From contig CM037587.1 of assembly GCA_021018995.1 (NCBI GenBank), forward strand, positions 5,210,866 to 5,274,865: DNA of 64,000 bases, in the 5' to 3' direction. This document shows positions 1-64,000 of this stretch, piece after piece (within the stretch, counting starts at the first letter, position 1; each line of letters starts with the position of its first letter). Both the position numbers and the translations under genes were made by a program. This stretch comes from Chloranthus sessilifolius (Eukaryota; Streptophyta; Magnoliopsida; Chloranthales; Chloranthaceae). The notes beneath the pieces are model-generated. The model searched no databases. It was not told the origin of the DNA and was given only the letters and a program-made list of their open reading frames with translations.

Positions 1-339
1 AGGGTATGAGGAATGCAATAGGAGGAGCACAAGCACAGTCTAAGTGCGTGTGAGGCCTTTGCGTGCTGAATCGGAGTCTATAGATTGATTATCGGGGTCG
101 CATCGGCGAGACGACTCAAGTTCTGGATCCGAAACCCTCTTTAGGATCGATTTTCTGAAACCCCTAAAGGGCCCAACAAAAGGTGAGTTTGTACGTTTAA
201 ATAGGGGCAAATGAGAGCCCTTAAGTATGTGTGTGTGTGTGTGTATTAATGGTTGCAAGAAACCATTAATGCGAATGGGTCAAAAATAGGGAAGTAGATG
301 ACCTCCATTAATGACAGAGTTTCTGTCATTATTGATCAA

Positions 340-973
340 TCAATGACAAAGATTGATCGATCAATACTTGGGTGAATGATCAATGAAGGTCACTGATCGA
401 TCAATCTGTATAGGACAAATAAGGGAATAGGAACATTGAAAATCCTGAAAGTTCAATGCTCGAAGGGCATTGATCGATCAATTTGTAGATTGATCGATCA
501 ATCATGAGTATTGATCGATCACAGAGAGGGTGATCGATCAATGACTGGTGGTGATCGATCAACAAAGGCATTGATCGATCACTGGTGTGTATTGATCGAT
601 CAATGAAGGCATTGATCGATCAATCTGTATAAATTTTAAATGTAAACAAAAAGTGGAAAAATTGAGATTTTAGGCTATTGATCAATCAATGAGAGTATTG
701 ATCGATCAACAGGAGGCATTGATCGATCAACCAAGTTGGTGATCGATCAATTTTGGCTGTGCTAAAATGAGGAGAAAAGAGATTATTGATCGATCAACAA
801 GGGTATTGATCGATCAATGATGAGTGGTGATCGATCAATAGAGGCTATTGATCGATCAATTTGCTCTGTTACTTGTTAAAGAGAAGAGAGAATTGATCGA
901 TCAATGGGGTCATTGATCGATCAACAAGAGGGATTGATCGATCAATAGGAGTGGTGATCGATCAATCACCCCT
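340..973. repeat. Array of TTGATCGATCAA palindromes in LTR A1
   Basis: About 20 copies of the 12-bp palindrome TTGATCGATCAA (or its GTGATCGATCAA half-variant) occur with irregular spacers of about 5-50 bp. Only the word is conserved, so this is not a tandem repeat. Occasional GATCAATC or GATTGATC variants are what deamination of the central CpG would give. The array sits inside the predicted LTR intron. Confidence 0.9.
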
Positions 974-1752
974 GTTTTCTGCATGTTTTAGTTTTGTGAA
1001 TAAAATCTCACTGGACATTGTGCCAGTTTATGTTCTGACATCCCTGACACTTAGAATACTATATTTAGGGTCTAGGATCAGACCATGACTTTCTGAAAGG
1101 CTTTGAATTTGCTTAGAAAGAAGTTTGACCTGAGGTAGGGGAATTCATTTGAAATTGCATTTATTTTTTATCTCATGGTTCCAAAGCTTATGTATTTGAC
1201 TGCATAGTCTGATTTTACTGTCCAGTCATGTCTAGCATATGTGTGTTAACTCTATTGTAACTCAGACACCTATCATCTGCCATATGAATTTCGTTCAATA
1301 TGAAATGCCTGCATATGATTTATGGTTTAATACTCTGACAAATCCCACCGACTTGGCGGTATAACCGTTTCTGGCACACTCGTGCATCTGTTTGAAAATC
1401 CTCGGCACAATTGCACTCCGTAGTTGAGGCATTGTTGCATTCCTGAAATTTTTCATGTGAACGACGATGGTTGGGATTACCCATCGGATCAAATTTGGCT
1501 ACCACGTGCTATACTCACGGGAGTTATTTAATTTTACTATGCTAAGTCATTATACACTGTATGCATCACATTTTGTCAATTCTGATAAAATCAGTCTACT
1601 TGATAAATTCTGCATATTTGAAACACTGTTGGCATCTGTTCAGTTCTGTTTATATCTTCTACAACCATGTTTTACAATTAAGATGCAACTTTAATTGATA
1701 TTCTTCTACTGAGCTAAGATGTAGCTCACTCTACTTTCTATTAACTTTATAG

Positions 1753-1865
1753 GTTCTGAGGCAGTAGCTCCCGGCACCGAGAGCGACCCTGATTACCAGC
1801 CTGACCCGGAGGCTAAGGCAGAGGACGAGGAGACGGACATTCAGGCAGACGAGTTCTACCTGTAG
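1753..1865 (+). CDS. Acidic terminal exon encoded inside LTR A1
   Basis: A 3' splice site (pyrimidine-rich tract, then ...TTTATAG) is followed by GTTCTGAGGC and an open frame of 36 codons before TAG. The frame gives an acidic peptide: SEAVAPGTESDPDYQP, then a run rich in E, A and D, ending in DEFYL. The same exon, with the same length and stop context, is present in the reverse LTR at 6365-6477 and (three bases shorter) at 31597-31706, and a diverged counterpart lies at 4163-4263. The upstream exon would end at the donor at 182/183. In that frame the upstream sequence is open but has no ATG in this copy, so the start of translation is unknown. It may instead be the C-terminus of a longer spliced product. 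The function is not recognised. Confidence 0.5.
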
Positions 1866-1934
1866 CCTAGGTATTTGAGTCCGATATTTTGTATTTTGAT
1901 ATTTCGGATTATTGTGTGCCTGGTGGCCTCCGTT

Positions 1935-1936
<2 letters not shown>

Positions 1937-1999
<63 letters not shown>
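1937..1999. repeat. (TA)n microsatellite
   Basis: About 31 TA dinucleotides within LTR A1, just after the conserved GTGTGCCTGGTGGCC phrase. Other LTR copies have only a short TATATACATATA at the same place, so the expansion is specific to this copy. Confidence 0.97.
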
Positions 2000-2001
<2 letters not shown>

Positions 2002-2054
2002 CTATAGATATTGTATTTTTTATGCTTTTATACATTCTATTGGAACCACTTTCA

Positions 2055-2300
2055 GGAACAATTGTTTGGGTGATGAATGTCCATCACCAATGGTTCTTCT
2101 TGGTTTCTTTCTGGGAATGTATATTCTTTTGGTAAATAGAATTACATGTTTTATTTATTGTACTCATTTATTGTAAATTTCTTATGTGATGACTCGACCT
2201 ACCACTGTTGGACAGTGTTTGCTTGGTTTTCGCTATACGAGCAGACACTTTATGATTTGTCTTGGGGATCATCCAGGGTATGATCTTGATGGCACGGATT
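2055..2300 (+). promoter_or_regulatory. Three conserved stem-loops in the LTR 3' region
   Basis: Hairpin 1 pairs GGTGATG with CATCACC, with flanking GGAAC/GGTTC pairing (about 2055-2097). Hairpin 2 pairs AGTGTTTGCT with AGCAGACACT (about 2213-2251). Hairpin 3 is GATCATCCAGGGTATGATC (about 2266-2284). All three recur in the other family A LTRs. This is inferred to be an RNA-level element near the R/U5 region of the transcript. Confidence 0.6.
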
Positions 2301-2328
2301 TTTGGGTATGAAAATTCGGGCTGTCACA

Positions 2329-2719
2329 GCTTTGCACTTCGCAATCCTTCATATCTCTTCTCATGGCTTTCTTCTGAGTCTTTATTGGTCTTTTTCTTCT
2401 ACTGCTTTCTTATGCTTCTAGCTTTTCAACCCTTTGTAAAGTTAACCCTTCCAGGTAGACCTTCAACCCTATGAATTTGAAATCGATGCTAACTCATCAA
2501 AAGAGGTTCTACCTTTCCATTTTTCTATGGGGCCATTATGGAAAGAAGTTTTAAAACTTATGGACTTACAAAAATTTTCCCAATTAATAAAGGGTCTCAA
2601 GTCTTTAACTTGTAAATTAGATGGTAACTTTTAACGTTAGGACATCAAATTCTATACTTATATAATTTGATCTAAGTGTTGGTGATGTTATTTTTATTCC
2701 TTCTAAAACTGGATGCTTA
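2329..2719. other. Sequence between elements, no gene seen
   Basis: AT-rich sequence between the LTR A1 end and a CACTA MITE. No open frame with recognisable similarity, RNA gene or repeat was seen. Confidence 0.6.
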
Positions 2720-2839
2720 TACTACAAAAATAACACTATTAGCGGCAGCCTGCCGCTATTAATAAAAACGGCAGCTACCAAAAACTGTCGCTATGGCCCT
2801 TAACAGCGCATGCCGCTGAAACACCTTATGTTTGTAGTG
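2720..2839. mobile_element. CACTA-type MITE, 3-bp TSD TTA
   Basis: A short element with terminal inverted repeats (T/C)ACTACAAAAATAAcACTATTAG ... TTTGTAGTG and internal GCGGCAG/CTGCCGCT words. It is flanked by TTA on both sides (2717-2719 and 2840-2842). The first base of the left TIR is changed from C to T. It belongs to the same family as the elements at 7795, 39755, 40493 and 42989. Confidence 0.8.
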
Positions 2840-2857
2840 TTATTAAAAGCAAGGATT

Positions 2858-2858
<1 letters not shown>

Positions 2859-2895
<37 letters not shown>
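2859..2895. repeat. (GA)n microsatellite
   Basis: An uninterrupted AG/GA run of about 18 units. Confidence 0.95.
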
Positions 2896-2896
<1 letters not shown>

Positions 2897-2981
2897 GGAA
2901 ACGGGTGGATAGGGTAGTAAGTCTCTTGCTATATAAATGATAAGAGGGTGGGTATGGGCAGACCCAACCCAATCCAAAAAT

Positions 2982-3143
2982 CAAGCTCCCAAGAGAATCC
3001 GGTCAAGTCAAAATTTGAGTCAATTGGAAATTAGGTCTTAGATTTGGAACCAGACCAATTTTCAAGCTCCCAAGAGAATCCGGTCAAGTCAAAATTTGAG
3101 TCAATTGGAAATTAGGTCTTAGATTTGGAACCAGGCCAATTTT
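2982..3143. repeat. 81-bp direct tandem duplication
   Basis: Two adjacent copies (2982-3062 and 3063-3143) of a unit that starts CAAGCTCCCAAGAGAATCCG. They are nearly identical (for example ACCAGACC against ACCAGGCC), so the duplication is recent. It lies just upstream of the LINE fragment. Confidence 0.9.
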
Positions 3144-3463
3144 CGGGTATCAGGGTCAATTGGGTCCAATCGGGTTCAACACCAAGTTCAACACCCCTTG
3201 CTTATTTGATGGGGAATTTTTCTTCTAACAATGTGTCCCTGAGCGATCTGAAAGTCCTTCATGAGGTTTTTTACGTTATCAACAAGGAAAGAAGCAGACT
3301 GAGATCAGGCTTCAAGATGAAGAAGATAACAATAAACAAGTGTCTGAGGGGATTGACAGGGAGTGCAAAGGCCATTAAGGAGAGTGGGGGTGGGATGCCC
3401 TTCAAGACGTCCAATTTCCTTGTCTTTGGCGTCTGTTCTCTGATTTTTTTTCTTTTTTCCACG

Positions 3464-3634
3464 CAAATTCTTTGTTGGAATGTCAGGAGTGTGAAGAATC
3501 CAAACAAATATAAGGTAGTTAAGAACCTCATTAGGACGCTCACTCCGAATTTCGTCATTCTCCAAGAATCCAATTGGGAAGAGGTTGCTAATAGGAAAGT
3601 GGTGTCCGTCTTGATGGGAAGGCATTGGGATTGA
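3464..3634 (+). pseudogene. LINE endonuclease N-terminal fragment
   Basis: The open frame that starts at 3125 ends with ILCWNVRSVKNPNKYKVV and then NFVILQESNW. This is the start of the apurinic-like endonuclease domain of plant L1-type LINE ORF2: the Asn of SWNVRG and the Glu of the (M/L)QE(T/S) motif are both recognisable. The frame stops at 3634. Downstream sequence is interrupted by the LTR inserted at 3828. No RT domain remains here. Confidence 0.7.
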
Positions 3635-4162
3635 GAGTGCCTTCAATCGGTGTGAAGCTCTAGGGGTATTCTTGTTGCCTGGATTACCATCTGGTTCGAG
3701 AAGGTGGAAGAGGAGACGAGCTGTTTTTTCTGTTTATGAGAGGGCACGGATTTTTTGGATACCTGGAAATTCCTTTAGTGTTGCTTAATTCCCTCAGCAG
3801 TTTATGAAATTTCCTTTTTTTTGTGGGTGTGATGACCCGACTTTTCCAATCCTTAAGGTATAGGAAAGGCCGGTTCATCAACTTATTAATTTCTCAATAA
3901 GCCGTAATTCAACCAGAAGCCGGCAGCATAAACAAAGGTCTAAGCAGAGGCAAAGCAAAAATAAGCAAGAACAAAAGCTTAATCAAAACAATATATCACC
4001 CTGAGGAACCAGGAAAAACCACCGGTGATGGCCAATCCAACACCTAAAATAGTAGTTCCTAATGATGGTTCCTCAAGTGATATCCAAAAGACAAAACAAA
4101 TGGCCTAGGGCCCAATATTCAAAGAATAATTCTAAACAAAAGTACCAAAAGACAATCTAAGA

Positions 4163-4263
4163 TCAGGGGAAGAACTCCTCAGCAGGGGTCTCTAATTCCT
4201 CCTCAGGAATGTAGTCGGAGTCCTCCGGATCAAGATCGTCTGCTCCTAGGTTAGTCTCAGCAC
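4163..4263 (-). CDS. Acidic terminal exon encoded inside LTR B
   Basis: On the minus strand CGTCACAG|GTGCTGAG is followed by an open frame to TGA. It encodes an acidic peptide: GAETNLGADDLDPEDSDY, then IPEEELETPAEEFFP. It matches the family A exon in position, acidity, the DSDY/SDPDY core and the (D/E)(D/E)F(F/Y) C-terminus, although the nucleotide sequences are clearly diverged. The frame is also open upstream through the predicted splice site as far as an ATG at 4369, so an unspliced 68-residue product is an alternative. Confidence 0.45.
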
Positions 4264-5089
4264 CTGTGACGTATAGTCGGGGTGAGCTAACATCGAAGCC
4301 CAATTGAGGAAACATGTCTATTTGCATTTTATCATAAGTAAAAGTTTTCAAAGATAGGAATTGGATCAATTATGATTTTCTAAAGATGCATTGCAAGTTG
4401 AATCTCTAATTCTAAATAGAAAGCTAAAAGCCGAACTAATGTATCTGATGTTTTCAAATTTTCTGAATTAGGCATGTTTCTTGTCTTAAATTTGTAACTT
4501 TAAATAATCTCTCAAATTACATACTAGTATGAGAGCGGAAAAGTCACCGATGGGAAACCCTACTGGCCATCGTCGTTCATGAACCCTTTTTCGGAAGTGA
4601 AACAAGCCCCTACGTACTGAGGGTAACTTGCACACGCAGAATACTGTCAACACGGCTGGTAGAATCTAGGGTTTCGTTCTTATATGCCTCAAATCGAATG
4701 CAAATAGTAAATATATCAAAGCTTGTATACATAATACATTTACGGATTTTCGGAGTTCTGATTCGGAGTTCAAAGTTCGGATGTTCATATTTCAGTGTTC
4801 TTATTTGTGTCAGAATTCAAAGTTCTTATGCATGCTGTGTCATTCAAAATTTTAGAATTTTATGCTTGATATAAAACAACTTATAATTATAATAGAATCC
4901 AAATCAAGTTTTAGGTTCCCCTACCTCAACATAAAGCGATTTAAAAACAAGAAAGGCAGTCCTCACAATGGACTCTCTATTTCAAATCCTACAAGGATTA
5001 ACACTACAAGTGTTAATAGTGGTCCAAAAGTCAAATCCGAAAGCTTACCGATAAAAATTTCGATAAAAACTCAAAGGCCAGAAACAGGG

Positions 5090-5205
5090 CAAAATTCGAC
5101 CCTTGAATTTCCAAAATATGCATCAGGCTAAAAAACTCAAATTCGACCCTCGATTTTCAATTCAATGGTCGAATTCCAAATTCGACCCTCGAATTTCCCA
5201 GGTCT
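5090..5205. repeat. TTCGACCCTCGAA palindrome cluster in LTR B
   Basis: Four or five copies of AAATTCGA-CCC-TCGAATTT (dyad with a CCC centre) or halves of it lie in about 115 bp. They are at the position in the LTR where family A has its GATCGATC array, upstream of the shared TGAGGTAGGGGAA landmark. Confidence 0.75.
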
Positions 5206-6364
5206 GTGTTTATTAACAATTGGATCTTTGGATCCGTTTGCTCATTCATCCACAGTTTGTTTATCTCCACAAAAATCGCTAAGAATCTACTCTAAGCAAA
5301 ACTAAAAATTTTTAACTCAAAGCGGTTTAAAAGCCTACCTCTTGAAGTTTAGTCCGTCGATCCCGTTGCACCAAATTCAAGCACCGGAACTAATTTTCGA
5401 AGTTTAAGAGGTGTGGGCCTCCAATCAGTCCATTCTAACCTTGCTTTCAGAGCAGCAGGTCTGACCCACACAGAACTATCCTCTCCCCTATCATTCTCTT
5501 TTAATGGCTTAAACCGATCAGAAATTTAATACAAGGTTAATAAATGGTTGGGATGGGGAGAGGGATTCACAATCACACAAGATCTAAGATCAAAGACAAG
5601 AGGCAAGGGTTGAAATTTTAAATTCAAACGAGAGAGAGAGAGAGAGAGAAGTGAAACTTCTCCTCAAAGCCTCTCTCTTTATAATACTAATAATAACCAA
5701 ATATCTAGATTTTTAAATTTATAATCCTATCTACTTAAATTACATTAATTTTCGGCGTTAAGCGCATATACAAGACTTAACGTGTAAGTTACCAAAAATA
5801 AAACGTCCATAAGTCTGAAACAAAAATCCTTTGGTCACTATTCTCATCATGCACTAAGCTATCCAAAAACCCAGAAATATCCCGCAACTTTTTCGGACAC
5901 GCTTATCGAGGTAAATGAAAAATGGGTCCAAAATATCAGGGATATTACAGTGGGTGTTTCTGTGACAGCCCGAATTTCTGCGTTAAAAAATTCGTGCCAT
6001 CAGGATCATACTCTGGATGATCCCTAGGACAAATCACGAAGTGTCTGCTCGTATAGTAAAAATCAAGCAGACACTGTCCAGCAGTGGTAGATTGAGTCAT
6101 CACATAAGGCTTTATAAAAAGAAATAAGCAATTATATATATATCTCAAAAGAATATATATTCCCAAAAAGGAACTAAGAAGAACCACTGGTGATGGACAT
6201 CCATCACCCAAACAATGGTTCCTGATAGTGGTTCCTATAGAATGTATAATAATACAAGAAAAGAAAAATATCTACAAAAAATAAATACGGAAAGTGGCCA
6301 CCAGGCACACAATAATCTAAAGTTTTATACAAAATCCCAAAAATAGCAGACTCGTATACCCAGA

Positions 6365-6477
6365 CTAAGGATAAAAGTCATCCGGCTGGACGTCAGTCTC
6401 CTCGTCCTTAGCCTCAGCCTCTAGATCAGGTTGGTAGTCAGGGTCACTCTCGGTGCCGAGAGCTCTAGCCTCAGAAC
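6365..6477 (-). CDS. Acidic terminal exon in LTR A2
   Basis: After the minus-strand 3' splice site ...TTATAG the exon begins GTTCTGAGGC and runs 36 codons to TAG. It encodes SEARALGTESDPDYQPD, then an acidic stretch with DEETD, ending DDFYP. It has the same length as the exon at 1753-1865 and aligns to it without indels. Of 24 base differences counted by hand between the two, 15 are at third codon positions. That supports past protein-level constraint. Confidence 0.5.
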
Positions 6478-7274
6478 CTATAATTATTATAAAAACAGGG
6501 TGAGCTAACCATCTAAGCTTAGTAGAAGAATTTCAGTTAAAACTGCATCTTAATTGTAAAGCATGGTTGCAGAAGATATGAACAGAACTGAATAGATGCA
6601 AACAAATGTTTTAGATATGCAGAATTTATCAAAGGAGGCAGATCGTATTAGAGTTTACAGAATGTGATGCATATAGTGTTTAATGACTTAGAATAATAAA
6701 CTTAAATAACTCCCGTGAGTATAGCACGTGGTAGCCAGATTTGGTCTGATGGGTAATCCTGACCATCATCGTTCACATGAACAATATCTGGAATGCAACA
6801 ATATCTTAACTACGGAGTGTAATTGTGCCGAGAATTTTCAAGCAGATGCATGATTGTGCCAGAAACAGATATACCACCGAGTCGGTGGGATTCGTTAGAG
6901 TGTTGAACCTCAAATCACATGCAAACATTTTCTACTTAATAAGAAATCAGATGACAGATGACAGGTGTCAGATAGCAGGAGTCAGATATATAACAGAGTT
7001 GTTACACATATGCTAAACTTGACTGGAAAGTAAAATCAGACTATGCAGTTACATGCAGAACATTCGGAATCCATGAGATCAAGAATAAATACAATTTCAC
7101 TTGAATTCCCTTACCTCAGGTCAGACCTTTCTAAGCAAATCCAAAGCTTCTTAAGGCATCATGGTCCGACCCTAGACCATAAACATAGCATACTAAGTGT
7201 CAGGGGTGTCAAATATCAACTGACACTGTGTCCAGTAGCTCAAAGTTTATAAATCCTAGACAGGTCAAAAACAG

Positions 7275-8085
7275 GGGTGATTGATCGATCAACACCCTTA
7301 TTGATCGATCAATCCTTCTCTTTGATCGATCAATGGGGATTGATCGATCAACACCCTTATTGATCGATCAATACCCTCAAATTACTTCACAAGCAATAGA
7401 GGTAGTTGATTGATCAATAGCCTTTATTTATCGATCAACACCCTTCATTGATCGATCAATACCTAAATTGATCGATCAATAGCTCCTTTCTCCTCACACT
7501 TTGATAGAGTAAAATTGATCGATCACCAGCTCAGTTGATCGATCAATCTGTCTCATTGATTGATCAATGACCTCATTGATCAATCAATACCTTAAATTTT
7601 TAAATTTCCCTCTTTCTGTTCCCTTTTGTCACTTATACAGATTGATCGATCAATCTCCTTATTGATCGATCAATACACATAAGTGATCGATCAATACCAT
7701 CATTGATCGATCAACACCATCCATTGATCGATCACTCTCTCTGTGATCGATCAACACTAAGAATTGATCAATCAATTCACTTATTGATCGATCACACTAC
7801 AAAAAATAAGACTATTAGCGATAGTTTTTTTTAATAAAAAACTGCCGCTATTAGTCCTGTCGCTACAAAAAACTGCCGTTACAAAAATAATAGCGACAGT
7901 TTTTTATTTAAAAAAACTGCCGCTAATAGTCTTATTTTTTGTAGTGTCAACACCCATCGAGCCCTGAACTTTCAGAAATTCAAGTCCTCTGTTCCTTCTT
8001 TAAAGCTTATATGAATTGATCGATCAATGCCCTCATTGATCGATCAATACCTCTCATTGATCGATCAATCTAGTATTGATCGATC
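7275..8085. repeat. GATCGATC palindrome array in LTR A2
   Basis: More than 20 TTGATCGATCAA-type words with irregular spacing, interrupted by a CACTA MITE at 7795-7946. Several words have decayed at the central CpG (GATCAATC, GATTGATC). Confidence 0.9.
7795..7946. mobile_element. CACTA-type MITE, TSD TCA
   Basis: A 152-bp element with near-perfect long terminal inverted repeats (CACTACAAAAAATAAGACTA ... TTGTAGTG) and internal palindromic GCCGCTATTAG words. An exact 3-bp TSD TCA lies at 7792-7794 and 7947-7949. It is the best-preserved copy of the family here. Confidence 0.95.
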
Positions 8086-8964
8086 AATAATGACAGTTCC
8101 TCTGTCATAAATGGAGGTCACTTCTTTGACCTATTTTTGACCTCGATCCTTAATGGTCCCTTCCCACACTTATACCTAACCTTTTTATACATTAATTGTA
8201 ACGACCCCGAAAAAAAAAAAAAAAAAAAAAAAAAACTAGAACACGAGCCCGACTGCTGTGATCCGCGTGCCCGGCACGGAAACCAAGGTTGATTCAAAAA
8301 CTTTAGGGTTATATTAGTTTAAATAATGTGGCACCGTGATGAGATGAGATCACGTGTGCAATTTCATCTAGAACCTAGATGTGTAGAGGGTAGGTGGAAC
8401 ACGTTGCGCGGAAGCAACTATGTTCATGCTTCACACCGGAGCGGGCACCAAGGGCAAAACAGAAATTCTGCTGTGAGGAGGTAGCTTATAGAGGAAGGAA
8501 GGGAGACGAGAGAGGAGAGACTTCCACTCTTCTTCTCCTTCATCCCCTTGCCCTAATTGCTCCATAGGTTGGAGATTGTGCTAAGAAAGTGTGAAAGAGA
8601 TCCTTTGAGAGAGAAGAAAAGGGTTAGCAAGAGTGAAGATGAGGGATTCCTAAGCTACAGTAGCTAGACCAAGGTGATTGAGTTATTTGGGGTTTGAGAT
8701 TGGTGTGAGAGGCCTTGATCTGTCGAACCACAGCTGAAGAGCTTCTCGCCGGATCCGGATCGAAGAGGAGCTCCGAGATCTAGGTTTGAGACCCTCTTTT
8801 CGGGTCATTGTAACCTCAAGGAACCACGAACAAGGTGAGTTGTGTATGATAAATAGGGTTAAAGGATAGTTTAGAGGGTGTATTTATGAAGTATTAATGG
8901 TGATTGAACAACCATTAGTGGAGGAGATCAAAATGGATGGGAGGTGAACTCCATTAATGACACT

Positions 8965-9545
8965 TTTGATCGATCACCATAGGGTGGTGATCGATCCGAG
9001 GGTTGATCGATCACCAAGGACTGGTGATCGATCAATCTGTATAAGCCTTATGGGGAACAGAGACCCCAAAAGCTAGGAAGTTCTTGCCCGAGTTGTAGAT
9101 CGATCACTAAGGTGGTGATCGATCTACAAGGGAATTGGTGATCGATCACCAAGGTGGTGATCGATCTACAAGGGAGTTGGTGATCGATCACCAAGGTGGT
9201 GATCGATCAATCAGAGTAAGAAATTGATGTGATGTAAGGGGAGTTTTTGAAATTGCATTGGTGATCGATCACCAAGGTGGTGATCGATCTACAGGAGGGT
9301 TGGTGATCGATCACCAAGGTGGTGATCAATCTACAGGAGGATTGGTGATCGATCACCAAGGTGGTGATCGATCAACCTTGACTGTGTTGAGAGAGAGATA
9401 GGTAGGTTGGTGATCGATCAACAAGGTGGTGATCGATCAACCTTGACTGTGTTGAGAGAGAGATAGGCAGGTTGGTGATCGATCAACAAGGTGGTGATCG
9501 ATCTACAGTGGGTGGTGATCGATCAATGAGGTTGGTGATCGATCA
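8965..9545. repeat. GATCGATC array in LTR A3 with a higher-order repeat
   Basis: About 20 words TGATCGATC(A/T) are arranged in larger repeated phrases such as GGTGATCGATCACCAAGGTG. Here the spacers themselves are partly duplicated, so local tandem amplification has acted on top of the word array. Confidence 0.9.
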
Positions 9546-10338
9546 CTTACCCTGTTTTTGTCTGTCTTGGCTTTATAAAGTAGGCACCCCGGATGTGGTG
9601 CCGGGTAATTCTCTGACACTCCTAACACTTAATGTACTGTGCCTATGGTATAGGATAAACCCTGACACGTCGAAAAAGCTTTGGATTTGCTTAGAAGATA
9701 AACTGATCTGAGGTAGGAGAAAACCAACTTAAACTGCTTTTGAGTATGATTTTATGTTCATTTCATGTTCATGCCCTGATTTCTGTTTTTTTTACCAAGC
9801 ATATATGCATAGCATGAATCTCGTCATCTTGATTTCTGTTTCTGATCTGAATAACTGACATCTGTTTCTGAATTTCTGCTATCTGATCTGTGAGGTATAT
9901 AAGTATGTGATTTAATGATTTAATCCAGATGATCCCCACCGGCCCGGCGGTATATCCGGAGTCCAGGCACACTTGTGCAATTGCTTTCAAATCCTCGGCA
10001 CAATAGCGCTCCATAGATGAGGCATTGTTGCACTTTCAAAATTGTTCATGTGAACGACGATTTGGTTGGGGTTTCCTATCGGTCATTCTCACATCTGCTA
10101 TACAGTCACGGGAGTTTCTTAAGTTAAATAGACACACTTTAAGTACTCTGATAATATATCTGCATGACATCTGACATCTTGCATAAAGTTCCCAGCTTTT
10201 AACTGATTTGTTTTGAGTACATGATCTGGATTTGTCTTCTGTTATGAGATAGCATGATCTGCATATTCAATTCATTTAGATGGTTTTTCTTCTATTGAGC
10301 TATGATGTAGCTCACCCTGCTTTCTGAAATCTTTTTAG

Positions 10339-10450
10339 GTTCTGAGGCGCGTGCAAGACCGAGAGTGACCCGGACTATCGGTAGGATCCGAGGCCGAGGA
10401 GAGGGCGAGGAGAGGAGACGTCGGTGAGTTTTATACTTTTGATCTTTTGG
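10339..10450 (+). pseudogene. Decayed acidic exon in LTR A3
   Basis: The 3' splice site TTTTTAG|GTTCTGAGGC is kept, but the exon has small deletions (GAGGCGCGTGC, then GACCGAGAGTGACC) that shift the frame. It still ends with a recognisable GAGTTTTAT, the DEFY region. It is the only family A copy here in which the exon is broken. Confidence 0.5.
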
Positions 10451-11449
10451 ACTATTGTGTGCCTAGTGGCCACCTTGTATATACATATATGATTCTACGT
10501 TTATTTAGTTTATGTTAGTACACATTCCATTTCGGAACCACTATCGGGAACCATTGTTTGGGTGATGTGCGTCCATCACCGATGGTTCTTCCTGGTTCCT
10601 TTTTGGGAATGTGTATGTTTTTCCTTACATTTAAATATTATTGACGTGTATTTAGCGTAGAAATTGTTTGACTCAGACTACCGCTGCTCGGATGTGTCCA
10701 CCTAGCTTCCGCTATATGCGCGGACACGTGTGATCGATCCGGGATCATCCAGAGTATGATCCTAACGGCACGGATTTCTGGAGACGGAAATCCGGGCTAT
10801 TACATTAATGGTGTTCAATTCTTGACTATTTTAATTTCAGAACTCACCTATTTGATGGCCCTTTTGGGGTCTCGGCAAACGAAATCCGAAGAGAGTTTTC
10901 AGATCTAAACTCTCCGATTCGTCGCCATCACAACCCAAAACAGCAAATACTTGGATCTGTCTCTACTCACAGTGCTAGCTCACGTCCTCTCATGACAACT
11001 CGAAGTACCAACGTCGATTTCACGCTCTCAAACTGAGAAATCGCCAACCTTGGTCTCTCGTTTAACTGTGATTTCTCACAGAACTGTTCTCAACCTAAAT
11101 TCCTTACTAGGGTTTCTTAGGAACAAGAAGAAGAAGAGGATAAAGATAGATATTCTTATCTTCTTCCTTCTCTTATAAGCTAAGAAAACAGAAATATCCT
11201 TGATATTTCTGTTTCACCTTAACTACGCTCTGGTGTGAAGCTCCTACACATTTTCTACGGCATACCACGCCACATCAATGTCCTACAAGCCTCGGACTCA
11301 TGCGAGAAGTCATACATGACTTTGTCTAACTATGGGGTAACATTATTTCAAATAATATTAATTACTAATTTTTAAATTTGTCTCGATTTCTGTGTCGGCA
11401 CGCATATCGAAACAGTTAGGTTCTTGTTCAAAATTTTAGGGTCGTTATA

Positions 11450-12886
11450 GTTTGCCTTTTTGTCGTTTTGCCCTAGGCTTGAGAGGGAAGCATCCTTGTA
11501 TATATTTTTTTTTGTTAGTCAACCTATGCTTTTTTTTTTAAAAGCATCATCTTCTCATAATTATTTCTTTTTCATTACTTCTTTTTTTGTAGGAGGACAT
11601 GGTTTTAGATGGTGTTACCCAAATAATGAGAAAGATTTTTCAAATAAAACTTGTAGTGAAGTCAATTTATTGTCGTGGACTCGGGCATAGTGTAAAGCAC
11701 CTCATCAAGCCATTACACTAAAGTAGCTTTTGAAGAAGAAATTGGGAGGGCTGAAGATGCAAAAAGAAAATTTGTAAACGCAACGGAAAAGGTTGAAGAA
11801 ATGAAGAAAAAGGTTCAAGAAATTGAGGGAAAGATTGAACAAAGAATAAGAGAGAAGATAGAGGAAAAGATGCAAGAATTCTTTTCTGAGAATGAAAATG
11901 CTTCATAGTTGGATGCATTCGCGTTGGTTTTTAAAAATAATGTTGATCATCTTTGATCTCTTTATTTTTTGGTGTATGGCTAATTTTTTTAAAACAATGT
12001 AATCATATTTGGTCTCTTTAATTTTTTGTTGCATTATGTTGATGTATACTTTTTTCAGTAATGATTTTTAATTTCTTGTATAAATCTTAATTTTGTGGAT
12101 TAATTTGAGTAATTTATATAATTTAATTGTTTTCTTTTAAATGAGTTAGTTACATATCTTTGTAATTGTATATTATGGGATTCTAATTTTTTTTAAATCA
12201 TTTTTATAACAAAATAATTTATTATAAATACCTCAGTATTCTCAACAAAATATATTTTTGTTACCAATAAATTACCAAATGCAATTATTACATTTCATTG
12301 CAATTGGATACTAAATTGTAACAAATCATGTTTCTAGTAATATATACTTTATTCGTAATAAAATATTTCATTACAAATGGAAAATAATTTTCAACGCAAG
12401 CTTTTTTGTGGCTAATACTTTCCATTTTGTAACGAAATATTTACAACAAAATATTTTTACTGCATATAGAATACAATTTGCAACGCAAATATTTTGTGGC
12501 TAATAATTTCCTTTTTGTAACGAATATTTTTGTCGGCAATACCTTATTATTTGCAACAAAATACTTTAATTGCAAATAAAATATAATTTGCTACATAAGT
12601 ATTTTTGTGGTTAATAATCACTCTTTTTCAATGACATTGTTTTGTATACAATACATTATTATTTGCTAAAAAAATACGTCACTATGTGCGATAAAATAAT
12701 TTCGTCGCAAATGCCCACTGTTTGCAATAAAATTAGTCACTTGTTGTCAATTTTCAATTGTTACGCTACATTTAGTGACGAACATGGTAACAAAAATAAT
12801 TCGTCGCAAAAGGTCTATATTGCAACAAAAATGAAATATTTTCATCGAAAAGTTTTGTTGTAAAATGTATATAGTTTGTTGTAGTG
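11450..12886 (+). mobile_element. 3' end of a CACTA (En/Spm-like) transposon
   Basis: The block ends at 12886 with TTTGTTGTAGTG, the CACTA right terminus. From about 12180 it is full of AT-rich subterminal words (TTTGCAACAAAATA, TTTCGTCGCAAA and relatives on both strands), typical of CACTA subterminal repeats. A coding tail (11723-11908) lies upstream. The left part is missing. Confidence 0.65.
11723..11908 (+). pseudogene. Coiled-coil C-terminal exon, probably from a CACTA-encoded protein
   Basis: The frame GTA GCT TTT GAA... stays open for 61 codons to TAG. It encodes a highly charged helix (EEEIGRAEDAKRKFVNATEK, then MKKKVQEIEGKIEQRI, ending SENENAS) with heptad-like spacing. Plant CACTA second proteins often end in such a coiled coil, and the CACTA terminus is 1 kb downstream. 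No upstream exon or start codon was found. The link to CACTA rests on position. Confidence 0.4.
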
Positions 12887-13894
12887 TTAGTCTTCTTTTA
12901 TTTTTTCTCTTGGCAATCTCTCACCATCTTTCTTTTATATTTTCATGCCTAATTTCGTATGTTACAATTTAATTTTTTTGTTGTTGATAAAATAAAATTA
13001 AAAATTGGTCCAATCGGACCAAATTTGTGTCGACCCAACTCATTGTCACTACTACATGGAAAGTTGAATTTTCACAGAATTTTGCAGTTGAAAAGGCATT
13101 TACACACTTTTCACATCTCAAAGTTATAATATAAACCCCAAGAAATTTCAGGCTTGAAAAACAGGTTTACATTATGAATTTTTTTGCTTTTAGTAGCCCC
13201 CCTTCACAACTTCCTTGAAGATATTTTATATCGGCGACCTACTTACCATTTGATCAGAAGAGCATTGAGGCCCTTCCTCCATTTTATACTTAATTGAGAC
13301 AGTCCTAGTCTTCCCTATATTTATCTTGGGTCCAACAATTCATTTTTTACCCTCTAACCTTGTTTCAGTATTTATCTAATAGGGTTTGAAAATTTTGACA
13401 TGTACTTCAATTAGAATTAAAAATTCTAGCATGTGCTTAAATTCAAATTAACTGTAAATAAGTTAGACAAAAATGTTTTTATGTCATATATTAGATCAAT
13501 GCGTTATGAGACCAATCAATCAGTCCCATATGAGATTGATCAATCGGTCTCATATGAGACCAATCAGTTCACAATAGATCAATCATCAGTATCAAATGGG
13601 AACTAATTGGTCCTATAATGGATTGACTTATTTCATATGGGATAGATCTGATCAGTTCTTATGTGAAACCAAAGGTCTAATAATGGACTGGCTAGTCTCA
13701 TATATATTAACTAATCGGGTCATATAGGACCTAATAGCATTTTCGTGTAAGTCATTTTCTCACTTGATTTAAATTTAAGTAAATGTCAAAAAAATTAATT
13801 CGAATTTAAACACATGTCAAAAGTTATGGTCTATTAGATAACCTACAAGTCTACGAGACATAATTATAAGGTTTGGAACCTGTTTGGTAAATAA
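12887..13894. other. Intergenic sequence with CATATG/ATTGGTC words
   Basis: No gene was seen. Between about 13495 and 13735 the sequence is dense in short palindromic words (GGTCTCATATGAGACC and fragments such as CCCATATGAGA, ATTGGTC, GATTGATCAATC). It looks like a decayed word array similar in style to those in the LTRs. No LTR boundary was found here. Confidence 0.5.
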
Positions 13895-16270
13895 TGATTT
13901 TTCTTTTTAATACGTAAGCTTGAGGTCGAAGGGTCCTCACCCATTTTATTAAAAGGAAGTAACATAGTACAAAAATTTCAATAACAAAGTAAACTTTAAA
14001 AATCAATAGAAGCTTCGGCATCGCCATCACCCCTATTAATCTCCACAATTACCCTAATGCAAATTCGATGCCGCCCTAATATATTGATCATCATCAGGAA
14101 GCTTTAGAGAATCCACCAGAAATGAGACTTCTCTAATGATACTATGAAGAATCGTCCTCTTTTGAGTAATCACATCATTAAAGATACGATCATTTCGCTC
14201 TCTCCAAATAAAAGAAATGGCAGTGCAAAAAATATTACGAATCAAATGGTCCTTCCATTTATTTCCTTTAGACTGTTCCATACATCTCTTCAACTCTTTA
14301 AGTAACGAGAGTTTATTGTTAGTATTGATTCTCAGCCTGGATTTGATGGATCTCCAAATCCATTGAGAATAACCACAACCAAAAAATAAATGCTCAGTGT
14401 TCTCTGAATCCACCCAATATAAAACACACCTAGAAGGGATACTAATACCCCTTTTGCAAAGATTATCTATGGTCATGAGCTTAAAATTTATTATTGTTAT
14501 GCACAGTAAGAGTACTTTGTAATATTTCCCGAATTCCAAATGAAGTATTTTCAGTCAACTACCATTCCTTTGGTTCTAATAGCATGTCAAGCTGATCGAA
14601 GAGAAAATTTTCTATCTCTTGAAGGTTCCCAACTTCATCTATCATGTAGATCAATATTGGGCGCAACAATAGTACGAACATCCTTCCAAGCTTCTTCCAA
14701 GTGAATTGTTGAGGGATGTGGCAAAATCCATACCCCATCATGGGACACATCGTTAACCATAGTGTTCTCATCAAGACTAGAATGAAGTAGAAATCTTCTA
14801 CTATATGTAGGAATAAAAAAATTTCCATTAACCCAAGGATCAATCCAAAAGTTAGTAGCCCCATTCCCCAAAACTAATTGGCAATTTCTTAAAGCAATGT
14901 CCCTGATAGAAAGAATTTTTATTCACGCCCAAGAAGGATCCCTTGGCCAAGAATAATTTCAAATGCTCTATCTCCCTACATACTTAGCCCGCATAGCTCT
15001 AGCCCAAAGAAAATCATTCTGAATAATAGACCAAAAGAGTTTTGTCATAGCACAATTCCAATCAGTGAAATTACGAATGCCAAGGCCTCCTTCCTCTTTC
15101 AGTTTACAAATTCGCTTTCAATTAATAGGATGCATAGACTGAGCCAACGACAGCCCTCTCCAAAGAAACCAACAAAAGATATTTTCAATCTCTTTAATAG
15201 TTCTCTTTGGAAGGATAAAGGCACCCGTCCAGTAAATCTAAAAACTGCTCAAAGCTGAAGATATTAAAACGAGTCTGACAACATAAAAGAGAAAGTGTCC
15301 CTTCCAACTTTCCAATCTATTTCTGATTTTCTGAATGAGAGGATTGCACATAGAATGAGTCATTCTTGAAGAGAATAGTGGAATGTTCAAATAATGAATG
15401 GGTAGAAAATTTTGTTTGAAGTTTAAACCTTCTTGAATATCTTTTTTGGCTTGACAAGCTTCACTAAATATAATTGAACTTTTGCTATCATTCGCCATAA
15501 GTCCGGAGCAGTTATGAAAGAACTCAAGAGAGTTTTTCACCACTTTTGCAGACCCAACGTCATCCTCGAGAAAGAGAATGAGATCATCTGCAAATATGAG
15601 ATGAGAAATACTTGGCCCACCTAGCAAGTTAGGAACACAAATCCTCCCTTCATCAATTTTTTGCTCAAGAACACAAGTAAATATATGCTTCTATTACAAG
15701 AGTAAATAATAAAAGAGACAAAGGATCTCTTTGTTCGAATACTATATATTCCACTAAAGAAACTATAAGGGTACCCATTAACAAGGATGGAGAAGGTGGG
15801 AGTAGTACTACATTGGGTAATCCATGCTACCCAGATGTCATCAAAGCCCATTTGTCTAAGGATAGCAATAGCGAAATCTCATCTCACTCGGTCATAAGCT
15901 TTTCGGATATCAATTTTTGCACACAGAGCTTTCAAACCACTAGTTGAGGTGGAACTTTCTAACCATCTCATGAGTAAGTAAAATATTTTCTGTTATTCGC
16001 CTTCCCTTCACAACAGCGGATTGATTCGAGCTTACAAGATCCGAAAGTGCCAAAGCAAGTCTATTTGAGATTATTTTTGTGATAACTTTATAGACGAAGT
16101 TGCAAAGGGCGATAGGTCTCAACTTGTCAACGGCATTCACATCATTTTCTTTCGATATAAGCTTAATAAAAGTAGAATTAATAGACTTTACAAGTTTTTT
16201 TTTTATAAAAGAAATTTTTTACCGCACAAGTGAAATCCTCCTTGACACTGCCAAGTAATAAGTAAAAATT
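13895..16270 (-). mobile_element. 5'-truncated L1-type LINE, reverse orientation
   Basis: On the minus strand the element begins in the reverse transcriptase domain (about 16270, aligning with 51270 of the LINE at 48246-53630) and runs through RT, a connecting region and a zf-RVT domain. It ends with ...AAAATGGGTGAGGACCC and an A-rich tail at about 13895. It belongs to the same family as the LINE inserted in the desaturase fragment, because the tail and zf-RVT sequences match closely. No clear target duplication was found. Confidence 0.85.
14054..16255 (-). pseudogene. LINE ORF2 remnant (RT and zf-RVT)
   Basis: Reverse frames encode, in order: an RT fragment with NAVDKLRPIALCNFVYK and SNQSAVVKGRRITENI (about 16140-15940); LLGGPSISHLIFADDLILFL with an intact F-ADD catalytic box (about 15640-15590) and the following thumb region to 15238; a linker (14871-14559); and a zf-RVT domain with GISIPSRCVLYW, HLFFGCGYSQWIW and IWRERNDRIFND (14539-14054). 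Frameshifts and stops separate these blocks, so no full protein is possible. The active-site box is better preserved than in the copy at 51.9 kb. Confidence 0.8.
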
Positions 16271-16297
16271 TTGGACATGTTAGATAAACAACCCTTA

Positions 16298-16304
16298 TTT
16301 TATT
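16298..16304 (-). terminator. Candidate poly(A) signal of the repeat-protein gene
   Basis: The minus strand reads AATAAAA about 195 nt downstream of the TAA at 16500-16502. It is the nearest canonical signal downstream of the coding region. Assigned by sequence only. Confidence 0.35.
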
Positions 16305-16499
16305 AAATCGAGTAAGGAATGGTTACTTTGAACACATTCTCTAGTAAAAAAAATTGTGCAAACTTATTACAAAAATATTTGCATGTGGATAAGAATCCAA
16401 TTATGGTAGGACAAAAAAAGCCGGCCATGACACCAAGCAGATCCATACTTAAGAACAAATATAGATCCCTATAATATTGTTACCATCGAATTCTCCGAA

Positions 16500-18701
16500 T
16501 TAATCCTTTGCTCCAACTTGTGCTCTACCATCCATTGAAATTGATTTTCCGAAGGTCACTCCATTATTTCCTCCCAAATGTACTCCGCTACTAAATGAGC
16601 CAGATTTTTCAAAATTAATGCCACCCTGGTGAGAAAACCCGGCATGGCCCGAAAAATCTCCCTTGGCATCGATTGATTTTCCAAATTGCACTCCATTATT
16701 TTCCCCCACTTGTGCTCCACCCCTGATCGAGCCCGATTTTTTTAAGTCGATTTCTGCTCCGCCGTTTTGCGATGACCCAGCTTTGCCTGATATATCACCC
16801 TTGACATCGATTGATTTTCCAAACTGCACTCTATTATTTCCCCCCACTTGTGCTCCACCACTGATCGAGCCCGATTTTTTTAAGTCGATTTCTGCTCCGC
16901 CGTTTTGCGATGGCCCGGCTTTGCCCGATACATCACCCTTGACATCGATTGATTTTCCAAACTGCACTCCATTATTTCCCCCCACTTGTGCTCCACCGCT
17001 GACCGAGCCCGATTTTTTTAAGTCGATTTCTGCTCCGCCGTTTTGCAATGACCCGGCTTTGCCCGATATATCACCCTTGACATCGATTGATCTTCCCAAC
17101 TGCACTCCACTATTTCCCCCCACTTGTGCTCCACCGCTGACCGAACCCGATTTTTTTAAGTCGATTTCTGCTCCGCCATTTTGTGATGACCCGCCTTTGC
17201 CCGATATTTCACCCTTGGCATCCATTGATTTTCCCAACTGCACTCCACCATTTCCCCCCACTTGTGCTCCACCGCTGACCGAGCCCGATTTTTTTAAGTC
17301 GATTTCTGCTCCGCCGTTTTGTGATGATCCGGCTTTGCCCGATATATCACCCTTGCCATCGATTGATTTTCCCAACTGCGCTCCACTATTTCCTCCCACT
17401 TGTGCTCCACCGCTGACTGAGCCCGATTTTTTTAAGTCGATTTCCGCTCCGCCGTTTTGCGACAATCCGGCTTTGCCCGATATTTCACCCTTGGCATCGA
17501 TTGATTTGCCCAACTGCGCTCCACTATTTCCTCCCACTTGTGCTCCACCACTGACCGAGCCCGATTTTTTTAAGTCGATTTCCGCTCCGCCATTTTGCGA
17601 CGATCCGGCTTTGCCCGATATTTCACCCTTGGCATCAATTGATTTTCCCAACTGCACTCCACTATTTCCTCCCACATGTGCTCCACCGCTGACCGAGCCC
17701 GATTTTTGTAAGTCGATTTCTGCTCCGCCATTTTGCGATGATCCGGCTTTGCCCGATATATCACCCTTGGCATCCATTGATTTTCCAAACTGCACTCCAC
17801 TATTTCCCCCCACTTGTGCCCCACCGCTGACTGAGCCCGATTTTTTTATGTCTACTTCTGCTCCGCCATTTTGTGATGATCCGGCTTTGCCCGATATATC
17901 ACCCTTAACATCGATTGATTTTCCAAACTGTACTCCATTATTTCCCCCCACTTGTGCTCCACCGCTGATGGAGCCTGATTTTTTTAAGTCGATTTCTGCA
18001 CCGCCGTTTTGTGATGACCCGGCTTTGCCCGATATATCACCCTTGACATCGATTGATTTTCCAAACTGCACTCCATTATTTCCCCCTACTTGTGCTCCAC
18101 CGCTGATCGAGCCCGATTTTTTTAAGTCGATTTCTGCACCGCCGTTTTGCGATGACCCGGCTTTGCCCGATATATCACCCTTGACATCGATTGATTTTCC
18201 AAACTGCACTCCATTATTTCCTCCCACTTGTGCTCCACCCCTAATCGAGCCTGATTTGCTGAAGTCAATATATTGGTCGCCGTTCTGCGATGACCCGGCA
18301 TTGCCCGAGATATGTCCCTTGGCATCCACTGAAATTGATTTTCCAAACTGTCCTCCTTTCCTTCCTCCCAGTTTTGCTCCACTGCTAATCGAGCCAGATT
18401 TTTCAAAGTCAATTTCTCCTCCACCGTTATGTGAGACCCCCGCATGGCCCGATATTTCTCCCTTTGCATCGATGGATCCGGACATGTCTTTATGGCCCGA
18501 CATGTACTGTCTGCGCAAGTCGCTGTTCCTCGATATTTCGTCTATCAGGCACTCCAATCTGCACCTCTTATTACAAAATTGTGTATCCCAACTGCACCGG
18601 TGGAGGCACTCAGTAAAGCAGTGGGCGCGGCTCGCCGGCAATGCTGCGAGGGTGAGCATGGCGACGAGTAACAATGTAACTGGTTGTTTTGAAATGGCCA
18701 T
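16500..18701 (-). CDS. Secreted six-cysteine protein with a giant Gly/Ser-rich 46-residue repeat array
   Basis: An uninterrupted frame of 733 codons. The ATG at 18701 is chosen because it directly precedes a classic signal peptide (MAISKQPVTLLLVAMLTLAA, cleavage likely after ASRA). An in-frame ATG 23 codons upstream would place polar residues in front of it. The mature protein starts with a six-cysteine head of spacing CX3CX3CX6CX3CX3C (residues about 28-51). The rest is a repeat of 46 residues (138 bp): about 11 regular units (GKSIDVKGDISGKAGSSQNG, then GAEIDLKKSGSISGGAQVGG...) bounded by diverged units at both ends. Hydrophobic residues alternate (IDxKGxIS, AEIDL, SVSG, AQVG, VQLG), which suggests short beta strands and perhaps a solenoid or fibre; this is an inference. 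It is predicted to be exported to the wall or apoplast. The six-cysteine head matches the two small peptide genes at 34953 and 39241. No intron is needed. The repeat part is not a family I recognise. Confidence 0.85.
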   Translation of the reverse strand: MAISKQPVTLLLVAMLTLAALPASRAHCFTECLHRCSWDTQFCNKRCRLECLIDEISRNSDLRRQYMSGHKDMSGSIDAKGEISGHAGVSHNGGGEIDFEKSGSISSGAKLGGRKGGQFGKSISVDAKGHISGNAGSSQNGDQYIDFSKSGSIRGGAQVGGNNGVQFGKSIDVKGDISGKAGSSQNGGAEIDLKKSGSISGGAQVGGNNGVQFGKSIDVKGDISGKAGSSQNGGAEIDLKKSGSISGGAQVGGNNGVQFGKSIDVKGDISGKAGSSQNGGAEVDIKKSGSVSGGAQVGGNSGVQFGKSMDAKGDISGKAGSSQNGGAEIDLQKSGSVSGGAHVGGNSGVQLGKSIDAKGEISGKAGSSQNGGAEIDLKKSGSVSGGAQVGGNSGAQLGKSIDAKGEISGKAGLSQNGGAEIDLKKSGSVSGGAQVGGNSGAQLGKSIDGKGDISGKAGSSQNGGAEIDLKKSGSVSGGAQVGGNGGVQLGKSMDAKGEISGKGGSSQNGGAEIDLKKSGSVSGGAQVGGNSGVQLGRSIDVKGDISGKAGSLQNGGAEIDLKKSGSVSGGAQVGGNNGVQFGKSIDVKGDVSGKAGPSQNGGAEIDLKKSGSISGGAQVGGNNRVQFGKSIDVKGDISGKAGSSQNGGAEIDLKKSGSIRGGAQVGENNGVQFGKSIDAKGDFSGHAGFSHQGGINFEKSGSFSSGVHLGGNNGVTFGKSISMDGRAQVGAKD

Positions 18702-18890
18702 TTTGTTCTTCTCAATATTTACCTGAAGTGGATAAAGAGAGATGGGCTTTATGTAGAGAGGTGAAGGCAATCTTCAGGGCATTTTTGTGGTGGCCCTTAG
18801 ATTAAGGTTGAAGAGCCACTCTTTGTAAGAAGTTGACCCGGTTAACCAAATAGAAAATGTTGCTCGTATTAGTAGAATTCAAGTCAATTC

Positions 18891-18900
18891 TATATATAGC
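18891..18900 (-). promoter_or_regulatory. TATA box of the repeat-protein gene
   Basis: CTATATATAG lies about 190 bp upstream of the chosen ATG on the minus strand. It allows a transcription start near 18865 and a leader of about 160 nt. The same box and surrounding 150 bp are duplicated at 43550-43712 without the coding region. Confidence 0.5.
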
Positions 18901-19195
18901 TGTGGCAGGAAAGAATGCCACTGGCCACAGCTGCTAGCCAAACAAATCCATCAAACAATCCTAACCATTGGTGACTGAATTGTCCGACTTTTTAAAAAAA
19001 GTCACGATTAACTCACTGTTTTTTGAAAAACAAATAAAATTATAATTCTTTGCTTCTTTTTGAAAAAATTGCAAATTTAAAGAATATTTCCTTTTCTCTA
19101 CGGCAACCAAAATTTTGGCCCAACTTGACTTGACCCGACTCATTGATAGACCTAATCCTCACTCTAGCAATCTTAAGATATGCATGGATATTTTG

Positions 19196-19921
19196 GAATC
19201 ATCTATGTATAAGCTCCTCGCGTTGTTGCGCCCAATCTTCCGTGGCTCTGGATTTGGAAAGCCTCAGCTACGAATAGGATTTTATCGCTTGTCTGATTAG
19301 CAGTTCTGGACAAAATTCTTACTGTGGATAATCTTCAATGTAGAGGTTTTCAGCTTGCCAATAGATGTGTTATGTGCGGCCGTTAAGAGGAGAATAACAA
19401 TCATATGTTTCTCCATTGCCAATTCTCCTCTCAGGTTTGGAATCATATTCTTAGATGGTTCGATCGCAGTTGGGTTATCCCAAAGTCTCTCAGTGCTTTT
19501 GTCAGAGCTTGGCAATTATGGGACACTAATCAGAGAGAGAAGGATTTCTGGAATCTATCTTTGTTTGCTGCTATCTCTTTCATTTGGAAGGAGAGAAACA
19601 AAAGAGTCTTCGAAAACAAGAAAGAATCATCAACAGACTTGGCAGACAGAATCGAAAGAAAGTCTCTTATCTGGGCTAAGTATTTCAATATGTTAGGCGC
19701 CTACTCCATTTCGGACGATCTCCGCAATTGGGGTGTAGTATGTAGAAACTATCATGAGTTTGCTTAGTATGGGTTGAGGGTCCTATGGGCCCTTGGGTGA
19801 GTTTTTGAATCCTATATTGCCCTTCGATGAGTCTCTTGCTCATATTGAAGGTAGTTTTTTTTTTATCCCTTGCTCAATATGAATCAATTTTTCTGGTAAT
19901 TATTAAAAAAAAAAAGAAAAA
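19196..19921 (+). mobile_element. 5'-truncated LINE fragment with 20-bp target duplication (copy 1)
   Basis: It encodes the zf-RVT end of a LINE in broken frames (FTVDNLQCRGFQLANRCVMC, MFLHCQFSSQVWNHILRWF, FIWKERNKRVFENK, stop after CRNYHEFA at 19767) and ends in an A-rich tail. It is flanked by AGATATGCATGGATATTTTG (19176-19195) and AGATATGCATAGATATTTTG (19922-19941), a 20-bp target duplication with one mismatch. The matching copy at 43879-44708 shows it was inserted before the segmental duplication. Confidence 0.9.
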
Positions 19922-20077
19922 AGATATGCATAGATATTTTGAGCCCGTATGTGGGGAAAGGTCACTGATTTTTCATGCTCATAAATATATATACGTGTTT
20001 ATCCTCAGGTTTGGCAGCGCGTGCGTCGGATAACTAATACTAATACCTTGGAGGACGGATCCTTTTCCATATATATA

Positions 20078-20605
20078 GAGAAAATTTCGAAAATCTCCCT
20101 CCTTAAAAGTAACTTTTCTAAATCCTCCCCCTATCGTTTTAGATATCTAATAAACCCCTGTACTTAAAACTTAGTCATCTAAATGCTCCCTTAACTATAA
20201 TTATTCACTTTAATATTTATATTTTAAATACAATTTTTGCTATTTTTTCTTAAAATTAAAAAATATTTATTTTTTACATTTGTTTATTTTTATTTTTATT
20301 TTTTTCAATTTTTTGGATTTTTATTGAATTTTGACTATTTTTTTTGCTTTTTTGCGTGAAAAAAAAAAATATATGATTTTTTTATAGTAATTTTTATTGG
20401 CCTATTCGCCTAGCCAACCAACCCATTTTCTAGAATCTTGCCCCTTAAGAGTAATTTGGATATTAAGGTGGATATTTATTGTGAGAGGGCATTTAGATAA
20501 CTAAGTTTCAAGTATAGGTGTTTATTAGATATTATTTAAAAAAACATGGAGAGGATTTAGAAAAGTATTTTTAAATGGGGGAGATTTTAGAAATTTTCCC
20601 TATTA
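20078..20605. mobile_element. AT-rich TIR element (copy 1)
   Basis: The ends are inverted repeats of about 55 bp: GAGAAAATTTCGAAAATCTCCC at the left and the complement of ...GGGGGAGATTTTAGAAATTTTC at the right. Inner ends (AGTAACTTTTCTAAATCC against GGATTTAGAAAAGTATTT) also pair. No protein is encoded. The TSD is unclear, so the superfamily is not assigned. The same element is at 44851-45366 in copy 2. Confidence 0.65.
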
Positions 20606-21912
20606 AAAAAGGATGGGACTATGGCTCCCAACCGACACTTAAATCCTACATGATCTTTAAATGATCTTACAACATTGAAATTAGACTTTTCATCTCATAT
20701 CACTCAAATGTGATTTATCATTATGCCATGTCGCACGCATATATATTTAATCTAAATTGCCTAAGTATCAATATATCTTTGGAACATGTCTAAGCCCATC
20801 TGAATGATGAATTTTAATATCAGCTATAAAAGCTAAAAACAACCATTGATATTATAGTCCAATAATATTTTTGGGCATGTTGCACTTAAATCTATGATCT
20901 CTCACTTTAAGAGTTTGGATCACCCACACATCTTAAACTTTTTATGGTATAAGATCATTTAAACACCATTTGATGTTTAAATGACGGTGAGGAGAGTCGG
21001 TCCAAAAAGGATTAATGCACTATAAGTGGCCTCTATCAAACTCAAGTGGGCCCAATAGTCACACATTGAACAATTTGAACAATCCAATCTATATATTCTA
21101 ATAAAAGTGACTAAGTCAGAAGTTCGCGAGAAAATTGGTTTGGACAAAATCCGAAAAAAAAATCGTCAAATTCAAAAAAACAATGGTCAATGTTTGGGAA
21201 ATGAAAAAGAAAATTATAAAAAAATATATTAATTAAGAACTATAAAATTTAAAAAAAATTGAAAAATAACAAAATTCTGGAAAAATTTACAGTAATTCTT
21301 GAGATTCCTGTTTTTGAAAAAGTTGCGAATAATTATAGTTATAATATTTTTTAAAAAAGATCACGAATTATTCGCAACTATTTTAGAATGTCATGAGAAT
21401 TTGGTCAGATTCTAATATAGCCAGTGGGGCATATTTCTTCAGTGGTCTATATTTATGTATACCAATTGGATGAGTTTAGTTAATCCTCTTATAAGTGTGA
21501 TTCTTTAGCTAAGACATGATAGTGATAGGCTGCTAGGTACACTATTTTGGTTGATCAAAGATGTATGCCACTTGGCATAAAAGTGGATTGGCATAGCCCT
21601 CTATCGCTACAAATAACAGTAGAAGTCAATAAGCAAATTAGATCCGTAACTGTGTTCATTTATTTGTCAAAATTATAGTAAGAAATTTGGATAAAATTCA
21701 GTCAAATCTCATGAAATTCGCCGAAAAGGAGTCTAACGAAAAATTCAGTAATTTTCTTCTTTATATTTAAAACTTTTATTTTAAAATTTTTTAATTCGTT
21801 AGTAATTTAGTATATATTTTAGTAATTTTTAAAAAAAATATTAAATATATTTTCTATATATTTTTAATCCCCCAAATTTTCCTGAATTTTTTTCCAAAGG
21901 TATCAAAATTAA
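20606..21912. other. AT-rich non-coding part of the duplicated segment
   Basis: No gene or repeat was recognised. The equivalent block in copy 2 is 45367-46770, with small indels only. Confidence 0.6.
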
Positions 21913-22021
21913 TCTACAAAAAATAGGTTATCCCAACGGCTCCTATTAAGAAGCCGTCAGCGTAGATATATCTTACATCGATGGCTATTATGGGAAGTCG
22001 TCGGCATAGGGTTTTAGTATA
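21913..22021 (+). mobile_element. CACTA-like left terminus (copy 1)
   Basis: CTACAAAAAATAGGTTATCC is followed by repeated (G/A)GCCGTC(G/A)GC(A/G)TAG words in both orientations. This is the arrangement of CACTA termini with subterminal repeats. The first bases of the terminus are altered. The counterpart is at 46770-46836. The matching right end was not found, so its extent is unknown. Confidence 0.45.
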
Positions 22022-22070
22022 TAACCTACTGCAAACACCTCACACAGTTCACACTCTCTACTGAAATCGC

Positions 22071-22073
<3 letters not shown>

Positions 22074-22109
<36 letters not shown>
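22074..22109. repeat. (CT)n microsatellite, copy 1
   Basis: CT run in a leader-like sequence (CTCTACTGAAATCGCCTCCT, CT run, TTCAAAACCCTAA). The counterpart is at 46885-46921. Confidence 0.95.
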
Positions 22110-22112
<3 letters not shown>

Positions 22113-22692
22113 CAAAACCCTAACTGCTCGTCACGCATCAGAGATCATCGTCATTCATGCATCAGAGATCATTGTGATTCACGCATCAGAGATTTTCATG
22201 CATCAGTGATCCTCACGCATCTCTCCCTCTCTCTCTCTCTCTTCAAAACCTTAGCTGCTCTAAACGCATCAAATCTGATGTGATTCATCACTAACCCTAG
22301 ATTTGTGGCGATTCATCTTCATTTTCCATTTGACTTGCATTTTCATTAGTAGACTCCATTCGATCAAGTTTGCCGCAACTTCAAGAGAGTTCATTCGATT
22401 TGGGAGAATGAATGATTTTGCTGTAGTTTTTATCTTTTACTTTTTGTCAATAATTAATACTTTTTTAGTACAGCTATCGATGGCCTATCCTGGCCCATTG
22501 CCACCCTCGAATTTTCCTATGTTTTAGCTATGTAATAAGTAATAGTTTTTATTTAGTTTTTCTTTTTTTCGTCTGTTTTTTGGGGTGGCGTCCAACCTTA
22601 GTTTCTCCTTGTTTTGTTGTACTCTCTTTTGCTTTAATATATTATTGCATTACTAATAAAAAATGAAATATACTTTGCCACTTCTTTTGTAG

Positions 22693-22797
22693 GTAGCATT
22701 AGATTACATTGGGAAGAGAGGATCAACTATTGGTGCCATGAAAGATTTAGCTACGAGGATCAACTGCTGATACTTGGTGCCAAATCATTATTTTCAG
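22693..22797 (+). pseudogene. Exon-like block of unknown gene (copy 1, frame broken)
   Basis: Bounded by TTTTGTAG| and TTTTCAG|GTATC. It begins VALDYIGKRGST but then runs to a TGA because of a small rearrangement relative to copy 2. The source gene is not recognised. Confidence 0.4.
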
Positions 22798-23147
22798 GTA
22801 TCTTTACATTTGCATTGGTTAGCATTTAGCTATATCCATTCTTTTTCTCAAAATTGGTTTTCTTAAGTTAATTTCTATTTGTAAAGGTTAGATTATGCAT
22901 ATCTGAGTCGGTTCAAGTTAATTTAAAAGGTAAACTGTACATGAGTTCTCTCAATTGTATATTTAGGGGCAGGACTGTCAATTACCTGAGCCAAAATTGA
23001 GCCACGTCAGAGTCACCTCTAGCTCAGCTCTACCACACAAGCATGAGCTCTAGCCCAAGTTCTATATGCTCTTCGAGCTTGAAATTTCTAGGGCCTAGCT
23101 GAGGCCAAGCTGTACTCAGGCCTTGTAAATTTATAATAATTTTTTAC

Positions 23148-23271
23148 AAGGTCACTCGCAGATTTGCACTAACATTGCTTTTAGGAGAGATAGGGTGCTG
23201 AAAGTGAGTGGTCCAATGAAGGTGGTATCTCTTGATGAAGAAGAGGAGAGGAATATGGGTAGTAGGGAGTT
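23148..23271 (+). pseudogene. Plastid omega-3 desaturase exon 1 fragment (copy 1, truncated)
   Basis: The frame reads GHSQICTNIAFRRDRVLKVS, then GPMKVVSLDEEEER and REFD. It is the plastid FAD7/FAD8-type region just before the conserved REFDPGAPPPF motif. It is cut at REFD by the junction with reverse retrotransposon leader sequence. The longer version is at 47959 in copy 2. Confidence 0.75.
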
Positions 23272-23700
23272 TGATCTGTCAAATTTACACAAGGTTCCAA
23301 TTAATAATGATTGTGGTCACCATAGCCCTACATTCCAACAAAGTCTAAAAACTTATTATTTCTACTTGTCATCCTTCATCACAATCATCAAGTATTTCCA
23401 CTACAAGTGATTGTGAGATCCAGAACCCCTATTCTAAACAAAACCTACTGCCATGACTGTGAGTCTCTAGAAGACCTAAAGTAAAATATTCTACTAACTT
23501 TGATAAAGTTCTAATTGGATTTTAAGAGACCCACGTTCTAATAGAGCCTCCTGCCATGGTCTTGGGTCCCAACAAAATCTAACACTTAAGCTCTGATACC
23601 AACTATGGCAGAGTCAGTTGGTTCTCTTATGTCTTAACAAGATCTAATACCATATCTCTTGGTCCCCAAAAGACCTACTGCCTAATGATCTGATACCAAC
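23272..23700 (-). mobile_element. Second leader copy of the reverse gag-only element, truncated at the gag start
   Basis: Reverse-strand leader between an LTR end (23701) and the position of the gag start. It duplicates 25810-26240. It contains two primer-binding-site-like stretches (complement of TTGGTATCAGAGC at 23590-23602 and near 23688-23700). It joins the desaturase fragment at a TTTGATC microhomology. Confidence 0.8.
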
Positions 23701-24079
23701 TGTGACACCCACAAAAACCGGTACAATATTTTTTTTTTCTTTCTTACATCATAAACTCGGGAAAAATCGGACCGTCGGGTTGCACATACTACGATCCGAA
23801 TACAAAAACTACTTGATATTCCTACGACAAGTAGAGTCAAAGGAAGGATATGTACATGGAAAAAATAGAGGTTTCATCTATACATAACAATAAGTGAAAA
23901 GGACCCAAAGGACAACCACCGGTGATGGCTGACCACTACTTAAACCAGTGGCTTCCAATCACACTTACAAAACAAAACTATAAAACTTAAGGGAGCCGGT
24001 TAGGTCCTCCAATGGAGGAACACTCCCCATCTAGGCATCCTCATCAAGATTTAACGTCTTCAAGATTAAGGTTATCACA
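23701..24079 (-). mobile_element. Shortened LTR (family C) of the reverse gag-only element
   Basis: On the minus strand it runs from TGTGATAACC (24079) to ...GGGTGTCACA (23701), only 379 bp. The 3' part matches 26241-26575 closely. It is an LTR with a large internal deletion, so the arrangement on the minus strand is LTR - internal - short LTR - leader. Confidence 0.75.
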
Positions 24080-25323
24080 ATCTCCTCACCTTAAAAATTT
24101 TCGTCCTCGAAAATGTACTAAACCTCACTTCATACGCACTCATTCCTCTCTTAGTCCACACATCGACCCAAGTCACATTGATACCATCACACACGTATGG
24201 GCATAAAGACACACCAACAATCAACACACACACAATCATAGTCTAATCAGCTACTTCCACACTCAGCTTATCCACACAACCACCTGCACGAAAAAATGTA
24301 ACTCTTCCTCCACACATTCACAACTTGCTCGTAATTCCATTCCAAATCCACCGAAAAGGTATACAAGGCATCTCATGTACAAAGTGTCTCATATCACGCA
24401 CGCATACAGCATTTGAAATGGATTAAGACTTCACAAAAAAATAAATTCTTTTTGATCAAATGGAACTCACTATGATACCCGCTAAAATCCAAACATTTTC
24501 ACATCAGTAATCCACCCACCAAACTACCTAAAGGAATGCAGGGTACTCCACTATAACATCTCTGAACTGTAACCATAAATAGGATTAACCATACCATCAA
24601 GTAAATATAAACTTTCTATGACCTCACCAGGTCATCACTACAACGATGCTAACCATTAACATCCCTTCTAGATTTCGAAAAATACCTATTGAGTACAGTC
24701 TACCACCTATGAAATGTACACTATCAATTCAAGAAAAGTCAGATCCACCCATTTGACGCTATCTCCATCAAAATACAAATCAAACCATAATACAGAACAA
24801 GTCTAATCTATCTATTAATAAACTTGCTTTGCCCAATTAATCATTTCCATAGATAAGCTTGATACTCTCACGGAATCCCATGATGAAAATACATCCACAA
24901 AACTGTATAAACACTAGTGTGAAATCAGAATTTTCGACAACCAATAATGCATACCTTTCATACTACTGTACGATCTATATAACCACCTAGATTTTGACCA
25001 TGAACGAAAAATCATGAAGATCTAAATCATGAATTACTAAACAACTTATCTTTGAGTAATTACACCTCAACTGTCCAGTTTGATTCAAGGCTTGTCATTA
25101 TAGCTATCACCTACCTAGTTAATCATTTTGAATTTAAAAATTGTTTATGCCATGCAGGTGATCTAAATCCGATGTACATATAATGGTGTTGTGATATTCC
25201 TTAAATGTCAAAAGCAAACCCGAATTCTAAATCATCTATGCATTAGAATAAAATCTTGACAATTGATAATGAATCTATACCTTGGGGAAATTCATGTGCC
25301 ACTTGGACACCGTGCATCAATGT
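24080..25323 (-). mobile_element. Non-coding internal region with polypurine tract
   Basis: Follows the gag remnant on the minus strand and shows no protease, RT, RNase H or integrase frame. It ends with CATTTTCGAGGACGAAAA and a purine-rich AAGGTGAGGAGAT before the LTR. The same CATTTTCGAGGACGAAAATT precedes the LTR at 29488. The absence of pol suggests a gag-only (TR-GAG-like) non-autonomous element. Confidence 0.6.
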
Positions 25324-25838
25324 TTAACTCATACGACCTAGAGTTGTAGGGAGAATCGGCTCGGAAGTTGACTTCGATGTTACCCGCTCCCCATGCATAT
25401 CTGGGCAATTCTTGATCCGGTGTCCTTGCTTACCGCATTTGAAACATGCGCCTGAGGCTCTCCTACAATTCTCCGTCTTATGACCTTTCCCACCGCGTAT
25501 ATGCATTAATCGGTGTAGATGTAGCTGCCTTCTCCCTTAAAGCGGGGCAATGTCTTATGTGGTATCCCATTTGCCCACACTTGAAAACACACTCTTGTGG
25601 CCCATCTACAGTCTTGCGTTTTGTATTGCTTTACACACCTTGAACATGACTCAACCAGTGCGGACGAAGATGTGTGAGTCGTGTCCCTCAACATTGTCGT
25701 GAGTAATGCGGTCTGCTGAGCCATTGTGTTGATCATCATCTCCAGCAACTGCCTATTGTGGTCATTTTCTTCGGTGCGTACAGTCTTTTCTCTCTTGCGT
25801 GGTGCCATTTGATCTATCAAATTTACATAAGGTTCCAA
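25324..25838 (-). pseudogene. Ty3/gypsy gag remnant with duplicated zinc-knuckle module
   Basis: Reverse frames start MAPRKREKTVRTEENDHN, then MINTMAQQTALL, resembling the gag start at 62084 (MTNAMAQQATLL). The central gag domain is deleted. Two CCHC-type modules follow: a decayed one (CSRCVKQYKTQDCRWATRVC, then FQVWANGIPHKTLP) and a good one (GACFKCGKQGHRIKNCP, CX2CX4HX4C). The frame is broken between them near 25506. Gag would package the element RNA. No pol frame follows. Confidence 0.75.
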
Positions 25839-26127
25839 TTAATAATGATTGTGGTCACCACAGCCCTATGTTCCAACAAAGTCTAAAAACTTATTATTTC
25901 TACGTGTCATCCTCCATCACAATGATCAAGTATTTCCACTACATGTGATTGTGAGATCTAGAACCCCTGTTCTAAACAGAACCTACTGCCATGACTGTGA
26001 GTCTCTATAAGACCTAAAGTAAAAAATTCTACTAACTTTGATAAAGTTCTAATTGGATTTTAAGAGACCCACATTCTAATAGAGCCTCCTGTCATGGTCT
26101 TGGATCCCAACAAAACCTAACTCTTAA

Positions 26128-26240
26128 GCTCTGAGACCAACTGTGGCAGAGTCACAGTTGGTTCTCTTATGCCTTAACAAGATCTAATGTCATATCTCTT
26201 GGTCCCCAAAAGACCTACTGCCTAAAACTCGAATACCAAC
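26128..26240 (-). promoter_or_regulatory. Two primer-binding-site-like stretches
   Basis: Directly after the LTR end on the minus strand is GTTGGTATTCGAG (about 26228-26240). About 100 nt further in is TTGGTCTCAGAGC (26128-26140), preceded by GACTCTGCCACAG. Both resemble TGGTATCAGAGC, the complement of the initiator tRNA-Met 3' end. The element at 61.7 kb has the same double arrangement. Confidence 0.65.
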
Positions 26241-26570
26241 TGTGACATCCCGATTTTCCCCAAACCACAAAAATCGGTACAATATTTTTTTTTTCTTTCT
26301 TACATCATAAACTCGGAAAAAATCGGACCGTCGGGTTGTCACATATTACGATCCGAATACAGAAATTACTTGATATTCCTAAGACAAGTAGAGTCAAAGG
26401 AATGATATGTACATGGCAAAAATAGAGGTTTCATCTATACATAACCATAAGTGAAAATGACCCAAAGGACAACCACCGGTGATGGCCGACCACCACTTAC
26501 AACAATGGCTTCCAATCACACTTACAAAACAGAACTATAAAACTTAAGGGAGCCGGTTAGGTCCTCCAAT

Positions 26571-26863
26571 GGAGGATGGTGACCATCCTCTAAAATTCAC
26601 GTGGAGCACAAGTGGACAGTTTAGATCAATATTTAAAAAAAGAATTCGAAAAATAAATTTTAAACCCACAAGTCAAAGTTTGATGGTTTTCATTGATCCA
26701 CATTTCATGGTTCAAAATATATACGGTGGAGTTGAGTTTTTAATTTTTTCTTTTTCAAAGATGATCTAAGCAATGCGCCCAAGGTCCATGTGGCACCCAA
26801 AAAGTGCTTTGGGTGCCACATGGAGCTCCACGTGGAAGGTTGGAGGACGGTGACCGTCCTCCC
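26571..26863. mobile_element. Palindromic TIR element (MITE)
   Basis: Terminal inverted repeats of about 36 bp: GGAGGATGGTGACCATCCTC...CACGTGGAGC at the left, and the complementary CCACGTGGAAGG...GGACGGTGACCGTCCTCC at the right. It is absent from the related LTR at 23701-24079, which reads straight through the site. The TSD could not be fixed. Confidence 0.65.
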
Positions 26864-27419
26864 ATGGAGGACGGAGGCCTTTTCCAAAACTTAATACTGT
26901 ATTAAATCCCTGGTCATACCAAGTCCAATATCCATAGTGCAAATCAAAGCAGGTCTAAATCAAATCCTCGCGTAAGGTAAAATTTTTCAAACAGGAGATC
27001 CCAAGCCTTTATCCAGTGTTTGATCCTGATCAACACCTGTACCTGTGACGTATAGTTGAGGGATGAGCTACATTTAAGCTCAGTAGAGAAGCATCAATAA
27101 CATGTATATTATCACATCACGCATATATCTTATGATAAAATCAAACATGCTTTTCACATAAAGACTCACAATTTGAAGAATATTCGACTTGAAGCAACAC
27201 TAATATAACACACGAATTTTTTGTTTAAAGCTTAAACACATGATTTCAAAACTTATTCCCATAACAAAAGAAAAACTTAAACTGATAATTTAAATAATTT
27301 TCAAGCACTATAGCATCAAGCCTCGATGGGATACCCACCATCGTCGTTCAATTGAACACTTTGAATAAGTTACGCAAGCCCCTTCGATGAAGGTGACTTG
27401 TCAGAAGAAATATTATCGC

Positions 27420-27545
27420 ACATGGTAATCAAATACTGGATATCCCGCCGGACCGAAACACAAGTTGTACAGATATCCCGACGTACCGGTCACAGATATC
27501 CTACCGTGTTGGTCACGGATATACCGCCGTGTCGGTTGGGTATCG
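27420..27545 (-). repeat. Four tandem copies of a GATATCCCGCCG phrase in LTR C
   Basis: Four diverged units of about 30 bp (GATATCCCGCCGGACCG, GATATCCCGACGTACCGG, GATATCCTACCGTGTTGG, GATATACCGCCGTGTCGG). Family A LTRs have a single copy (for example CGACACGGCGGGATATCCG at 31163). The 5' LTR at 60 kb has expanded the same phrase differently. Confidence 0.75.
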
Positions 27546-28069
27546 CTCATAACCTTAAATCAAAGTGCAACAATAAATTATAGTTCATCATCGTGTATTG
27601 TGATAATTTATATGTAGTTTGGAGTTTCAAAACTTCCACACCATAGGTTTAGAGTTTCAAGTTTCCACACACACACATTCACATTCCACACCATAGGTTT
27701 GGAGTTTCAAAGCTTACACGCACACATATTCACATCTTAACATCATACACACATTTAGCTGATTTTACATGGCACAAATCTGAGTGCACATACTCACACA
27801 TAATTTTCATATTTAAACTAATTAGATGACAAGTTACACACAACACATATATTTGATCATAACATAAAATGCATGCTAATCGTAACCAATGTACATGTTA
27901 AGGAGTTTTCCCTACCTTAAGCTCAGAGCCGATCAAAGCCACACCAAAGTCCCTATCGACAGCCTCCCGTTCTCAACCTATATTATACATATGAAGATGT
28001 ATCAATAGTTGATTCTATGTACTAATAAATTTGGTGTACTTATATGATTTCTCAAAACCGAGGCGGAAA

Positions 28070-28455
28070 TGGGCAACTTCGTGCTAACTTGGATTTTGGT
28101 CAAACTTCCTACTAAATTTTGACCTTTAAAATGGTTTATTAATAAGTTGGTCAATTCTCAAAAGTTGTAGAAGTCGTTATCCTCTCTCCAACGCCGTGAG
28201 AATCGTGTTAATCAGAGTTTGGAATAAAAAGTTACGACCAAAATATAAAAGTTGTGTCAGCACTTCAGTCAACATGTGCTAACCTAGAACTTGGCCTAAC
28301 TTATAGATCAATTTTGACCCTCAAATATTTGATTCATGAGTTGGTTAACTCACAAAAATTTTAGATCTCTTTATCCTCTTTCCGACGCTACAAGAATCGC
28401 ATAAATCGAAGTTCGGAGCTGAAAGCAATGGCCAAAATACCAAAGCAGTGTCGGC
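28070..28455. repeat. Diverged tandem duplication of about 190 bp in LTR C
   Basis: Two units share phrases such as GTGCTAAC, TTTATCCTCTTTCCGACGC and AGTTCGGA. The first is near 28070-28260, the second near 28262-28455. Confidence 0.6.
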
Positions 28456-28464
28456 ATGCTCAGG

Positions 28465-28565
28465 CAAAATTGACCAGTCAATTTCAAATTTGACCGGTCG
28501 GTTTCTCCAGAACTCAAATTCTTGCTGTTTTGTGAAAATCGACCGGTCGATTTTTGTCAGATTTC
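28465..28565. repeat. GACCGGTC palindrome cluster in LTR C
   Basis: Three long palindromes in about 100 bp: AATTGACCAGTCAATT, AAATTTGACCGGTCGGTTT and AAATCGACCGGTCGATTT. They are at the place corresponding to the GATCGATC array of family A relative to the AGGTAGGG landmark. Confidence 0.75.
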
Positions 28566-28610
28566 ACCTAAACTCGGGTTTGAGCTTCTCCAACCCATTT
28601 TTGTCAGATT

Positions 28611-29487
28611 ATACATGCTAGCACCTCTCGACGTTCTAAGACCTCCACCACTACTCTAGAAAGTGTGCTCGCTACAATTAATGTAGGCAATAAAAGGGTT
28701 CATGAGCTGCTCGATAGGATGCAGGAGTTCCAGTGTTAGGTGCATTGACGGTTAGACTTTCATGTGGGGATGCTAACTCTGTTGATGTAGCATGCATACT
28801 CTACCATAGCTACCCCTATGATCGGTCACGCTCAACTGCATGTCGTCGATCCTCGTGACTACTGCACCGAGCCACCTAGACCCAGTAGACCTGCACCTAC
28901 GGAGCCTAGACCATCTACTCCACTCGCAGGTGACCACTAGATCTTTGATTTAACTTTATAACTATATACATATATTTCTGATTCCATATTTAAATTTTGC
29001 TTTGCATTCATGACTGTTTTTCTGCATGAATTATATTTTTGACTGCTTGTGCCTATTATATTCGATATCTGTTTGATTGCTCTAGCCCTTGTACACCTTT
29101 TATGCGACATATCTGCCCTGCACTATACTTCTGTCTGATACCTCTAGGTTAATTACTTCAATGTCCATGTGTGTGATTTGTGTACATGGTTGCTTGAGTC
29201 ACGGTGGGGTGTTCTTCCAAGCACGTGACCCTTGGGACAGATGCATCCAGGTACGGATGCAATCCTCTATGACATTATGGGATGTCACACGCAGGACATT
29301 CAAATTACTACGGATCCCGGCCCTTCACAAACGTGCTTAGCAAAGTTTATTGCACTGTGACCCACTCTTATAGTTAGGATTGTTTTGTTTCTGTTCGTTC
29401 TGAGAGATTTTTAGGATTAGGACACACCGTAGACCTGTCTGAGTATGTCTGACATTTTCGAGGACGAAAATTCCTAAGGGGGGAGAA
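28611..29487 (+). mobile_element. 3' internal region of a Ty3/gypsy-type element, with polypurine tract
   Basis: No pol domain was recognised. It ends with CATTTTCGAGGACGAAAATT and AAGGGGGGAGAA (29476-29487), a polypurine tract directly before the LTR at 29488. The left end is a junction with the reverse LTR C. Confidence 0.7.
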
Positions 29488-29759
29488 TGTAATGACCCTA
29501 AAATTTTGAAACATACTTAGCTATTTTGGTATACGTGCCTGGCATGAATATCGAGATAACCTTAAAATTTTTTATTAATAATATTAATATCAATATTATT
29601 AATCTATAGGAGTGTGAAGTGATGTGTCACAAGCAACACAAGTCTGAGAGGCGATTAGATTCTTTGTCGAATGTTATACACGTGAGTGTAGTGTATGCAC
29701 TCAACACCGGAACAAAAGATTTAGAAATAGAAATATCCTGGATATTTCTCTTTCGTAGC

Positions 29760-29766
29760 TTATAAG
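29760..29766 (+). promoter_or_regulatory. TATA box of LTR A4
   Basis: TTATAAG followed by a purine-rich AGAAGGAAGGG, conserved with CTTATAGAGGAAGGAAGG at 8484. It lies about 270 bp into the LTR and about 310 bp before the predicted splice donor. Confidence 0.55.
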
Positions 29767-30224
29767 AGAAGGAAGGGTAGATAATACCACATCTCTCTTC
29801 CTCACTCTGAAAACTTTGCCTGGAAGCTAATGCTAGAGAACTCCTTGTAAAACCAAGGCTCGAGAAACCCTAGATTATGGACCCTCTGAATTAGAACGTA
29901 AAGGAATCGACATGTGTACGTTGAATCTATTTAGGAAGGCAAAACACACCTGTGTTTTGACGTGGTGATACACCTCTGGTTCTTCAGAGAGCTCAAATCA
30001 GCAAACTCTTGAATCCCAAATCTGAAACACACTTTGAGCCGAGGATGCCGTGAACCAAAGAAGCAGCCATCAAAGAGGTGAGTTATTATAGGTTTTTAGT
30101 AGTTTTGATGCTGTAAAATATGTAGATGCATGTGCACGGGTGATTCACTGAGAATCATTAGAGTTATGGTTGAAAAATAGTTAAAATCAATGAACCTTAT
30201 TAATGACAGAAACTGTCATTTCTG

Positions 30225-30780
30225 ATCGATCAAATTTAGTATTTGATCGATCAAATTATAATTCGATCGATCAAATTTTATAAATCCTTTATATAACAGG
30301 AGGTCTATTTTATAAAAGTTCATGCCCGATAAATTCGATCGATCAAATTTTAAGCTGATCAATCAAACCATAAAGTGATCGATCAAGTGGTAAACTGATC
30401 GATTAATTGAGAAGTTGATCGATCGAACTGTGAGATTGATCGATCATTTTGGGAAACTGATCGATCAAATTGTATAAATGCCTTATATAACAGGAGGTCT
30501 GAAATTATGAATTTTGACTTTAAAATCCGATCGATCAAACATGAGAATTGATTGATCAAATTTAGAATTCGATCGATCAAATGAGTAAGTTGATCGATCA
30601 AAATCCTCTGTTCTGTGTACGTAAAATTTTAGGTTTCGATCGATCAAACATGAGAATTGATCGATCAAATTGAGGATCTGATCGATCAAATAAGGAAGTT
30701 GATCGATCAGAGGCCCCTGTTCTGTCTATGTTAGATTATGGAATCCGATCGATCAAATAGGAATGTTGATCGATCAAATT
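30225..30780. repeat. GATCGATC palindrome array in LTR A4
   Basis: About 20 words, here mostly (A/T)CGATCGATCAAA or TTGATCGATCAAA. The flanking bases differ slightly from copies A1-A3, so the word is drifting between subfamilies while the GATCGATC core is kept. Confidence 0.9.
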
Positions 30781-31596
30781 TTCCGGTTTTACTTGTTTTA
30801 GTTTTTCTGGGGAAAACAAGGCTGGACTTTGTACCAGTGATTGTTCTGACATCTTTGACACTTAGTACATTGTACGTATGGTCTAGGTCAAGATCGAGAC
30901 ACTTTAAAAAGCTTTAGATTTGCTTAGAAAGACCTGATTTGAGGTAGGGGAAATTCAACTTAACTTGTATTTGATTTTGACTGTATGATCTCCTAGCATC
31001 TGTATTTTGACTTCTGTTTTCAAAGCATACCTTGCATATAATAAAAGTTTTGTCATCTCTGATTCCTGTTTTATGATCTATGCTATTTGATTCCCGATGT
31101 TCTGTATATGTATTGATTTAAGGTTTATGAATCGAATCCCCCTAACGTGGCAGGAGATCCACGACCGACACGGCGGGATATCCGTGCATCTGATTTGTAA
31201 ACCCTCTTGCACAAGTTACTCTCCTTTGAAGAGGCTTGATGTAAATATCTGAAATTGTTCACTGAACGACGATGGTCGGGGTTACCTATCGGCAAACATC
31301 TGGCTATCACGTGCTATATTCACAGGAGTTATTTAAATATAGAATTTAAGTCACTAAATACTGTATGCATAGCATCTGAAAAACTCTAAGAATAAAGTCT
31401 GTTTTCTGATATTCTGCATCTGCTCTGTTCTTTAAAATTCTACATCTGTCATCTGATCAATTTTGCCTGCATTCTCTTATTTGACCTCTGTTCTGAGCTA
31501 TGTTTTGCAAATCATATTTTATATTTTAGATACAATTTAATTGACTTTCTCCTATTGAGCTTAGATGATTAGCTCACCCCTGATTTTATATCATAG

Positions 31597-31706
31597 GTTC
31601 TGAGGCTAGGGCTTCTGGTATAGAGAGTGGCCTGGATTATCAACCTGAAACTGAAGCCAAGGTTGAGGAGGAGGACACTAATACCCTAGTTGACGAGTTC
31701 TATTAG
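31597..31706 (+). CDS. Acidic terminal exon in LTR A4
   Basis: After TTTTATATCATAG| the exon starts GTTCTGAGGC and encodes SEARASGIESGLDYQPE, then an acidic stretch, ending DEFY and TAG. It is one codon shorter than the exons at 1753 and 6365 but otherwise collinear with them. Joined to the predicted donor at 30077/30078, the frame is open upstream only to a TGA about 40 nt before the donor, with no ATG. Translation from this copy is therefore doubtful even if splicing occurs. Confidence 0.45.
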
Positions 31707-32118
31707 TAGCTTGGATATTTAGTCTTGTATTTTGAGAGTTGTACATGTGTATTTTAGATTATCTGTGTGCCTGGTGGCCACTGTTCTGTATTATTTATTG
31801 TAGATGATTACTTACGATTTTATACATTTGATAGGAACCACTGTTGGGAACCTTTATTTTAGGTGATAGATGTCCATCACCAGTGGTTCTTCTTAGTTCC
31901 TTTTTGAGGATGTATATTCTTTTGTTATACTTATATATATAAATTTGTTTCCTTTCTTGTTATCTAAAGCCTTATATGATGACTCGATCTGTCACTTTAG
32001 ATAGTGTCTACTCTGATTTCCGCTAGATGAGCAGACACTCCTTGGTTTGTTCTGAAGATCATCAAGGGTTATGATCCTGATGGCACGGATTTTCAGGTGT
32101 GAAAATCCGGCTATCACA

Positions 32119-32196
32119 CCTTTAATAGCTTTTTGGTTAATAGTGGCAATTTTTTATTGCAAAAAACTGCCGCTAATAGTCTTATTTTTTGTTGTG
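32119..32196. mobile_element. CACTA MITE right-half remnant
   Basis: AAAAAACTGCCGCTAATAG, then TCTTATTTTTTGTTGTG, is the right end of the MITE family found at 7795. It abuts the LTR end at 32118, so the left half has been lost. Confidence 0.75.
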
Positions 32197-32359
32197 CATT
32201 TGCAATCAATTTTTTGTTTTTTAAATGGAATTGTTACTCTCACACCAACTCTTTTATGGCCACGCCACTTTTAAAATTCTTCTCCATTTTAAACTTGCTC
32301 ACATAAACAAAATTTCTTTTTTACATGCACAAAATTGAAATTTCCCCTTCAAACCTTGG

Positions 32360-32411
<52 letters not shown>

Positions 32412-32640
32412 AACCTTTGAGACATAAAATCCCCAATCCCGAATCCCGAACACATGGTGCTCCCTTATCTCCATGAGAAAAGTAAAAAGTTGACTACATC
32501 GAAGAATCTAATTTTCAAATGGTCTAAATAAAAAAAAGAGTTAAATTTTTATTTTATTTTATTTTATTCTATTAATATTATTATATATTTTTTAATTAAT
32601 CTATGAAATGTTCCCTTGTTCCATGTAGTATCCAAATAGG
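32197..32640. other. Non-coding sequence with a CT microsatellite
   Basis: AT-rich sequence with an uninterrupted CT run at 32363-32409. No gene was seen. Confidence 0.6.
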
Positions 32641-32947
32641 GTATTAGGTGTCACATGATACTTCTCTTGAGGTTCAAAAATGCGATAAAATGGTCATACA
32701 AATGACAAAAGGGAGTGGAGTGGCGTAAGAATTGAAGATGCTTAAACATTGATCGTTGATTGCCTTGAATCAGACGATGGAGACCTTTTTTGTCCCAATC
32801 TTCCACACAATTGATCTTTAGAGCATGACGCACCTATCAAACGGTCAAATATTGATTCCACATGGCACACATCCCCAAAAGTGACCATATGATAGGTATG
32901 CTCATGATATATTCACTTTTGGGGATGTGTGCCATGTGGAATCAGCA
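32641..32947. mobile_element. Foldback element fragment
   Basis: Contains inverted copies of the phrase GTGCCATGTGGAATCA / TGATTCCACATGGCAC, with CACTTTTGGGGATGTG between them, and the GACGATGGAGA / CAATCTTCCACAC phrases shared with the foldback elements at 38209 and 41712. An hAT element is inserted at 32948, and the foldback-like phrases resume after 33152. Confidence 0.5.
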
Positions 32948-33151
32948 CAAGGATCAAAATTTCGGCAGAAATGACCGAAATTTCGGTCCAAATTACTGGT
33001 TTCGGTCCTCACCGAAACGATAATTTGGACCAAAATTTCGGTCATGTTTTGTATGGGACTCAAGTTTTCGGCAGCAATTTTGGTTTTTGGCCAAAATTTC
33101 GATCCACATTTTCAGTTTCGGTCATGCTCAAAACCAAAATTTTGATCCTTG
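32948..33151. mobile_element. hAT-type MITE, 8-bp TSD AATCA(G/A)CA
   Basis: A 204-bp element with ends CAAGGATCAAAAT ... ATTTTGATCCTTG. The flanks are AATCAGCA (32940-32947) and AATCAACA (33152-33159). The inside is made of ACCGAAATTTCGGTC-type palindromes. Confidence 0.85.
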
Positions 33152-33288
33152 AATCAACATGTGATTGCTTGATAGGGGCGCCATGATCTCAAGATCTATT
33201 GTTTGGAAGATTTAGACGAAAAACGATCTCCATCATTTGATTCAAGCCAGTCAACGTTTTTTTATGATGGAAGAGCATGTGCTCTTCA

Positions 33289-34221
33289 TAGGGATGGAGG
33301 CTCTGTGTACCGAACCGAAACCGATTTTTTTAATTTTTGGTTCAGTACACTACAAACCGAAACCAAACCAAAATATGAATTGGTTTGGTTCGGTGTACCG
33401 ATTTGCAGCACTACCCAAACCGAAACCAAACGGAAATCGTTTTTTGGGTATTCGGTTCGGTTCGGGTTCAGTTCAATCGATTTGGGTTCAACCCAATCAC
33501 TGTCGGAGCAACGATTTGAAGAAAAAATAAAACCGAAATCAAATTTTTCGGTCTTCGGTTCGGTTTGGCTTGATCAGTTAAATTCAGTTTCGGTTTGGTT
33601 CGGCTTGATCGATTTGTGTTCACCTCGGCATCGGCAGTGTCACTTTCTCTATGGCGCCCATCAGAGCAGCCTCTTTTTCCTACAGCTTGATTTTTTATTT
33701 TTCAAAAGAATAATAACAAATCTAGAGGAGAAGAAGGGAGGAAGAAGAGCGGACGAGAAGAAATGACATAATTCTCTAACTGGAAGAAGAGAAAAAGAGA
33801 AGAGATGAATATATTATATATATAATAATATAATATATATTATATTAATATTGTATGTATAGCTTGAGAGTGGGACAGCCTTATTGGATTTGGACGTTTT
33901 TTTTTCTTTTTTTTGAAATGAACTTTATTGGATTTGTACGTGTTATGGAGGTTTGCTTGGGAGTTGGGACACTTGGAGAAAGAGAGAGAGAGAGCTTAAA
34001 GGAACCAGTTCGGTGTAGGTTCGGTTTGGGGGGCCGGTTCAGGCCGATTTTGGCCCATTAATGAGTCGGTTTACTCAATCTACCCAATCGATTCTCGGTT
34101 TTCAGCCACCCAAACTGAAAATCGAATCGATTTTACTTCGATTCGGTTTAAGTCGGTTTTTGGGGCGGGAGGGCCGATTTTTGATTTGGTTTCGGTGTTC
34201 GATTTAAGGTTTGCATCCCTA
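33289..34221. mobile_element. hAT-type non-autonomous element, TSD GCTCTTCA
   Basis: A 933-bp element with 8-bp ends TAGGGATG...CATCCCTA and an exact 8-bp TSD GCTCTTCA (33281-33288 and 34222-34229). Inside are dozens of AACCGAAACC / GGTTTCGGTT words. The open frame across 33203-33766 is a by-product of these words, and no transposase was seen. Confidence 0.92.
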
Positions 34222-34316
34222 GCTCTTCACTAGCCCTTTTTCTATAGGTTATCCTAAAGCAATGGGGGTGACGGGATGCATAAGCTTCGTTTCTTTAGGT
34301 TACACCGAAGGATCAA

Positions 34317-34584
34317 ATTTTCGGTTTTCATTTCAGTTTCGGTCATGTCCGAAACCGAAATTTCGAAATTTTGGTATTTTTATTTTTTTCAAAGAAGCAA
34401 AATATCAATTGAAATTTTAGTCAATATTTCAAAATTTTGGTTTCGGTCAAAATTTCAGTTTCAGGCAAATTATCGGCAGATAATCCGATAATATGCTACC
34501 AGTATACCAAAATTGAAATTTTGTATATTCGTTTCGAGACCACTGCCCCAAAAACGATGATTTGGGCCAAAATTTTGAACCATG
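34317..34584. mobile_element. hAT-type MITE, TSD GTTACACC
   Basis: A 268-bp element, GAAGGATCAAAT ... GAACCATG, with an exact 8-bp TSD GTTACACC (34309-34316 and 34585-34592). It has the same termini family as 32948 and CGAAACCGAAATTTCG-type internal words. Confidence 0.85.
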
Positions 34585-34763
34585 GTTACACCTAATTTAG
34601 ATTTTGGCCCTCTAAAACAAACTTCCGTAACATGGACAATAATAGAAAGTTAACCGTTTCCAGCCGACTGCATGCATTATCGAGGTCATTCCTCGGTCAA
34701 ATCATCAAAATGCCTCATCAAAATGCCAACCAAAGTTCTCTTACGAGCTTGTATCCCATCCTT

Positions 34764-34770
34764 TATAAAT
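34764..34770 (+). promoter_or_regulatory. TATA box of the first small Cys-rich gene
   Basis: TATAAAT in CCTTTATAAATGGTG, 183 bp upstream of the ATG. With a start near 34796 the leader would include the intron at 34822-34933. Confidence 0.55.
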
Positions 34771-34821
34771 GGTGTCATCTCTCTTCTTCTCTATTATTCT
34801 AATATAACCTAATATCAACAG

Positions 34822-34933
34822 GTAAGAAGAATCGAAGGCTAGAAGAAGTGGCTAGTGGGGTTGAGCCTGTAGCTTTGAAGGTTGACATTACTGCAACCTG
34901 AGGCCGCAGGTTTACTCCCAACTTACCCATTAG
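34822..34933 (+). other. Predicted 5'-UTR intron
   Basis: AACAG|GTAAGAA at 34821/34822 is a consensus donor. CCCATTAG|GAAAA at 34933/34934 is the acceptor, 19 nt before the ATG. The last 85 bp of this intron are conserved at 39136-39235 in front of the paralogue. Confidence 0.45.
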
Positions 34934-34952
34934 GAAAAAAGAAGAAGAGGAA

Positions 34953-35159
34953 ATGGCTAGGTATAATATTTACGTAACGTTCTTGATTTGCATGTTGGTG
35001 GTGGTGGTGGTTATTGTGGGATCGGCCGAAGGCAGCTGCTATTCCGGCTGTCTGGAACATTGCATGGAAATTAAGTTCTCGACGTGGCCCAATTGTAAGT
35101 ACCAGTGCGACAAGGCTTGCCGTTCAATCGGCCATGCGGGCGATCCGTATAGAGGATAG
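34953..35159 (+). CDS. Small secreted six-cysteine peptide 1
   Basis: An intact single-exon frame of 68 codons. Residues 1-27 are a strong signal peptide (polar N-terminus, then FLICMLVVVVVIVGSAEG). The mature peptide of about 41 residues has cysteine spacing CX3CX3CX10CX3CX3C, compatible with two helices joined by three disulfides, followed by a short tail (SIGHAGDPYRG). Peptides with paired CX3C motifs include plant antimicrobial and signalling peptides, some annotated as thionin-like; the exact family is not established here. The paralogue at 39241 is highly similar in coding, leader and 3' UTR sequence, while the giant repeat protein at 16500-18701 shares the six-cysteine head. Expected to be secreted to the apoplast. 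It has a TATA box and a predicted 5'-UTR intron. An insertion of about 170 bp separates its stop from the 3' UTR shared with the paralogue. Confidence 0.85.
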   Translation: MARYNIYVTFLICMLVVVVVIVGSAEGSCYSGCLEHCMEIKFSTWPNCKYQCDKACRSIGHAGDPYRG

Positions 35160-35530
35160 TAATATAAGGCCTCGTGGGTTCGCTTTTCGTCCTCTCTATT
35201 TCCCATCCTTGTCTTTACAAGGTGTGGGTTCTGTTAGTTAACCCTCACCATTATAGTTGGTGCTCCCTCGCACTATTCCGCAACTGTCACATATGTGTGC
35301 GTGCTTGCTCCTCGATTCTCAAAGTTGTCTCGGCCAAATGTCCATATAAAAAAATTAAACAAAAAATAAAAATAAAAATATGAACATCTTTGTCACTACA
35401 AGCTTAAATTTTTTTCTTTGTAACCTCTTGTACATATTTTTCTTTGTGACCTCTTGTACATTTTAACTTTATCTTATAAATGATTGTATTTAATACTATT
35501 GAAAGTCTAAATGGTGTAACCCTTGTATAT
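35160..35530 (+). other. 3' flank of small peptide gene 1
   Basis: The phrase CCTCTTGTACATTTT and the following AT-rich stretch match the 3' flank of the paralogue (39500-39610). The part at about 35169-35335 is absent from the paralogue and is probably an insertion. Confidence 0.5.
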
Positions 35531-35885
35531 TTTAAATATACATATGTGTTTGAAAGCATCTTTGGTCGTGGTTTTGAACCAACCTAAAGATCAAGTGTCA
35601 CGTCAGCTTGATCAATGACCATCCAAAAAAAATGGTGATTTTTACTGAATTTAGGGTGAAAGGGAAAAAATTTTATGCTCACATTTAGGCCAAAAACCAA
35701 GATCTTGGACATGTGATTTGAACGCAAATCTCATTAATTATTCATATAAAATGTGTGTATGTGCTTTACACTGAATATTTTTTCTAAATGATCCCAGCGT
35801 GGCTTTAAAACAAACTTTCGTAATTAAGATTAAGAGACAGGAGAGGGCCAGCATGGTGGGTTGTCATATGGACGATACATTGGCT

Positions 35886-36175
35886 CAAGGATCAAAATTT
35901 TGATTTTTGATATGTATCGTCCAGCCCCAAAACCGATATGTATCGGACGATACGTATCGGTTCCGGATGATATTTTCCAATTTTTTCCCAAAAAAAAAAA
36001 AAAATCTCAAAACTGATCATTTGAAATTATCGGACGATATATTAAATGATACGGACGATACGAATGATACATTGAACGATAATTTGACTATTTTTTAAGG
36101 GGGGCGACAAAAACTCATTTTACCATATCGTTATGATCCAAAACCAATACGTATCGAACGATATTTTGATCCATG
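35886..36175. mobile_element. hAT-type MITE with CGATACGTATCG words
   Basis: CAAGGATCAAAAT ... ATTTTGATCCATG, 290 bp. The flanks CATTGGCT (35878-35885) and CATTGACC (36176-36183) agree at 6 of 8 positions. Internal words are palindromic (CGGACGATACGTATCGG and relatives). Confidence 0.75.
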
Positions 36176-36899
36176 CATTGACCTATATATATTGGCTTAT
36201 ATGTATTGGCCTATATGCATTGGCCTAGGCCCTATCCAATACGATATACACCCTTGATTTTGTAAGGGTCAAATAAGTCAAATATCAGCCTATATTAGGT
36301 CATATCAACTCATATATATCCGATAACAAGTATCAGATATGACTCGGAGAAATACCAAAAATGCATTTTTATAAAAGAAAATTTATATTTTATACATTTT
36401 TATTATTTTAAAAATAAAAAAGGTCCTTAAATATCATCATGTTTCGCCAATAAGTATCTGATGTATCGGCCTCGAACCCATTTGATATGCCGATATACAT
36501 CAGGCTTTAAATCCACAAACATGAATCCCTTATAAATCTAGCCCTCTCGTGAATATATATATATATCTCTCTCTCTAGATCTCTCTCTTAAAAATGATCA
36601 TTTCAATACGGAAGATATAATTGAGGTAAAAAACTTGATTACGGATAAAAAAACATGAGATTTTCATCAGGGAAGTTAATTAATATAAATAATTAAGTAT
36701 AACTTGAGATTTTCAAATAACTTGGAGATTTTGAACACCCAGACGAGAAAAATAAGTTAACATTTGTAATCGACATTTATTTGAAAAGAAAAAAAGACCA
36801 TGAGATTTTATCATATCTAGGGCTGTCAATAAGGCTGGTCCAACCTCTCATTTTATTTCCTCTCTAACCTCTCATTTTATTTCCTCTCCCTTTAAATGC
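36176..36899. other. Degenerate AT-rich sequence
   Basis: No gene was seen. It contains more decayed TATCGG / GATAT words, a short TA/CT run near 36557-36590, and two direct copies of AACCTCTCATTTTATTTCCTC near 36843-36886. Confidence 0.5.
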
Positions 36900-37865
36900 C
36901 TCAGGTCTGTAATTCACCTCCTTTCAAAGTACCAGAGAGACTTCTTATGGAGTGGCTTGCGTAACAGTAAGCAATTTCATTGAAGTAGTATCGAATTGGG
37001 CAGCTTGAGAGTCAAGGACCTGCATTTAATGAACGAAGCCCTCCTGGCCAAGTGGTGGTGGTGACTAGAACATGAACACGACTCAAGGTGGGCTAGCCTC
37101 GTGATCTCGAAGTATAACCTCCCTCCAAATGCCAGGGATGTACCTGTCTCTTCCTCTTCTTCTCACTCTGGTTGGTGGAAAGGGATACCTAGGGTCAGGC
37201 CTGGTCTTGATCGCATGATGGAATTCTGTCTTGGTAATAGTGCTAACATCTCTTTTTAGAACTATAACTGGCTCTCAAAAGGCCCCCTTTCTATCAAATT
37301 TCATAATCTATATTTGCTCTCGACCGATAAGTTGGGAGCAACGATCTCTGATTACTTCTCTCCCACTGTATTGTCTATCGTCTTTAGAAGAATGCTTAGA
37401 TCTCAAGAAAACTCTCATCTTTAAGAGTTGTTGAGTCTCATTGGCGTGCCTACCCCAGAGGCAGGTATTCCTGATTCTAGAATTTGCTCGTCCTCGAAAT
37501 CTGGCCGCTTTAGTGTTGCCGAACTTTACAAATCTTACTCTCAAACTCCTTCTATCTTGATGTCATGGACTTATATGTGGAAGTTAAAGTTGCCCCCCAA
37601 AGTTCTTTTCTTCGCTTGGTGTACGGCTTGGGAGCGCATCCTAACGGTTGACCAGGTACAACGCATAGGCGTCCCCATTATAAATCGTTGCTATATGTGT
37701 AAACGTAACGAGGAATCGGTTAACCACCTGTTTCTTCATTGTCTGAAGGTCTCTCGGATTTGGTACAGAATCTTCATAATCTTTGGCATCTATACTTGCC
37801 TTCCTCTCGGTGTAAAGTACTTTAATGAAAAAGATTACGGTAAAAAAAACATCTTCAACAATTGA
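36900..37865 (+). pseudogene. LINE ORF2 C-terminal remnant (RT end and zf-RVT)
   Basis: Broken forward frames read RDFLWSGLRNS, SLRVKDLHLMNEALLAKWWW and GRFSVAELYKSY, then WKLKLPPKVLFFAWCTAWER, NRCYMCKRNEESVNHLFLHC and SRIWYRIF. This is the end of a plant L1-type ORF2 with its zf-RVT domain (CX2C...HLFLHC). Stops and frameshifts interrupt it. It is from a different LINE family than 13895-16270. No poly-A tail was identified. Confidence 0.8.
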
Positions 37866-38208
37866 TTCAAAGCTACATAACGTTAATTTTAGATGAAAAT
37901 TAATTGCATTGAATTAGATAAGCTAAGGGAGATCAATTTTCCTTTCAAACTTTTACTAAATAAAACTTGAAATCACGAGCGTCAATCATACTTTTGAGCA
38001 ATCTAACTCATCAAAGTGGAAGCTCATATATTAAACTAATTAAGTGGGTCAAAAAGTATGCTCATTGTTTCGTTAATTGGTGTGTACGTAGCAAAATTGT
38101 TGTGCCACTACAAATGGTGTGTGAGAAGAAAAAGTCGTGTGCTCATATATATATAGCTGAGATAAGGTGCTCTACTGGTCAAACAGGCATGTCACCCTAA
38201 CAAACTCA
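37866..38208. other. Non-coding sequence, nothing recognised
   Basis: AT-rich and without features other than a short TATATATA. It separates the LINE remnant from a foldback element. Confidence 0.5.
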
Positions 38209-38852
38209 AGTACCTTTAAATTCACCTACCAAATCTTTGAGTTCACTCAGGCTTAAACACATTGACTTGGTAGAATCAGATGATTCAAATCATTTATCCT
38301 CCCAATATTTTCACACGATGGAGCTTGAGACCATGGGCCTACCATCAGACGGTTATTATTTTATATCTCGTGACACACATCTCAGAAAAATAACCTTAAC
38401 ATCACGTGCGCGCTCAAACTTGATTTTAAGGTCACTTTTTTGGGTGTGTATCACATGAAATAAAAAATTGACCGTCTGATGGTATAATAATGTTCTCAAG
38501 AGCAAGGATCAAAATGCCAGTTTTCCGGTACGTATCGTCCAGGCCGAAAACCGGTACGTATCGGACGATACGTACCGGAACAGTATAATACCGGACGATA
38601 CATTGAATGTATCGTCCGGTATTAGCCATATAAATGGGCGATACGGTACATTTAATGTACCGTATCGTCCACCTCCGATACCGATACGTATCGTCCGATA
38701 CGTATCGGTATCGGACGATATTTTGATCCATGCTCAAGAGCCATCTTGTGAAAGATTGGGACAATAAACAATCTCCATCGTCCGATTCAATATAATCAAT
38801 GTGTTTCAATGTGGGTGAACTCAAAGATTTGGTGGGTGGATTTAAAGGTACT
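38209..38852. mobile_element. Foldback element interrupted by an hAT MITE
   Basis: The two arms are inverted copies (GTACCTTTAAATTCACC...GAGTTCACTCAGG and GGGTGAACTCAAAG...GGATTTAAAGGTAC). Without the 238-bp insertion at 38495-38732 the element is about 406 bp, the same size as the intact one at 41712-42118. No protein is encoded. Confidence 0.85.
38503..38732. mobile_element. hAT-type MITE, TSD CTCAAGAG
   Basis: A 230-bp element with termini CAAGGATCAAAAT ... ATTTTGATCCATG and an exact 8-bp TSD CTCAAGAG (38495-38502 and 38733-38740). The inside is almost entirely palindromic CGATACGTATCGGTAC words on both strands. Confidence 0.93.
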
Positions 38853-39079
38853 CGCACCTAATGCCACCTCATATTTTCAAGTCTTGAATTTGTCTAAATA
38901 TTTCTCACATAAATATTCTTATAGCGCGTTTTTTCCGGTGAGGAGCCCAAAATTTCAGTTTCTCATGGATGGATCCGAGCATGCCTCAGAAACAAACTTT
39001 CCAAATATAGGAAAAAATAAAAATGGCTCGGAATTCATCGAAATCTCGTAACCCCGAACTCTGATAAATGGTATTATGA

Positions 39080-39150
39080 AGAAGAAAAATAATAGTAATA
39101 ATAATAAGAAGAAGAGGAAGAAGAAGAAGAGGAAGAATAAGATTTTAGTG
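39080..39150. repeat. (GAA/AAT)n microsatellite in the leader of peptide gene 2
   Basis: Runs of GAAGAAGAAAAATAATAGTA, AATAATAAGAAGAAGAGG and related units. The corresponding leader of gene 1 has only GGTAAGAAGAATCGAAGG. Confidence 0.8.
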
Positions 39151-39240
39151 GGGTCGAGCCTGTAGCTTTGAAGGTTGACGATATTAATTACAACCTTGAA
39201 ATCGCAGGTTTGATCCCAGCTTACTCATCAGGAAAAAGAA

Positions 39241-39444
39241 ATGGCTCGGAATAATATATATACAAAGTTCTTTATTTGCATGTTGGTGGTGTTGGTTTGT
39301 ATGGGATCGGCCCATGGCATATGCTATTCAGGTTGTATGAAACAATGCATGGACATCAAGTTTGCGACGTGGCTCAACTGCAAGGACCAGTGCAATAGTG
39401 CTTGCCGTTCGATCGGTCATCCAGGTGATCCGTATGGAGGGTGA
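39241..39444 (+). CDS. Small secreted six-cysteine peptide 2
   Basis: An intact frame of 67 codons. It has a signal peptide (FFICMLVVLVCMGSAHG) and a mature peptide with cysteine spacing CX3CX3CX10CX3CX3C, followed by SIGHPGDPYGG. It is a paralogue of the gene at 34953 in the same orientation 4.3 kb away; the start is supported by the aligned ATGGCT. The leader block 39136-39238 (AGTGGGGTCGAGCCTGTAGC, then GCAGGTTTGATCCC) is shared. The position equivalent to the TATA box reads GATAAATGG instead of TATAAATGG, and a GAA/AAT microsatellite has grown where copy 1 has its splice donor. Expression may therefore differ. Both cysteine pattern and frame are conserved, so it is probably functional. 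Confidence 0.82.
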   Translation: MARNNIYTKFFICMLVVLVCMGSAHGICYSGCMKQCMDIKFATWLNCKDQCNSACRSIGHPGDPYGG

Positions 39445-39618
39445 TAATACAAATCTGGCCGTCCAATCAAAGAACATGAGCATTTTAATTTGTTACTACA
39501 TTCTTAGATCTTTTTTGGCGACCTCTTATATTTCTCTTTCTTCGCCACCTCTTGTACATTTTTAGTTTTTTACCTCTTCTTATAATGGTTATGTTCAATG
39601 AAAGCTCAAATTCTGTAG

Positions 39619-39621
<3 letters not shown>

Positions 39622-39682
<61 letters not shown>
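39622..39682. repeat. (TA)n microsatellite
   Basis: About 30 TA units downstream of peptide gene 2. Confidence 0.97.
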
Positions 39683-39685
<3 letters not shown>

Positions 39686-39754
39686 TATATGCCATAAATT
39701 ATGAGACATAAACTCATTATTGGAGCCCGGAATTGGTTGCATGTCACATCAATG

Positions 39755-39906
39755 CACTACAAAAATAAGGTCTTTTAGCGGCACTTGCCATTAAAGCAAT
39801 TTTTGGTAGTGACAATATAATAGCGGCAATTTTTAATAGCGACAAGACTAATAGCAGCAATTTTTTGTTAAAAAAATTGACGCTAACATTCTTATTTTTT
39901 ATAGTG
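39755..39906. mobile_element. CACTA-type MITE, TSD ATG
   Basis: A 152-bp element, CACTACAAAAATAAGG ... TTATTTTTTATAGTG, with an exact TSD ATG (39752-39754 and 39907-39909). Confidence 0.92.
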
Positions 39907-39996
39907 ATGGGCTTTGACAAATCAATTGATGACATTCAGCCAATAAAAGTTCGAGTCATAGGATTATATCCCATGACTCCAATGAGAGAATTATTA

Positions 39997-40000
<4 letters not shown>

Positions 40001-40080
<80 letters not shown>
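40001..40080. repeat. (TA)n(TG)n compound microsatellite
   Basis: About 22 TA units followed by about 18 TG units. Confidence 0.97.
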
Positions 40081-40081
<1 letters not shown>

Positions 40082-40137
40082 CAAGCTTTCCTTACCTAAT
40101 TATGGTAAGAGTAGATTAGGGGGCAACTTTAAAACCA

Positions 40138-40312
40138 ATATGTATCATCTTATACATATCGGTTTTGGATGATATATTGATATGTATCGGCCGATAGTTT
40201 CCCATATATATATATATATGAGTTGATACATTCAACGTATCAATCAGGTGATGTCTGAAATTGATACTATCAAACAATACATATTGGTTTCATCCGGAAT
40301 TTTGATCCATAA
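40138..40312. mobile_element. hAT-type MITE remnant
   Basis: GTATCGGCCGATAG-type words and a right end GGAATTTTGATCCATA. The left end is degraded and no TSD could be fixed. Confidence 0.5.
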
Positions 40313-40852
40313 TTGCCATGTATGAATCCCTTAAATATTTCTCCCTATCATAAATCTATCCTTAAAATGAAATGATATCTTCCATATTAAAAAAGAGTCA
40401 TCTGATTTGAAGGCCATGATTTAAAAATCTTTATTCCAAAAGATTGGCACAAAACACAATCTCTATCATTTTTTTCAACATACACTACAAAAAACAAGAC
40501 TATTAGCGGCAGCCAAAAACTGCCGCTATTAATAAAATATTATCGTTAATACCCTTGCCGTTAATAGTCTTAATAGTTTTTTTAGGGTTTTTTGCAAATA
40601 CCCCCCTGAGTTATGTTGATATTACAAATAACCCCCCCAGTTATAGCTATTTGCTTTAAACCCCCTGAGTTAGCATTTTGGTGTTTATAAAACACCCTCT
40701 TTAACAGATGCTACTTTAAATGGTTAACCAGCGGTTAAAGAATAGCCTAAATACCATATTTATCCTTTTTAAAATTAAATTACTAAATTGCCACCCTCTA
40801 CAGGCGGTAAGAGTAATTTTAAATCCACCCCTCCACCTACAAAAAAGAATAG

Positions 40853-41469
40853 TTTTAAATTCACCCACCAAATATTTGAGTTCACCCACGCTGAAAAACA
40901 TTGATTGCATTGAATCGGACGATGGAGATCGTTTATCGTCCCAACCTTTCACACGATGGATCTTGAGATCACGGCGGCACTATTACACGGCTGACTGCAT
41001 TGAATCAGGCGATGGAGATCATTTATCGTCCTAACCTTTCACACGATGTATCTTGAGATCATGGTGGCACCATCAGAAAGTTGACTGCATTGAATTGGAT
41101 GATGGAGGTCGTTTATCGTCCCAACCATTCACACGATGGATCTTGAGATCATGGTGGCACCATCAGACGGTTGATTGCACTGAATCGGACGATGGAGATT
41201 GTTTATCGTCCCGAGCTTTCACACGATGGATCTTGAAATCATGGTGGCACCATCAGATGGTTGATTTTTTATTTCATGTGATGCACACCCAAAAAAATGA
41301 CCTTAAAATTAATTTTAACCGTAAACGTGATGTTAAGGTCACTTTTCTGATATGTGTGCCACGAAATAAAACACTGATCATCTAATGGTCTGCCTAAATG
41401 ATCTCCATCGTCTTATTCAATGCAATCAATGTGTTTTAGCATGGGTGAACTCAAAGATTCGGTGGATGG
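40853..41469. mobile_element. Foldback element with four 90-bp tandem units
   Basis: The arms pair TTCACCCACCAAATATTTGA...TTCACCCACGCTG with CATGGGTGAACTCAAAG...GGTGGATGG. Units starting TTGA(C/T)TGCA(T/C)TGAAT recur at exactly 90-bp intervals (40901, 40991, 41081, 41171; the next phrase begins at 41261). The open frames of about 100 codons here come from the 90-bp period. Confidence 0.85.
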
Positions 41470-41711
41470 AAGCAGACGCGGTTAGGCAATCCAATTCCTA
41501 AAAATGGGTCTTGAATCATATAGGAAATTGGAGGGACGAATATTTTGAGTGAAACACGTAGATTGAAGGTTTTCTTTTCAAGAATAATTGCATCGTTTGC
41601 CACAAATCCTCTATTGGTTGAGTATTCGTCCAAACGTTGGCATGCTTTAATGGGGGAATCACCCATCTGATGAGTCTTGAATCTGATGGGTGAATGAAGG
41701 GCCTTTTAGAA

Positions 41712-42118
41712 GAGTACCTTTAAATCCACCCACTGAATCTTTAAGTTCACCCACGCTGAAACATGTTGATTGAATTGAATCGAACGATGGAGATCATTTA
41801 TCCTCCCAATCTTTCACATGATGGATCTTGAGATCATGATCGTACCATCAGATGGTCAGTGTTTTATTTCACGTGGCACACATCTCAGAAAAGTGACCTT
41901 AACATCACGTGCATGTTTAAAATTGATATTAAGGTCACTTTTAGGGGTGTGTACCACATGAAATAAAAAGTTGATCGTCTGATGGTACACCCATAATCTA
42001 AAGATTGATCTCATGAAAGATTGGGACGATAAAAAATCTCCATCGTTTGATTCAATGCAGTCAATGTGTTTCAGCATGGGTGAACTCAAAGATTTTGTGG
42101 GTGGATTTAAAGGTACTC
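41712..42118. mobile_element. Intact foldback element
   Basis: A 407-bp near-perfect inverted repeat, GAGTACCTTTAAATCCACCC ... GGGTGGATTTAAAGGTACTC. The flanks CTTTTAGAA and TTTTTAGAA suggest a 9-bp target duplication with one mismatch. Confidence 0.85.
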
Positions 42119-42255
42119 TTTTTAGAATAGTGGTAAATTATAATGGCATGATTTGTAAATAAAGGTGAATGAAGGGCCTTTTAGAATGGTGATCAACTTT
42201 AATGGCATGACTTGTAAATATAGATGAATGAAGGGCCTTTTAGAATGGTATTATT
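42119..42255. repeat. Tandem repeat of about 63 bp in the MULE
   Basis: GAATGAAGGGCCTTTTAGAA followed by ATGGCATGA(C/T)TTGTAAATA recurs two to three times. An earlier copy of GAATGAAGGGCCTTTTAGAA is at 41692. Confidence 0.75.
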
Positions 42256-42508
42256 TTTAAAATATTAGTTTCATTAAGGGCAAAATAGGCTTTTCGTCCA
42301 TAAACTCACGGCTAGTTAACGGCACGGGATTATATGAAACAGAAACATAAAAGTAGGGGCTGCAGAATAAATACTTATAACTCAGGGGGTTTCTTATAAT
42401 ATTAGGATAACACGGGGGGTTATATGCAAAAAACCCGTTTTTTTATTAATAGCGGCAATTTTTTGCTCCAAAAACCTATCGCTAATAGTCATATTTTTTG
42501 TAGTAACA

Positions 42509-42985
42509 ATCAATGCTGATCATCTAATTTAATGATTGACTATGTTGAATCAGATGATTAGAGATCATATTTCATGTCAATCTTTAGCACTAAAGATCTT
42601 TACATCATAGCCTTCAAATCTGATGCCATAGATGGTGTTTCATGTGGCACGAGTCCCAAAAATATTGTCTTTCTTTTATATTATGTGCAACAACACAAAT
42701 CTCGTGAGGGCGCCTACGCTACTCGTTGACTATGTTGAACCAAATGATGGGGCTCGATTTTCATCCCAATCTTTCACATCATTGATCTTGAGAGCATAGG
42801 CGTACCATGAAATGGTCAAAATTTTATCCCATGTGGCATAGATCCTAAAAAAGTGACTCAAACAATCACTTGGCACACAGTAAAGTCAAACCTAATTTTA
42901 GGTTCACTTTTAGGTATCTGTGACTTGTGGAATAAAAGCCTTATCGTCCAAAAATAGGACCATGGTCTCAAGATCAATTATGCAA
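42509..42985. other. Decayed foldback-related sequence
   Basis: Repeats phrases of the foldback family (GACTATGTTGAATCAGATGA, CCAATCTTTCACATC, GATCTTGAGA, AAAGTGAC) without a closed inverted repeat. No gene was seen. Confidence 0.5.
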
Positions 42986-42988
42986 AGA

Positions 42989-43171
42989 CACTACAAAAAA
43001 TAAGATTATTAGGGGCAGTTTTTTTTAATAAAAAAGTGCCGCTATTAGTCCTGTCGCTACAAATAGCGGCAATTTTTTGTAGTGTAGCGGCAGTTTTTTA
43101 TAGCGATAATACTAATAGCGGCAATTTTTTATTAAAAAAAACTGCCGCTAATAGTCTTATTTTTTATAGTG
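42989..43171. mobile_element. CACTA-type MITE, TSD AGA
   Basis: A 183-bp element, CACTACAAAAAATAAGATTA ... TTATTTTTTATAGTG, with an exact TSD AGA (42986-42988 and 43172-43174). It contains an extra internal AATTTTTTGTAGTGTAGCGG, as if a terminus had been copied into the middle. Confidence 0.93.
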
Positions 43172-43549
43172 AGATTGGGATGAAAACTTATCTCCCGCAA
43201 TTGGTTCCACCTAAGTGCCCCCAATAATAGGATAGGCATGAATAGAGATACCCAAATGTAATTTTAGATTTCAAAAGTCATTTAATGGGAGATGAATAAT
43301 GTTAGATTTTTAACATAAGTTAATTGTTCCTCACAAAAACAAAAAGAATAAAAGTTAATTGAGATAAGTTAATTGTTCCTCACAAAAACAAAAAGAATAA
43401 AAGTTAATTGAGATAAGAGGATTGCAACTTTACAACCGATTGTAGCATAAAACGCTACCACTAGGGTGTCAGATCATGTCCCTTGGCGTGATCAATTCAA
43501 AATAACACCCATTTTGGATTGATCAATCATCAGAAATGTCATTTTGACT
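43172..43549. repeat. Non-coding sequence with a 49-bp direct repeat
   Basis: Two adjacent copies of a unit starting AAGTTAATTGTTCCTCACAA lie at about 43316-43413. The remainder is featureless. Confidence 0.75.
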
Positions 43550-43878
43550 TTTTAGAGAGGTAAAGGCAATCTCCAGGGCATTTTTGTGGTGGCCCTTAGA
43601 TTAAGGCTGAAGAGCCACTCTTTGTAATAAGTTGACCCGGTTAACCAAATAGAAAATGTTGCTCGTATTAGTAGTAGTCAAGTCAATTCTATATATAGCT
43701 GTGGCAGGAAACAATTTTGGACCAACTTGACTATCTCCTTTTTGAAAAAATTGCAAATTTAAAGAATATCTCCTTTTCTCCACGGCAACCAAAATTTTGG
43801 ACCAACTTGACTTGACCGGACTCATTGATAGACCTAATCCTCCCTCGAGCAACCTTAAGATATGTATGGATATTTTGG

Positions 43879-44708
43879 AATCATCTATGTATAAGCTCCT
43901 CGCTTCGGTTGTTGCACCTAATCTTCCGTGGCTCTGGATTTGGAAAGCCTCAGCTACGAATAGGATTTTATCGTTTGTCTGGTTAGCAGTTCTGGACAAA
44001 ATTTTCACTGTGGATAATCTTCAACGTAAAGGTTTTCAGCTTGCCAATAGATGTGTTATGTGCTGCCGTCAAGAGTAAAATAACAATCATATGTTTCTCC
44101 ATTGCCAATTCTCCTCTCAGGTTTGGAATCATATTCTTAGATGGTTCGATCGCAGTTGAAGAATTCTACGCCGACGGTTGGAGAACTCTACACCGACGGT
44201 TTCGGAACTCTACGCCGACGGCTGGCAGCCGTCGGCGTAGGTTCATTTTTTTTTGTAGTGGTTATCCCTAAGTCTCTCAGCGCTTTTGTCGGAGCTTGGG
44301 AATTATGAGACACTAATCAAAGAGAGAAGGATTTCTGGAATCTATCTTTGCTTGCTACTATCTCTCTCATTTGGAAGGAGAGAAACAAAAGAGTCTTCGA
44401 AAACAAGAAAGAATCATCAGCGGGCTTAGTGGACAAAATCGAAAGAAAGTCTCTTATCTGGGCTAAGAGTTTCAATATGTTAGGCGCCTACTCCATTTCG
44501 GACGATCTCCGCAACTGGGTTGTAGTATGTAGAAACTATCATGAGTTTGCTTAGTATGAGTTGAGGATCCTATGGGCCCTTGGGTGAATTTTTGAATCCT
44601 ATATTGCCCTTTGATGAGTCTCTTGCTCATATTGAAGGTAGTTTTTTTTTGTATCCCTTGCTCCATATGAATCAATTTTTCTGGTAATTATCAAAAAAAA
44701 AAAAAAAA
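43879..44708 (+). mobile_element. 5'-truncated LINE fragment (copy 2)
   Basis: Matches 19196-19921. It encodes SVVAPNLPWLWIWKASATN, then FVWLAVLDKIFTVDNLQRKG and NRCVMC in a longer open stretch than copy 1, then stops. The flanking duplications have decayed further (GATATGTATGGATATTTTG against AGATAGGCATAGAAATTTTG). Confidence 0.88.
44157..44266. mobile_element. CACTA-terminus-like insertion with a perfect palindrome
   Basis: Absent from copy 1. It contains three CTACRCCGACGG words and a 31-bp inverted repeat centred near 44223 (CTACGCCGACGGCTG pairing with CAGCCGTCGGCGTAG). It ends TTTTTTTTGTAGTG, a CACTA right terminus. No left terminus was seen. Confidence 0.7.
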
Positions 44709-44850
44709 AGATAGGCATAGAAATTTTGAGCCTGTATGAGGGAAAAGGTCACTGATTTTTCATGCTCATAAATATACGTGTTTATCCGGAGGTGCGCCGG
44801 ATAACTAATACTAATACCTTGGAGGATGGATCCTTTTCCATATATATATA

Positions 44851-45366
44851 GAGAAAATTTTGAAAATCTCCCTCCTTAAAAGTAACTTTTCTAAATCCTC
44901 CCCCTATCTTTTTAGATATCTAATAAACCCCTGTACTTAAAACTTGGTCATCTAAATGCCCCCCTTAACTATAATTATTCACTTTAATATTTATATTTTA
45001 AATACAATTTTTGCTATTTTTTCTTAAAATTAAAAAATATTTATTTTTAACATTTTTTTATTTTTTTCAATTTTTTGGATTTTTATTGAATTTTGACTAT
45101 TTTTTTGCTTTTTTGCGTGAAAAAAATATATATATATGATTTTTTTATGGTAATTTTTATTGGCCTATTGGCCTAGCCAACCAACCCATTTTCTAGAATC
45201 TTGCCCCTTAAGGGTAATTTGGATATTAAGGTAGATATTTATTGTGAGAGGGCATTTAGATAACTAAGTTTCAAGTATAGGTGTTTATTAGATATTATTT
45301 AAAAAAACATGGAGAGGATTTAGAACAGTATCTTTAAATGGGGGAGCTTTTTTGAAATTCTCCCTA
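44851..45366. mobile_element. AT-rich TIR element (copy 2)
   Basis: Counterpart of 20078-20605 with the same inverted termini. Confidence 0.65.
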
Positions 45367-46769
45367 TTAAAAAAGGATGGGACTATGGCTCCCAACCGAC
45401 ATTTAAATCCTAAATGATGTTTAAATGATCTTACAACATTGAAATTAGACTTTTCATCTCATATCATTCAAATGTGATTTATCATTATGCCATGTCGCAC
45501 GCATATATATTTAATCTAAATTGCCTAAGTATCAATCTATCTTTGGAACATGTCTCAGCCCAATAAGCCATGCCGATAAGTGAATGTGAACCATCTGAAT
45601 GATGAATTTTAATATCAGCTATATATAAAAGCTAAAAACAACCATTGATACTATAGTCCAAGGATCGGATGGTTTAAATTTACCTAAAACAATATTTTTG
45701 GGTATGTTGCACTTAAATCTATGATCTCTCACTTTAAGAGTTTGGATCACCCACATCTTAAACTTTTGATGGTATAAGATCATTTAAACACCATTTGAAG
45801 TTTAAATGACGGTGAGGAGAGTCGGTCCAAAAAGGATTAATGCACAATATGTGGCCTCTATCAAACTCAAGTGGGCCCAATAGTCACACATTGAACAATT
45901 TGAACAATCCAATCTATATATTCTAATCAAAGTGACTAAGAAGTTCGCGAGAAAATTGGTTTGGACAAAATCCGAAAAAAAATTGTCAAATTCAAAAAAA
46001 CAATGGTCAAAGTTTGGGAAATGAAAAAGAAAATTATTAAAAAATATATTATTAAGAACTATAAAATTTAAAAAAAATTGAAAAATAACAAAATTCTGGA
46101 AAAATTTACAATAATTCTTGAGATTCCTGTTTTTGAAAAAGTTGCGAATAATTATAATTATAATATTTTTTTTAAAAATCACGAATTATTCGAAACTATT
46201 TTAGAATGTCATGAGAATTTGGTCAGATTCTAATATAGCCAGTGGGGCATATTTCTTCAGTGGTCTATATTTATGTATACCAATTGGATTAGTTTAGTTA
46301 ATCCTCTTATAAGCGCGATTCTTTAGCTAAGACGTGATAGTGATAGGCTGTTAGGTACACTATTTTGGTTGATCAAAGATGTATGCCACTTGGCATAAAA
46401 GTGGATTGGCATAGCCCTCTATCGCTACAAATAACAATAGAAGTCAATAAACACATTAGATCCGTAACTGTGTTCATTTATTTGTCAAAATTATAGTGAG
46501 AAATTTGGATAAAATTCAGTCAAATTTCATGAAATTCGCCGAAAAGGAGTCCAACGAAAATTTCAGTAATTTTTGGTAATTTTCTTTTTTATATTTAAAA
46601 ATTTTATTTTTAAAATTTTAAATACGTTAGTAATTTAGTATATATTTTAGTAATTTTTTTAAAAAATATTAAATATATTTTCTATATATTTTTAATCCCC
46701 CAAATTTTCCTGAATTTTTTTCCAAAGGTATCAAAATTAATCTAAAATGTACTGAAAAGATCCCCAACA
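45367..46769. other. AT-rich non-coding part of the duplicated segment (copy 2)
   Basis: Matches 20606-21912. It keeps two short stretches (near 45559 and 45659) that are deleted in copy 1. No gene was seen. Confidence 0.6.
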
Positions 46770-46882
46770 ACTACAAAAAAAATAGGTTATCCCGATGGCT
46801 CCTAAGAAGCCGTTGGCATAGGGTTTTAGTATATAACCTACTGCAAATGCCTCACACGGTTCACACTCTCTACTGAAATCGC

Positions 46883-46884
<2 letters not shown>

Positions 46885-46921
<37 letters not shown>
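46885..46921. repeat. (CT)n microsatellite, copy 2
   Basis: Counterpart of the run at 22074. Confidence 0.95.
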
Positions 46922-46923
<2 letters not shown>

Positions 46924-47519
46924 AAAACCCTAACTGCTCGTCACGCATCAGAGATCATCGTCATTCATGCATCAAAGATCATTGTGATTCACGCATCAGA
47001 GATCTTCATGCATCAGTGATCCTCACACATCTCTCCCTCTCTCTCTCTCTCTTCAAAACCCTAGTTGCTCTAAACGCATCAGATCTGATGTGATTCATCA
47101 CTAACCCTAGATTTGTGAGGCGATTCATCTTCATTTTCCATTTGACTTGCATTTTCATTAGTAGACTCCATTCAATCAAGTTTTCCGCAACTTCAAGAGA
47201 GTTCATTCGATTTGGCAGAACGAATGACTTTGTTGTAGTTTTTATCTTTTACTTTTTGTCAATAATTAATACTTTTTCAGTACAGCTATCAATGGCCTAT
47301 CCTGGCCCATTGCCGCCCTCGAATTTTCCTATGCTTCAGCTATGTCAATAATTAATAATTTTTCTGTAGTTTTTCTTTTTTCCGTCTATGTTTTTTGGGG
47401 TGGTGTCCAACCTTAGTTTCTCACAAGTTTTTTTGTACTCTCTTTTGCTTTGATATATTGCTGCATTACTAATAAAAAAATTAATATAACTTTGCCACTT
47501 CTTTTGTAGGTAGCATTAG

Positions 47520-47609
47520 ATTACATTGGGAAGAGAGGATCAACTGTTAGTGAAGGATTTAGCTACGAGGATCACATGTTGATACTTGGTGCCAAATCAT
47601 TATTTTCAG
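47520..47609 (+). pseudogene. Exon-like block of unknown gene (copy 2, frame open)
   Basis: A 90-bp block between TTTTGTAG| and |GTATC. The frame is fully open and reads VALDYIGKRGSTVSEGFSYE, then DHMLILGAKSLFS. Typical plant splice borders and an open frame point to a real exon of some gene. I do not recognise the source. A short open frame (MAYPGPLPPSNFPM) lies 220 bp upstream. Confidence 0.45.
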
Positions 47610-48394
47610 GTATCTTTACATTTGCATTGGTTAGCATTTAGCTATATCCATTCTTTTTCTCAGAATTGGTTTACTTAAGTTAATTTCTGTTTGTAAAGGT
47701 TAGATTATGCATATCTGAGTCGGTTCAGGTTAATTTAAAAGGTAAACTGTACATGAGTTCTCTCAATTGTATATTTAGGGGCAGGACTGTCAACTACCTG
47801 AGCCAAAATTGAGCCACGTTAGAGTCACCTCTAGCTCAGCTCTACCATACAAGCATGAGCTCTAGCCCAAGTTCTATATGCTCTTCGAGCTTGAAATTTC
47901 TAGGGCCTAGCTGAGGCCAAGATGTACTCAGGCCTTGTAAATTTATAATAATTTTTTACAAGGTCACTCGCAGATTTGCACCAACATTGCTTTTAGAAGA
48001 GATAGGGTGCTAAAAGTGAGTGGTCCAATGAAGGTGGTATCTGTTGATGAAGAAGAGGAGAGGAGTAATAGGGAGTTTGATCCGGCCGCACCACCACCAT
48101 TCGATTTAGCGGTGATCCAAGCCACCATTTCGAAGCATTGCAGGGTCAAGGACACCTGGCGGTCGATAAGCTATGTCATAAGGGACGTTGCGGTCGTTTT
48201 GGGGTTGGCAGTGGTGGCTGCTCATGTCAACAATTGGGTTGTTTGCTCTGAGGTCTTAATTTTTAATTTTAGCCGAAGTTTGCTCTGAGGTCATAATTTT
48301 CGTGTATCTCTTCTTCCTTGATTCTCCATAGGCTCTATTCCTGGGGTTGGGTTGGGACTTCATGCAGGATTAAGATCTCTTTTTCTGTGGTTTC

Positions 48395-49434
48395 ATGGCT
48401 TCTTCTAAGCCTCCTGATCCTGGTCCTTCTAGACCTGCTCTCAAGTGGCGTTCCCTTTTTTCTTCTGGCTCTTTTGTCGAGCCATCTTGTGCATTGTCCT
48501 TCTCGGCGCAGACTTCTTCAAAGGTTATCTGTGATGATAGGGATATCCAGGCTAAAGCATCTAGGTGGGAGAATGCCCTTGTGGGATATTCCATCGATAG
48601 AAAATTATTTTATCAAGGGGTTAAGGTGGTTGTTTCTCGTATGTGGAAGATCAAGGGAACTTTTTAGGTCCTTGCTATGGATGAAGGTATTTTCCTCTTT
48701 TACTTTAGTTTGGAGGAAGATTGGAAGTTCATTTTGGAAGCAGGGATTTGGTCTATTGGGGGCAGACCATTGATTTTGAAAAAATGGGAGCCCACTGTCG
48801 GTATGGAAAAAGATAGATTTTCATCGATTCCAATTTGGGCTAGATTGCCTGGGCTGCGTTGAAGTTGAAATTGGAAAATCCCTGCCCGGCTGTGTTGAAT
48901 TAGAACTCTCAGATGGTACCTCTCATATTCAGAAGATCGAATATGAATGGAGACCACAAGCATGCCCAACTTGCAATTCCCTTTTACACACAGATTGCAG
49001 CAAGAAAGATGGCATTGCTAGCAATCTATAGAAACAAATTTAGCAGCCGGTGAAGAAGGTGGTACTAGTTGCTGGGCATGGGTCGAACAAAGAAGAAGAT
49101 ACACCCATTGTTGCGATTCCGGAGGCTAACCAAATTGCAAGGAACACTGAAATCTGTGAACCTGCCAAGACACAGAATTCAAGAAGTCATGAAAAGTGTG
49201 GAAACGTGGATAGATTTGGAGTACAGCAGGGTGATTCAACGCGTAATATAGAGCCTGGAAATCAGGAGGTTGATCAGCCCCATAGGTGCAGAGATTGGAA
49301 AGAAGTTAAAGCTTGCAATCGTTGTTTTGGGTCACCTTCCTTACAGGGGAGTGGACGTATATTGGCTCCTAATGTTTTGAATTCTATGAGAGATAGAAAT
49401 GTTGAGGTTAGCAGCTCTAGCTTACCAAAATTTT
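48395..49434 (+). pseudogene. LINE ORF1 remnant
   Basis: Begins MASSKPPDPGPSRPALKW. The region around KASRWENALVGYSI through WSIGGRPLILKKWEP matches the DUF4283-type domain typical of plant LINE ORF1. A TAG lies at 48665 and a frameshift near 48860. A cysteine-rich remnant (YEWRPQACPTCNSLLHTDC) follows at about 48942-48998. The later part reads KEEDTPIVAIPEANQIARN and is low in motifs. Confidence 0.75.
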
Positions 49435-49879
49435 AGGAATGTGGGCCGATTATTGCTAAAGCTAGTGTGGATTCTAGGGTGGACAGAAAGTTGGGCGATG
49501 ACTCACCTTCCTTTCTCATGCATGGACAGAATTTTATGGAGAGGATTTCGGGTCGGAGTTTGGAAACGCCTCCATCTCTAAAAGGTAACTCCAAACTTCC
49601 TCCTGGATCTGTGACAAAGCCTATAGATATGGTGAATTCTTCTAGGGAGAATTGCTTGGAGGATAATATTCCATCACAGAATCAGTTTGATCTCATGGTT
49701 GGTAGTGACTCTATTACTTCTGGAATCCTTGATAACAGTAAATTTGGCATCGGGTCTATCTTGCAAATTATGGGGGTGTAAGAAGTAAATAATCTTAAAC
49801 CAAAACATCACAAAACTAAACCTAGATCGCAGGATAAAGGAGATAAGGCCAGTTTGGCCCAGCACTCTGACCTGTCTAA

Positions 49880-52800
49880 ATGAACTGTGGGTCGTGGAAT
49901 GTCCGTGGCCTCAATATGCGGACTAAAAGGGCTGAGGTGAAAAAGTTAATTAGGGAACAAAAGTTCGGTATTCCGTGCCTAATGGAAACTAAAATCAGTC
50001 AATCGAGAAGTGACAAGATTATGCATTCAATAAACTGAAGTTGGGGTTGTGTCATGAATTATGGTAGTCATACGTTTGGGCGGGTGTAGATTATGTGGGA
50101 TCCTGATAAATTCTCAGTTAACAAACTGGTAGAAACTGATCAACTTGTTCATGTCAATGTTACAAGGAGTGATGGTTTGTAATTTTTTCTTTTTGCTATA
50201 TATGCTTCTATCCTAGCCTCTGACAGAAGATCGCTGTGGAGCTCTCTCACAAATATTGCTGCAAACATCAATGGACCGTGGCTTCTGAATGGGGACTTTA
50301 ACTGTATCAGATTTCAGGAGAAAAAGATTGGGGGATGTATAGTCCCAAGGCGTATTATGAGTGAATTCAATAGTTGCCTTAAGGTTTGTCAGCTTGATGA
50401 TCTCCAGGCTATTGGTAATTCTCTTTCCTGGACAAATAGATCTCTTGGAAGTAGACGTTTCCTATGCTAGCTTGATAGGGCTATGACCAATGTTCGGTGA
50501 AAATCTTTATGGCCAAATGTTTTGGTTGAGTACTTGCCTGCTGGAATCTCTCATCACTCTGCTCTGATTACTAGATTTCAGTACGATTTTCCCTCGAGAC
50601 CGAAACCCTTCAAATTCTTTACTGCGCAGGCCTCTCAATCGGGACTCAGAGATGTCATTTGTAAGGCTTGGGGATGGTGTGTGGAAGGTACTAAGATGTT
50701 CATTCTCCAACAGAAGCTCAAATTTGTCAAAGAAGCTCTTTGGGATTGGAATAGACGCGATTTTGGTTATATTCAGTCCAGAGTTCTTGTTGCCCGCTCT
50801 AAGGTCACTTCCATCCAAAATTCCATTCAAGTTGATCCTTTAAATGGGGATCTGGAAAAGAAAGAGAAGGTTGCCTTGATTGAGCTTAATAGCGAGCTAA
50901 ACACTAAGGAGGATTTTTTCTTCCAGAAGGCTCGGCATTTATGCCTTAATGATGGGGATCGCAACACTAATTATTATCATACTACTGTTAATACTAGAAA
51001 GGTTGTGAACAATCTTTATGAGGTAGTGGATGATGTTGGGAACAGATTGGTTGATCCAGGCCAGATTGGAGACTATCTTGTGAATCAATATAAGAATATC
51101 TAGACTCCGTCGAACACTAATCTCGTTCCTGCCATTCCTTTCAAGCGACGGCTTCTCCCTGATGGTGCCACAAAACTCTCATTGCCGATTTCTAATGATG
51201 AAATTACTAAAGTGGTATTTGCTTCACCAAATGGGAAGGCACCTGGACCTAATGGCTTCCCTACTGATTTTTTTAAGCTCTACTGGGATATTGTCAAGGA
51301 GGATTTTCTTCGAGCCGTAAGAAATTTCTTTCAGAAGAAAAAGCTATTAAAGTCTATAAATTCTACTTTTATTAGACTCATTACGAATGAAAAAGATGCT
51401 AATACCGTTGATAAGTTGATACCTATTGCCTTGTGCAACTTCGTCTATAAAGTTATCACTAAAATTCTCTCAAATAGACTGGCTTTAGTGCTTCTGAAGC
51501 TTGTTAGTCCGAATCAATCCACCTTTTTGAAGGGTAGGCGGATCACTCAGAACATCTTACTTACTCATGAGATAGTTAGAAAGTTCCACCTCACTAATGA
51601 TTTGAAAGTCGTATGTACAAAAATTGATATCCGGAAAGCTTATGACCGAGTGAGATGGATTTCATCATCGATATCCTTAGGCAAATTGGTTTTGATGAAA
51701 TTTGGGTGGCATGGATTACTGTATTACTACTCCCACCTTCTCCATCCTTGTTAATGGGTCCCCTCATGGTTTCTTTGGTGGAACGTGTGGTATTCGACAA
51801 GGAGATCCTCTGTCCCTATTATTTACGCTTGTTATGGAATCCTTCACTTGTATTTTTGAACAAAAGATTGATAATGGGAGGATTCTTGTTCCTAACTTGC
51901 TAGGGGGACCTAGTATTTCTCATCTCATGTTTGCAGTTGATCTCCTTCTCTTTTTGGAGGAAGACGTTGATTCTGCTAAAATGGTTAAAGAGTCTCTTGA
52001 GTACTTTCATAGCTTCTTCAGGCTTATGGCGAATGATAACAAAAGTTCAATTATATTTAGTGAAGCTTGGCATGCTAAGAAAGACATCCTGAATGGGCTC
52101 AACTTCAAGCAAGGTTTCTTCCCATTCGGTATCTGGGTATTCTCTTATTCTCTTCGAGGATGACTCATGATATGTGCAAACCTCTTATTGAGAAAATAAG
52201 AGATAGGTTGGAGAGTTGGAAAGGATCTTTTCTTTCTCATGGTGGCAGACTTGTGTTGATATCTTCAGTTTTGAGTAGCTTTCAAGTATACTGGGCGGGT
52301 GCCTTTATCCTTCTAAAGAAAATCTTTAAAGAGATTGAGAATATCTTTTGTCGCTTTCTTTAGAGAGGTCCGTCTTTGGCTCAATCTATGCACCCCATCA
52401 GTTGGAAGAGAGTTTGTACACCGAAGGAGGAAGGGGGACTTGGCATTTGTAATCTTGCTTATTGGAATCAAGCGGGAATGGCAAAACTTTTTTAGTCTAT
52501 TGTTCAAAATGATTTTCTTTGGGCCCAATCTATGAGGGCTAAGTATGTGGGGAGACAAAGCATTTGGAATTATTCTTTTCTAAGGGATCCTTCATGGGCT
52601 TGGAGGGAAATCCTAGCAGCAAGAGACGTTGTCTTACGGAATTGTCGGTTAGTTCTGAGGAGTGGGACTATTACTAGCTTCTGGTTTGATCTGTGTGTTA
52701 ATGGCAAGCCCCTTATTCCTACATATAGTAGAATGCTTCTTATTCATTCAGGTATGGATGAAAACACAATAGTTAATGATGTGGCCCATGATGGAGTGTG

Positions 52801-53476
52801 GAATTTGCCTCATCCATCTACTAGTCGATTGGAAGAAGCTTGGAATGTCATTCGTTCAATTACTCCACCAAACTCGGATCAACATGATTGTTGGTCTTGG
52901 GATCCTTCAAGGGATGGGAAATTTTCTCTTCGATCTGCTTAGAATGCTATTAGAACCAAAGGAGTGGTGGTTGACTAGAAAGGGTTTATTTAGAATTCGG
53001 GCAATATTCCAAAGTACTCTTTCTGTGCATGGCAAGCAATAAACTTTAAACTCATGACAATGGACAATCTTTGTAAAAGAGGTATTAATATCCCATCTAG
53101 ATGTGTTTTATGTTGGGCGGATTCGGAGGACACTGAGCATCTATTTTTTGGATGTGGATTTTCTCAATAGATTTGGAGATCCATTAGATTCAGGTTAGGG
53201 ATCAAAAACACCAATAAACTGTCATTGCTTGAAATTTTGAAGAGATGTATGGAAAAGTCTTAAGGGAAGAAAAGAAAAGACCATCTTATTCGTAATGCAT
53301 TTTGCATTACCATTGCCTTCATTTGGCGAGAGCGTAATGATCGTATATTTAATAATGTGACCACTCAAAAAATGACGATTTTGTATAATATCATTAGAGA
53401 GGTCTCCTTTCGGGTGGAGGCTTTGAAGATTATAGAGGATGATGATTGTATTGGGGCAGTGTGGAATTTGCAGTAG
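49880..53476 (+). pseudogene. LINE ORF2 remnant (endonuclease, RT, zf-RVT)
   Basis: Endonuclease: SWNVRGLN and LMETK (about 49890-49995), WLLNGDFNCI, SHHSALI. RT: NGKAPGPNGFPTDFFKLYWD, IALCNFVYK, TKIDIRKAYDRVRW (about 51190-51660) and GIRQGDPLSLLF. The catalytic box reads FAVD instead of FADD (about 51930). The C-terminal zf-RVT has SRCVLCW, HLFFGCG and IWRERNDRIFNN, ending at a TAG at 53474. There are several stops and at least two frameshifts. ORF2 would nick target DNA and reverse-transcribe the LINE RNA. Confidence 0.88.
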
Positions 53477-53956
53477 TGTGAGTTTGGAGATTATTAGGGG
53501 TGATGGCAATGCCGAAGCTCCTTTGATCTTTGAATTTGGCTTGGAATTCTTGTAAATTGTTACTTTCTTTTGCTAATACAATGGGTGAGGACCCTCCAAC
53601 CTCAAGTTTACCTATCAAAAAAAAAAAAAACAATTGGGTTGTTTGGCCTCTATACTGTGCTACACAGGAACCATGTTTTGGGCTCTCTTTGTTCTTGGGC
53701 ATGAGTGGTAATAATATTTTCTAACTGATTTATGTTCAATAGATTATAGATATGTTGTTTTATAATTTATTGGATTTTGACTTATGGGCTTTGATTATTT
53801 ATTTACTTATATATTTTTTGGTGGGAAGTGAGCATGGCAGTTTCTCTCAGGACCCAAAGTTGAATAGTTTGGTTGGGCATTTTCTTCATTCATCTATTCT
53901 TGTACCTTATCATGGCTGGTATGTTCTTCTTTACTCTGTGTTTTTTTTGTATTTAG

Positions 53957-54117
53957 AGGATGGATAAAGGCAGACTGGTACTAAGGACGCAGTGACTTAC
54001 TTGATCCCATAGTAGTTTCGCTACAATCTTCGGTCGATATCCAACTGGTGGGAGATGACTTGCTGGTTACAAATCCCAAGAGGATTGCTGAGGCAGTTAA
54101 GAATGTTAGATCTGATT
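53957..54117 (+). pseudogene. Plastid-type enolase exon fragment
   Basis: The frame from 54018 reads SLQSSVDIQLVGDDLLVTNP, then KRIAEAVKN. VGDDLLVTNPKR is a signature of enolase (2-phosphoglycerate to phosphoenolpyruvate), and the SLQSS...IAEA variant resembles the plastid isoform as I remember it. Upstream in the same frame, GAGGAT...GATAAAGGCAGACTGG is a decayed EDPFDQDDW region, interrupted by a TAA. An AG splice site (GTATTTAG) precedes it at 53956. Only one exon is present, 40 bp after the desaturase exon 2 donor. Confidence 0.75.
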
Positions 54118-54284
54118 GTCACGATCTAAGATAACCTAGTAGATTACTCTCATGTGTCGCCAAGTTTAACCTATTACGTGTGGATCATTTGGTGTATGAT
54201 TGGATAACACCAACTCACAAGTGTTTGTCCTTTACAAGGAGACTACTTCCTAAAAGCCACCTTTTTTACGGTTGACAGCGTTTC

Positions 54285-54385
54285 ATTCCGTGGTTAACCA
54301 CCAAAACTTTGATGGTTGACCACAAAAAGAAATGTGGTTAACCACCTTTGGTTTGGTGGTTGACCACCACTTATAAGTGGGTCAA
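54285..54385. repeat. GTGGTTAACCAC palindrome cluster
   Basis: Four full words (GTGGTTAACCAC twice, GGTTGACCAC twice) plus diverged halves in about 100 bp, with different spacers. Confidence 0.8.
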
Positions 54386-54999
54386 CCGTGAGATTCCCTC
54401 CGAAAAAAAGATTTCTTTTCTCTTATTTCTTTTTAGTTTAAAACTTATATAAATACTCTTTACGAGTCTCCTTGTTTCTCATCTCTCTATATACCAAACC
54501 ACTCAGTCGTTCCAAGAGAGAATTGAACCCCCCTGCCTTTGAAACTATTCATCAGATCTTCATTATGATTCAAAGGCTTTTATTCTACCTTTATCCTTCT
54601 GAAAAATATTACACTTGAGGTTTCAAGTGTGTATTGGCTCGTGGAATCTAGTGGCCTTGGTGAAATCTGAGATACTGTTAATCACTGAAAAGTACCACCT
54701 TTCACCTCTTAACCTAGCCTTTGCTAGACCTTGAAGCTCACTAATAACCTAGTTTTAGCTTGTTTTATAGTTAAGAATAAAATGTGCAGCTTAACACAAA
54801 GTCTGTACTTTTTGTGCTAAGAAGAGAGAGAATTCAAGCAAAAGTTGACAACTGAACTAGAAAGTGATGGAACACCATGGTGGTACACACCTTGGTGACT
54901 ACTTTGCATGTCATAACGGACCAAAGAAGTTCAACAGATGACAGATGTTTGGATGAGAGTAGAGGAAGCTACACAGAAGCATGTGCACTGCAGCAGAGG

Positions 55000-55515
55000 A
55001 ACCAATGCCTTATCTCGCACAGCTGAGGTGCAACCTCGCGAAGTTCAAATCACTGGCAAAGTCCCCTTGAGCAGCTATCGTGCAGTTTAGCTGAGAGCAA
55101 GTGCTTAAAGACCTCGCAAGGATCTCTCACCTTAAACCTTCAAAAACATTATTTGCGTAGATCTCGTGGAGATCAAGCCTTAGAGCAATCGCGTGCAGCA
55201 ACTCGCGAGTCCAACATACACAAGGAACCAAAGCTAACTCGCAAAGTTCTCACATGGCTCTGGAAGAGAGAGATGCCCAGAAGTTCTCTCGCGCAGATCT
55301 CGCACGCCTAGAAGCTTAACCCTGAACCAAGAGAGATGTAAAGTCTATCTGCGCGAGTACCTCACGACTGGATTTTCTGAAGCTCTTCTGCGCGAGTGCA
55401 TTCAAAGCCAAAGTAGCTGTGTGATCACCTGAAGTCCTTCTGCGTGAGACAGCAGCATTCAAAGCCAAACTCTACCCCGTGAAGACTCTACAAGCTGCAC
55501 GATAAAAATAATGCC
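55000..55515. repeat. CTCGCGAG-type word array
   Basis: About a dozen words around CTCGCGAG / CTGCGCGAG / TCTCGCGCAGATCTCGC in about 500 bp with irregular spacing. CpG density here is far above the surroundings. Confidence 0.7.
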
Positions 55516-57809
55516 TAGAAGCCAGCCTTGCGAAGCTCGGGCTCTCCACTTCTCAACCCTAACTCAAGGACCCTTTGGGGATTTCCCCAAGTCTAGGGCA
55601 CACATCTCGAGGCATGGATTCCGATGCATATATTCCAAGTCACCCAACGATATTTTGGATATTTCACACCTTCTAGGGCACGCATCCTAATGCCCCACAG
55701 TTCTCAAAGTAGCCAAGGGTCGCAGATGGACCACTTAATCAACTCCACATCCTCACCCTTGCTTCCAGGCCACACCAAAGTTCAAGGATTGCTTATAAAT
55801 AGAACATCGTCCTATTTTGTAAATTATCTAGGGATTAGCCTGTGATCACGTAGGGTTAGGGTTAGGGTTTGATTACCTCTTTTTTTATTTTTTCTTCTTT
55901 CTTCGCCCAGCACTTGCTAGCTAAATCTTTGGTAAACAATTAGGTGTAGTTTTATTTAAGTTTTATAATAGATCATTTAAACATTGGGATTTGGTGTTGA
56001 GTTGTTGTGTATAAGGTTGTTGCCTTGAGAGATTTCATTGTTAATAACACCGGATTAATGGAATCTTTGTTTGAATGCTTACTCAATCTGTTATTCTCCT
56101 ATTTGTCTGTAGTTCTGTTCAGGCTATAGCATACATTTAGGTTTTGAGCTTATTGAAAAGCCCATGGAACCTTGAGCGTGATGCCCTGGGACCATGGTGG
56201 CAGTCAGCAGTTTTCATGTTCTGTTTTTAGTATTTGTAGGTAAGGGAGCCTCTGTGGATAGCCTGTGACCATTAGAGTGGACAGACTATAGCCCTAAGGC
56301 AAACTTAGTCACGGATCTGAGATGGATTATTCTTCTCTGCACTTGGGCTTGTGCCTTAGTGAGAGATTGTGTAGGAATACACTCCCCTCTGTTTTACTCG
56401 ACCGCCATCAGATGTTAGATTTGGCTTCTCTGTAGTGATTGCAAACTGGGAAGCTGAGTCATTGTAGGCCTTTTGTAGCAATGATCAGCTGTGCTTCAAT
56501 CCTTATTCAACTTGTTGTTGGTCCTTTGTGTGGGCATCAATGCACCCCTGGCCTTGATAATACACATAGGGCTTTATGAGTTGGAACTCCTATGAATGTC
56601 AGCCAAATCTATGCGTAGAAATGGGGAGCTTGTAGCCTGGCAAACATAGTCTGTAATGGTATTCATGGCCTGGTTTGATCCATTGGATGAGGTTTGATCA
56701 GCTTACTCCTTTGGATTAGATTAGCAATTTTTGGCTTAATCAATGGGATTTGATAGACTCTATTGGATAGACTATAGCCATTTGAGTGGACAGACTATAG
56801 CCTTAAGAGCGCCCCAAATTGCATGGGTTAAGTCGGATGCTTCTACCTTGTTGAGGTTAGTAATAGCACTTCAGCAAGGACTTGCTGCAAAGAGAGCCCT
56901 AAATCTAAGCTGCATAACTGAATGAATTTTACCCTAAGCTGCTTTCTTCTCACCCTTTTACTTTTATTTTAACACATATCATCATCCTTCTTTATCCCTT
57001 TCTTTAGCTGTAGTTTATTCTTGTCTTTTCCTAGTTTTTAGTATAGCTTAGTGACACCTAAACACCCTTCCTTTAGGAATGCCAGATCTACAGTTAGATT
57101 TGGAGACTATTATACAATCCTTGTGGTTCAGATCAACACTCTCTGTGGGACAAACTCTTACTTATCAAAACTTGTTACAACAGATCATGTATCTTGCAAG
57201 TCTGTGTGTATTTTTAGACTTGCTGTTTTGTATTTTTTTTAATCCACCTTTGATTTAATTTTTACTAACACATTCTTATCACTGTTTTCAAATAAAGTTA
57301 GCAACAAGCATCTAAAATATCCTTTCAGGTACTGTTGTGGCTCATCTGAACACGAGTGGACCATCGTGCGACTCAGTGGTTGAAGCCAATAAATCGGGGC
57401 TCTATGAGGACGCGTAGTGGAATCTAGCGTTGTAGTTTGGGAAGGTTTGATAGGACTAGTGTGTCTGCATTCATTCGGTACTTTTTATAACTTTTGAACT
57501 CATAATGTATTTGTTGCCTTGGATCTGGCATAAATCCTGTGATATTTCCCTTTTGGTTTTTCCACGTAAAAATCTTATGTTATGTGATGATTGTTTTATT
57601 TTTATTATTTATTATCTATATCATCGCTAGGCAAATCTAGGATACCGAAATTTCAATTGGTATCAGAACTAGTGCACTTGATTTCAGTTATCAAGAACCG
57701 AGTGTTCCTAAGGCATTTTTTAGTAACCTAGATTTATCATTTTCAAAGTGGGATAGACAAAATGGTTTAAACAAACAAAAGGGTTTTAAAAATAAATCTT
57801 TTGAAAATG

Positions 57810-58767
57810 TCCATTGTTACAAGTGCAAGAGTTTAGAAGACATTGCTTTGAATTGCCCAAATTGGAAGAAGGAATAAAATAAGTGTAGAGCCTTTGTTGC
57901 TACAATAAATGAGTCAGCTGTCATTGTTTCTAGTGATGTTGAATTATCATCCAATTTTGAAAAAGAGGCTTGTGACATTAATGAAGCCTATGACGAGTTG
58001 TACCTCGAGTGGATGAAACTGATTAAAGTGAAGGGTAAGCACTTAAAAGAATTATTCGAGTTGAAAAGTGTTAACTCCTCTCTAAACTCCGAAGTTAAGG
58101 AACTTAAGCTTGTCAAAGAGAAATAAGAAAGCACTATGAGATCTCTCCAAGATAAAGTTAGGTTCCTTAAAAATGTCAAGAGCATCATGAGAATTTTAAG
58201 GCCCTCACCCTTGAAAATGAGAAGTTGAAAAGTAAACTTGCCTCATCAACCTCAAAGTTCACTAGTTTTTATAAGGGTGAAGAAAAGCTTGAAAAATTGG
58301 TTGGCATTGGAAAATCAGCAGCTGATAAGGGTGGTCTTGAATATGTTGGTACTTCTTCCTTTAAGCCCAAGACCAACCCAAAGCCACTTGTGAATATCGT
58401 TGATGTTCCTAAAATTATTGGTAGAAAAGCCCCTAGGTTCCTTGACTATGGTAGACAAGGGCATGTTATTTCTAACTGTGCTATTAGGAAAAGGGACATG
58501 TATCAATCCCCAACGATTGGAAGGAAACACATAGATAGGGAGAGTAATCGGTCTCATGATAGATATATTCCAAATAGGTACCCAAATGTTCATAAAGATA
58601 GAAAGAGAAATATGCACTTCAATAAACCTATCTCTAATAGGTACATAAAGGTTTCTCAATATCATAATTTGAGGTCAAATTTAAGGAATGTTGAGAGAAG
58701 CTATTTTTGTACTTGTATTGCAATTCCTAGATACACTCTCAAGTGGATCAGGAAGAGCGATTTGATT
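57810..58767 (+). pseudogene. Ty1/copia gag-pol N-terminal remnant
   Basis: Broken frames read VHCYKCKSLEDIALNCPNW (decayed CCHC knuckle), then an EEL/LKL-rich helical region, then LEKLVGIGKSAADKGGLEYV and RFLDYGRQGHVISNCAIRK (a second knuckle in which two cysteines are lost), ending IPRYTLKWIRKSDLI near the start of the protease region. This order is typical of plant copia polyproteins. Several stops are present, and no integrase or RT follows. Confidence 0.7.
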
Positions 58768-59822
58768 TGAGCTTCTTTGTTTTTGTATCTTAGTAAGTTT
58801 TTACTTTCTCCTTATTTTTTTATTTTTTATTTATAAGAAATCAAAAAAATATAAATATTTTTTTGAAAAGAATTTTTAAATATATATATATATATATTTA
58901 TAAGTGTGTCATTTATAATCATATATTCAATTCTATTATCTTGCATGCACATTTGTATACGTTGGGCCTCTCCTTATATTCATTAAATTTTAAGTGCATA
59001 GGTGTTCTTCATCACATTGTGTGCATATGTGTATCGTAGTTAATTAACCTTTAAAATCATGCATATCTGACTTTTCAATTCATCATCATATAGTTGATAA
59101 ATTATTTGAAGGTGATGTTCTAGCTTTAGATGATTGTCTATTCATATGGAGTGTCACCTATGTCATTAGCCTTTTTTAGCCTTATTTTTTTTCAATGGAA
59201 AAGGGCTACACAGACGACTCGTGTGAAAGTCATCACTAAGTGGACGGTGAAAAGGGCTAAAGAGTCAGTTGTAGAGTGAAAGTCGTTGTCTTCAAATTCC
59301 ACTTAATAGTCAATTTTTTTGAGATATTAAAAAAATAAATAAATAAAGAAAACAAGAGAGAAAAAAATGCTCTAAAGTTCTATTCTCCTCAATTCAGAAA
59401 TTATGAGGAAGAGACGAAAATGACTACCTACACAAGTCTGGTGAGAAAGCCACCATCCTCTTGGGTAGAATGATCGGGAAGTCCACTTGGGTATTTTGGT
59501 TTATATAATTTTATAAACTTCCCTTTGTTATTTATTGAAGATTTACATGTTTCGAAGATGTAGTTGGGTTAAAAAATTTCTCACCATATATCCCTTATTT
59601 TTTCTAACACTCTTCATGTTTGAGACGATTATCCTTGGCCACTGCATCATCTCATTCATCTTGTCAAATATATGTGAAAATTGTGAATTTGCATAAGCAT
59701 GATTGATGAGTGTTTATTGCTTAGAAAATAGATATGTGCAGTGTATGTTGTTTATTAGTTACTTGAGATTCAATGAATTATAGGATTATCCTTTCTGATT
59801 CGATGTGCTTGATTGATGACTC
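58768..59822. other. Non-coding sequence, no gene seen
   Basis: AT-rich, with a short TA run near 58878. Near 59195-59330 GAAAAGGGCTA and GTGAAAGTCGT phrases recur. Nothing else was recognised. Confidence 0.5.
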
Positions 59823-60359
59823 TATAACATCCCGAAAATTTCGACCTTTGAACAGTACGCCTCGGTGTGCATGCCCGACTGGTCACGTACCCGACATTGT
59901 AAAATTAATTAAATAAATTATTTTAGGCTAGGTCTTAAGTGAAAAAGGCTGATTTAGATTATGTGTGAGTTATTAGATGATTTCGTATACACCAAGCTTC
60001 GATGTATCGGCTCAACACCAAATCCGATAGATAGGTGGTTTGGGTGTGTAGGCCCCACACTAAACCAAAGAGTATTTAGGTAGTAAGAAACACCTCGCTT
60101 AGGTGTATCTATTTCACGTGAAATTTAGTTCTTTGAATAAGACTAACACCCAAAAGGGATGTATGTGTTGTATAGGGGAACCAGCCCCTTTAACTTATAA
60201 AAGAAGGCAAGGCTTTTCTTATAAGCCATTGGCCGTTTACAAAAGGTTGAGTTTTTAGAGAGAGAGAGAGAGAGAGAGAAGAACTTGAACCTTGTGTATT
60301 TGGAACTTTGAAAATAGACTTGAAATAAGAACTTGAACAAGAATCGAATATAATTTGTG

Positions 60360-60838
60360 AATCGATCCGGCACGGCGGGATATCCGTGAATTGATCTATG
60401 TACGCCCTTGGACCGCTTTGGCGGGATTTACGTACTCCTTTGGATATCTTTGAATTTATGTACACCCTTGGACCGCTTTGGTGAGATTTACATACTCCTT
60501 TGGGCATCTTCGTATCTGTGTACACCCTTGGACCGCTTTGGCGGGATCTATGTACGCCCATAGACCACTTTGGCAGAATTTACGTACTCCTTTGGACAAC
60601 TTCATATCTGTGTACACCCTTGGACCGCTTTGGCGGGATCTATGTACGCCCTTGGACCACTTTGCCGATATTTACGTACTCTTTTGGACATCTTCGTATT
60701 TATATACACCCTTGGACTGCTTTGGCAGAATTTACGTACTCCTTTGAACATCTTCGTATCTATGTACGCCCTTGGACCGTTTTGGCGGGATTTATGTATA
60801 CCCTTGGACATCTTTGAATCTATGTATGCCTTCAACCG
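60360..60838 (+). repeat. 60-bp tandem array built on a CCGCTTTGGCGGGAT stem phrase
   Basis: About seven or eight units of (mostly) 60 bp, each containing GTACRCCCTTGGACCGCTTT and GGCGGGATTTACGTACTC. CCGCTTTGGCGG can form a small hairpin. The array starts from a single CCGGCACGGCGGGATATCCG, the phrase present once in family A LTRs. Confidence 0.9.
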
Positions 60839-60881
60839 CAGTCTTCGTGAATCAAACTATAAGTCAAGAAAATTTTAAGTG

Positions 60882-61020
60882 GACCGCTATGGACGGATTA
60901 TGCATTTTTGTGAATCGCTAAAGGCGGATTATATGTAATTGTGGACTGCTAAGGGTAGATTATGTGTATCTGTGGACCGCTATGGGCGGATTATAAATAC
61001 CCTATGGGCCGCTAGGGCGG
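60882..61020 (+). repeat. Second tandem array, TGGACCGCTATGGGCGGATTA
   Basis: Five units of 25-40 bp variants of GGACCGCTATGGGCGGATTA, again a CCGC...GCGG hairpin word, directly following the 60-bp array. Confidence 0.85.
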
Positions 61021-61625
61021 AATCGAACTCAAATAAAATCAAGATAAGACATGTAAGTGAATTTGGATCAAACTCAGTAAATCATCTTTTGTTTTGACAT
61101 GAACAAGACACCCTGTTTTGATATGAATTTCGAATCTAGTGAGAGAAGACCTTGATATAAGTTTTGGTTTTGATAAGAAAATATCTTTGAAATCAGTTTC
61201 TATTTTGATAAGAAAATGCCTTTGAAATTAGTTTCGATTTTGAATATGAAAATGTTTTGATCTTTGTCTTTGAGTCTATGCATGACTGATGAGATGTATA
61301 TTGGTATCAATTTTCTACACTAAGCTTAGACTGTTCGCTCAACCCGACTATATGTCACAGGTATAACATTTATCAGGACACTGGACTTGAGGATTGAGGA
61401 CTTGAGGATTTGTGAGATTCTGGGATTGTAGTTTTAGTACATCATGGATTTTGGTAAGTTTAGACTTGGTGTTTTCATATTGGATATTAGAATTGGAGTT
61501 TTAAATTATGTCATGTGTTACCTGCCTTGATTTCTACATGTATGTGGATGTACCAAGTATTCTGTATCAGATTGTGATCTACGATCTGGCGGTCTGGGTT
61601 TTCCCATTTGGTTTTTGGTGTAAAG

Positions 61626-61672
<47 letters not shown>

Positions 61673-61706
61673 GAAATTCAGGTTGAAAAAATCCGAGCTA
61701 TCACAG

Positions 61707-61787
61707 TTGGTATCAAAGCTATAGTAGTAGATTCTTTTGGGACATGGGAGACCCAACTGTGACTCTGTCACAATTGGTATCAGAGCC
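61707..61787 (+). promoter_or_regulatory. Duplicated primer-binding site
   Basis: TTGGTATCAAAGC (61707-61719) directly follows the LTR. TTGGTATCAGAGCC (61774-61787) lies 67 nt downstream and matches initiator tRNA-Met better. Each is preceded by a (T)CACA(G/A) junction, so the second looks like a copy of the LTR/PBS border. The reverse element at 26.2 kb has the same arrangement. Confidence 0.7.
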
Positions 61788-62083
61788 TAGGCATTAGGTT
61801 TTATTGGGACTCAAACGCGATGGCATTAGGTTCTGTCGGAACTTAGGAGGGATTCATAATCCTTATTCTGAAATCTTCTTGAGATTCAGAGCCATGTCTC
61901 TGAATGAGTTTAGGTTTTGTTGGAGCTTAGGCTTCAGGTCTTATGTGAGAAGGTTGTGACTTTTGGCTTTTGTCAGAACATAAGGAGCATAGAGAGACTT
62001 AGATTATGTTTGATTAAGATTAGAGGTTTGGATCTTCACGATCACATCTAATTAAATCTTTATTTGATCAATAATAGATCGAT

Positions 62084-63250
62084 ATGTCTGGCAGAGGCCA
62101 ACGATCGAGGGGTGGTCATGTTCGAAACACAAGCAGTGGTGAAAGAATTGTCGGGAGAGAGAATGTCATTCCGTTGGGAGAAGGAAATAAAGACAGAGAA
62201 GAAAGACAAAGAATGGTGCATACCATGGAAACCATGACAAATGCTATGGCTCAGCAGGCAACATTGTTGGCAGCTAATAATACCAATAACCATTAGCAGA
62301 TGCCACCTACGCCTCCAGTTACACCTATTCCACCACCTCATTCTGGATTCGTTGATTTTAGGAGATTAAGACCTCTTAGTTTTTATGGTCAGACTGATCC
62401 GCTTGAAGCGGAAACATGGCTGAACCAAATCAAGAAACTTCTTCAAAGGTTACCGTGTACTGAAGAGGAAAAGATGAGTTGGGCTTCTTTTCAGTTAGAA
62501 GGAGAAGTCGATCCTTGGTGGAAGTCAGTTTTGAGAATGAGAGAGCAAGAGAATCCATAGGAGATATGAACTTGGGAATAATTTGTTGAAGTGTTCAACA
62601 AAGAATACTTTCCTAAGCAAGTGAGAAATCAGATGGCAGCGAAGTTCATGACATTAGAACAAGAAGGGATGTTCGTACGGGAGTATGGGATAGAATTTAC
62701 AAGGTTGTCAAGGTTTGCACCTCAATATGTGGCCACAGAATAGATGAAGGCCAGCAAGTTTGAAGAGGGCTTAAGGTCGAATATACACGATAGGGTCTCC
62801 GTGTTTGAATTGGAGACCTATGTGGCAGTGATGGGTAAGGCGTTGGTTGCTGAGAAAGCTATAGAAGGCATGTACAAGAGACGAGAGCAGCGAAGTAAAA
62901 ATATAGTGGGTCAAGGGAGATCGAGTAATTATGAGCCGGCAAGCAGTGGCCCGAGGTTCTTGATGTCAGTGCCCACTCAACCTACTCAGACCCTTTATGC
63001 AGAACCGCCTATGTCCACGCTTGCAGTGACCTTTCACCCTTCGAATCTTACGACAACTAGAGTGTTGCGAATACAACATGTTCCACCCACCTCTTCGTTT
63101 GTAGTTGGTAAATCATGCCTAAGATGTAGGGGACGACATCGAGCAGTCAAGTGTAAGTGAACCACGGGCGCATGCTTCAATTGTGGCCGGATGGGGCATC
63201 AGATAAGGGACTGTCCGGAACCGAAGAAGGACAGGACGACTTCGGGATGA
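62084..63250 (+). pseudogene. Ty3/gypsy gag with six in-frame stops
   Basis: A single frame with no net frameshift from ATG 62084 to TGA 63248. It encodes a gag start (MSGRGQRSRGGHVRNTS, MTNAMAQQATLL), the retrotransposon gag domain (FRRLRPLSFYGQTDPLEAET, then WLNQIKKLLQRL, VDPWWKSV, then YFPKQVRNQMAAKF and FTRLSRFAPQYVATE) and a CCHC knuckle (GACFNCGRMGHQIRDCPEPK, CX2CX4HX4C). Stops are at 62294, 62558, 62567, 62579, 62741 and 63158. Each could come from one transition in a CAA, CAG, CGA or TGG codon, as expected from deaminated methylcytosine. No protease or RT frame follows. Confidence 0.88.
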
Positions 63251-63828
63251 AAAACCATTGATCATACAAGTGTTGCATATATCGTGTACTAGTATGTTTA
63301 ATCCTGATAATGGTAATCTTTTGATATGGATGTATGATCGCTACTCTTAGATCGGATCTTTAGTGTATGTATAAGGAATGGATGGATATATATCTTTTGG
63401 AGCATAAATTTTGGATGAATATCACATTTGTAAAATTTTGGATGGCATGGTTTGTTAAATTTTTGGATATATATGTATTTTCCTTGCAGGGTTGAAAACC
63501 TTAATTAGTCATAATGGTGACTAAATTATGGGTAAGTATGCGAATGGGTTTTTAGAACCCTTGTTGATACATTAGTTGTATAGTAATGTGAAATAGCAGT
63601 GGATATGTAGGGGAATACTCTGTGTGCAGGATAAATGGTAGTTAGCCTAATTGTGACTAATTGAGTGATTATGTGACTAGACTTAACATAGGACAAGTGT
63701 GGGCCCTCTGTGTTTAACGTGTGGTCTTACTGTGATCGTTGTTCGTAGGGTTTGTTCATCCTTGTGACCACCTTGTTGCTAATGTGGGTTATTGTGAACA
63801 ATCATGGATAATAGATTGTGTAAAGACC
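63251..63828 (+). mobile_element. Non-coding internal region after gag
   Basis: No pol domain in any frame. Together with the similar layout at 24080-25838 this suggests gag-only (TR-GAG-like) elements. The far end of the element is outside the window. Confidence 0.5.
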
Positions 63829-64000
63829 CGTATTTTGAACCCGAGTTAGACTGACCCTGTGTGTGTATTCGGCTCGGCAACCGACGTCACCATTTATTTT
63901 GGATTTTTATCTAGATGTGATTGTGCGGACAGATTTTAATTTAGAGCCCATTTGGACCCTCGTGCGAAAGTTGTGCACCGACCTCGGTGTAGCCGCTCAA
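63829..64000 (+). mobile_element. Start of a further LTR, cut by the window edge
   Basis: TGTAAAGACCCGTATTTTG resembles the LTR starts of the other families (TGTAACGACCC, TGTAATATCCC). It is not preceded by a polypurine tract, so it is probably an insertion into the gag-only element. Confidence 0.5.

Follow-up and report, generated by a model that had tools for sequence, protein, structure and literature searches.

LTRs of related Ty3/gypsy chromoviruses in the Chloranthus sessilifolius genome contain arrays of short palindromic words that differ between LTR families and lie largely in the same place, and elements of this group carry an extra 3' ORF (ORFx), which in 9/9 cases is preceded by another array whose words are of the same class as in the LTR (A, B or D). 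We judge it probable, though by no means assured, that the words serve as sites for a DNA-binding protein that is family-specific, encoded by the element and probably dimeric. ORFx is the best candidate for the binder, and the pattern suggests self-activation of each family through a protein of its own.

Results

Palindromic word arrays in related LTRs

The window (the whole stretch of DNA analysed, 64 kb) contains LTRs of families A, B and C. LTR A1 (1..2328, + strand), whose 5' end lies off the window and which ends AATTCGGGCTGTCACA at 2328, is homologous to A2–A4. Solo LTR A2 (5961..11449, −; flanks GTTTC/GTTTG) is split by solo LTR A3 (8197..10804, +), and solo LTR B occupies 3828..5949 (−); these are taken to be real LTRs because A3, nested in A2, is flanked by the target duplication TTAAT/TTAAT and B by GTGGG/GTGGG. 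The 3' LTR A4 (29488..32118, +) directly follows a polypurine tract read from the sequence (29476..29487, +), and beside it lies a degenerate piece of the extra ORF, from its C-terminal end (28641..28916, +; tblastn 51% over 92 aa), with a candidate 5' splice site, GCAG/GTGACC, after 28929 (+). LTR C (26900..28610, −) is a fragment with approximate ends. An earlier sequence-only reading of this DNA, in which the arrays were noticed, was given coordinates (340..9545) that leave out A4 and C.

Allowing one mismatch, the family-A word TTGATCGATCAA matched the window 74 times versus a mean of 0.30 in 100 shuffles, and in 86 composition-shuffled slots no class was represented by more than a single word; chance clustering was rejected on these grounds. 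About 20 words had been reported in each of the four family-A LTRs, and counts of the core GATCGATC (up to one mismatch) bear this out: 23 in A1 (332..965, +), 25 in A2 (7281..8087, unstranded; broken by a MITE-like insert at ~7796–7948), 22 in A3 (8966..9546, +) and 20 in A4 (30222..30777, +). The word varies within the family, being GTGATCGATCAC-like in A3 and (T/C)(T/C)GATCGATCAAA in much of A4. Its spacing, described earlier as irregular, proved regular: words stand ~20–21 bp apart in blocks (short intervals in A1–A4: n = 69, mean 20.3 bp, sd 1.1), with longer gaps in between that are often ~47 bp and mostly 45–47 or 62–77 bp. Only the 20–21 bp steps fit whole 10.5-bp turns; helical phasing over the long gaps was rejected, as gaps of 46, 66, 72 and 77 bp depart from such multiples. 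A1 has two pairs of adjacent words that are perfect reverse complements of each other, variant ends included, and there are higher-order repeats of ~105–109 bp.

Different palindromes make up the arrays of families B and C, as had been claimed, and there the arrays are short. Family B has only four AATTCGA-NNN-TCGAATT-type words (5095..5193, unstranded; centres 5101, 5148, 5167 and 5187; gaps 47, 19 and 20), and family C only three GACCGGTC-type words (28470..28550, unstranded; gaps 20 and 49), two of them imperfect. Dyad symmetry of the word is present in every family, and A and B follow the same block plan with unrelated words (~20, 21, 20 then 47 in A; 19, 20, 19 then 47 in B). The location of the array just upstream of a shared landmark, TGAGGTAGGGGAA, holds for A1–A4 and B, in which ~168–173 bp separate the last word from the landmark (A1, 1131..1143, +; A2, 7106..7118, −, and A3, 9709..9721, +, each with one mismatch; A4, 30940..30952, +; B, 4916..4928, −). 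It does not hold for C, where the distance to a landmark variant with two mismatches (27907–27919) is ~556 bp, with two ~194-bp repeats in between.

A search of the 2.17-Gb host genome confirmed the array observation as a whole and extended it well beyond the window. TTGATCGATCAA occurred 65,226 times versus 317 for the reversed control, and the exact landmark 5,065 times versus 150 for its control. Six palindrome classes were scored, and 74/86 sampled LTR loci contained at least three words of a single class; in 66 of these 74 the array ended 157–204 bp upstream of the landmark, an offset that is not random. Tandem word pairs were likewise tied to LTR context rather than scattered genome-wide: among the first 100 places listed, on one contig, 9/9 clusters lay upstream of the landmark or of a version of it with one or two mismatches. 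Some isolated single words were found away from a landmark. In an unbiased word search, the commonest 12-mer reached at least seven copies in 45/70 loci, versus at most six in shuffles, and was palindromic at ≥0.7 in 40 of those 45; in three of the remaining five it covered half of a B or D word, off-centre.

Seven different words, each with a CpG in its consensus, occupy the same part of related LTRs in this one genome (C is known only from the window, F and G from one locus each). Word class mostly tracks LTR phylogeny, requiring 10 changes where the fewest possible would be 7 and shuffling gives a mean of 33; turnover on the tree is imperfect (four changes for A, three for E and two for B), and several of its rows are long branches. 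The claim that the position is kept while the word is replaced is largely borne out by these data together with the slot. Viral contigs searched for the array pattern gave 0 matches, and the four bacterial arrays that matched (L001–L004, from MAGs), in which the spacers are repeated too, were judged unrelated. No earlier description of palindrome arrays in chromovirus LTRs came up in searches of open-access literature.

Words are conserved relative to spacers

The family-A copies A1 and A2 have words that are 95% identical and spacers that are 61% identical; identity was 183/192 in words, 69/109 in short spacers, 52/89 in long gaps and 778/957 in the downstream LTR, with 0 indels in 378 bp (4.3 expected, P = 0.013). 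Three further A pairs gave 94–95% for words and 56–85% for spacers. In family B, L039 versus L070, the only one of 21 pairs with more than three collinear intervals for this comparison, matched at 159/170 word and 45/80 spacer positions (p = 9e-12). None of 36 family-D pairs had more than four collinear intervals; one gave p = 0.024 and the others were non-significant or empty. Within arrays, mean pairwise spacer identity was 0.41–0.48 in A1, A2 and A4 versus 0.30–0.33 expected from composition, and 0.89 in A3, such that the earlier description of spacers as unrelated applies to A1, A2 and A4 and not to A3, whose recent history is accepted as slippage or tandem expansion.

Neutral tandem-repeat turnover would make all of these arrays slippage products and the words mere leftovers, as the A3 expansion and the ~105–109 bp repeats might suggest. 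We consider this extremely improbable: L001, a neutral-looking slippage array from a bacterium, keeps its spacers along with its words (0.906 versus 0.947), whereas A1 does not (0.405 versus 0.937), and homologous words are much better conserved than spacers and better than the LTR downstream. Because of this contrast between words and spacers, pure slippage is rejected for A and B, in agreement with the earlier argument that slippage alone would not suffice. It is also very unlikely that the arrays are targets of host silencing which attract methylation and are tolerated by the element. The CpG in all seven consensus words would suit such targets, but word CpGs have decayed less than others (across 39 A LTRs, 675/741 intact in words versus 301/376 in downstream CpG columns), and the conserved words, diverged spacers and absence of any 24-mer common to the A1 and A2 arrays look more like evasion of siRNAs.

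A second array precedes an extra ORF

Pfam matches in the L088/L087 element comprise Retrotrans_gag, RVP_2, RVT_1, RT_RNaseH, Integrase_H2C2, rve, SH3_Tf2-1 and Chromo, of which rve (0.0055) and Chromo (6e-5; 23.3 bits, cut-off 25.1) fall below the cut-off; the order gag, protease, RT, RNaseH and integrase with a chromodomain identifies a Ty3/gypsy chromovirus. These elements may belong to the Tekay lineage. Among the word families A to G, the nine ORFx elements represent three lineages only (A with A', B and D), and one element of 10 that lacks ORFx lacks the second array too. Internal arrays are weak in B (four and two words at up to two mismatches) and have their words in pairs ~21 bp apart in D. 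Within a single element the LTR and internal arrays resemble each other, mainly in their words, and one may have been copied from the other.

ORFx is under purifying selection (dN/dS 0.10–0.23 within A/A'). It comprises a conserved domain weakly similar to Transposase_32, a proline-rich linker and a stretch that by eye resembles a coiled coil. Transposase_32 (PF20167) matched 3/10 ORFx segments at E ≤ 1 (0.073, 0.049 and 8.3e-7; best 29.5 bits), with none reaching the curated cut-off of 45 bits, and DUF1985 matched none of the 10 at E ≤ 1. No recognised DNA-binding domain was found in ORFx, and a PDB search gave three matches (best E 0.17), none of them convincing. It is the fastest-changing product measured: between A and B, RT is 79–82% identical, the ORFx domain 38–43%, and the C-part gives no match. 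Calculated by hand, the divergence of ORFx is ~1.4–2.3x that of RNaseH/integrase at every distance; word-specific acceleration was not seen, as no further rise in divergence is apparent at changes of word.

Alternatively, each LTR family could have recruited another host transcription factor or insulator protein. Su(Hw), the binder of the Drosophila gypsy insulator, is a host protein, and the C words resemble the W-box core TTGAC. To our knowledge, fixed-slot turnover of words between related families is known neither for that insulator nor for the BII boxes of Tnt1. Both are described as LTR elements with clustered, repeated sites bound by host factors, and in their clustering resemble the arrays seen here (PMC9917439; PMC3316501, where the BII binders are host proteins). 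Recruitment of host factors is nevertheless rather unlikely, given seven different words at a corresponding place in related LTRs of one genome, and given that an element's own ORFx is preceded by the same word class, which is missing in the one element without ORFx. As to whether the binder is element-encoded or host, a choice left open in the sequence-only reading, the evidence leans towards an element-encoded protein.

A candidate intron could join ORFx to an acidic tail

An acidic candidate terminal coding exon follows the acceptor TATAG/G in A1 (1753..1865, +), with counterparts in A2 (6365..6477, −), in A4 (31597..31706, +) and, at the same LTR position, in B (4163..4263, −). In A1 its frame is open, with third-position-biased change versus A2 and A4; in a codon-position scan this exon gave the strongest signal in A1–A4, a bias that other A1–A2 windows reach to a similar degree by chance. 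In most family-A copies read, the ORFx frame can run into this LTR-encoded tail via a phase-matched candidate intron that spans the LTR array. A phase-1 donor is present at the ORFx end in 4/5 A/A' copies and 1/2 D copies, and fits the candidate exon, which is in phase 1. One of the two D copies has the donor site TG/GT instead of AG/GT, and neither of the two B copies has a clear phase-1 donor. We infer this intron from sequence only, and the earlier placement of the arrays inside an LTR intron agrees with it as a candidate; C, being a fragment, has no bearing on this. A spliced ORF beginning in LTR exon 1 was rejected, having no consistent open frame or start, as was, by eye, the landmark as a coding 5' splice donor for the acidic exon, because the required phase puts a stop codon just upstream. 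TATA-like sites lie at LTR positions 290 (A3) and 274 (A4), and the arrays begin at 772 and 737.

Adjacent words could also act in the transcript, by forming hairpins used in splicing or packaging: the words of all classes are self-complementary, transcription is expected across the arrays, and the reverse-complementary pairs in A1 and the ~21 bp pairing in D internal arrays would fit. Yet words in A and B are evenly spaced along the blocks and not grouped in twos, and the words recur upstream of ORFx; we regard such an RNA-level function as quite unlikely.

Discussion

The interpretation offered in the sequence-only reading, that the arrays bind a dimeric protein co-evolving with the word, is supported in part, by word conservation, dyad symmetry, the slot, the lineage-tied words and the second array. 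Tentatively, and with slightly more doubt than conviction, we propose that ORFx acts as a transactivator or anti-silencer specific to its family, with the palindromic arrays of its own promoter region and of the LTR as targets, and that its acidic tail is LTR-encoded. ORFx elements carry two arrays of one class, one in what would be a transcribed part of the LTR (the candidate intron) and one upstream of ORFx. The ORFx frame would be spliced onto the acidic tail from the 3' LTR (in most A copies read and 1/2 D copies), and the protein would then bind both arrays and so maintain the activity of the LTR and of the gene that encodes it, either as autoregulation or in opposition to silencing. As families diverge, changes in the word would go along with changes in the protein. 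With an LTR-encoded tail, the terminal repeat would hold the target array plus part of its reader protein. Binding, dimerisation, activation or anti-silencing, and use of the splice sites are each presumed from DNA patterns. One ORF, two same-word arrays and seven natural word classes in one genome make up a ready-made specificity panel and, if the proposal is true, the recognition pairs could serve as tools for addressing chosen loci.

The closest precedents for family-specific word arrays appear to be the palindromic motifs (RMs) of Sireviruses and the VANC/VANDAL system. As described by Bousios et al. (2010, PMC2829016), Sirevirus RMs resemble the present arrays in being many-copy, palindromic, CpG-containing words in plant LTR elements, in varying between elements, and in lying both in the LTR and, clustered, upstream of an env-like 3' ORF where one is present; this two-array feature recurs here in 9/9 ORFx elements, weakly in the two B ones. 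In that account, however, Sireviruses are Ty1/copia elements, whereas the domains and their order here are those of Ty3/gypsy; the RMs lie upstream of the TATA box, whereas the LTR array here lies downstream of a TATA-like site, in a candidate intron; and the core is usually CGG-CCG, which is absent from the A, B and D words. The present elements also stand apart in their largely fixed slot, their block spacing and their ORF, which matches Transposase_32 weakly and in A has a candidate tail encoded by the LTR.

VANDALs, according to Hosaka et al. (2017, PMC5735166) and Sasaki et al. (2023, PMC10398659), likewise carry family-specific short-word arrays in non-coding DNA, which evolve via tandem repeats and are paired with a fast-evolving element protein; the arrays also lie in introns of element genes, as the sequence-inferred intron would have it here. 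Unlike the present elements, with LTRs, 5-bp target duplications and RT, VANDALs are Mutator-like DNA transposons (PMC5735166), the VANC21 word YAGTATTAY is non-palindromic and arrayed in a single orientation, and VANC carries DUF1985, to which ORFx has no match (PMC5735166, PMC10398659). If our proposal is true, LTR retrotransposons, and not only VANDAL DNA transposons, evolved sequence-specific self-activation or anti-silencing.

Plant LTR retrotransposons often carry additional ORFs, with functions described as unknown or unclear (PMC7264820, PMC11728184). Athila elements, for example in sunflower, have a sense additional 3' ORF with partial PF20167 similarity in a gypsy element, as here; they belong to a different gypsy lineage, and the description consulted mentions neither palindrome arrays nor an LTR-encoded exon (PMC11728184). 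Long-puzzling env-like and Transposase_32 additional ORFs in other plant LTR elements, those of Sireviruses among them, may work on the same principle.

Word arrays in the LTRs

At no more than one mismatch, the family-A word TTGATCGATCAA had 74 matches in the window versus 0.30 expected, all but one of them (73/74) within four family-A arrays. These arrays hold 23, 25, 22 and 20 words in LTR copies A1, A2, A3 and A4, respectively, in agreement with the figure of about 20 per LTR from the sequence-only reading. The arrays of the window lie in genuine LTRs: A3 (8197-10804, nested in A2) has the target duplication TTAAT, the solo LTR B (3828-5949) has GTGGG, A2 is flanked by GTTTC/GTTTG, and A4 (29488-32118) is a 3' LTR with a polypurine tract immediately before it. 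The spacing of the A words, previously described as irregular, is in fact regular (mean 20.3 bp, sd 1.1, for 69 short intervals), with longer gaps mostly of 45-47 and 62-77 bp. There are four words in array B, separated by gaps of 47, 19 and 20 bp, and three in the array of the LTR fragment C, with gaps of 20 and 49 bp. The landmark, a short sequence common to the LTR families, lies ~168-173 bp past the last word in A1-A4 and B, and ~556 bp past it in C because two ~194-bp repeats (70% identical) separate array from landmark.

Other features were also seen in these LTRs. A module, TGAACGACGATGG...CCATCGG, is kept in A, B and C (1453-1500, 31258-31300, 4549-4579 and 27330-27350), as is a GGAACCA hairpin close to the 3' end of the LTR; each is possibly a structured RNA element. 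Within C, TTTGACCCTCAAA (28313-28325) resembles the B word with both CpGs deaminated, and may be left over from an earlier word. MITE-like hairpins whose ends resemble TAGCGGCAGTTTTT occur at 7796-7948, 32130-32190 and 43064-43175, and one breaks up the A2 array. Elsewhere the window holds a 138-bp tandem repeat (16637-18477; 13.3 copies, ~90% matches) with one open frame per strand (697 and 757 aa), the plus-strand frame having no Pfam match; two inverted copies of a LINE-like element (14008-16219 and 51319-53522; ~78-83% identical; RVT_1 and zf-RVT matches); and a ~4 kb direct duplication (19222-23038 and 43908-47850; segments at 86-96% identity, ~24.8 kb apart).

Position is largely kept while the word is replaced

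In the genome (2.17 Gb, 32 contigs), counts were compared with a reversed control. Tandem word pairs numbered 25,453 versus 0, the landmark 5,065 versus 150 (both strands), TTGATCGATCAA 65,226 versus 317, the B word 3,025 versus 0 (both strands) and a new word, D (ATCGTTCGA(A/T)CGAT), 892 versus 2. The first 100 tandem-pair places listed (contig C1) formed nine clusters, all upstream of a landmark (exact or with 1-2 mismatches) at ~170-195 bp or ~570-590 bp. In this sample the clustered words keep to LTR context; some words are solitary (roughly one third of the first 50 TTGATCGATCAA sites listed).

Landmarks were examined at 86 of the 100 places listed, which all lie on contig C1; each of the remaining 14 is the second of two nearby landmarks on the same strand, in most cases that of the mate LTR. 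With word classes defined from the same loci in which they were counted, a single class supplied three or more words in 74 of the 86 (A 42, B 11, E 10, D 9, F 1, G 1) and fewer in 12; composition-shuffled slots gave more than one word in no locus. When no words were preset, the top 12-mer reached at least seven copies in 45 of 70 loci (shuffles, at most six). It was palindromic at >=0.7 in 40 of these 45, perfectly so in 34; of the other five, three corresponded to half of a B or D word and two lacked a clear identity. New words besides D were E (CTCGCTCGCGCGAG), F (CACAGCTCGCTGTG, one locus) and G (AACCGATCGATCGGTT, one locus).

The last word lay 157-204 bp before the landmark in 66/74 arrays, 556-572 bp in six, 365 bp in one and 259 bp in one. 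Position within the LTR is therefore not random across families, and the proposal that the slot persists while its word is replaced largely holds across word classes. Intervals of 18-23 bp made up 638/790 in A, 52/68 in B, 44/77 in D and 13/42 in E, so that spacing in E is much less regular. A and B share a block plan of four words followed by a 47-bp gap, despite their unrelated words.

On a tree of 480 bp 3' of the landmark (60 of 70 loci plus six window LTRs; ten loci were left out for holding at most one word or for uncertain calls), word class required 10 changes for 8 labels (minimum 7; shuffled mean 33), which shows, at the level of sequence, that words are tied to LTR lineage. The classes do not all form single clades (changes needed: four in A, three in E, two in B, one in D), and several rows are long branches. 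The C-type repeat pair (27950-28470 in C) was found in all six A-class LTRs with an offset of 556-572 bp (L010, L014, L016, L048, L055 and L112; 70-75% identity over 393-409 bp), and had no match in two of two A LTRs of normal offset. The five of these that are on the tree are scattered across the A clade, as if the module had been exchanged between families.

Words outlast their spacers

Arrays A1 and A2 are collinear across 16 words, so their comparison is free of alignment choice. Identity was 183/192 in words versus 69/109 in short spacers (p ~2e-17), 52/89 in long gaps and 778/957 in the downstream LTR, with no indels in a 378-bp stretch versus 4.3 predicted from the downstream rate (P 0.013). 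The spacers had diverged further than the downstream LTR (p 3e-9), and A1 and A2 have no 24-mer and three 21-mers in common across their arrays, a pattern compatible with, though no proof of, evasion of small RNAs. Three more A pairs gave 263/276, 239/252 and 259/276 for words versus 107/143, 202/239 and 56/100 for spacers, respectively. In family B, loci L039 and L070 agreed at 159/170 in words and 45/80 in spacers; the remaining pairs of B, and those of D, had too few collinear intervals for a judgement. By contrast, one bacterial 21-bp slippage array kept both spacers (0.91) and words (0.95). The earlier description of conserved words among unrelated spacers applies to A1, A2 and A4 but not to A3, a recent tandem expansion with spacers 0.89 alike. 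CpGs were intact at 675/741 in words versus 301/376 elsewhere in the same LTRs; this is compatible with protection or selection, and subfamily structure and near-match word choice may contribute to the difference.

An additional ORF with its own array

About 15 same-strand landmark pairs were listed, and for ten of them, with 8.4-10.1 kb between the two landmarks, the element was read in pieces. One family-A element encodes gag, protease, RT, RNaseH, an integrase zinc finger and SH3_Tf2-1, with weaker rve and Chromo matches, and is therefore a Ty3/gypsy chromovirus. An additional ORF in sense orientation (ORFx) follows pol and precedes the 3' LTR; it is open for 485 codons in L087 (P0001) and was detected by tblastn in 9/10 elements, with a decayed piece beside A4 (28641-28916). 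Similarity to Transposase_32 is weak: three of ten segments reached E <=1 (0.073, 0.049 and 8e-7), all below the curated cut-off. A genome search with P0001, in which 88 of 49,799 first-look candidates were scored, gave at least 89 matches among those listed, many of the best-scoring ones without internal stop. Within A and its variant A', dN/dS was 0.10-0.23 (four usable comparisons of five). Between B and A, identity was 79-82% for RT, 65% for gag and 38-43% for the ORFx domain, values underestimated in frame-broken copies, and the C-part of ORFx had no detectable match; ORFx is the fastest-evolving of the products measured.

Roughly 150-860 bp upstream of ORFx lies a second array. At tight thresholds it held 14-15 words in each of three A elements, 5 and 3 in A', 7 and 5 in D, and 4 and 2 in B; looser thresholds gave clusters of 15, 15, 15, 8, 6, 15, 12, 6 and 3, with one or two isolated matches to foreign classes at most. 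In 9/9 elements, from only three word lineages, its class (A including A', B or D) matched the class of the LTR of that element. Separating A from A' gave agreement too, except in L091/92, where the LTR is a mixture. The remaining element, L095/L096 (LTR class D), has neither a detectable ORFx nor a second array. When the LTR array and the internal array of an element were compared by BLAST, the similarity lay largely in the words, and one array may derive from the other by copying. In L094 (D) a TATA-like box is found 16 bp after the last word, and in L092 (A') 21 bp after it; our script found none in the other seven elements. In L085 (D), CTATATATAG follows the last word but one of the cluster. 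Words of the D internal arrays (L085, L094) are mostly paired ~21 bp apart, with 40-63 bp between pairs.

Downstream of a candidate splice acceptor with a branch-site-like TAGCTCAC, LTRs A1, A2, A4 and B carry a short acidic frame running to a stop; in A3 it is broken. Between A1 and A2 this frame has dN 0.11 and dS 1.10 (5, 3 and 14 changes by codon position). A sample of 30 loci yielded similar acidic frames in 12 (8 A, 2 B and 2 D). The ORFx frame ends at a candidate phase-1 donor, CAG/GTA, in 4/5 A/A' copies, and the A frame can therefore run from ORFx to the LTR tail. The array had been placed inside a predicted LTR intron: in family A it can lie in a candidate intron of this kind, but in B, where neither copy examined has a clear phase-1 donor, the splice is not supported. 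It is half supported in D (1/2: CAG/GTGAAG in phase 1 in L094, CTG/GTGGCG at the same place in L085).

A candidate regulator and its precedents

Taken together, these data point to a trans-acting dimer that would bind the words and change with the family, since the word stays palindromic as its letters change, outlasts its spacers, recurs every two helical turns or so, and is replaced on the LTR and ORFx sides alike. Pairing of the words as RNA would be a very improbable explanation. The ORFx product, fast-evolving and encoded next to the second array, is the candidate binder; binding by a host factor instead appears rather unlikely. The main argument for an element-encoded regulator is the presence of two arrays of one word. 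The candidate acidic tail of the ORFx product suggests activation, and analogy with VANC suggests that it would oppose silencing.

In layout the nearest precedent is the Sirevirus RMs (PMC2829016), whose motifs also lie upstream of an env-like ORF, although lineage, position relative to the TATA box and core all differ from those of the present elements. In evolutionary behaviour the nearest is VANC/VANDAL (PMC5735166).
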